IMG/VR virus record: IMGVR_UViG_3300033388_003578
Location: 1-29,456 of that record
Direction: 5' to 3' (one strand)
Source: a virus
DNA length: 29,456 nucleotides
Position numbers and translations under genes: made by a program. The notes beneath the pieces were generated by a model, which worked only from the letters and a program-made list of their open reading frames with translations, had not been told where the DNA came from and searched no databases. Positions 1 to 29,456 of this stretch are shown here, piece after piece. Position 1 is the stretch's first letter. Each line of letters starts with the position of its first letter.

Positions 1-114
1 AACAACGGCGGCCAACAGAACAACGGCGGCCAACAGAACAACGGCGGCCAACAGAACAACGGCGGCCAACAGAACAACGGCGGCCAACAGAACAACGGCG
101 GCCAACAGAACAAC
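1..114 (+). repeat. 18-bp tandem repeat, six copies plus a partial one
   Basis: The unit AACAACGGCGGCCAACAG occurs six times without a mismatch from 1 to 108, followed by AACAAC at 109-114. The unit is a multiple of three, so gain or loss of copies keeps the reading frame. The array probably continues to the left of the window. Perfect identity, including third codon positions, indicates recent expansion or slippage. Confidence 0.95.
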
Positions 115-168
115 CCTCAAGGCCACCAACAAGCCGACCAAAGCTTTTTAAATAACGGTCAAGGCTAA
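1..168 (+). CDS. C-terminal end of a protein with NNGGQQ repeats (partial)
   Basis: Frame 1 is open from the first base to TAA at 166-168. The visible 55 residues are six copies of N-N-G-G-Q-Q followed by a short tail that ends in S-F-L-N-N-G-Q-G. This is a low-complexity, uncharged, probably disordered C-terminus. The N-terminal functional domain lies outside the window, so no function can be assigned. It lies just upstream of replication genes on the same strand. Single-stranded DNA-binding proteins often carry Gly/Asn/Gln-rich tails, but the acidic D-D-x-I-P-F type tip expected of SSB is absent, so that identification is only a guess. Confidence 0.7.
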   Translation, partial: NNGGQQNNGGQQNNGGQQNNGGQQNNGGQQNNGGQQNNPQGHQQADQSFLNNGQG

Positions 169-177
169 CCACTAACC

Positions 178-199
178 GCTCGCCCTTCACGGGGCGGGC
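178..199 (+). terminator. Hairpin between the repeat protein and the next gene
   Basis: GCTCGCCC (178-185) pairs with GGGCGGGC (192-199), with one G-T pair and a 6-base loop. It lies 10 bases after the upstream stop codon and 10 bases before the next ATG. No real T-run follows, only ATTT, so it may be a weak terminator, a processing site or a structure that limits translation of the next gene. Confidence 0.3.
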
Positions 200-209
200 T
201 AGGGCATTT

Positions 210-533
210 ATGAAATACTTTGTCCCCGGAAAGGAAAGCGAGGAAGTCGTCGACCTGATCCTCTCCCTTGTTCGCGTAGAGAACGAGGACCAAAAGGCGG
301 CGCTATATGACCACCTTTGTCGCGGCAGTACGCCCACGACCGCGTCGCTCCTTAACGGGTGCAAATTGTCAAATTTTAACAGAACGCTCGCACGAGTCTC
401 GGACGCATTCGAAACGTTTGAGAAGCTATTCGAGATCAAGAACCGAAAGCCAACCGGCAAAAAGAAACCGCATGTCATGGACACACGTCTGCCCGGCATG
501 CACGCGCCAAACATAGGAGAGTTAAACCCATGA
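210..533 (+). CDS. PapB-like small helix-turn-helix regulator
   Basis: This 107-residue protein has a central part (about residues 25-70) resembling the PapB/FocB adhesin-regulator family: an amphipathic helix with D-Q-K-A-A-L-Y-D-H-L, then a turn, then N-F-N-R-T-L-A-R-V, which matches the family recognition helix pattern (N/Y-F-S-x-x-L-x-R). PapB-type proteins bind DNA as oligomers. Phages carry related small regulators. The C-terminal 30 residues are basic and Pro-rich. The stop overlaps the next ATG (ATGA), so it is part of an operon with 530-799. A role in controlling early phage genes is inference. The assignment is by eye from the motif; a profile search against PF03333 would decide. 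Confidence 0.6.
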   Translation: MKYFVPGKESEEVVDLILSLVRVENEDQKAALYDHLCRGSTPTTASLLNGCKLSNFNRTLARVSDAFETFEKLFEIKNRKPTGKKKPHVMDTRLPGMHAPNIGELNP

Positions 534-799
534 GCGACATTGAATCAAGTGACGGGGGTGTGGTCATTACGGAAAACATAGAAGTTCAAGTCGAACTCAC
601 CCCCAAACGCCTCGCCGAGGTCTTCTGGGCGATGGGCGAAAACCAGCAAGCGGAATTTTTTAACGCGATCCCCTGCTACGCCCAAGGGCCCGCAGCCACC
701 GAGATCCAACTGGCTTGGGTTATCCAAAGTGACACGCTCAATAAAGATGGGCAAAAATTCCTGCGTGACATCGCCGACGCAGTGAACGGGAGAACTTAA
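530..799 (+). CDS. Conserved-type small phage protein, unknown function
   Basis: An 89-residue acidic protein, translationally coupled to both neighbours: ATGA overlap with the upstream gene and TAATG overlap with the downstream gene. The middle (about residues 22-50) reads L-T-P-K-R-L-A-E-V-F-W-A-M, then E-F-F-N-A-I, a pattern seen in small early phage proteins that I cannot tie to a function. No signal peptide, membrane segment or cysteine motif is visible. The coupling makes it a real gene. Confidence 0.7.
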   Translation: MSDIESSDGGVVITENIEVQVELTPKRLAEVFWAMGENQQAEFFNAIPCYAQGPAATEIQLAWVIQSDTLNKDGQKFLRDIADAVNGRT

Positions 800-1044
800 T
801 GCACTTTTTTAATATTAAAGGCAAGCAGCACCTCGACCTCGCGGGGGACCTCATCCTCACCCACAACGAGGAGCTAGTCTCGACGCGCAACAAGAGCGCG
901 GGACCTGCCAAGGTGACCGGTGCAAAGTATATTTTATTATCGACGTTGACTCGCTGGCAAAAAGTCAAAGCGACGTTCCGCGTCATTGGCCACGTCTGGG
1001 ATCGCGGCGAAGCGAAAGCCGCAGCTACTCGGTTTAAGTCATGA
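799..1044 (+). CDS. Small basic phage protein, unknown function
   Basis: An 81-residue protein, basic in its C-terminal half and predicted from its sequence to be mostly beta-stranded at the start (H-F-F-N-I-K-G-K). Its ATG shares one base with the upstream TAA and its end overlaps the polymerase ATG by 4 bases, so it is co-translated with the replication genes. I do not recognise the family. Confidence 0.65.
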   Translation: MHFFNIKGKQHLDLAGDLILTHNEELVSTRNKSAGPAKVTGAKYILLSTLTRWQKVKATFRVIGHVWDRGEAKAAATRFKS

Positions 1045-3830
1045 GAACGATCATCGCGGGCAGTCGCACGATCTCGGATGAGAAAATGCTTTATCGTGCG
1101 GTATGCGAGTGTGGGTGGCAAGTCACGACCGTGATCTCCGGGGGTGCACGGGGAGCTGACAAACTAGGGGAGCGCTTCGCAGAGGAGGTCTTCGCCCCCC
1201 TTGAAGTGTTCCCCGCGGACTGGTCTCGCGGCATAAATGCGGGCTTTGAACGTAACGCACACATGGCAAGCATTGCGGACGCCGCGATCGTGCTGTGGGA
1301 TGGGGTCAGTAAAGGATCGCAGCACATGATCCAAACGATGCGCTCCCTTGGGAAACCTGTGTATGTAATGTCTTCCCCCCAGGCACTCGAAGGGTTGCAC
1401 CAAACCCCCGCGGAGGACCTGCCTCCCGTACGCGGGATTTTTTGGGACGACCACTCCGAACGTGCAAACTTGCTCGAGGACATGGGGCGCCTAACTTCGA
1501 CCCCCGCACACAAGCTCCCCCTCCTCACGAAGATCCAAAACGTTGGGCTGACACACTCCACCGTGCTGGCGGACCTTGACTTCGAGGTCTATAGCGAGGC
1601 GGGGTACTACTTCGACGCAGCCGCAAAGAACGGCCTCGGACAGTGGCGCATTATCCCAGGGGCGCCGAAGGGCTGCTCCTCGGGGCTCTCCGCTGTAGGT
1701 GCGGTAAATTATGCAGCGCACCCGACGACCGAGGTCCTCATGATGGCGTACGACCTCAAGGACGGCATGGGCTCGCGCCTTTGGCTTCCGGGAATGCCGC
1801 CACCTCTGGACCTGTTTGCTTACATCGAACGGGGCGGGCTCGTCGCCGCTTGGAACTCGTCCTTTGAGTATTGGACCTGGAAATATGTTTGCACTTGCCG
1901 CATGGGCTGGCCAGAGCTCCCCTTCTGGCAGTTGCGAGACGACATGGCGAAGGCGATGGCGTTCGGCCTTCCTGCTAAACTTGAATACGCAGGCACTGCG
2001 CTCGACTCCGATGAACAAAAAGACAAGGACGGCATGCGGCTGATCAATAAGTTCTCAAAGCCGCAGAACCCACTCAAGTCAAAACCTAACCGCATGCGCA
2101 TTTTTGTGCAAGACGAACCCGTCGACGGCCCGAAGTTTTGCGGGTATAACGTGCAGGACATCGTCTCCGAGGCGTCCATCGCGGCACTTTGCCCGGACTT
2201 AAGCACCCACGAGGAGCAAGTGTGGCTATGTGACCAAGCGATCAACGTCCGGGGCATACAGATCGACCTCGAAGCGGTCGACGCGTTCATCGAGCTCGTG
2301 GAGCAAGCCCAAGTTAGATACCGGACGGAGTTGCAACAGATAACCGACAACGTGGTCATGGCCGAAAGCAAAGCCAAGGACATGCGCCTGTGGTGCAATG
2401 AGAGAGGCGCAGGCCTCTCATGTCTTGACGAAGACGCGGTCGACGCGGAGCTCGAGCGGGAAGACCTCGCCCCCAACGTTCGCCGCGTCCTTGAGATCCG
2501 CCAACTCTTGAGCTCCGCCGCCGTTAAAAAATTGTTTACTATGCGATTGAAGACCGGCCCGGACGGACGGATGCACGATGTCTTTTCGTATTGTGGGGCA
2601 CAAAAGACCTCGCGATGGGCTGGTCGTGACATACAGCCGCAGAACCTCCCCGCTAAGAGCCTTAAGGTCGCCAAGTGTCGATGCTGTGGCCACATCAAAC
2701 TCGCCATTGCCGGACAGTGCGTCTATTGCGGCGACCTAATTCAAGGGCAAGACCCGCACCCATGGGACGACGAAGCGGTCAACGAGGTGATCCGCGTCGC
2801 CAAACAAGGCGACCTCGACACATTCCAAGAACATTGGGGCGATCCCTTGACCGCGATCTCCGCGTGTATCCGGGGGCTTTTAACGTGCGCCCCATGCAAC
2901 GACCTGATCTGCTCTGACTTCTCCGCAATCGAGGCGGTCGTGCTGGCATTCATGTCCGGCTGTCAGTGGCGCATTGATGTGTTCAACACGCACGGCAAGA
3001 TCTACGAGATGAGTGCGGCCAAGATCTCGGGGATACCCTTCGAGGAGATAATGGCAAGCGCGGGATATCTGGACACAACCTCGCCAGAGTGGTGGGACGC
3101 CATCGTCGAGGGGGTGCATCACCATCTCCGCAAGACGATCGGCAAGGTGGCAGAATTGGCCTCAGGGTACCATGGCTGGATTGGCGCGTGGTGTAATTTT
3201 GGCGCCGACAAGTTCATGAACAACGACGAGATGAAAAAGGCGATCTTAAAGTGGCGGGAGGACTCCCCGGAGATCGTGGAGTTCTGGGGCGGCCAATACC
3301 GTCGCACCGGCTACCGTCAAACTAAACCCGAGCTTTATGGCGTCGAGGGCTGTGCGATCGCCGCGGTGCTTAACCCCGGCACGGTCTATCAGTTCCGTGA
3401 GTTGCAGTTCGGCGTCAAAGACAACATCCTATTTGTCCGACTGCCTTCGGGCCGGAGCATGACCTACCACGAGCCGGAGCTGTACGACACGACCGACCCG
3501 CTCGGCATCGCGATCAAACAATTGACCTTCATGGGCGTTTGTCCCAAAAGTAAAAAGTGGGTCCGTCGCGACACGTACGGCGGCAGGATGACAGAGAACA
3601 TCATTCAGGCGGTTGCGCGGGACATCCAAGCGAACGGCATCGTTCAGCTTGAGAAAGCGGGTTACAGTGTGGTCATACACGTACACGATGAAATAATAAG
3701 CGAAGTTAAACAAGGCACGGGCAGTGTTGAACATTTTGAAAGCATTATGTCAACGATGCCCGATTGGTGCGCGCATTGGCCGGTTAAAGCAAAAGGCGGA
3801 TGGCGCGGAATGCGATACAAGAAGGACTAA
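1041..3830 (+). CDS. SLOG (DUF2493/YspA-like) domain fused to a family A DNA polymerase with 3'-5' exonuclease
   Basis: A 929-residue replicative polymerase. Residues 1-112 form a complete SLOG/DUF2493 domain (G-S-R-T near residue 7, S-G-G-A-R-G-A-D at 33-40, F-P-A-D-W near 57-61, R-N at 71-72, W-D-G-x-S-K-G-S at 86-93). Residues 170-380 are a DnaQ-like exonuclease with D180-F-E182, N272-S-S-F-E276 and Y369-N-V-Q-D373. The polymerase domain follows: S-R-W-A-G-R and Q-P-Q-N-L-P (524-537), motif A D626-F-S-A-I-E631, motif B R697-x4-K702 to G-Y710, and motif C H882-D883-E884. A four-cysteine zinc-ribbon-like insert (C546, C549, C560, C563) lies between the first motif and motif A. The Arg usual after motif A I-E-A is Val633. 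Its ATG overlaps the upstream stop by 4 bases. Polymerase identity is secure; the role of the SLOG part is unknown. Confidence 0.95.
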   Translation: MRTIIAGSRTISDEKMLYRAVCECGWQVTTVISGGARGADKLGERFAEEVFAPLEVFPADWSRGINAGFERNAHMASIADAAIVLWDGVSKGSQHMIQTMRSLGKPVYVMSSPQALEGLHQTPAEDLPPVRGIFWDDHSERANLLEDMGRLTSTPAHKLPLLTKIQNVGLTHSTVLADLDFEVYSEAGYYFDAAAKNGLGQWRIIPGAPKGCSSGLSAVGAVNYAAHPTTEVLMMAYDLKDGMGSRLWLPGMPPPLDLFAYIERGGLVAAWNSSFEYWTWKYVCTCRMGWPELPFWQLRDDMAKAMAFGLPAKLEYAGTALDSDEQKDKDGMRLINKFSKPQNPLKSKPNRMRIFVQDEPVDGPKFCGYNVQDIVSEASIAALCPDLSTHEEQVWLCDQAINVRGIQIDLEAVDAFIELVEQAQVRYRTELQQITDNVVMAESKAKDMRLWCNERGAGLSCLDEDAVDAELEREDLAPNVRRVLEIRQLLSSAAVKKLFTMRLKTGPDGRMHDVFSYCGAQKTSRWAGRDIQPQNLPAKSLKVAKCRCCGHIKLAIAGQCVYCGDLIQGQDPHPWDDEAVNEVIRVAKQGDLDTFQEHWGDPLTAISACIRGLLTCAPCNDLICSDFSAIEAVVLAFMSGCQWRIDVFNTHGKIYEMSAAKISGIPFEEIMASAGYLDTTSPEWWDAIVEGVHHHLRKTIGKVAELASGYHGWIGAWCNFGADKFMNNDEMKKAILKWREDSPEIVEFWGGQYRRTGYRQTKPELYGVEGCAIAAVLNPGTVYQFRELQFGVKDNILFVRLPSGRSMTYHEPELYDTTDPLGIAIKQLTFMGVCPKSKKWVRRDTYGGRMTENIIQAVARDIQANGIVQLEKAGYSVVIHVHDEIISEVKQGTGSVEHFESIMSTMPDWCAHWPVKAKGGWRGMRYKKD

Positions 3831-3835
3831 ACTAA

Positions 3836-4024
3836 ATGGCTAAAATAAAATATAAATGCGCAGTGAACGGGTGTGTCTCCCTGAACGCTATGTGCGGCGC
3901 GATAAAGTGCGGGAGTGACTCAATTTGTGGAGCTCACGGAAACACTAGATGGGTACATAAACGCGCCCCGGATTGGTCCATGGAAAAAGGACTTGCCGCC
4001 CTAAAAGGTGAGCGCATCACATGA
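3836..4024 (+). CDS. Small cysteine-rich protein, unknown function
   Basis: A 62-residue protein starting 5 bases after the polymerase stop and overlapping the next ATG by 4 bases. It has five cysteines in the N-terminal half (C8, C13, C20, C25, C31) and a basic, Trp-containing tail. The cysteine spacing suggests a metal site or small zinc finger, but it does not match a finger type I can name. Its position suggests a role close to replication (inference). Confidence 0.65.
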   Translation: MAKIKYKCAVNGCVSLNAMCGAIKCGSDSICGAHGNTRWVHKRAPDWSMEKGLAALKGERIT

Positions 4025-4278
4025 GAACACTTGACGAGATAACGACAGCGGTGCGCCGCAACGAGCCCGTAACCACCGAGGAGATGCGCCTCGCGATCGT
4101 GGCCTACGATGTGTTGTTGGCGCGATTTAACATTGAGCAATACCCGAAGCTCATGCACGAGTACTTTATCGCAGGGGACGCACCGCTCGACGAGTACGTG
4201 GGGGGTGCGAACAATCCCGACAACCCTGACGCGGTCGAGTGGCACAAAAACACCATCGGCACTGTTGACACTCGGTAA
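4021..4278 (+). CDS. Acidic small phage protein, unknown function
   Basis: An 85-residue acidic protein, mostly helical in appearance: R-T-L-D-E-I, then E-E-M-R-L-A-I-V-A-Y-D-V-L. Its ATG overlaps the upstream stop (ATGA). Proteins of this length and opening pattern occur in early regions of marine tailed phages, but no function is known to me. It ends 41 bases before the P-loop gene, the first real gap in this operon. Confidence 0.65.
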   Translation: MRTLDEITTAVRRNEPVTTEEMRLAIVAYDVLLARFNIEQYPKLMHEYFIAGDAPLDEYVGGANNPDNPDAVEWHKNTIGTVDTR

Positions 4279-4319
4279 ATTAACGTCTATCGTTAAGGCT
4301 CACCAATTAGGAGAACGAC

Positions 4320-4724
4320 ATGCAACACTTTTTTGATCAAGGTAAAGTAATTATAATCACAGGGGCGGAGGGGTCCGGCAAGTCCTCTCTCGCCGAGGCT
4401 CTCGCGCGGAGCTTGGGGGCGAGCCTCGCACGCATAACCATGCTGGACTTTAGGGTCCCGGCGCGTAACGTGGGCTGGGCTCTCACTGACACCGTGATCG
4501 TTGAGGGGTTCCGCCCACGTCGGGAGTGTGACAAAGCCCGGGCGAGGGCACTAGCGGTGGAACGCACCATAGTCGTTAAGGAGGAGGGCATGGCTGACCG
4601 CGAGGTGCCACCCCCTAACTTCATTTTTGTCTCGGACGGCGAGGACATGCTTAAACTAGACCAGCACGATCGGCGGTTTATGGCCATCCACATCGGACCC
4701 GCGGAGGCACCATGCGGCACTTAA
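4320..4724 (+). CDS. Minimal P-loop ATPase resembling the ends of an SF3/D5-type helicase
   Basis: A 134-residue protein preceded by TTAGGAG, a good ribosome site 6-7 bases before the ATG. Walker A is G15-x4-G-K-S-S23. A weak Walker-B-like strand is T-V-I-V-E-G at 58-63. The C-terminal part reads P-N100-F-I-F-V-S-D, then L-D-Q-H-D117-R-R-F120, which matches the sensor-1 Asn and D-R-R-F arginine motif of phage primase-helicases of the D5/DUF5906 type. Those proteins are much longer, so this is either a reduced, stand-alone ATPase or a degraded remnant. It follows the polymerase, which fits a DNA-transaction role. Known family features are the motifs; the reduced-helicase reading is inference. 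Confidence 0.65.
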   Translation: MQHFFDQGKVIIITGAEGSGKSSLAEALARSLGASLARITMLDFRVPARNVGWALTDTVIVEGFRPRRECDKARARALAVERTIVVKEEGMADREVPPPNFIFVSDGEDMLKLDQHDRRFMAIHIGPAEAPCGT

Positions 4725-4978
4725 CCGAACACGGGAGGGGGATACTCGCGATCGCCGTGGCCCTTCTCATCATCATGGGGGTGGAGGTGCGATTCCTTGG
4801 TAGTCTCGCGGAGGACGAGGAGAAAATCTTCGAGGACTATTGCAATATGGTCGACCTCCATAGTCAGAGCAGCGGCGAGAACGGGTGGCCAGATTATAAG
4901 AAACAGTACCTAAAGTTGTGTATGCCTGATGATGTGACGGAGGAAAGGGGCGCGGCGCCTCCCTCGTCGGGGGGCTAG
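4712..4978 (+). CDS. Small single-pass membrane protein, unknown function
   Basis: An 88-residue protein whose ATG lies inside the end of the P-loop gene (13-base overlap). Residues about 11-29 form one hydrophobic membrane segment. The rest is acidic with Y-C-N-M-V near 43-47 and W-P-D-Y-K-K near 59-64, a pattern I have seen in small tailed-phage proteins of unknown role. It has no lipobox, so it is not an obvious outer spanin. It is the last gene of the plus-strand operon, directly before the terminator. Confidence 0.65.
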   Translation: MRHLTEHGRGILAIAVALLIIMGVEVRFLGSLAEDEEKIFEDYCNMVDLHSQSSGENGWPDYKKQYLKLCMPDDVTEERGAAPPSSGG

Positions 4979-5014
4979 GGGTCGCGCGTTCGTAAATACG
5001 GGCCCTAGTTTTTT
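4971..5014 (+). terminator. Rho-independent terminator between converging operons
   Basis: CTAGGG (4975-4980) pairs with CCCTAG (5003-5008), followed directly by six T (5009-5014). GGGG before the stem can extend it by G-U pairs with the T-run. The loop is long (22 bases). The stop codon of the plus-strand gene (4976-4978) lies in the left arm, and the minus-strand operon ends at 5005 in the right arm, so the structure sits exactly at the convergence of the two operons. Confidence 0.65.
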
Positions 5015-5325
5015 GTCAAAACTTGTTTAAGCAGTCCTTTAATTTCTAACAGTTGCGAGTCTATGTGCTCGATCTTCTGCACCCACACGCCCGTGGACAG
5101 TTCGAAGAACTCCCGTATCTGTGACTGGGTCATGTACTCCGTGCGAAGGACGGTGTCCGCGTCTTCCATCATTTTGCGGAGCTCGTCCAGCCGATCCCAC
5201 ATCGCGCGCTCACTGCTCCGGTGCCTTGCCTCGGAGGTCTGCTTGTTCGCGACGACAAAGGAAGCGATGATCGCCCCCACCGCCACGGTTACTGCCACAA
5301 TTGCGATTAACATCTCGTTACTCAT
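5005..5325 (-). CDS. Membrane-anchored coiled-coil protein of the lysis module (spanin-like candidate)
   Basis: A 106-residue protein with an N-terminal membrane segment (about residues 4-25) and a charged helical remainder with heptad-like leucines (about 40-103). This is the layout of an inner-membrane spanin or a small holin-associated protein. It follows endolysin and holin with a 4-base overlap and is the last gene of the late operon. I found no lipobox-bearing partner nested in another frame, so a classical two-component spanin is not demonstrated. Function is by position and topology only. Confidence 0.6.
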   Translation of the reverse strand: MSNEMLIAIVAVTVAVGAIIASFVVANKQTSEARHRSSERAMWDRLDELRKMMEDADTVLRTEYMTQSQIREFFELSTGVWVQKIEHIDSQLLEIKGLLKQVLTKN

Positions 5326-5831
5326 GGGCGACCCCCCGTAAGCATGCCCGTTTTCTGAGCGGAGCTGCGAGTGGTGCCATTAAAGAACGCCAGCGACCCA
5401 AGCCATGCGGTCAACACCGACCCGAATAGTGTGTCGATGAGCCGCACGTTACCCGTTGGTATTGTGACAAACATCAACGCCGCCGCGAAGGAGATCACCG
5501 CAACAGTCAAGGAGATGCAAATAAACGCGGGCATCTTAGAATGTTGGTGCGTGGTTCGGGCGTGCTGCACGTCGCCGATCTCCGTGGCAGTTAACTCGTT
5601 GGAGAGCTCACGCATTCGGATCTTAAACGAGTTATTAGCCTGTTTAACCTTGAGCATGACCTCGGGGCTCGCCGCTTCGATTGCTTCGGCCATTTGCGTC
5701 TCGTCCGCCACCGGCTGGCCTGTAGCGTCTGCCACTGCCTTGAGTGCTAACTGCGGCAAAGTCGCACCGCCTGACAACACCGCCATCGCTAAGTCCGGCG
5801 CGTACTCTTTTAATTTATTTAACCAGTTCAT
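5322..5831 (-). CDS. Holin of the 3TM (GTA-holin-like) type
   Basis: A 169-residue protein. It has an amphipathic/hydrophobic N-terminal stretch (about 10-35), a charged middle, and two clear membrane segments near residues 100-122 and 131-152. This resembles the Holin 3TM family found next to endolysins in phages and gene transfer agents. The role would be to permeabilise the inner membrane and release endolysin. It overlaps the endolysin stop by 4 bases upstream and the next gene by 4 bases downstream. Family assignment is by length, topology and context. Confidence 0.75.
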   Translation of the reverse strand: MNWLNKLKEYAPDLAMAVLSGGATLPQLALKAVADATGQPVADETQMAEAIEAASPEVMLKVKQANNSFKIRMRELSNELTATEIGDVQHARTTHQHSKMPAFICISLTVAVISFAAALMFVTIPTGNVRLIDTLFGSVLTAWLGSLAFFNGTTRSSAQKTGMLTGGRP

Positions 5832-6358
5832 AGTCTCACCCTATTTTTAAGCCACCCATATACAAACCGTTCGTCTTTCTCGCGACGTTCGGCCAGTTCG
5901 ATATACTTAGCGCCCTGCATGCAGTTGAGCGCCTTGACGAGCGTCTCCTCGTCGCGTGTGTCGAGGTACGCGCGCAGAGCTCGAATTGTTGCGGGGCCTA
6001 TGCCGCCGTCGACCGCAAGATCCCCGTACAGAGTGCCGCCTTTGTTAAATACGTTAAGGCAACGTTGCAAAAGTTTGCTAGCACGACCGGTGCCCATGTT
6101 CACACCTGTGTCGACGACTTCCTCACAAACCGCCGGGCTGAGCGCGAGCAGGTCGTCCGCTTTCACTTTGTCCCAATATCGTGCCGAGTAAATGTCGAAC
6201 GCATTGACGCGAGTCAAGTCGCGCATGCTGCCGGAGTAGCCAAACTGGCGGGCAACCGCGACAGTTATGCCGAAGTTAGTCTCGCCGCCCGAGTCGCTAG
6301 GGTCGTTACTGTAACCGCCCTCTGCGGCCAGTATGTTGCCAATTATCTTAGTTTTCAT
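5828..6358 (-). CDS. Endolysin, glycoside hydrolase 108 muramidase
   Basis: A 176-residue lysozyme-type endolysin. The GH108 signature is clear: E13-G-G-Y-S-N-D-P-x-D-x-G-G-E-T-N-F-G-I-T, where E13 is the expected catalytic acid. The second half (about 95-176) contains the family peptidoglycan-binding region (D-G-G-I-G-P-A-T near 115-122). It has no signal peptide, so release depends on the adjacent holin. It starts 1 base after the tail spike stop. Length is normal for the family. Confidence 0.92.
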   Translation of the reverse strand: MKTKIIGNILAAEGGYSNDPSDSGGETNFGITVAVARQFGYSGSMRDLTRVNAFDIYSARYWDKVKADDLLALSPAVCEEVVDTGVNMGTGRASKLLQRCLNVFNKGGTLYGDLAVDGGIGPATIRALRAYLDTRDEETLVKALNCMQGAKYIELAERREKDERFVYGWLKNRVRL

Positions 6359-6359
6359 T

Positions 6360-8648
6360 TTAGATGCCCGCCTCCGCTAATCGTTGTTCTAGGCCGCGGA
6401 TCATAAAAGCGTTTAACTGGTCAGGCCTAAAACTGTAAAGGCTGCCAGCCTCACGCCCCTCAACCGCAGCTTCTAGCAGCTCCGTGCCATCAGCCAGCAC
6501 TGCCTCTCTTACTATTTTTTCCGGGACTATAACTTCCCCGGTTTCAAAGCGTAAAACCTCAGGCTCAACTACGGCGGGGTGGATTACTTTCCCCACCTCC
6601 ATATAGACGGCTTCTTTAGGCGCTATGGCGTCCCACTCGTCGAAACAAATAAAACCGTATGAAAACGGCGCTAACCCATGCCCTTCCATTATTTCAATAG
6701 CTCTTTGGACGGTCATGCCAACATGTTGTCGCGCAGCATCGCCTTTGGCTTCGACTGAGGCTAAGAACTGATATATACCGACTTCTTTACTTAGTTGTTT
6801 AGCTGCATTCAATTCGTTGGGTACCATCAACCTAATATCAGTTTTATGTGTGGCGTCCGAGGTATTGATCGAACCAACTGCGGCGAAAACCTCGGTAAAT
6901 CGTAATGACGCCTCGCCCAACCCCTTGGTGTTATCGCTTGTTGGCCTCACGTTTGCCGAAGAAAAACGATAATCATCAGCGGCAACTCCAATATATACAG
7001 CATCACTAGCGGCACGTAATCGCATAAACCCATCACTGTTAAATGTTAAGCTCGTGGCTGAACTACTTATTGCCGCCCCTGTGGCTGCGAATGTTATGTC
7101 ACCACCAGAGCCATAATGTGTAGTCGTGCCATTGAACCAAGACATTCTTCGAACGCCATTTGTTTCAATATTAGCGTCTTTCGCACCCGTGGCGTTGTAA
7201 TCAAAACTTAACTCAGCAAACGTACTATTCCTTGCTTGATATGATAGCTTTTCTGTCGCGCTAGTTCTGTCAGTAACCCTAACAAGGTGAGGCTGAACAA
7301 CGGGTAACACACCTATATTAATATTAGTACCCGTTAACGCAAAGCCGTGTATCATTAACGCGTTTGGTAACGTAGACTCGTTATTTATATCAGCATCACA
7401 TACTTCAGCATTACCACCGTACAGATAATTATTTTCTGACTTAGGCCCAAGATGAATAGCAGAAGCGGTAGCTAGTGGCCCGGCAAAGGTCATAAACTGG
7501 AAGTTGTTTCCGCGCATTGTGAACTCTGTGGCATACTCCAAATCTATGCCGACGTTACCGCGTTCCATACGAGTACCAGTGAGGTTACCGCGCGTTGGTC
7601 TATTGCTAGCATCGGTTATTGATTCTTTAAACCACATGCTTCGCGTGTTTTGATTAAAGTCGCAGTTATCGACGATAGGGTAGAATGCGCCACTCTGAGA
7701 AGCTGCAACAGTTGGGCCAGGTTCCACGACGATGCCCTCCTCACAGCCGTTAACATTACACGTTAGCATCTTACAGTAGGACTGCGACACTAGTGTGATT
7801 ATCTGGTTCCTGTCCTCGGGGACACAGGCCATCGCCCACACGCCTGCCTTGCCATTGGCGTTTAGCGTTAGATCCCGACAGACTGTGCCCGGGTTACTAG
7901 CTCTAACGAGAGCCATGTCATTCGAGAGGGCTTGGAGACCGCCCCCTAATATGCCGCCCCGGATTCGTACTGCCTGCGAGTTGTCGAACGTCACAAAAGG
8001 CACTAGTATACCATTGAGCAGTGCGTCAGGGCTTGCGACCCCCGCAATGGCGGCCAGTATGTCGATAATAACGTCGCCCCCGCCCTGCGCGCTAATATAG
8101 TCCGTCGCAGCCTGTATCGCAGCTCTGGAGTCTGCTGTCGTGCTGACCGCCCCCCATTGAGCCACGAAAGCCGTGCGCTTGCCCTTCTTCAAAACGAAAC
8201 TTACTAACGGGTCCGCGGTGCCCACGAGAATGTCGCGGGCGTTAGGCAGGTCAACCCCCGGGGTTGTGCCGGTTACTATTACCGTGTACGTCCCGCCGCC
8301 GCCATTACCTGTGAGGAACTCGTCCGTCTTGTATCGCATGCCCACTTTAGCGTCCGCGTTCGCCTGCATCACAGCAGTCGTCGTGACCGGAGTGGTCTTA
8401 AGCTGATTGGTAGCTTCGAAATACTGAGACGCGAGTACGGTCTCTGGGTCACCCGATGGGATGATGGCCGCCGCGGTGAGGAGCTTTTGTTGCCAGCCTT
8501 TTAAGTCGTTCTGCTCCGCGGCTACGCGCGGGGTGCCCGTTAGGTCGCCGGGCACGGCGTCGTCACGTGCGGAACTGTAAGGGTAATCTGCGTCAGGTGG
8601 GTTAACCTGTCCGTTATAGTCAGGCAATGTGCCGGGGTTAATAGCCAT
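6360..8648 (-). CDS. Tail spike/fibre with pectate-lyase-like fold and S74 self-cleaving chaperone
   Basis: A 762-residue trimeric receptor-binding protein. The N-terminal 80 residues are a virion-anchoring part. From about residue 160, W-G-A-V-S then A-A-I-Q-A-A-T-D-Y and G-G-G-D-V match the start of pectate-lyase-type beta-helix spikes. The C-terminal 170 residues are an S74 intramolecular chaperone. S597-D-A-T-H-K602-T-D-I keeps the catalytic Ser and the Lys five residues later, so autocleavage near S597 is expected. Start: GGAGATAT lies before ATG 8648. It is the only fibre-like gene in the window and determines host range. A separate fibre assembly gene was not seen. Confidence 0.9.
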   Translation of the reverse strand: MAINPGTLPDYNGQVNPPDADYPYSSARDDAVPGDLTGTPRVAAEQNDLKGWQQKLLTAAAIIPSGDPETVLASQYFEATNQLKTTPVTTTAVMQANADAKVGMRYKTDEFLTGNGGGGTYTVIVTGTTPGVDLPNARDILVGTADPLVSFVLKKGKRTAFVAQWGAVSTTADSRAAIQAATDYISAQGGGDVIIDILAAIAGVASPDALLNGILVPFVTFDNSQAVRIRGGILGGGLQALSNDMALVRASNPGTVCRDLTLNANGKAGVWAMACVPEDRNQIITLVSQSYCKMLTCNVNGCEEGIVVEPGPTVAASQSGAFYPIVDNCDFNQNTRSMWFKESITDASNRPTRGNLTGTRMERGNVGIDLEYATEFTMRGNNFQFMTFAGPLATASAIHLGPKSENNYLYGGNAEVCDADINNESTLPNALMIHGFALTGTNINIGVLPVVQPHLVRVTDRTSATEKLSYQARNSTFAELSFDYNATGAKDANIETNGVRRMSWFNGTTTHYGSGGDITFAATGAAISSSATSLTFNSDGFMRLRAASDAVYIGVAADDYRFSSANVRPTSDNTKGLGEASLRFTEVFAAVGSINTSDATHKTDIRLMVPNELNAAKQLSKEVGIYQFLASVEAKGDAARQHVGMTVQRAIEIMEGHGLAPFSYGFICFDEWDAIAPKEAVYMEVGKVIHPAVVEPEVLRFETGEVIVPEKIVREAVLADGTELLEAAVEGREAGSLYSFRPDQLNAFMIRGLEQRLAEAGI

Positions 8649-8659
8649 GGGTATATCTC

Positions 8660-9469
8660 CTAATCGTATTTAACTAGTATGCCTAGCCATTGTTGTGCTG
8701 GGCAAATTTTTAGGCACAAAGCCTCAAATTCGTCTTTCCTACTCGTTGGTACTTCGGCAAGCGCAGGGAAGGTCTCGCCACCGATGTACAAAAAGTAGGG
8801 CCATTTTGTGCTGTCCGCAGGCAAGTCGTAACCGACCACCGTGTTCTTAAGCGTGTTGTAGTTGCCGCATGTTGCCGCAGGGTTGCCGCATGTTGCCGCA
8901 GGGTTGCCGCATGTTGCGAAATACTCCGGCACCGTTTTAAATATTTTATTAACTAGGGGGTATCCTACGGGCTCAAGGGAGGACCCACAGGTCGCCGCGG
9001 GGTTGCCACACGTTGCTAGTGGGTTGCCTGCGGTTACTTGAAAGCCCGTTATTTTTGAGTTAGCCCGTAAGTAAGTAAATGGGTTGCGCGGCGTTACGCA
9101 CGCTTTAACACCTGGCGCGGGCTCTGTGCCTGGCACCCACCACTCATGCACGTACACGTCGAACCTGTTCGCGCGTAGTGTTTCTTGAAGGTACACGGGG
9201 TCTTGCCCTCCTTGCGCTCGCCACGCAGCGAGGACACGGTCGCGCCTCTCTTGCTCGGTTAGCGTCGCGGGGGCTAGTGCGAATTGCTTCTCCCACTTCT
9301 CTAGCTCGCGGGTAGTGTCCGGGAAAATGTCGAGCCAGACTTGATCAAAAAATAGTTTTATATCGTCGCCAAGTGGCGCAAGGCCCTCAAAGAACTGGCG
9401 GAGTTGTTTCTGTGTCGTTAGCCGCCACGCCCGTGCGTTCGGCAATAAGTGCTTAAACATATTGATCAT
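8660..9469 (-). CDS. Baseplate protein, Mu gp48-like (DUF2313/YmfQ family), with cysteine repeats
   Basis: A 269-residue baseplate component. The N-terminal 100 residues fit the family: L-L-P-N-A-R-A-W at 8-15, D-I-F-P-D-T-T near 48, L-E-K-W-E, then R-R-D-R-V-L-A-A-W. It lies directly after gp47, as in Mu. Residues 148-202 are atypical: repeated A-T-C-G-N-P-A units with cysteines exactly 7 residues apart (C154, C161 and C187, C194, C201). The repeats are also perfect at DNA level (8861-8918). The N-terminal domain normally contacts the baseplate wedge and the C-terminal end the fibre. The ATG overlaps the gp47 stop (ATGA). Confidence 0.85.
   Translation of the reverse strand: MINMFKHLLPNARAWRLTTQKQLRQFFEGLAPLGDDIKLFFDQVWLDIFPDTTRELEKWEKQFALAPATLTEQERRDRVLAAWRAQGGQDPVYLQETLRANRFDVYVHEWWVPGTEPAPGVKACVTPRNPFTYLRANSKITGFQVTAGNPLATCGNPAATCGSSLEPVGYPLVNKIFKTVPEYFATCGNPAATCGNPAATCGNYNTLKNTVVGYDLPADSTKWPYFLYIGGETFPALAEVPTSRKDEFEALCLKICPAQQWLGILVKYD
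8861..8918 (-). repeat. 21-bp tandem repeat inside the gp48-like gene
   Basis: Two perfect 21-base units (8861-8881, 8882-8902) and a third partial copy to 8918, built on GTTGCCGCA and TGTTGCCGCAGG on the plus strand. They encode seven-residue A-T-C-G-N-P-A units in frame. Identity at third positions points to recent duplication. Confidence 0.9.
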
Positions 9470-10662
9470 GAGAATGACACCGAGTCGGCTTTCGCTTTCT
9501 CACCAATACCGAGAGCGAATACGGATATGTTGATCGTTAGTTGCGCCACTATTACGTTAGTGAACACACCGCCCGCCGCGCTGACTATGTCGTCAACGAC
9601 CCCACCCACTCCGCTCGACGTTACTCGGTCGCGCCTAGGCAGTACGGAAAGTCCAACAATAAACGGCTCGCGTTCTGCGAAGTATTCATCGACCGCAGTC
9701 GTGATGTCTGTTTGCACTTGCGCGAGATTGTCGACCACGAGGCCCTGAACGTCCACAGTGAAAAGCACGCGCGTGATCGGGAATGTGTTCGCCAGCGCGT
9801 TAGCGGGGCGGCGAGTCGCCCTGCCCGCTTGGTTCATTTCTATACTGTCGAGGACTTCTTGCAGTTGCGCGTTTGTTGGGATGCCGTCAGGGCTGCCACT
9901 CGACTCGGGTGTCGCTTCCACATATACGTCAACTTGCCCAGGGCAATCGCTCGTGTACGGGTAAACGTTCAGAATGCCCGCAGGCTCTTCGCCCCATATC
10001 TCATAGTCTGCATACGCGCCGCCCTGTGGGCGCTTTTGAAAGCGGTCGATAACTCGCTGGCGGTACGCCTCCGTGCTCTCCGCGTCGGACCCTGTAACAA
10101 CTTGCAGCGTTACCGTTGCATTGCGTGCCACGTTGGCCAAAGGGTTGGCAAAAGACAAAACCGCACCGGGATCTAAATTGCCGATCACTCCTGACCCGTT
10201 GCCCCCCGACTGGTCGGACGCTGCACGTACCGTGATTTGTACTACAGGTGCGTTAAGTGCGACGGCTCCAATCGTTAAGTATGTAACGCCGTTGTCTGAA
10301 TTAATTAATTGAGTGCCACTGGTGAGTGTGCCCGTTTGGTTCTCGACAGTCACATCGGCGAGAAGCTCTGCGCTAGTCGCGGTTGCCGGGTCGCCTACGC
10401 CGATCAGTCTGCCCCACCCAACAAGGGGGGAGACACGCTTGCCGTTAATTGTGGTCAGGTCAAAGCTGGCGGTCTCCACAAACATTTGCAGGAATATAAA
10501 CCCGCCGTACTTGTAGAGTAAAATGAACACACCCGCTAGCACTTTAGACAATACGCGCAAGAACGACTTGGGCAGAATTGGGATTGACTGGCCGAGCGAT
10601 GCTTCTAGCTGGGCGATTATGTTGTCGGCTATCTCTTTAGTCGTTGGGGTCGTTAGGCTCAT
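9466..10662 (-). CDS. Baseplate J-like protein (Mu gp47 family)
   Basis: A 398-residue baseplate wedge protein. Family hallmarks: P-T-T-K-E-I-A-D near the start, a gp6-like beta-rich middle with T-G-T-x-x-x-G-T-Q-L (about 114-123), S-G-G-N-G-S-G-V-I-G-N-L (about 152-163), then T-E-A-Y-R-Q-R-V and Q-G-G-A-Y-A-D-Y (about 196-218). Length matches the family. It links the tail hub to the gp48 protein. Overlaps ATGA with both neighbours. Confidence 0.93.
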   Translation of the reverse strand: MSLTTPTTKEIADNIIAQLEASLGQSIPILPKSFLRVLSKVLAGVFILLYKYGGFIFLQMFVETASFDLTTINGKRVSPLVGWGRLIGVGDPATATSAELLADVTVENQTGTLTSGTQLINSDNGVTYLTIGAVALNAPVVQITVRAASDQSGGNGSGVIGNLDPGAVLSFANPLANVARNATVTLQVVTGSDAESTEAYRQRVIDRFQKRPQGGAYADYEIWGEEPAGILNVYPYTSDCPGQVDVYVEATPESSGSPDGIPTNAQLQEVLDSIEMNQAGRATRRPANALANTFPITRVLFTVDVQGLVVDNLAQVQTDITTAVDEYFAEREPFIVGLSVLPRRDRVTSSGVGGVVDDIVSAAGGVFTNVIVAQLTINISVFALGIGEKAKADSVSFS

Positions 10663-11090
10663 GATCTAGCTTTCCAGTTTTCCACAAATTCGATAGTTAG
10701 GTCGCCGTCGATATCTATGGTTAGTTTAATTTTGTTAAGGCCTGGCATGGTCGCCTCTACTGAGATGTTACTCGCTACTTTTTGCTCAATCATCCACGCT
10801 AGGTCGCGGTTGGCCGCGTCTTCTATCCGCCTCAGGTTGGCGGGTATCGCGACAAGTGCCTGCAGGGCGTTCTGTGTCTCGCTGCGGTACTGCCTTGATG
10901 GCTCTAGCTCGTCAATGTTGGCCCACCACGTTAGGGCCTCGTCGCTGCCGCCCTCGTCGTCCTCATTGCCGCCAAAGAGTGACAAGTAGGCCGTAGTTTG
11001 CAAACCGCCAGACAGCTCGACTACGCCGCCGGTCACGTTGATGTCCCCGTCGTCATTGGTCTGGAATAATAAAACATCGCCTTGCTGCAT
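10659..11090 (-). CDS. Baseplate wedge protein, Mu gp46-like
   Basis: A 143-residue protein. The order D-V-L-L-F-Q-T-N-D-D-G-D, then G-L-Q-T-T-A-Y-L-S-L-F-G-G-N-E-D-D, then W-W at about 55-56 is typical of the GP46 family (gp25/gpW-like wedge subunit). It sits between gp45 and gp47 as in Mu, with TAATG and ATGA couplings. Confidence 0.88.
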   Translation of the reverse strand: MQQGDVLLFQTNDDGDINVTGGVVELSGGLQTTAYLSLFGGNEDDEGGSDEALTWWANIDELEPSRQYRSETQNALQALVAIPANLRRIEDAANRDLAWMIEQKVASNISVEATMPGLNKIKLTIDIDGDLTIEFVENWKARS

Positions 11091-11653
11091 TAGTTATTTG
11101 GTCCCGTTGGTCCCGGAGCACTAGACCCACTATCGATCGCATGGTCGTGGCCTGCTATTTCTTTACCGCCTAGCGTTAAACTGGTCGGTATGGTTACATT
11201 GCCGCTTGTATCAATAGTAACACCATTAACCACAAAATTGCCATTAGCTTGCAACTCAAACGAGCCGTTAGCGTTAACGCCCTTCTGGCTGCCGTCTGGC
11301 GACAATGTGCTAGACCCGTTAGCGTTAGACGTCAGGGCCGTGCCGTCGTTCTTGAGCCACACCTCTACGATCACTACTCCATCCGCGTCCCTCGCATAAA
11401 TGCGTTTATCTCCGGATAGTGCTTTCGGTTCGTTGAGTGGGTCGAGGTATCCGACAGCCACCTCGCTGCCCGTTCGTTGCACCGGCACTGTGGCCACGTA
11501 GTCGCCGGGCATCGGGTGCGAGTCGTCGCCCGGTGTCGAGAAGTGCTGCGCGGTTACATTGGCGCCGCCACCTGGGTTGACCTTAACGTCTGAGACTTTC
11601 GCATCTCCCGCCAAGGACCTGACGAAGGATAAAAGTTTTGCTATTCGTCCCAT
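11090..11653 (-). CDS. Baseplate puncturing spike, Mu gp45-like, with H-x-H tip
   Basis: A 187-residue trimeric spike. The N-terminal OB-like part (about 20-80) has H-P-M-P-G-D-Y. The middle (about 100-165) has the short N-G-x-F-x-L-x-A-N-G beta-helix repeats typical of needle tips. H169-D-H171 near the C-terminus matches the H-x-H motif that binds a metal ion at the tip of P2 gpV and related spikes. The Pro/Gly-rich last 15 residues may be a disordered cap. Its start codon lies inside the end of the gp44-like gene (13-base overlap). Confidence 0.88.
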   Translation of the reverse strand: MGRIAKLLSFVRSLAGDAKVSDVKVNPGGGANVTAQHFSTPGDDSHPMPGDYVATVPVQRTGSEVAVGYLDPLNEPKALSGDKRIYARDADGVVIVEVWLKNDGTALTSNANGSSTLSPDGSQKGVNANGSFELQANGNFVVNGVTIDTSGNVTIPTSLTLGGKEIAGHDHAIDSGSSAPGPTGPNN

Positions 11654-12867
11654 GGCAAGGTCTCCGGGATTTTTCCGCTAAACGAGCCGGGGATCACTAG
11701 GTTGAGCCTTGCGGTCTCCGAGTTGCTTGTCTTGTTGAGCTCCACGGAGCGGATCACGAATTCGTAAGGGTTGTAAATCATCGCGCCGGGGGCTTCTAGT
11801 TTTAGGGTCGTGTTAGGCGTCCATAGGTTGCCCGACGGATCGCGCCATGATGACAGCTCGATCGTGTACGACGCAACGTTGGCGAACATGCGGCCCGCTT
11901 TGGCGTCGACAGAGGCTTTGACATTGCTCTCGATGGTGTCGGGGGTTTTGAAGGTGAACGGACGAACCACGCCCGGTAGCCGCTCGTTCTTGACGGTGAA
12001 TTGCCCGCCCTCGAGCCCAACAAGTACCGGGTCCACTCCCGTGATATGGCTGTGATACCTTTGCGGGTCGAAGTCTGGCACCACGGCGACAACGGGGCTC
12101 GCACCTTGTGCCAATGTCGCCACAGGTTTCCCGGGGGTAACCGATTGGTGAAAGAGGAGCGCCCCTTCGGGCGTGCTCGTCACTATTAAGTTGCGCTGCT
12201 GTGCCAGCTTGGTTAAAAACCTAAGCACTTTAACGTCCATCTCGACAGCCACGAGATCAAAAATTGCGCCAGGGTCCGCATCGAATTTAACATCCAGCCC
12301 GAAAGGTGCGGCCATCGACTTGGCGATCTCCTCCAGTCCTTGATCAAAGAATTCTAACAGGCCCGCCATGCTCGCGGGGGGTGTGCAGTCGTTGAGGACG
12401 CCGGGCAATGAGTATCCACTCACGTCCAGCGTGCGGCGTTTATTACCTAATGTGGGCACGATGTCGATCATGGTGCCCGTAAATAGCGGATCGCCTCCTA
12501 CGGTCACATCTAAGGACTTGTAAGAGAAGGGCTTAAAGATCTTGCGGAATGCGGGGTCCTGCGGCGCAGTAAACTCCACCGTGTCCATCGCATCGATCGA
12601 ACGGGTGGTCCTGATATTTTCCCAAAAGCGAAAGCGCTCACATTCGATTAGCACCGCGACCTCGTTCTCGTCGTCCGCTTGCGCTTGTTGCAATATGTCC
12701 TTGGGCGCGCTCGGTTGCGCGGGTATAACGAGCTGTGTGCCCACCACTAAGGGCTCGGACGTGCCGGGGTTGGCCGACGCGATGCGGCTCGCCTGTGACT
12801 CGTCACCATATTTTTTACGTGCGACCAGCTCGAACGTGTCGCCCGCAATAATTTTATACAAGCTCAA
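11641..12867 (-). CDS. Tail hub protein, Mu gp44/gpP-like, with N-terminal LysM domain
   Basis: A 408-residue hub protein. Residues 2-52 form a LysM domain (Y-K-I-I-A-G-D-T-F at 4-12, L-V-V-G-T-Q-L-V-I-P near 40-49). The rest follows the gp27/gpD/gp44 hub family (about 75-395; F-T-G-T-M-I-D-I-V-P near 124-133). In P2 the LysM protein gpX and the hub gpD are separate genes; here they are joined. The hub caps the tail tube and holds the spike. Confidence 0.87.
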   Translation of the reverse strand: MSLYKIIAGDTFELVARKKYGDESQASRIASANPGTSEPLVVGTQLVIPAQPSAPKDILQQAQADDENEVAVLIECERFRFWENIRTTRSIDAMDTVEFTAPQDPAFRKIFKPFSYKSLDVTVGGDPLFTGTMIDIVPTLGNKRRTLDVSGYSLPGVLNDCTPPASMAGLLEFFDQGLEEIAKSMAAPFGLDVKFDADPGAIFDLVAVEMDVKVLRFLTKLAQQRNLIVTSTPEGALLFHQSVTPGKPVATLAQGASPVVAVVPDFDPQRYHSHITGVDPVLVGLEGGQFTVKNERLPGVVRPFTFKTPDTIESNVKASVDAKAGRMFANVASYTIELSSWRDPSGNLWTPNTTLKLEAPGAMIYNPYEFVIRSVELNKTSNSETARLNLVIPGSFSGKIPETLPWDE

Positions 12868-13072
12868 AGGTGTACCCTCTTTCCTCTGCGTAAACGCGGT
12901 AATCCTCTATCGCCCTAAAGGTCACGTTACCCGCGTCTATATCATCGCCCTCCGTGATTATGGGAATCTTCCCTAAGTCACCAGAAAACCTACTGTGCCC
13001 CGTTGATGTTTCAATAAAGACGTCTTTACTATCGCGGGGCAGCACAACTAACATCGTATTAATTTTACACAT
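12854..13072 (-). CDS. Small tail-module protein, unknown function
   Basis: A 72-residue protein between the gp43-like and LysM-gp44 genes, overlapping both (8 bases upstream, 14 downstream), which argues that it is translated. It is beta-rich and acidic, with D-G-x-x-x-F-R-A-like I-E-D-Y-R at about 56-60. Met7 (13054) is an alternative start. By position it could be a small hub or baseplate accessory subunit. Mu has no gene at this position that I recall. Confidence 0.65.
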   Translation of the reverse strand: MCKINTMLVVLPRDSKDVFIETSTGHSRFSGDLGKIPIITEGDDIDAGNVTFRAIEDYRVYAEERGYTFELV

Positions 13073-14309
13073 AATAGACTATCTCTTTGCCGCGTGGCAG
13101 TTCTAAGATCTCCGAACCCGTCAGGTTGTTGGAGTCTATGAAAAAGTCTAGTTGGTCGTCGACGCTCCCGTATAGTTCCGCGACTAGGTCGATGATCGTC
13201 CGGGGTCGGGTTAGCACAATACTGCGCTCTTGCTTAAGCGAGAAGGAGATCTCAACCAAGAAGCCCGCGGTTAGCGCGACCGCCTCTTGTAACTGCTGAT
13301 ATGCTGCGCCCGTGTCGACCTCGCTGAGTGATTGGAAGTTGTCGTCACGCCATGCGGCTACATCTGCGAATTGTTGCAAGATTAAGTCGGCAGCGGCTAG
13401 CGCATCGGTCTTCGTTTCAAATCGGTTATTTACTACTGAGACAATAGACCCTGTGACGTACGTTGACGCGTAGAGGTCATTAGTGTGGAAAGCGTTGGAG
13501 TTGTCGGAGCCGAGCCCCGGTTCTTGCACCGCGTCGTCGCCGGTGATTATAAGCGTTGCTAAGTCGCCGTAAGCGCTAAGCCTCGCGGAGATGCTGGTCA
13601 AGGCCCTCGCGGGTGCCTGCAACATGATCGTGGTTTGGGATGCGAGCGTTAAGGGGTCCTGTACTAATACGTCAATGCCGTTGTTGATCGAGCCTTTGAC
13701 CGCATTAAATTGTTTTCGTACGTTTTCTTGAGTGTCCGCTATCACTCGCAGGCCCGTGGTGGCCGAGTCTAACAATGCGGTGTATGAATTTTTAAAGGTT
13801 GCTTGCTCAGTGGCACTGTCGATGTCGAGGACCTCTTCGAACTCAGTGGCCGCCGCGTCGTTGTATTCATTCACGGAGGCTAACACCGCGCTGGCGGGAT
13901 CGGTTTGGCCCGTTGGGTAAACGACGTCGATGGTCTCCCAGAAAGTCACGTCAAAGACTGCTTGGTTCGCCGCGGTCTTTAAATCGTCACGGCGCTTTAT
14001 CGTGCCAAAAGGCACAACGTTTTTGACGCCATAGATCGGGTGATCCAGTTTGCCCGTGCCTGCTTCTAGCAACGCGTCCATGAAGGCGTCAGCCTCCTGG
14101 TCGTAATCGTTGCCCCAGAAGAACATGCGCAAGGCGTACTTGCGGCCAGTGTGCCCGAGGTCTTGTATAAATGTGCCGTTAGCGTCTGGGAAGTCAAACG
14201 CAGCGGTTTTCTTGTCGACAGACATCGCAACGTTTTCGTATCCGAATACTAGCCGCTTCTTTGACGGCGAAGTGTACGCGGCCTCTCTGATCCGTTCATT
14301 CCATGGCAT
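13065..14309 (-). CDS. Mu gp43/gpN-like tail/DNA circularisation protein
   Basis: A 414-residue protein. The N-terminal 120 residues match the DNA_circ_N family: A-A-Y-T-S-P-S-K-K-R-L, then F-D-F-P-D-A-N-G-T-F-I-Q-D-L-G, then Y-A-L-R-M-F-F-W-G-N-D-Y-D, and G-K-L-D-H-P-I-Y-G. In Mu the N protein is a tail component; the circularisation label comes from early work. Its ATG shares one base with the tape measure stop (TAATG). Confidence 0.88.
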   Translation of the reverse strand: MPWNERIREAAYTSPSKKRLVFGYENVAMSVDKKTAAFDFPDANGTFIQDLGHTGRKYALRMFFWGNDYDQEADAFMDALLEAGTGKLDHPIYGVKNVVPFGTIKRRDDLKTAANQAVFDVTFWETIDVVYPTGQTDPASAVLASVNEYNDAAATEFEEVLDIDSATEQATFKNSYTALLDSATTGLRVIADTQENVRKQFNAVKGSINNGIDVLVQDPLTLASQTTIMLQAPARALTSISARLSAYGDLATLIITGDDAVQEPGLGSDNSNAFHTNDLYASTYVTGSIVSVVNNRFETKTDALAAADLILQQFADVAAWRDDNFQSLSEVDTGAAYQQLQEAVALTAGFLVEISFSLKQERSIVLTRPRTIIDLVAELYGSVDDQLDFFIDSNNLTGSEILELPRGKEIVYYV

Positions 14310-16057
14310 TAAAACGCCCCCGTTTGTTGTAATTTAAGACCTGTGCCGAGTTTGCCACCTGTTACTTCTGCGCGAGTGCCGGGCTCTGTGCGGAGTGTTA
14401 CTTCCGCGGTGCTTGTTGTTCTTTGTTCTTCGACGCTACGTGCAACACGCTCTTGCGGGCTAACTACTTGAGGCACGGGTCCCGCACTTGCGTCGTCCGC
14501 GCCTCCCGCGTCCGGCCCAAACAGATCAAACAGCGCGCCCCCGAGTTTGCCCCCAATAAAGTTCAGACCTGTTTTAATTCCCTGTATCGCTTTAAGCACG
14601 CCCCAAATCGGCGCGAAGGCTAATTGAAAGATTTTAGGCATTTTACCAAACGCGACGAGGAGGTCGTCCGCAAACACTACGAGGCCCGCGATCGCGATCG
14701 CTGCCAGAACGAAAGGGTTCGCCATCATGACCAAGTTGAACGCCGCCATCGCGACTGTGGCCACATTAACCGCAGCCGATACCGCGAAGAATACAAGCAA
14801 GGCTTTCCCAATGCGTTCGGCCCATAGTGCGATTGTGGGCAGCTTCTCGATCAGATCAGATAAAAACTGGCTGACCTTGGTCGCGATCAGGTCATCGTTA
14901 GCGGAGACCCATGCGGTCATCCGGTCCACTGTGTCCCTTAGAGGCCCCGAGTTCATATTAAAAATTTTAACCTTGACGGCATCCACGGCGGACCCTAAAA
15001 GGAACATGCTGCCCTCGAATGTGTCCATGCGTAACGCGGCCATTTTGTCCGCCACGCCTTTGGCCTTGTCTAACTCTTTTACTAATTTTTCTAGTTTGCC
15101 CGTCTCAAATAGCACGGCCAAGTTGGACGCGGCTTTCTGGCCACGTAGCCCAACGAGTTCCGCAAGGAATGCGACCTTGTCAAAATTACCGCCCGCTTTC
15201 TTGGAAGCGATGGAAAGGTTCTCTAACACTTTGGCCAAGGGGAGCATGTCCCCCTTTGCGTCTTTAAACGAGATGCCAAAGCGGCGCATTTTTCGTTGCA
15301 TTGCAACGGTGGGCGCGGCCATCTTGGTCAGCATCGTATTGAGTGCGGAGCCCGCGACAGATGCGTCGAGGCCAACGTCTTGCAGCAACGCGACCGAGGC
15401 GACCACTTGTTCAAGCGGCACGTTTAGCGATCGCGCGGTGGATGCGACGTTCTTCATTGATTCGCCCAGCGAACCGATCGAGGAGTTTGTTCGGGAGGAT
15501 GCCAGTGCCAACACATCCGCGACCCTGGCCGCGTCGGACGTGGCGAGCCCCATGCCCTTGAGAACATTGGACACATGGTTCGCGACTTCGGCGATCTCTA
15601 GGCCCGAGGCTGCTGCGGCGCTCAGGACCGCGGGTGTTGCCTTCAATATGTCGTTAACGCTAAAGCCCGCACGCGCTAACACTTCCATGGCGTTGGCGGC
15701 TTGCGTAGCTGTAAATTTAGTTGATCGGCCTAACGAGAGGGCTTGTTCCTCGAGGAGAAATATGTCTTTACGGGTTTGCAGGGACACGGCACCCACATCT
15801 GTGATCGCCTGTTCAAAGGCGGCGCCCGCGGTTACTACGGGGGTCATGGCTGCGGCAGCTATTACAAAGGACGCCGCGGCTACCCGTGCGCCTTTTTTGA
15901 TCCCCGCTGTAAACTTGCCCATCGCCCGATTAGCTCGGCGGAGGCCCGCTTCCACGCTGCGAGTAAATTTGCCCACACGGTTCTGCATTCGGGTGACTGG
16001 TGCGGTGATGCGATCCACCGCTTTAAAGACTGCCTCAACTGAGAAACGACCCGCCAT
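14309..16057 (-). CDS. Tail tape measure protein
   Basis: A 582-residue protein. The N-terminal half (about 80-280) has the TP901-type tape-measure signature: F-E-Q-A-I-T-D-V-G-A-V, then L-S-L-G-R-S-T-K-F-T-A-T-Q-A-A-N-A-M, then G-L-D-A-S-V-A-G-S-A-L-N-T-M-L. Ala-rich membrane-like segments lie at about 420-475, as expected for the part that enters the host membrane. By the usual rule of about 1.5 angstrom per residue, it would set a short contractile tail of roughly 85-90 nm (inference). It starts 9 bases after the chaperone frame. Confidence 0.93.
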   Translation of the reverse strand: MAGRFSVEAVFKAVDRITAPVTRMQNRVGKFTRSVEAGLRRANRAMGKFTAGIKKGARVAAASFVIAAAAMTPVVTAGAAFEQAITDVGAVSLQTRKDIFLLEEQALSLGRSTKFTATQAANAMEVLARAGFSVNDILKATPAVLSAAAASGLEIAEVANHVSNVLKGMGLATSDAARVADVLALASSRTNSSIGSLGESMKNVASTARSLNVPLEQVVASVALLQDVGLDASVAGSALNTMLTKMAAPTVAMQRKMRRFGISFKDAKGDMLPLAKVLENLSIASKKAGGNFDKVAFLAELVGLRGQKAASNLAVLFETGKLEKLVKELDKAKGVADKMAALRMDTFEGSMFLLGSAVDAVKVKIFNMNSGPLRDTVDRMTAWVSANDDLIATKVSQFLSDLIEKLPTIALWAERIGKALLVFFAVSAAVNVATVAMAAFNLVMMANPFVLAAIAIAGLVVFADDLLVAFGKMPKIFQLAFAPIWGVLKAIQGIKTGLNFIGGKLGGALFDLFGPDAGGADDASAGPVPQVVSPQERVARSVEEQRTTSTAEVTLRTEPGTRAEVTGGKLGTGLKLQQTGAF

Positions 16058-16066
16058 TGATGTCCC

Positions 16067-16360
16067 CTACTTTGGTGTCGAGTGCGCGATTAACTCCGCA
16101 CGCAAACCGTTATAAAAAAATAATATCTCGTGTGCTTTCAGTCCTCGGACGTCCGGGAGTCCTGAGTAGTCGCGGCAAACTTGCCAAAGCATTTCGGTAT
16201 ACACGGGGCGGAAGGTGTGCTCACCTTTCGGCAGCTTCGCGTCCTGCCCGTGTCTCACTAGTTGCGCCCGGACTAATCCATTAAAAGCGCAAAGAGTGCC
16301 TCGCACACTTTCACATCCGTGCCGATAAGGTTGGCAAAAACGCTCTGGTGAACTTTGCAC
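16067..16360 (-). CDS. Second frame of the tail assembly chaperone (GT-like extension)
   Basis: An open frame of 97 codons from a GTG at 16360, just upstream of the tape measure gene. It overlaps the previous gene by 88 bases and lies in its -1 frame; that frame is open from 16408. This layout (two chaperone frames before the tape measure) is the conserved G/GT arrangement of tailed phages, in which a fraction of ribosomes shift frame and make a fused protein. No good ribosome site precedes the GTG, which favours expression as a frameshift product. No canonical slippery heptamer is visible; the best weak candidates are C-GTT-TTT (16342-16336) and G-CTT-TTA (16288-16282). Confidence 0.7.
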   Translation of the reverse strand: MQSSPERFCQPYRHGCESVRGTLCAFNGLVRAQLVRHGQDAKLPKGEHTFRPVYTEMLWQVCRDYSGLPDVRGLKAHEILFFYNGLRAELIAHSTPK

Positions 16361-16689
16361 ATGTCCGCGAGGACCGCGTACGTCTTGGCGACCTCGTGGT
16401 TCTTCTTCTTACCGTCCATCGCCATTAGTGAGGCGCCGGAACGCTCGTGGAAAGTGATCGCTTCTTTATGTTTAGATCGTGGGTTGAAGGGGGTGTAAAT
16501 AGCTTCACCTGTCTCATTAAAAACAAGGTGGCCCCTTTCTACTGCGAGAACTAGTCGGCTTTTTTGCTTGTTGAAAGCGGTTAAGTCCTCGGCGTCCATG
16601 GCTGCCTCGTCAAGGTCTAAGTCCATCGCCTCGACAAATCGGTCGAATTCCGACTCGGCTACTTCCCTTTCTACTGGTGATTCTTTCAT
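16273..16689 (-). CDS. Tail assembly chaperone (gpG/gp41-like)
   Basis: A 138-residue acidic protein between the tail tube and tape measure genes, the conserved place of the tail assembly chaperone. The chaperone coats the tape measure protein and is absent from the virion. Helical, with E/D-rich N-terminus and basic G-K-K-K-N-H at 93-98. The last 29 codons overlap the second chaperone frame. Confidence 0.75.
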   Translation of the reverse strand: MKESPVEREVAESEFDRFVEAMDLDLDEAAMDAEDLTAFNKQKSRLVLAVERGHLVFNETGEAIYTPFNPRSKHKEAITFHERSGASLMAMDGKKKNHEVAKTYAVLADMCKVHQSVFANLIGTDVKVCEALFALLMD

Positions 16690-16783
16690 AATATTGCCCT
16701 ATGCAAAAATTGGGTGCTGCGCCCCAGCGCTAGCCGGGAATGTGATAGAGCACACGCGCAACAAAAAGCCCTATGCCATTAAT

Positions 16784-17167
16784 TTATTGTTTGGTAAGTT
16801 TGCCCGGCCCCATTAGGTCGATCGCCGCGGTGGCGCTCTGGCTGCTGGCTGGGTTCTCGCCTACGATCTGCCCCGTGCCTTGGTACACCGCACCTGAGAC
16901 GTACGTGGCAGAGCAGGGGAAGTCCTCTTTTCGGTCCGTTAAGTCCTGCAGGAACTCTTGGTCGCCTCGGTCGTCGTCTATCTCGACTTGTGCCCCGCTT
17001 AGGGACCAAGGGACGCGCGTTTTAATGGTTCGGGTTGTGCCGTCGCCATTCGGCTGGACCTCGTTTTCAAAGCCCCCCAGTTTGCGCTGGACATCTACGT
17101 CCGCCGCTGCCGGGAACTCACGGCCTGCTAGTGTTAGTGATTCGATGGAACCGCCTGTTGCGCCCAT
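16784..17167 (-). CDS. Tail tube protein (Mu gpM-like)
   Basis: A 127-residue protein. G-A-T-G-G-S-I-E-S-L-T-L-A-G-R-E-F, then G-G-F-E-N-E-V-Q-P-N-G-D-G-T, then E-N-P-A-S-S-Q-S-A-T-A match the contractile-phage tube family. Six subunits per ring form the inner tube within the sheath. It follows the sheath gene after 14 bases, as in Mu. A 94-base gap follows. Confidence 0.9.
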   Translation of the reverse strand: MGATGGSIESLTLAGREFPAAADVDVQRKLGGFENEVQPNGDGTTRTIKTRVPWSLSGAQVEIDDDRGDQEFLQDLTDRKEDFPCSATYVSGAVYQGTGQIVGENPASSQSATAAIDLMGPGKLTKQ

Positions 17168-17181
17168 GGTGTTCTCCTAGA

Positions 17182-18690
17182 TTATGCGACTACCGTCGAC
17201 GTGCCGAAAAAGAAGCCGAAATTTAGATCGACCGAGATTATGTTCGCATTGCCCGCTAGCTGTACCGTCGTTGTGACGTTCAACCGCTTGGGGTTGCCAC
17301 TGTCAATCTCTGCGAATGTGTTAGCCTTTGCCGACTCTGGGTCGCTAATGATAGCGTTTAGTCCCAAACTGTCAAGCATCGAAGCCACTGCCGTCACTGC
17401 CGTCTTAGGCTTCTTGGCCGAGCGGTTAGATGTTGGCTGGTCGTTAGGTATCAACGGCGCGCCATCCCACTCCTCCGTAGCAAAAATTAAGTCCAAATTA
17501 AATAGAATGTTTTGCAGCTTAACAATGTCTACAACAAAACGGTAAGCGGGTATTGGGTCGCCCGTTGGGTGATAGTACGTCACAACGTCAGAGATGTTGA
17601 TCACGCCGTCTTTCACTTCGGTTGTTGAGCTGCCGCCTTTAACTGCAAGGTCTCGCTGGGTGTAGTCCCATTGCTCGCCGTCCGTGCCGGGCACTAAGCC
17701 ACTAGCATCTCGGCTGCCGTAGTCCTGCGGCGGGTTGTTGTTTGCGACTTTAACGATGCGCGCGAGTTGACGTGCTGCAACTACTAGCGGCAACTCGTCA
17801 CTACCTGGCGCAACTAGCTGGGAGTTGATTTTATCAGTCTTGCGAGTCTCGGGGATCACAATCGCAGTTTGCGGACTCACTTCCGTGGTGCCTGTGAATA
17901 CGACTAGCGGCTTGCGCGTCAATGCGCCCCACCGGCCCTCACCGAAAGTTGTATATTTTGTTAACGATGCGGTGTCTGCGACGTCCATACAATTGAGCAT
18001 CATGGTCTCCCACACATTGCCCACTTGCGAGAGTGCGTCGTCTACATCCGGGTTGACTAGTCCGCCCGTCGGTTGTGTGAATGCGAACGTCGTGCCCGCA
18101 GTGGTTGACCCCACAACGGTCAACACGATGTCGTTCGCGCTCGTGCCTTTCCATTTAGATGTTATGTCCACCGTGGTGGATGTGCCTGGCGTTGCGTCAA
18201 CCGCAATCACGGGCATCTCAAGCACTGCATTAACGGCCGCCGTCATGGCGGTGACGATGTCCGCGACGGTGTCGCCTGCGCTGATCACGAAGGCCTCCGA
18301 CGGGATCTCGTTAATGACTACGCGATAACTCGCCGCTTCGGTTTGAGAACCGCCCGGCGTGATGTCTCCCGAAGATACGGCGCCACTGCCGTCATCGACT
18401 AGCGGGTACACTGTCACCGGTATTGTGCCGACGCCGTCACCGTTAACCGGTAAAAGTTGTAGCACTGCCAAGTGTAAAGGGGACCCGAAGCCATACGTCT
18501 GCGCGACTTCTAGTGCGCTGGTTACCTGCGCTTTAACTGTTGGATAGGTGGAGGTGGTGCTACCTTGCCCCACTACCGCTACGCGCTGGGGTAAAAACAA
18601 GATACCGCCACCTCGCAGGTCTTTAAATGCTGTTTTTATTCCGACGACTCGAGCAACTGCTGAGGGGTCGACTGCGGTGCTTATAGGCAT
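17182..18690 (-). CDS. Contractile tail sheath protein (Mu gpL-like)
   Basis: A 502-residue protein. The N-terminal half carries F-L-P-Q-R-V-A-V-V-G-Q-G and A-L-E-V-A-Q-T-Y-G-F-G-S-P-L-H; the C-terminal half carries N-L-D-L-I-F-A-T-E-E-W-D-G-A and N-P-K-R-L-N-V-T-T-T-V-Q-L-A-G, the conserved sheath core that holds neighbouring subunits together. Length fits the Mu-like sheath family. Presence of a sheath makes this a myovirus-type particle. Confidence 0.93.
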   Translation of the reverse strand: MPISTAVDPSAVARVVGIKTAFKDLRGGGILFLPQRVAVVGQGSTTSTYPTVKAQVTSALEVAQTYGFGSPLHLAVLQLLPVNGDGVGTIPVTVYPLVDDGSGAVSSGDITPGGSQTEAASYRVVINEIPSEAFVISAGDTVADIVTAMTAAVNAVLEMPVIAVDATPGTSTTVDITSKWKGTSANDIVLTVVGSTTAGTTFAFTQPTGGLVNPDVDDALSQVGNVWETMMLNCMDVADTASLTKYTTFGEGRWGALTRKPLVVFTGTTEVSPQTAIVIPETRKTDKINSQLVAPGSDELPLVVAARQLARIVKVANNNPPQDYGSRDASGLVPGTDGEQWDYTQRDLAVKGGSSTTEVKDGVINISDVVTYYHPTGDPIPAYRFVVDIVKLQNILFNLDLIFATEEWDGAPLIPNDQPTSNRSAKKPKTAVTAVASMLDSLGLNAIISDPESAKANTFAEIDSGNPKRLNVTTTVQLAGNANIISVDLNFGFFFGTSTVVA

Positions 18691-18702
18691 GAGGCAGTTT
18701 CC

Positions 18703-19371
18703 TTATAGTGGGTAATCATAGTCAGCCTCGAGGACGATCTCGCCATCTTCGGCCCGTTTGACATCAATCGCCACAAGCTCCAAAGTCTCCGGAACGTATT
18801 GCGGTGAAAATTCATTAAAGTCGACGGTTAGCGCAATGCGCCCTCCGATAACTTGCTGTGCCTGTCGGCCTTCGACCTGCGGCTGAAACACGTTGATCGA
18901 TTGCGGCCACCGTCCCCACACTAAGCCCTGTAGCCCGAGATACGTGTACGTGGAGGCCATTAAGATGTTTCTTACTAAGCGGATCGCCGCTTGCACGCGA
19001 AGGGCCGCGTCCTCGTCTCCAGGTACGTGCCCGCCGGCGGGGATGTCGCTGCTTATCCCTAGCGCATAGATGTCGATGTTGTACACGCTGCTCGAGTGCT
19101 GCCTTTCCATCTTGTTCGAGGAGGCTTTATCAAAATTTGAGCTGCCATACCAGATATTTATAATTGGTGTTTGTTCTGCGCCGTCGTCCTGAAATAGTTC
19201 CCACGGGTTCGCTCTCTCGGTGAAAACTCGGAGCTTCCAGTCGTCTGGGTCCTTCGCTGCCAGAACCGCGAGGGCTTGTTGACTTGTTGACTCGAGGACG
19301 AGTATCGCCGCGATCTGGTCCCGGATGATCTCAAAATTGTCTTGTTTGTCGATCAGCGTTTGAATAGGCAT
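18703..19371 (-). CDS. Putative tail terminator/completion protein
   Basis: A 222-residue protein from Met at 19371. The frame stays open to 19404, but ATG 19371 shares one base with the upstream TAA (TAATG), the coupling used throughout this operon. It lies between the FII-like neck protein and the sheath, where Mu gp37 and other terminators lie. Features: Y-N-I-D-I-Y-A-L-G and A-A-I-R-L-V-R-N-I-L, then W-G-R-W-P-Q-S-I. Function from position; the sequence alone does not decide. Confidence 0.65.
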   Translation of the reverse strand: MPIQTLIDKQDNFEIIRDQIAAILVLESTSQQALAVLAAKDPDDWKLRVFTERANPWELFQDDGAEQTPIINIWYGSSNFDKASSNKMERQHSSSVYNIDIYALGISSDIPAGGHVPGDEDAALRVQAAIRLVRNILMASTYTYLGLQGLVWGRWPQSINVFQPQVEGRQAQQVIGGRIALTVDFNEFSPQYVPETLELVAIDVKRAEDGEIVLEADYDYPL

Positions 19372-19754
19372 TATTTGTAAAACTCCAATATGCACGACAC
19401 GCAACCGATCGCTCGGTCAGGTATGGATTCTTTCACTTTAAATGTGTAAGGCACGCCATTGATGTCGTCAAATTGTACAAGCCACGGTTTGACTGCGCCG
19501 TCCGAGACCCCCTGCGGGACCCCGAGACCTTTACTTGTCAGCGACGCGATCCGGATTGTTGCTGACGCTGTCCGACCGCTAACGGCTTGCCCTGTTTCTG
19601 GATCTATCATCAAAGATATGTCCGTAGAGAAACCCGTTAAATGTCCGACCAACCCCGAGGGGTCTGTCACTGTAATCGGCCAACCGAACCCATTGGTCGC
19701 ATCTTCTAGGATGCGCCCGAGGTCCGCTTCGGCCTGTGCTCTTAGCCCTGCCAT
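19371..19754 (-). CDS. Head-tail joining protein (lambda FII-like)
   Basis: A 127-residue neck protein. The start M-A-G-L-R-A-Q-A-E-A-D-L-G-R-I-L-E-D, then F-G-W-P-I-T-V-T-D-P, then I-D-P-E-T-G-Q-A-V-S-G-R-T-A is the pattern of small phage head-tail attachment proteins. Its place after capsid and FI-like protein equals lambda FII, which completes the head so the tail can bind. Confidence 0.75.
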   Translation of the reverse strand: MAGLRAQAEADLGRILEDATNGFGWPITVTDPSGLVGHLTGFSTDISLMIDPETGQAVSGRTASATIRIASLTSKGLGVPQGVSDGAVKPWLVQFDDINGVPYTFKVKESIPDRAIGCVSCILEFYK

Positions 19755-19755
19755 T

Positions 19756-20148
19756 TTAGGACTTGATCACATGTTTTGTTTTTACGAAGCCGTCGAGAGC
19801 TTTCTGTCCGCCCGCTAAGTCTTCCGCTTTGATCTCTCTGCCCGGCCCGAGTAGCCCGCGCTTGGTAGTGATCGATTTTCCGTCCGCGAGATAGTACGGG
19901 GGCTTTGCCTCCGCCGCCTTTGCTTTTGCTTTTGCTTTTTTAGCGTCCGCCAGCTCTTTCGCAGCGAGGCGCTCATCTTCCGCCACTTTGGCCGCCGCGT
20001 CTGGATGGCTCTTTTTCATATCCTTGACGACTTTCGCAAGCTCTGCGTTGTTCATCTTGTTCAGTTCTGCCTCACCTTCCGCGAGGTCGAGGTCCGCCGC
20101 CATTGCAATTGCGATCGCTTGTGCAATTAAAACTTTATTTGTAGCCAT
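19756..20148 (-). CDS. Packaging-associated protein (lambda FI-like candidate)
   Basis: A 130-residue protein. A helical N-terminus (about 20-50, N-K-M-N-N-A-E-L-A-K-V-V-K) is followed by a Lys/Ala-rich helix (about 55-80) and a small C-terminal beta domain (Y-Y-L-A-D-G-K-S, G-P-G-R-E-I). Lambda gpFI has the same layout of helical N-terminus, linker and C-terminal barrel, and the same place between capsid and FII. FI stimulates terminase docking. Assigned by layout and position. Confidence 0.6.
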   Translation of the reverse strand: MATNKVLIAQAIAIAMAADLDLAEGEAELNKMNNAELAKVVKDMKKSHPDAAAKVAEDERLAAKELADAKKAKAKAKAAEAKPPYYLADGKSITTKRGLLGPGREIKAEDLAGGQKALDGFVKTKHVIKS

Positions 20149-20177
20149 GGTTTTCTCCGCCCTAATAAATTATGTTA

Positions 20178-20199
20178 GGGGTGGACAAAGTCGCACCCC
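20178..20199 (-). terminator. Strong hairpin after the major capsid gene
   Basis: On the minus strand GGGGTG, one bulged C, GAC, a TTT loop, GTC and CACCCC form a 9-bp stem, 8 bases after the capsid stop. It is followed by TAACATAATTTATT, only partly T-rich. It may act as a leaky terminator or 3' stabiliser that keeps capsid mRNA more abundant than downstream tail mRNA (inference). Confidence 0.5.
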
Positions 20200-20206
20200 C
20201 TTCGTT

Positions 20207-21301
20207 TTAAAAGACTGCTGTTAAACAGCCGTAAGTGTCGATCGCGGTTGGGATCAACAACGGTCGAGAGCCTACGCCGCCCCACAACTGCTCGCCATCG
20301 TTAGACATCCACACGTTAGTGTGTAAGTCCATGCCGCCCGCACCGTTAGCCAAACGGTTTGGTAATTCGGGAAGCATCTGCGACGCTTGAGAGTTTAACA
20401 ACTTGCCAATGTTAGGGATCGCGCCGAACGTTGCATCCATTCTGCCCGTGCTTGAGCGAACAACAACTTTGTTCGGGTCAATAAACTGCACTTTGTTTCC
20501 GGTTTGAGGGTCTTTGTACTGACCGCCATACGTCCAAATGTCGTAGCGGTATGCCCCGATCTCCACAGTTCCCCGATACGTGCCGCCGTTGCCGCGTTTC
20601 TGCATCGGTGCGATCGTGCCTTGGTCAATGCGTCGAGTCTCATACACTTTGATGACTTCCGCATCCGCGATAAACTCTCGGTATGCGTCGATCCCCATCA
20701 AGAGCTCGTCTGGGTCTTCCAGACCATCATCGCGAATGACTTGCGCCAGCGCATTGACGTCATCAAGAGGTGTCGCGCCTACTTGTCCCCATGCGGTGCC
20801 CGCAGTTGGGAAGTGGGTCGCCTTAGGTTTGAAGTCCAGCGAGTAGATCGCTGCGCCGTTGATGTCAGTCAGAGTTATGACCCCAGTCTGCAAAACTTGC
20901 GAGGCTTGCTGCTCAAGTGCTCTGCGGATTTTGCGTTCGACTTTAACCATCCCACGGAACATTCGGACCACTAAGTTCGCACGGAAGTCCGGAGACTTGA
21001 AGGGGTCGTCCCCCGCCATGCGTTTAATTAGGTCCGTCGCGTTCAGGGCGATCGCTTCTTTAAAGATTGGAGCTTTAAACTCCTTGTTTGTATACAGGTC
21101 CTCTGAGTTCATTCGATACCCAGTGGTTAGATCCGTGACCGCGATCGCGATGTCTTCGTCGCTGCGAATAATGTCGATCTCCACGGTTTCCGAAGTATAG
21201 AAGTTCTCCGGAGGGCTTTGAAACAGTCCCGTGAGGAACATCGTTGTCGCCGCCATTTGTTCGTATACTCGTAGCATACGTTTAGTTACTGTACCCGACA
21301 T
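20207..21301 (-). CDS. Major capsid protein (lambda gpE-like, HK97 fold)
   Basis: A 364-residue protein of the Phage_cap_E family. Seen: F-F-bearing N-terminal start replaced here by M-F-L-T-G-L-F-Q-S-P, then I-A-I-A-V-T-D-L-T-T-G-Y, a long charged helix with R-K-I-R-R-A-L-E-Q-Q-A, then W-T-Y-G-G-Q-Y-K-D and the conserved V-Q-F-I-D-P-N-K-V-V-V near the C-terminus. Length fits the family. It follows protease/scaffold and decoration genes, as in lambda. Confidence 0.92.
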   Translation of the reverse strand: MSGTVTKRMLRVYEQMAATTMFLTGLFQSPPENFYTSETVEIDIIRSDEDIAIAVTDLTTGYRMNSEDLYTNKEFKAPIFKEAIALNATDLIKRMAGDDPFKSPDFRANLVVRMFRGMVKVERKIRRALEQQASQVLQTGVITLTDINGAAIYSLDFKPKATHFPTAGTAWGQVGATPLDDVNALAQVIRDDGLEDPDELLMGIDAYREFIADAEVIKVYETRRIDQGTIAPMQKRGNGGTYRGTVEIGAYRYDIWTYGGQYKDPQTGNKVQFIDPNKVVVRSSTGRMDATFGAIPNIGKLLNSQASQMLPELPNRLANGAGGMDLHTNVWMSNDGEQLWGGVGSRPLLIPTAIDTYGCLTAVF

Positions 21302-21311
21302 GGTGCTCCCC

Positions 21312-22016
21312 TTATTGGTTGTCTAGGATGTTTAGTTCTTGAACTTCAATCGAAACTAACGAGTAGTCACGAAGCTGGTCAAGGATTGCGTCGTCGATGT
21401 TGGAATTATCCCCATCTGCGTCGATGATTAAGCGAGGCGCTCGAACCGAACCCGAGATCATGTCCCGGATTGCTACGTCGCCCGCACCCGTTGCCGCCAC
21501 ATCGTATGTTAGCACGGCTTTAGGCACTTGTGCCCCACCAGCCCCCGCGATTGCGAAAGGAACTAGGTTCCCGTCAGCCGCTACGGTTAACGTGAAGAAG
21601 TCGCCGACAACGAAGTCCGTTGCCGCATCGGTCACGGTAAATTGTAAACCTGCAGTTTCGAAAACTGTCGCAGCTCCCGCGCCCACAGTCATGATCAGGT
21701 TGGTGGCAACGAGTGCCCCGTTCGGATCTTTTAACTCTAGCACGCCACCGTTCGCCACTGCTGTGATAACCGTTAGGACGTAAGCCCCAACGATTGGAAC
21801 AACTTGTCCCGCCGCAACTGTCGCCAGCGTCACCGTGCCGTCGCCGGTGCCTGTGACTGCCGAGGCTGTTACCGCATCCGCCACCGCTTTACGCGCGAGG
21901 ATCGTGCCTTCCAGCACTGTGCCCGCACCGCCAAAGGTCAAAAGGTCATCTCTGAACTTGCCCTCTTCGAGAATAACGCTCCCGAGGTCGTTGTTTGTTA
22001 TTGTAATGTTTGGCAT
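21312..22016 (-). CDS. Head decoration protein (gpD-like) with an inserted beta domain
   Basis: A 234-residue protein. The ends (1-50 and about 148-234) resemble a gpD-type decoration protein: F-R-D-D-L-L-T-F near 21-28, then Y-D-V-A-A-T-G-A-G-D-V and P-R-L-I-I-D-A. Between them (about 52-147) sits an extra Gly/Ala/Thr/Val-rich domain containing G-T-G-D-G-T-V-T-L and G-D-F-F-T-L-T-V, absent from the 110-residue lambda gpD. The protein would sit on capsid three-fold sites and stabilise the filled head. TAATG coupling with the protease gene. Confidence 0.78.
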   Translation of the reverse strand: MPNITITNNDLGSVILEEGKFRDDLLTFGGAGTVLEGTILARKAVADAVTASAVTGTGDGTVTLATVAAGQVVPIVGAYVLTVITAVANGGVLELKDPNGALVATNLIMTVGAGAATVFETAGLQFTVTDAATDFVVGDFFTLTVAADGNLVPFAIAGAGGAQVPKAVLTYDVAATGAGDVAIRDMISGSVRAPRLIIDADGDNSNIDDAILDQLRDYSLVSIEVQELNILDNQ

Positions 22017-22375
22017 TACGCTTGCGCTCCCATTCCTGTGGCCGCTTCAACAAGTGCCGCAACATCTGCTCCAGCTTCGACATTGTCTTGGCCTTGCGCA
22101 TTGTTGGCGGCCGCAGCTGCTTCGTCGTCGCCCTGACGGTTGCCGATATCTTGATGGTTTCGGCCAGCACACAAATATTTAGCCGTTAGCGTCGCGGTCA
22201 TTTCCGAACCGTCCGCAACCGCCTCAAGTGCCGTTTTCATGTCATGGCAGGACGTGCCCATCTGTAAATGAGCCCCCACGCGATCACGTTCCGCAGTCGC
22301 GCCAATTGTTTTGCCTTCGTCGACCGCCGCCTGGTATAGTGCGGGGTGCTTGGCCTTTAATTCTTGGATATCCAT
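22016..22375 (-). CDS. Nested scaffold protein (Nu3-like), internal start
   Basis: Met271 of the protease frame (ATG at 22375) is preceded by AGAGGT at 22388-22383, a good Shine-Dalgarno sequence 7 bases away. Translation from it gives 119 residues starting M-D-I-Q-E-L-K-A-K-H-P, which has the helical, acidic character of Nu3-type scaffolds. In lambda, Nu3 is made in the same way from inside gene C. A separately made scaffold would give excess over protease. Confidence 0.7.
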   Translation of the reverse strand: MDIQELKAKHPALYQAAVDEGKTIGATAERDRVGAHLQMGTSCHDMKTALEAVADGSEMTATLTAKYLCAGRNHQDIGNRQGDDEAAAAANNAQGQDNVEAGADVAALVEAATGMGAQA

Positions 22376-23185
22376 GTTTTGGACCTCTGAATTCCCGCTC
22401 GAGGCGGTAGTGGATTTAGTACTCTTAACTGATTCTAACCGCGTAGTGGCTATGCTGTCAATCATACCTCTTTTTAAAGCGTCCTCGGCCAAGACTGCTG
22501 CGCCTCGACCAAAGTCTGCGTTAACTTTTTTAACTGTTGTTCCTAGGTCTTCCGCAATGGACTCCACAAACAGCGCGTGCCACGTGTCGAGCCCGGCGAC
22601 TATGACCGCCTTTCCCGCTTCTGTGGTCACATCTGGCCGCTTGTTCGGGGCCTCAGTGCTTGATAGGGTGACGACATCCTCTCGAAGGCGTATGTCCGCC
22701 GCAGTGCCTATGCTTCCGGTGACACTCGCGCGACTTGACGCCACCCTCTCGTCTGCCGCTGCCGCAAGGGCAAAGGCCGCCGAAGCTGCCATCGTGCCGA
22801 TAATTGCCTTAACTGGCTTTTTAGCTGCCCTTATCGCGTCGATTGCTTCGAACATACCGAAGACCGAGCCTCCTCCGCTGTCAAAGCGCAGGATTGTTTC
22901 TTCAACTTCTGGGTTCGCGTCCGCTTCGGCAACAGCTGAGATAATCTCTGGGTACGTAGTGTTCCCACCACCAAAGAATGCCGCCATCCAGTCTGGTGCG
23001 TTTGTGAGCACACCTTTGATGTGGATCTCCGCGTTACCTCCAGCAATGGAGAGCACCCGAGAGGTGTCCGCCGCGAGAACCATGGACGTGTATGCCTCTA
23101 GTTGCTCCGCGGAGGGGAGGACCCCCGACGCGCGAGCCTGTGCTAGGGCTTTGCGAACTTCTGCTGTTAAAAACCAAATTTCCAT
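22016..23185 (-). CDS. S49 head maturation protease fused to scaffold (lambda C-like)
   Basis: A 389-residue protein. Residues about 50-250 form a SppA/ClpP-type S49 protease: F-D-S-G-G-G-S at 101-107, nucleophile S135 in M-A-A-S-A-A-F, and K182 (or K192) as the likely general base. Residues 271-389 are a Gln/Ala/Glu-rich scaffold tail. As in lambda C/Nu3, the scaffold also has its own start inside the gene (22375). The protease trims scaffold and portal during head assembly. Confidence 0.9.
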   Translation of the reverse strand: MEIWFLTAEVRKALAQARASGVLPSAEQLEAYTSMVLAADTSRVLSIAGGNAEIHIKGVLTNAPDWMAAFFGGGNTTYPEIISAVAEADANPEVEETILRFDSGGGSVFGMFEAIDAIRAAKKPVKAIIGTMAASAAFALAAAADERVASSRASVTGSIGTAADIRLREDVVTLSSTEAPNKRPDVTTEAGKAVIVAGLDTWHALFVESIAEDLGTTVKKVNADFGRGAAVLAEDALKRGMIDSIATTRLESVKSTKSTTASSGNSEVQNMDIQELKAKHPALYQAAVDEGKTIGATAERDRVGAHLQMGTSCHDMKTALEAVADGSEMTATLTAKYLCAGRNHQDIGNRQGDDEAAAAANNAQGQDNVEAGADVAALVEAATGMGAQA

Positions 23186-23187
23186 GA

Positions 23188-23922
23188 TCAGCCCTCCACG
23201 AGCAACAGTGAATACCTAACGCCAACCGACGTAGACGCCGAGTCCGCCTCCGCGGTGATCTTTATATCTGTGAGCGGGGGTATCATGTCCGGCAGCACGT
23301 TGTCAAAACTAGGGGCTGTATTCCCCGACCGCTGCATTCCCAGCGCGAAAGGAGTGACAAACACACCCCCGCGACGTCTTACTTTAACTCTTGCCAAGAC
23401 CCCTACGTCTGACCCCCCGCTCTTTGTCATCGTCGGGACAAAAGACAGTACTAGGCCTTTTTTGCCAGCGGGTATCGTGAAGACTGAGTTGTTGTCTGTC
23501 TGAGATGCTTGTAGCACCGCGTACGTGACCGCCGCCCCGGGGCCAGTGACCGAGATGGAGAGGGGGACTAGCTCTTCCCCCCCACTCGTTACAATGCCAT
23601 TTATTCTCGACCACAAGCCAGATAGGGGGATCGTGACTGCGCCATTGATTGCCACCTCCTCGCTTCTGTACTCCCCCTCCGCTCCGAGCCCCGTGACCGC
23701 GAGCGTGCTGTCATTCCCCGCGTCGCTGCTGACCACTTGCATCTCCTCCCCCCCGTCTGGGGGGAACACGTATGCGTCCGCGAAGGGGACCACATCCACC
23801 TCCGCCAAGGAGGGGAGATTTACCCGCCCTCCGAACACATTGCGTGTCGAAAAGTTCGTGACCCCGCCTAGGGCTATCGCGACACCCAAGTGTGAGTCTT
23901 TAATAAAAGGGCCTCTACTCAT
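23188..23922 (-). CDS. Putative virion structural protein, beta-rich, unknown role
   Basis: A 244-residue protein between portal and protease. It overlaps the end of the portal gene by 8 bases and ends 2 bases before the protease start. The sequence is Gly/Val/Thr-rich with alternating beta-strand pattern (V-S-S-D-A-G-N-D-S-T-L-A-V-T-G-L-G, R-V-K-V-R-R-R-G-G-V-F-V). Lambda has no gene here. A head fibre, decoration or minor capsid subunit is plausible, but nothing in the sequence decides. Confidence 0.7.
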   Translation of the reverse strand: MSRGPFIKDSHLGVAIALGGVTNFSTRNVFGGRVNLPSLAEVDVVPFADAYVFPPDGGEEMQVVSSDAGNDSTLAVTGLGAEGEYRSEEVAINGAVTIPLSGLWSRINGIVTSGGEELVPLSISVTGPGAAVTYAVLQASQTDNNSVFTIPAGKKGLVLSFVPTMTKSGGSDVGVLARVKVRRRGGVFVTPFALGMQRSGNTAPSFDNVLPDMIPPLTDIKITAEADSASTSVGVRYSLLLVEG

Positions 23923-25570
23923 TTTCCATTACCTCCTCGACAGCCGCGACAATGCTGTCGCCGACTTCTTCTAATGCGTTAATTGCTTTGCTTGCGGTTT
24001 GCTCCCCGAATTCTTTTTGTAACTCGAGCAAGGGCCTTGCTGCTTCCGCCGCTAGTTGGTTTTCGCGGGTTAACCGCTTAATGTTTTTACTGAATTTCGT
24101 CCCGGTAAGCTGTCGCGCTTCTCTCGCTCGGGTCGTTAATCCCTCTTCAATCAAGCCTTTGCTACCCTTGATCGCCTTGGCCATATCGGTCGACGGTTTG
24201 ATCGAGCCGTACCAGTCCGCCGCGGTCCACGCGCCAAACTTGTCATATTGCTGTGGGTCGCGCCACGCCTCAAGGAGTCCGGGTGCTTCAATTCGTTGGG
24301 TCAGGACTTCACTGAGAAGCCATTCCACTTGGATGGGTGCGCAGAACGTGTCGCCCCATTCGCCCCAAAATTTGTTTAAATATATTTTAAATTCGTTGAT
24401 CGCTGCTTGGCTCGCGCTGTAATTGTTAGAAAATGCGAGCTGTAAGATCTCGGGGGGCATCTCATTTGCCCACGCTATCGCGGACATGAGTGCCGCTTCA
24501 AAGTCTCCGAACTTCTCGTCCGTGCCTTGGTTGCCAAACGCCACGGGCTCCTCGCCGGTTTGCAACTCTTGCATGACAATGCCGGGGATCTGGTTCGCTA
24601 TGTCAAACTTGCGCGTTTTCCCGTCACTATCCGTAGCTTGCGCCTTGTCAACCCGCTTCGCGCCCCCCGTCATCGGGAGGGTCCCCATCTTGTCCTCGGT
24701 TTTCTTGACGAACATGGCGAGAATAGAGTTCAAGACGGCTTTACGCTGTATCGAATCGCGATACCTGTCAACTTCTTTTAAAGATTGTAATATGATCGAG
24801 AGCAACGGCTGGCCGCGAACGTCGTCGAGCCTTTTGTCCGTGCCAAAGACGAGCCACGCAATGCGGCGCCCCGACTTCTCTCCGAACGCTGGAATTCTTT
24901 TCGATCCGCCCTTCTCTTGGTCAGTCCAATACGCAACAACACGACCGCGCGAGTCTTTCTCCACGCCATGGGTGACTGTGTGGCCTTTGCGCAGGGAGCT
25001 CTCACTCGCAAGCGGCGTTCTGACCGCGCCACCCCTAACGAGCTGGACTTGTGGCAGTTTTGTGACCTGTGATTGTCTTAAGACGACTAACACATCCCCC
25101 TCGACTAGGGCCTCTCTCCGTGCAGTCTGTTGGAGTGCTCCCAAGGTGCTCTCACCTTTCCAGTCGCAGACCCGTGGGTTTTTGCCCCAAATGGCGAAGC
25201 GGTTCTCGACGGTCTCCGTCCAGTCCGCGAGGCTGTCCTCCTCGAGTCCGAGGATCTCCTCGTCTGGGCACAGCTCGGGGGTCAGCCCGGTGTTTATTTC
25301 GTTTGTGATGAGTCGGCGGATGAGCCCGCGAGCGTAAAGGTTGTCGTTAAATAGTTGTGATGAGCGGGCGCGTAGCGTCCAATAGTCCGCTTGTTGTAGC
25401 TGAGTTATTCCAAACCCGCCGGGGAACTTGTCGCCGTCAAGAAGGGTATTGGCCGCAGGCGCTTGGATGTAGCCTTGCGCAAAAGGGTCGAGGTCGTCGA
25501 CGCTGACCACTTCGTGGCCCGCGGAGCCCTCGGAGAACCCTTTTAAAAAATTTGATACCGCACTGCGCAT
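23915..25570 (-). CDS. Portal protein (lambda gpB-like)
   Basis: A 551-residue portal of the lambda family: Y-A-R-G-L-I-R-R-L-I-T-N-E-I-N-T-G-L near 80-97, F-G-T-D-K-R near 246-251, L-L-S-I-I-L-Q-S-L-K-E-V-D-R-Y-R-D-S near 260-280, then P-P-E-I-L-Q-L-A-F-S-N-N-Y-S-A-S-Q-A-A near 372-390. The frame is open to 25633, but Met at 25570 lies right after the gpW-like stop and gives the expected N-terminus; the extra 21 residues would overlap gpW coding. A dodecameric ring at one vertex, it is the channel for DNA and the docking site of terminase. Confidence 0.93.
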   Translation of the reverse strand: MRSAVSNFLKGFSEGSAGHEVVSVDDLDPFAQGYIQAPAANTLLDGDKFPGGFGITQLQQADYWTLRARSSQLFNDNLYARGLIRRLITNEINTGLTPELCPDEEILGLEEDSLADWTETVENRFAIWGKNPRVCDWKGESTLGALQQTARREALVEGDVLVVLRQSQVTKLPQVQLVRGGAVRTPLASESSLRKGHTVTHGVEKDSRGRVVAYWTDQEKGGSKRIPAFGEKSGRRIAWLVFGTDKRLDDVRGQPLLSIILQSLKEVDRYRDSIQRKAVLNSILAMFVKKTEDKMGTLPMTGGAKRVDKAQATDSDGKTRKFDIANQIPGIVMQELQTGEEPVAFGNQGTDEKFGDFEAALMSAIAWANEMPPEILQLAFSNNYSASQAAINEFKIYLNKFWGEWGDTFCAPIQVEWLLSEVLTQRIEAPGLLEAWRDPQQYDKFGAWTAADWYGSIKPSTDMAKAIKGSKGLIEEGLTTRAREARQLTGTKFSKNIKRLTRENQLAAEAARPLLELQKEFGEQTASKAINALEEVGDSIVAAVEEVMENE

Positions 25571-25572
25571 AC

Positions 25573-25824
25573 TCACCAGCAAGGCCTCCCGATCACACCC
25601 GCACCATTGAGTCTCGCGTCGAGCGTGGCGCATCGGTTATACAGGGAATTGATCACACGGTTGATGCTTGAGACGTCGTTCTTTGTCACGGTCTGCCGCG
25701 TCTGCCCTGTGTCGAACGTGTACGACAAGATCACACCGCTCGCGAGGTCAAGGAGTGCATCCTCGAGCGCGACTATCTGCAACTTTGTGGCATCAATGCG
25801 GCCTTGAATAAAAGTTGAGTCCAT
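25573..25824 (-). CDS. Head-tail joining protein (lambda gpW-like)
   Basis: An 83-residue protein from ATG 25824. Pattern I-V-A-L-E-D-A-L-L-D-L-A-S-G, then S-Y-T-F-D-T-G-Q-T-R-Q-T-V-T, then I-N-S-L-Y-N-R matches the gpW family layout of two helices around a beta hairpin. The frame is open to 25968, but the upstream part covers the AT-rich promoter and encodes an unlike hydrophobic stretch, so the shorter start is preferred. It lies immediately before portal, as in lambda, and is the first gene of the late operon. Confidence 0.78.
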   Translation of the reverse strand: MDSTFIQGRIDATKLQIVALEDALLDLASGVILSYTFDTGQTRQTVTKNDVSSINRVINSLYNRCATLDARLNGAGVIGRPCW

Positions 25825-25873
25825 TACATGACGCGCCTCGTGGTGTGTAAAAATAAATAATACAATTAAAAGG

Positions 25874-25902
25874 AGTATACCCCCGAGACGATAAAAAAAC
25901 AA
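25874..25902 (-). promoter_or_regulatory. Sigma70-like promoter of the late operon
   Basis: On the minus strand TTGTTT (25902-25897), a 17-base spacer and TATACT (25879-25874). The -10 box matches consensus at five of six positions, the -35 at three, with ideal spacing. Transcription would start near 25867, about 43 bases before the gpW-like ATG. It lies in the only AT-rich stretch of the phage block, between divergent genes. A weak -35 would fit control by a phage activator (inference). Confidence 0.55.
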
Positions 25903-25987
25903 AGATACTTGTCGGTTGTTGTTGACGTGGTGGTAAATAACGCCCACACTAACCCTAAGAACTAACAAACCAAGTCGGTGCTAATTG

Positions 25988-26195
25988 ATGATAACCCTTA
26001 ACCAAATACAGAAAGGGGGGGAACAGGTTCCCCGTAACGCTAGACGAAACTGGTGCGGCGTATGAGTGTATCGGGACGAACATCGAGTCCTTTGGGGTGG
26101 CCAAGGGCGTTGTCCCCGCCGCGGCGTACGTGGTTGCCGTGGGGTGGGTGGACCTACACATCTTTGTGATGTCGTACTCACGGGCGCGATCATGA
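25988..26195 (+). pseudogene. Small gene broken by one extra G in a run of seven
   Basis: ATG 25988 opens M-I-T-L-N-Q-I-Q-K-G-G and then meets seven G (26014-26020). With six G the frame would continue N-R-F-P-V-T-L-D-E-T-G-A-A-Y and onward to TGA at 26193-26195, giving a 68-residue protein whose stop overlaps the next ATG (ATGA). As given, frame zero stops early at 26066 (M-I-T-L-N to C-G-V). The downstream frame has no ATG of its own. Either a real mutation, a phase-variable tract or a sequencing error. Function unknown; the second half has a hydrophobic V-P-A-A-A-Y-V-V-A-V stretch. Confidence 0.6.
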
Positions 26196-26383
26196 GCGGG
26201 GCGAGAGAGGTCGCGGGGAACGCGGTCTTTGAAATAGAAGAACTCATCGCTGAAATGTTGGACGGAGACTATATAGATAATGAGATCTCACTCGGCCGTT
26301 TACTGTCCGGGAATGAAGAGTTTCAAGTCCAATTAAAAATCACTCGTGACCCTATGGCGTTTTTACATCATGATGAGGAGTAG
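26192..26383 (+). CDS. Small acidic protein, unknown function
   Basis: A 63-residue protein, M-S-G-A-R-E-V-A-G to H-H-D-E-E, starting at the ATGA overlap with the frameshifted gene. The frame is open to 26066, but that part is Arg/Gly-rich and is a shadow of the other frame. Acidic and probably helical (F-E-I-E-E-L-I-A-E-M-L). It is the last GC-rich gene before the composition drops. It could be a phage early gene or the content of the first cassette. Confidence 0.6.
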   Translation: MSGAREVAGNAVFEIEELIAEMLDGDYIDNEISLGRLLSGNEEFQVQLKITRDPMAFLHHDEE

Positions 26384-26423
26384 GCAAAATTTTATATCAA
26401 TTAACAACCATCACCACAGGGAA

Positions 26424-26540
26424 CCATTACGAGCTGAGGCTAACGGAGAAAAACACAATGGCAACACGCGCAAATGAAAAAGAAGAAAACCTAACAAAAA
26501 CAGCAGACTGTAGCGGTCACGTTGAGCCAGTTGTTATGTG
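26424..26540 (+). other. Degenerate attC-like site (attC0)
   Basis: CATTACGAGCTGAGGCTAAC at 26424-26443 is nearly the reverse complement of the right end, CGTTGAGCCAGTTGTTATG at 26519-26537. The right half also resembles the right half of attC1 (AGACTG, TAGC, GTCAC, AGCC, GTTG/TTA). The cut would be G26533/T26534. The left core is ATTAC, not the expected ATAAC, so it may be inactive. The downstream bases GTTATGTG (26533-26540) are the exact reverse complement of CACATAAC after the next gene. Confidence 0.5.
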
Positions 26541-26751
26541 TGCTTGCGCGCTACTATACAATTTGAGTGATGCTGACGGGCTAAAGCAAAAAGTGAGAGC
26601 TTGCCTTGTTGCTGTTGAAGAATGTGATGACGAGTTTTCACTAAAAGCAAAAGCTGAAAGATATTTCAGAGAACACGAAACAATATCAAAAGAAATAGAA
26701 GGGCATAGCCTTGTAGCTTACAATTTAGCAATTGAAGCGCATGCCACATAA
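26458..26751 (+). CDS. Cassette 1 protein, unknown function
   Basis: A 97-residue protein preceded by GGAG 10 bases before ATG 26458. The first 26 residues lie over the degenerate attC0, so the cassette's own gene may start at ATG 26536 (M-C-A-C-A-L-L-Y-N), directly in the junction GTTATG, giving 71 residues. The longer frame then would be an in-frame fusion across a recombination junction. The protein is acidic and helical: L-K-Q-K-V-R-A-C-L-V-A-V, then A-E-R-Y-F-R-E-H. I do not recognise it. Confidence 0.65.
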   Translation: MATRANEKEENLTKTADCSGHVEPVVMCACALLYNLSDADGLKQKVRACLVAVEECDDEFSLKAKAERYFREHETISKEIEGHSLVAYNLAIEAHAT

Positions 26752-26836
26752 CCTGAAGCTAATGTGCTGCTAACACCAGCACTTAAACTAATAAACAACA
26801 GACTGTTAGCAGTCACTATTTAGCCTGTTGTTAGCT
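26746..26836 (+). other. Integron attC site 1
   Basis: Left core ACATAAC overlaps the stop of cassette 1. Left arm CTGAAGCTAATG pairs with right arm CTATTTAGCCTG; right core is GTTG/TTAGC with the cut G26830/T26831. Two inner hairpins are visible: GTGCTG...CAGCAC (26765-26783) and GACTG-TTAG-CAGTC (26803-26816). The imperfect, bulged palindrome of about 90 bases is the form recognised by integron integrases as folded single strand. Confidence 0.75.
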
Positions 26837-26846
26837 GGCTTCTTGT

Positions 26847-26894
26847 TTATTTCACGATATACGTTATGTTTGCTTTATTTATCGCGAGATACGT
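26847..26894 (+). repeat. Imperfect direct repeat in the cassette 2 leader
   Basis: TTATTTCACGATATACGT (26847-26864) and TTATTTATCGCGAGATACGT (26875-26894) are two similar copies, 28 bases apart start to start, 100 bases before the first gene of cassette 2. Such paired sites often bind a regulator; the small HTH protein at 27680 is a possible ligand (inference). The 157-base leader is otherwise AT-rich, with no clear promoter box. Confidence 0.4.
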
Positions 26895-26993
26895 GTAATA
26901 CTGTATTTATCAACTGAACCAACCGAGATAAATATCATAACTTATAACTTAGCTGAATTTTTAACCACTAAATCAATTAAGCAAGTAACTAAC

Positions 26994-27245
26994 ATGTTAA
27001 AAGTCAGGCATGATAGAGAATTACTAGCGTCTGAGTACATAAGCAAGTACGACAACTACCCTTACGATGATATGCCGAAGTATATAACAGGCGTAAAAAA
27101 TGCCTATAACACTATTGATGATTGTCGTGAGTGGATGAATGATGCAGTTCATTATTTTAGCGCTGAATTATGGGATAAAATGATTGTTGACGCTGGGTTT
27201 TGTATGGAAGGTAATGACTATATTGATTTAATGGAATTAAGGTAA
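26994..27245 (+). CDS. Cassette 2 first protein, unknown function
   Basis: An 83-residue acidic protein rich in Tyr and Asp: D-N-Y-P-Y-D-D-M-P-K-Y, then W-M-N-D-A-V-H-Y-F. Codon use is AT-rich, unlike the phage block. Its TAA shares a base with the next ATG, so it is the first of a coupled group of four. No recognised domain. The ATG is preceded by only a weak ribosome site. Confidence 0.65.
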   Translation: MLKVRHDRELLASEYISKYDNYPYDDMPKYITGVKNAYNTIDDCREWMNDAVHYFSAELWDKMIVDAGFCMEGNDYIDLMELR

Positions 27246-27463
27246 TGAAAAAGTTTAAATTTGATTCGGGGCAGGTTCGTGCTGACATTACAAAAGAAAA
27301 GCATACTAAAAAAAATAGATATACGATTACTTTTCTTTTGCGTAATTCTTATGGGTGGGGGATCTCATTGGATATTGATAAAGATAAGTATGATAGTTTT
27401 GATTTAAAGCAGGCTAGATTGTTTGCTGAAAAAGCAGAACCAATGATTAATTTTTTTAGTTGA
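27245..27463 (+). CDS. Cassette 2 second protein, unknown function
   Basis: A 72-residue basic protein coupled by TAATG to the upstream gene. Beta-rich start (K-K-F-K-F-D-S-G-Q-V-R, R-Y-T-I-T-F-L-L-R) and helical end (L-K-Q-A-R-L-F-A-E-K-A-E). It looks like a small compact domain of the kind common in prophage accessory regions. No function can be assigned. Confidence 0.65.
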   Translation: MKKFKFDSGQVRADITKEKHTKKNRYTITFLLRNSYGWGISLDIDKDKYDSFDLKQARLFAEKAEPMINFFS

Positions 27464-27476
27464 GAGGTAGAGCAAA

Positions 27477-27677
27477 ATGACTAAGCAGGTAGATCTATTT
27501 GAGGGTAAAATCGAATTCGATGTAAATATTGTTTATTTTTTTAAACCTGATTTTAAAATAAAAGTTACGGCTATAGATGCGTACCACGCAAAATGTCAAG
27601 CTCTTGGTAAGAGCGGTTATAGCAATCTAGAAATGTATGACAATCATAAAACCACTATCAATAAAATCTTAAGGTAA
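27477..27677 (+). CDS. Cassette 2 third protein, unknown function
   Basis: A 66-residue protein with GAGG 9 bases before the ATG. It begins with beta strands (K-I-E-F-D-V-N-I-V-Y-F-F, F-K-I-K-V-T-A-I-D-A) followed by Y-H-A-K-C-Q-A-L-G-K-S-G-Y, similar to short phage proteins with an I-D-A-x-x-x-x-x-A helix. Starts 13 bases after the second gene. Confidence 0.62.
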   Translation: MTKQVDLFEGKIEFDVNIVYFFKPDFKIKVTAIDAYHAKCQALGKSGYSNLEMYDNHKTTINKILR

Positions 27678-27679
27678 AT

Positions 27680-27853
27680 ATGACGGCATCACAAAAAGCA
27701 AAAGCAGCAGGATTTAAAAGCTTAACTCAAGTTATCGAGTTAAGCGAAACATCACGATCAACATTAGTTGATATGAAAGAAAGGTATCCTGTTAGATTTG
27801 ATGTGATTTTGTTGGGATGTGCTGAAAAGTTGAGATTACAACTAGACAGCTAA
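27680..27853 (+). CDS. Cassette 2 fourth protein, small helix-turn-helix protein
   Basis: A 57-residue protein: M-T-A-S-Q-K-A-K-A-A-G-F-K-S-L, then V-I-E-L-S-E-T-S-R-S-T-L-V-D-M, then F-D-V-I-L-L-G-C. This is the pattern of very small phage HTH proteins (A-K-x-x-G-F-K-S-L ... S-x-x-T-L-x-x-W/M ... P-x-x-F-x-x-V-L-L-G), where the second block is the recognition helix. AAGG precedes the ATG. The stop (27851-27853) lies in the left core of attC2. It may regulate its own cassette. Confidence 0.65.
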   Translation: MTASQKAKAAGFKSLTQVIELSETSRSTLVDMKERYPVRFDVILLGCAEKLRLQLDS

Positions 27854-27946
27854 CCATTGAATTTAAGCGGCTAAATAAAGCCTGCTAAAATGACGAGGAA
27901 CGAGACACAGCAAGCTTTATGTGTCCGTTTTAAATAGTTGTTAGCG
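27847..27946 (+). other. Integron attC site 2
   Basis: Left core CAGCTAAC (27847-27854) is the exact reverse complement of the start of the same cassette (GTTAGCTG at 26830-26837). Left arm ATTTAAGCGG pairs with right arm CCGTTTTAAAT. Inner arms ATAAAGC (27875-27881) and GCTTTAT (27914-27920) pair perfectly. Right core GTTG/TTAGCG, cut G27940/T27941. Cassette 2 is thus 26831-27940. Confidence 0.85.
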
Positions 27947-27981
27947 AGATTTAACAACACTAAACCCAGAGGAAGCAACTA

Positions 27982-28314
27982 ATGAATTTAACGATGAAAA
28001 ACGGAAAGTGTGTAATTGACGGGAAATTATTTTCAGGCAGCAACATTCGAATTAATGGAAACAAAGTTACCGTTGATGGTGTTGTGCAAGATGGCGAACT
28101 TGTTGGTGATATCACTGTAACTGTGCATGGTGACGTTGAAGCACTAGAAAATATCAACGGCAATGTTAAGGCCAATAATGTTGGTAGCGTAAGAACCATC
28201 AACGGAAAGGTAACTTGTGACGATGTTGCTGGTGATGTTAAGACCACCAACGGCGATGTTACAGCTAGAAAAATATTAGGCAAGGTTACGACAGTACATG
28301 GCGATATTAATTAA
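27982..28314 (+). CDS. Cassette 3 protein, repeated beta-solenoid-like
   Basis: A 110-residue protein with GAGGAAG before the ATG. From about residue 38 it consists of short repeats: G-D-I-T-V-T-V-H-G-D-V, E-N-I-N-G-N-V-K, R-T-I-N-G-K-V, A-G-D-V-K-T-T-N-G-D-V, V-T-T-V-H-G-D-I. Repeats of x-G-D-V-x-T-x-N/S-G-D-V form a beta-solenoid or bactofilin-like ladder. Similar short proteins occur as prophage and cassette genes; the role is not known to me. Single-gene cassette. Confidence 0.7.
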   Translation: MNLTMKNGKCVIDGKLFSGSNIRINGNKVTVDGVVQDGELVGDITVTVHGDVEALENINGNVKANNVGSVRTINGKVTCDDVAGDVKTTNGDVTARKILGKVTTVHGDIN

Positions 28315-28316
28315 AT

Positions 28317-28396
28317 CTCGCTAACCTTTGCAAAAACCTGTTGGCTACCGAGCGTAGCGAACAGTAGACAATCAGCGTTATTTGGCGTTGTTATGT
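28317..28396 (+). other. Integron attC site 3
   Basis: The first bases of cassette 3, GTTAGCGAGATTTAA (27940-27954), are the reverse complement of TTAAATCTCGCTAAC at 28311-28325, a 15-base match. Inside, CTGTT-G-GCTAC and GTAGC-G-AACAG (28338-28364) form a hairpin with one mismatch. Right core GCGTTG/TTATG, cut G28390/T28391. Confidence 0.85.
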
Positions 28397-28453
28397 TACC
28401 ACCACTAAAATTGATTTAGATCAAGTTATTTTCGCTTTATGTTGATTTAGGTA

Positions 28454-28482
28454 TTTACTTTAATATGATTAGTGTCTATACT
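28454..28482 (+). promoter_or_regulatory. Sigma70-like promoter inside cassette 4
   Basis: TTTACT (28454-28459), a 17-base spacer and TATACT (28477-28482). Four of six and five of six bases match consensus, with ideal spacing. Transcription would start near 28489, 41 bases before the first gene. The 139-base leader of cassette 4 holds nothing else that I can identify. Most cassettes lack a promoter and rely on Pc. Confidence 0.6.
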
Positions 28483-28529
28483 ATATTCAAAGGTTAGGAA
28501 TACACCGAACCACTGAAAGAGTAAAGATT

Positions 28530-28844
28530 ATGTTTATTTGTGAAATCTGCGGAAACACTCACTACAACGAAAAGTCAGAATTATGTAATGTTTGCGTTAA
28601 AAACTCTAAAGCAGCAAAAAAAGAAGTTACAGAAAAGCATGCAGACAGCAAATTAAAATTAGCCGATTTGTTATCTAAAGCAAAACGTAAACACGGTAAC
28701 GATATTGACGTTACAGAATCTTTAGCAGTAGTTAAGATGGGGAATGAATTATTTTCTACTAAAGTCACTAAAGCGAAATTGCTAGCTCTTATCACAGCAA
28801 ACAGCAACGCAAGCAGAAGCGTAAACAATCAACTAAACAAATAA
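28530..28844 (+). CDS. Cassette 4 first protein, N-terminal zinc-ribbon
   Basis: A 104-residue protein with a four-cysteine knuckle (C4, C7, C19, C22; I-C-G-N between the first pair), followed by a basic, helical remainder (K-K-E-V-T-E-K, L-L-S-K-A-K-R-K-H-G). A DNA- or RNA-binding accessory protein is likely but not proven. It starts after the internal promoter and ends 10 bases before the next gene. Confidence 0.65.
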   Translation: MFICEICGNTHYNEKSELCNVCVKNSKAAKKEVTEKHADSKLKLADLLSKAKRKHGNDIDVTESLAVVKMGNELFSTKVTKAKLLALITANSNASRSVNNQLNK

Positions 28845-28854
28845 GGAATTTATT

Positions 28855-29097
28855 ATGAGTACACTTATTAGAAGTATAGGGAAGGTTAGGTTTAACGGTT
28901 TAGGTGCTGATTTGTACGAAAACAAAAACGGTACAGCATCAATAAAGTTTGATAAGAATTGCACACAACTCCCGAAAAGAACAAATTTATGTTTTGATAA
29001 TTTAGGAAAGGCAGAAACTTTTATTGAGTCAAAACAAGGTAGTAATAGCTTAAATACATTAGTGAATATTCTCGATGCTGGCAAGGTTAGTTATTAA
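28855..29097 (+). CDS. Cassette 4 second protein, unknown function
   Basis: An 80-residue basic protein with AAGGA 8 bases before the ATG. Beta-rich first half (I-G-K-V-R-F-N-G-L-G-A-D-L-Y), then helix (L-N-T-L-V-N-I-L-D-A). Its TAA shares a base with the next ATG. Not recognised. Confidence 0.62.
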   Translation: MSTLIRSIGKVRFNGLGADLYENKNGTASIKFDKNCTQLPKRTNLCFDNLGKAETFIESKQGSNSLNTLVNILDAGKVSY

Positions 29098-29195
29098 TGC
29101 CCGGCGGTAAGCGCGCAGGGGCTGGACGCCCCACTATCGCGCCAGAACTTAAAAAGAAAGCGGTAAATGGGTTAAAAGCGCCGAACTTGGCTTAG
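29097..29195 (+). pseudogene. 32-residue stub resembling the start of a phage terminase small subunit
   Basis: M-P-G-G-K-R-A-G-A-G-R-P-T-I-A-P, then K-K-K-A-V-N-G, stop. G-G-K-R-x-G-A-G-R-P is the typical opening of many phage small terminases and related DNA-binding proteins. Those are far longer, so this is a truncated gene; the stop lies exactly at attC4. GC content is higher than its neighbours. TAATG coupling suggests it was once part of a phage operon (inference). Confidence 0.5.
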
Positions 29196-29277
29196 TAACA
29201 TAACCCCTCACTGTTAAGCGGAAATTACGTTTAGCTTGGAACAAGCTGTAATTTTCCGTTTGCACGAGTTGTTATAT
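29195..29277 (+). other. Integron attC site 4
   Basis: Left core GTAACATAAC (29195-29204) is the exact reverse complement of the first bases of cassette 4 (GTTATGTTAC, 28390-28399). Arms GGAAATTAC (29220-29228) and GTAATTTTCC (29249-29258) pair; the centre AGCTTG-GAA-CAAGCT (29233-29247) is a perfect hairpin. Right core GAGTTG/TTATA, cut G29271/T29272. Cassette 4 is 28391-29271. Confidence 0.87.
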
Positions 29278-29312
29278 TTTGCTGACAACGACAACATGTA
29301 AGCGAGAGATAA

Positions 29313-29456
29313 ATGAGTATTAATAAGTGGATTCACGTTGAGGATGCACGACCCACGGATTCAAAAGGGCTTTACTGGGTGGTAAGTAAAGATACAGGTA
29401 GAAAGCCAATAATCGCTAGATTTAACGATTACAGGTCAATGGGTGGCGCCACTAAT
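29313..29456 (+). CDS. Cassette 5 protein, DUF551-like (partial)
   Basis: The frame runs off the window after 48 codons. It begins M-S-I-N-K-W-I-H-V-E-D-A-R-P-T-D-S-K-G, then Y-W-V-V, then I-I-A-R-F-N-D-Y. W-I-x-V-x-D-x-x-P at the start and a later x-A-x-F is the DUF551 pattern, a small domain found mostly in phage genes, with no known function. GAGAG precedes the ATG. The cassette starts at 29272. Confidence 0.6.
   Translation, partial: MSINKWIHVEDARPTDSKGLYWVVSKDTGRKPIIARFNDYRSMGGATN

Follow-up and report, generated by a model that had tools for sequence, protein, structure and literature searches.

A putative integrase-free attC cassette cluster in an accessory-gene site of a contractile-tailed phage

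A cluster of attC cassettes without an integrase is carried, with a probability that we put at about 0.6, in an accessory-gene site of a contractile-tailed phage. The window analysed was the whole IMG/VR record IMGVR_UViG_3300033388_003578 (29,456 bases, both ends open, 0 Ns), in which positions 1–26383 are phage DNA and an AT-rich cassette array extends from about 26384 to the contig end at 29456. A first-pass annotation had described a phage block meeting an attC array and had offered three readings: a prophage inserted into the array, a phage that captured cassettes or a chimeric assembly. The meeting itself was confirmed, the last phage gene ending at 26383 and the cassettes beginning at about 26384. 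Capture by the phage is the best supported of the three readings, since the array occupies a known insertion site behind same-strand phage genes, counts a phage gene among its cargo and has mixed attCs; a chimera is a less likely but possible alternative.

Judged from its sequence, the phage is a member of the SppYZU01/PD0307/PY6/Scuro family of contractile-tailed phages (42–46 kb). Comparison of DNA and protein identified Shewanella phage SppYZU01, Oceanospirillum phage PD0307, Pseudoalteromonas phage PY6 and Acinetobacter phage Scuro as relatives, together with phages 97.13 and 367.14 of Vibrio mediterranei; all of these are isolated phages of 42–45 kb. The portal, adaptor and polymerase are homologous to theirs (portal identity 49–69%) and the module order, compared by annotation, is the same. 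The polymerase is encoded on the plus strand and the remaining modules on the minus strand, in the order lysis, tail fibre, baseplate, tape measure, tube, sheath, connector, capsid, decoration, protease, portal and adaptor.

The polymerase is of family A with an N-terminal SLOG-type domain (1041–3830, plus strand; PHROG 17, E = 2.4e-77; Pfam YAcAr and DNA_pol_A). Its SLOG-type start (Pfam YAcAr, window 1041–1230) is an unusual fusion; proteins of PY6 and Vibrio phage 367.14 align with it over the full length. On the minus strand were found an endolysin (5828–6358; PHROG 315, E = 1.1e-46), a contractile tail sheath (17182–18690; PHROG 165, E = 2.2e-91), a major head protein (20207–21301; PHROG 29, E = 2.1e-49), a head maturation protease (22016–23185; PHROG 53, E = 1.5e-56), a portal protein (23915–25633; PHROG 21, E = 6e-67) and a head–tail adaptor of about 85 amino acids (approximately 25573–25830; PHROG 118, E = 2.7e-4), the homologue of which lies between terL and the portal gene in the relatives. 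The adaptor open frame extends to 25968 from a TTG. The identities of the portal, the adaptor and the remaining head–tail module are certain, and the head and tail genes appear intact. At the left contig end an 18-bp tandem repeat (AACAACGGCGGCCAACAG) occupies window positions 1–120, and the assembly breaks inside it.

The head is lambda-like and the tail Mu/P2-like; the phage is not of the transposing Mu type. No Mu transposase family or Mu end was detected among the scanned window ORFs, so of the earlier label 'lambda/Mu-type' only the contractile tail stands on the Mu side. Neither an integron integrase (intI), which had been proposed as worth seeking elsewhere on the contig, nor a phage integrase was present among the scanned ORFs of the window, which ends within the array.

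Next to the adaptor lies an AT-rich intergenic stretch (25840–25980, GC 0.38) at which the synteny of the family first departs, terL being expected just beyond. It is followed by a small plus-strand frame (25988–26195) which, from the frame translations, is split at a run of seven G residues (26015–26021); the split may stem from an error in the homopolymer or from a genuine frameshift. This frame overlaps by ATGA with a 63-residue phage gene (26192–26383, plus strand; PHROG 12601, E = 9.9e-17), the last recognisable phage gene before the array. The protein is 59–60% identical to the products of the gene located just upstream of the P2-type replication gene A in Vibrio cyclitrophicus prophages, and a search of IMG/VR with it gave no matches. 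The gene is shared with P2/186-like Vibrio prophages, a case of mosaicism that links a phage lineage of lytic type with a temperate one.

The junction is intergenic and directly follows phage genes on the same strand. The fall in GC reported there by the first-pass annotation was reproduced (0.55 to 0.37), in the form of a step spanning about 150 bp: the best change point is at 26227, positions up to about 26330 fit nearly equally well and the region 26192–26383 is intermediate (0.46). The adjoining stretch (26384–26457) is without a recognisable R'' or G|TTRRRY crossover, and no crossover fitting cassette 1 was found at the boundary. The earlier remark that a G/TT junction is missing therefore holds; it speaks against a simple integrase-made insertion, and illegitimate recombination is favoured over such an event. 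Since cassette 1 has no R''-matching start at the boundary, either it is truncated or its attC has been misread. A promoter scan in front of the array gave nothing above chance. As to whether the same junction occurs in other genomes, which had been put forward as a check, an exact search of IMG/VR with a 50-mer across the junction, from which near-identical records may have been hidden, yielded no copy in other contigs.

A loose pattern derived from attC2 and attC4 was used to find attC-like sites in bacterial genomes, the set was extended by similarity and a covariance model was built from 23 outside sequences, with the window excluded. The search pattern having been taken from the window, the model cannot count as fully blind to that sequence; the dense arrays that it detects in Colwellia-type contigs, such as the 13 sites spread over 8 kb of L043, are independent of the window. 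All sites in the window lie on the plus strand. In sequence terms attC2 (27850–27946, Alteromonadales/Vibrio type; 62.9 bits, E = 2.7e-12, fold z = -2.75) and attC4 (29200–29277; 30.3 bits, E = 1e-4, fold z = -3.0) are unambiguous, and at 1.3 kb apart they give the two or more close attC sites expected of a CALIN (a cluster of attC sites lacking integrases). The two other sites are weak and uncertain. attC1 (26748–26836) scored 18.7 bits (E = 0.05), with a fold z of -2.3 for 26740–26842; attC3 (28318–28396) was missed by the model and is defined by cassette boundaries only, its R'' (GCTAACC) and R' (GTTATGT) boxes being framed by the cassette 3 and cassette 4 matches. A search of IMG/VR with the attC3 core gave no matches. 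A further candidate, attC0 in 26424–26539, had boxes that fitted by eye and was dropped, because its fold z against shuffled sequences was +0.3 and its model score (11.2 bits, E = 2.8) was at chance level.

As further evidence, independent of the model, inverted copies of their own R'' boxes stand at the starts of cassette 3 (15 nt), cassette 4 (10 nt) and cassette 2 (8 nt). In 300 Markov-simulated sequences the 15-nt match was never reached (0/300; longest run 14, mean 8.4); as simulated runs go up to 14, only the match of cassette 3 is striking by itself.

The array holds at least four cassettes with attC sites. The product of the first cassette ORF (26458–26751, plus strand, 97 amino acids) had no match in Pfam, PHROG, IMG/VR, the genome contigs, phages or 199 Colwellia-family genomes. 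Cassette 2 (26831–27940, plus strand) contains four co-directional small ORFs (at 26994, 27245, 27477 and 27680). Cassette 3 (27941–28390, plus strand) carries a bactofilin-like phage protein (27982–28314; PHROG 3163, E = 8e-25), a small beta-repeat protein with homologues in 50 phage records (up to 62% identity) and in some plasmids. It had no match in the 199 Colwellia-family genomes, and no attCs of the modelled type flank its homologues in two other phages and one plasmid. Cassette 4 (28391–29271, plus strand) has at least two ORFs (28530–28844 and 28855–29097), so that cassettes 2 and 4 each hold several co-directional small ORFs; a cassette 4 protein searched in IMG/VR gave no matches. 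A short ORF near 29100 that resembled the start of phage packaging/replication proteins was rejected when it found no match. The start of cassette 5 (29272–29456, plus strand), with an open frame from 29313, is cut by the contig end. Profiles of defence genes gave one weak match only on the cassettes (E = 0.003, to the PADLOC model named E2).

Matches to the array DNA, nearly always through the attC2 core, occurred in 24 of 120 Colwellia-family and four of 198 Vibrio-family genomes, the core being mostly 74–87% identical in the former. Among the hosts known for the phage relatives are Shewanella, Pseudoalteromonas, Vibrio and Oceanospirillum, and the attC2 matches therefore agree, as to donor and host range, with the marine gammaproteobacterial hosts of the relatives. 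The four attCs of the window are 58–62% identical in pairwise comparison, a value lowered by the uncertain attC1 and attC3, whereas attCs within four Colwellia-family chromosomal arrays average 71–88%. The near-uniform attCs by which a fragment of a sedentary chromosomal integron is recognised are thus absent, and a simple excerpt from a single array of that chromosomal kind becomes less probable; mixed-attC arrays may exist in other lineages.

Phage genes near attC sites were also seen in three other contigs. In L084 (14,252 bp) Zot-bearing filamentous phage genes have attC sites on both sides (297–3785 and 11802), and in L086 (14,336 bp) a Zot-bearing filamentous phage has them on one side; the contig names suggest isolate genomes, and filamentous phages thus appear to lie within or alongside arrays of cassettes. 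In L085, part of a 44,774-bp contig, two attC sites have a tyrosine integrase and a homologue of lambda P as neighbours, so that a temperate phage borders on a cassette array.

The interval between terL and the adaptor was measured in 81 loci of the relatives, some contigs being counted twice. terL lies upstream of the adaptor and portal in 81/81 measurable loci. The interval spans 18–138 bp in 69 loci and 183–1312 bp in a further ten; the largest value, 5,817 bp, comes from a 46,450-bp contig that was seen twice (L024 and L140). No relative whose contig extends far enough lacks terL; the one equivocal case is the short contig L126, in which 0.9 kb of sequence precede the portal match. The window extends 3.6 kb past the adaptor and contains, instead of terL, the array. 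The wider intervals hold genes that we read as endonuclease-like (L002, L091 and L124), small regulators or other small genes, and these larger gaps with cargo mark the interval as an accepted insertion site of the family. One precedent for opposite-strand cargo was found, in L024 (2953–8748), where 5.8 kb of AT-rich opposite-strand small genes separate terL from the adaptor, with no attC of the modelled type in that interval. None was found in the other phage relatives either; the model recognises a single attC type and may miss others. Many contigs of the family (L087–L152) stop about 0.9–1 kb upstream of terL, and this recurrence suggests a fixed physical genome end there.

According to our preferred reading, a lytic-type phage would carry an opposite-strand accessory operon between terminase and adaptor, consisting of two small phage genes and at least four cassettes. 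A cassette block from a host integron with an Alteromonadales or Vibrio-like attC type would have entered the phage genome, probably in the course of an infection, either through illegitimate recombination or by way of a secondary integrase site that was later blurred. Being co-directional behind the small phage genes, the cassettes may be read together with them, presumably from a phage promoter, and the terminase gene would follow the array beyond the contig end. This is favoured by the terL–adaptor hot spot with its opposite-strand precedent, by the plus-strand phage gene at 26192–26383 that runs into the array in the same direction, by the precise framing of a PHROG 3163 phage gene as cassette 3, by attCs only 58–62% alike, by the multi-ORF co-directional cassettes 2 and 4, by array matches that fit the marine gammaproteobacterial hosts of the relatives and by the published attC clusters in virulent phages (PMC9892861). 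It is weakened by the far side of the array, from cassettes to terL, lying off the contig, so that phage genes are seen on one side only; by the exact IMG/VR search, which supplied no second junction contig; by the phage relatives being free of attCs of the modelled type; and by the boundary, which shows neither an integrase-type crossover nor a promoter above chance. That the terminase–adaptor gap of the family serves more generally as a cargo slot for integron cassettes, with phage accessory genes such as the PHROG 3163 gene of cassette 3 passing in cassette form between the integrons of hosts and virulent phages by means of the host integrase, is a speculative and rather improbable extension.

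The main competitor, which we regard as unlikely but worth serious weight, is a chimeric contig, in which pieces of a phage genome and of a bacterial cassette array (chromosomal or mobile), both present in one sample, were wrongly joined during library preparation or assembly. The record is a single metagenomic one with both ends open, the left in the tandem repeat and the right in the array; the junction sits where terL is universal in the relatives and combines a GC step with no recombination signature; the attC2 type is abundant in chromosomal arrays; and the junction was not met a second time in the exact IMG/VR search. Against this, the window has no Ns, the junction lies between genes, behind same-strand phage genes and in the insertion hot spot of the family, a phage gene is part of the cargo and the attCs, being mixed, differ from those of the chromosomal arrays examined. 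The sequence is compatible with a chimera without demanding one.

A prophage or stranded phage fragment integrated in a host chromosomal integron, with the junction as phage end against host array, has parallels in the Zot-bearing phages of L084 and L086 next to or between attC sites, in the integrase and lambda P genes beside the attCs of L085 and in a Vibrio anguillarum prophage that excises at attC sites (PMC9892861). It is nevertheless very unlikely here, and the first-pass suggestion of a prophage inserted into the array found little support: the scanned ORFs include no integrase, no close integrated copy of the phage was found in 349 + 346 bacterial genomes (695 in all, best portal relative 33% identical), the relatives are isolated 42–45 kb phages and the break adjoins the adaptor instead of falling about 0.9–1 kb upstream of terL, where contigs of relatives repeatedly stop. 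Hardly more credible, if not slightly less so, is a defective phage in which the array has replaced terL and its neighbours, leaving a genome that is helper-dependent or dead. terL is indeed missing where all relatives have it, but were the array a plain insertion, terL would lie beyond the contig end, and the head and tail genes look intact.

If the phage-borne cluster is real, a further lytic-phage lineage joins the few known to carry integron cassettes, a concrete insertion site is given and a phage accessory gene is shown packaged as a cassette, which would support the idea that phages carry cassettes between bacteria that do not conjugate. Should the contig prove chimeric, it would serve as a warning to surveys in which the cassettes on virome contigs are counted.

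CALINs have been reported in the virulent phages TJE1, PH101 and P12002L, and five of six tested attCs from their clusters recombined with attI1 (Qi et al., 2023; PMC9892861). As in those phages, the cassettes described here form a co-directional array, found beside phage genes and with no integrase among the scanned ORFs, and, as in some of them, several ORFs lie between attCs and marine hosts are involved. Those phages are isolates, whereas the present case is a single metagenomic contig; it also belongs to a different phage family and has a defined site, between terL and the adaptor. With the sedentary chromosomal integrons of the Colwellia family (L043, L048, L051 and L068) the array shares the attC type of attC2 and attC4; it differs from them in its less uniform attCs (58–62% against 71–88% within an array), its position beside phage genes and its multi-ORF cassettes. 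The attG-type route by which cassettes enter genomes (Loot et al., 2024) would, as far as the citing accounts convey it (PMC12901181 and PMC11023631), likewise put cassettes outside an integron, but no crossover was recognised at the first cassette boundary of the window. The gene order polymerase, lysis, contractile tail, head, portal and adaptor is that of SppYZU01, PD0307, PY6, Scuro, 97.13 and 367.14; in the window, unlike in those phages, terL is not beside the adaptor and the array is in its place. Integrase-less attC clusters in virulent phages have been known since 2023, and what would be new here is another phage lineage and a defined insertion site.
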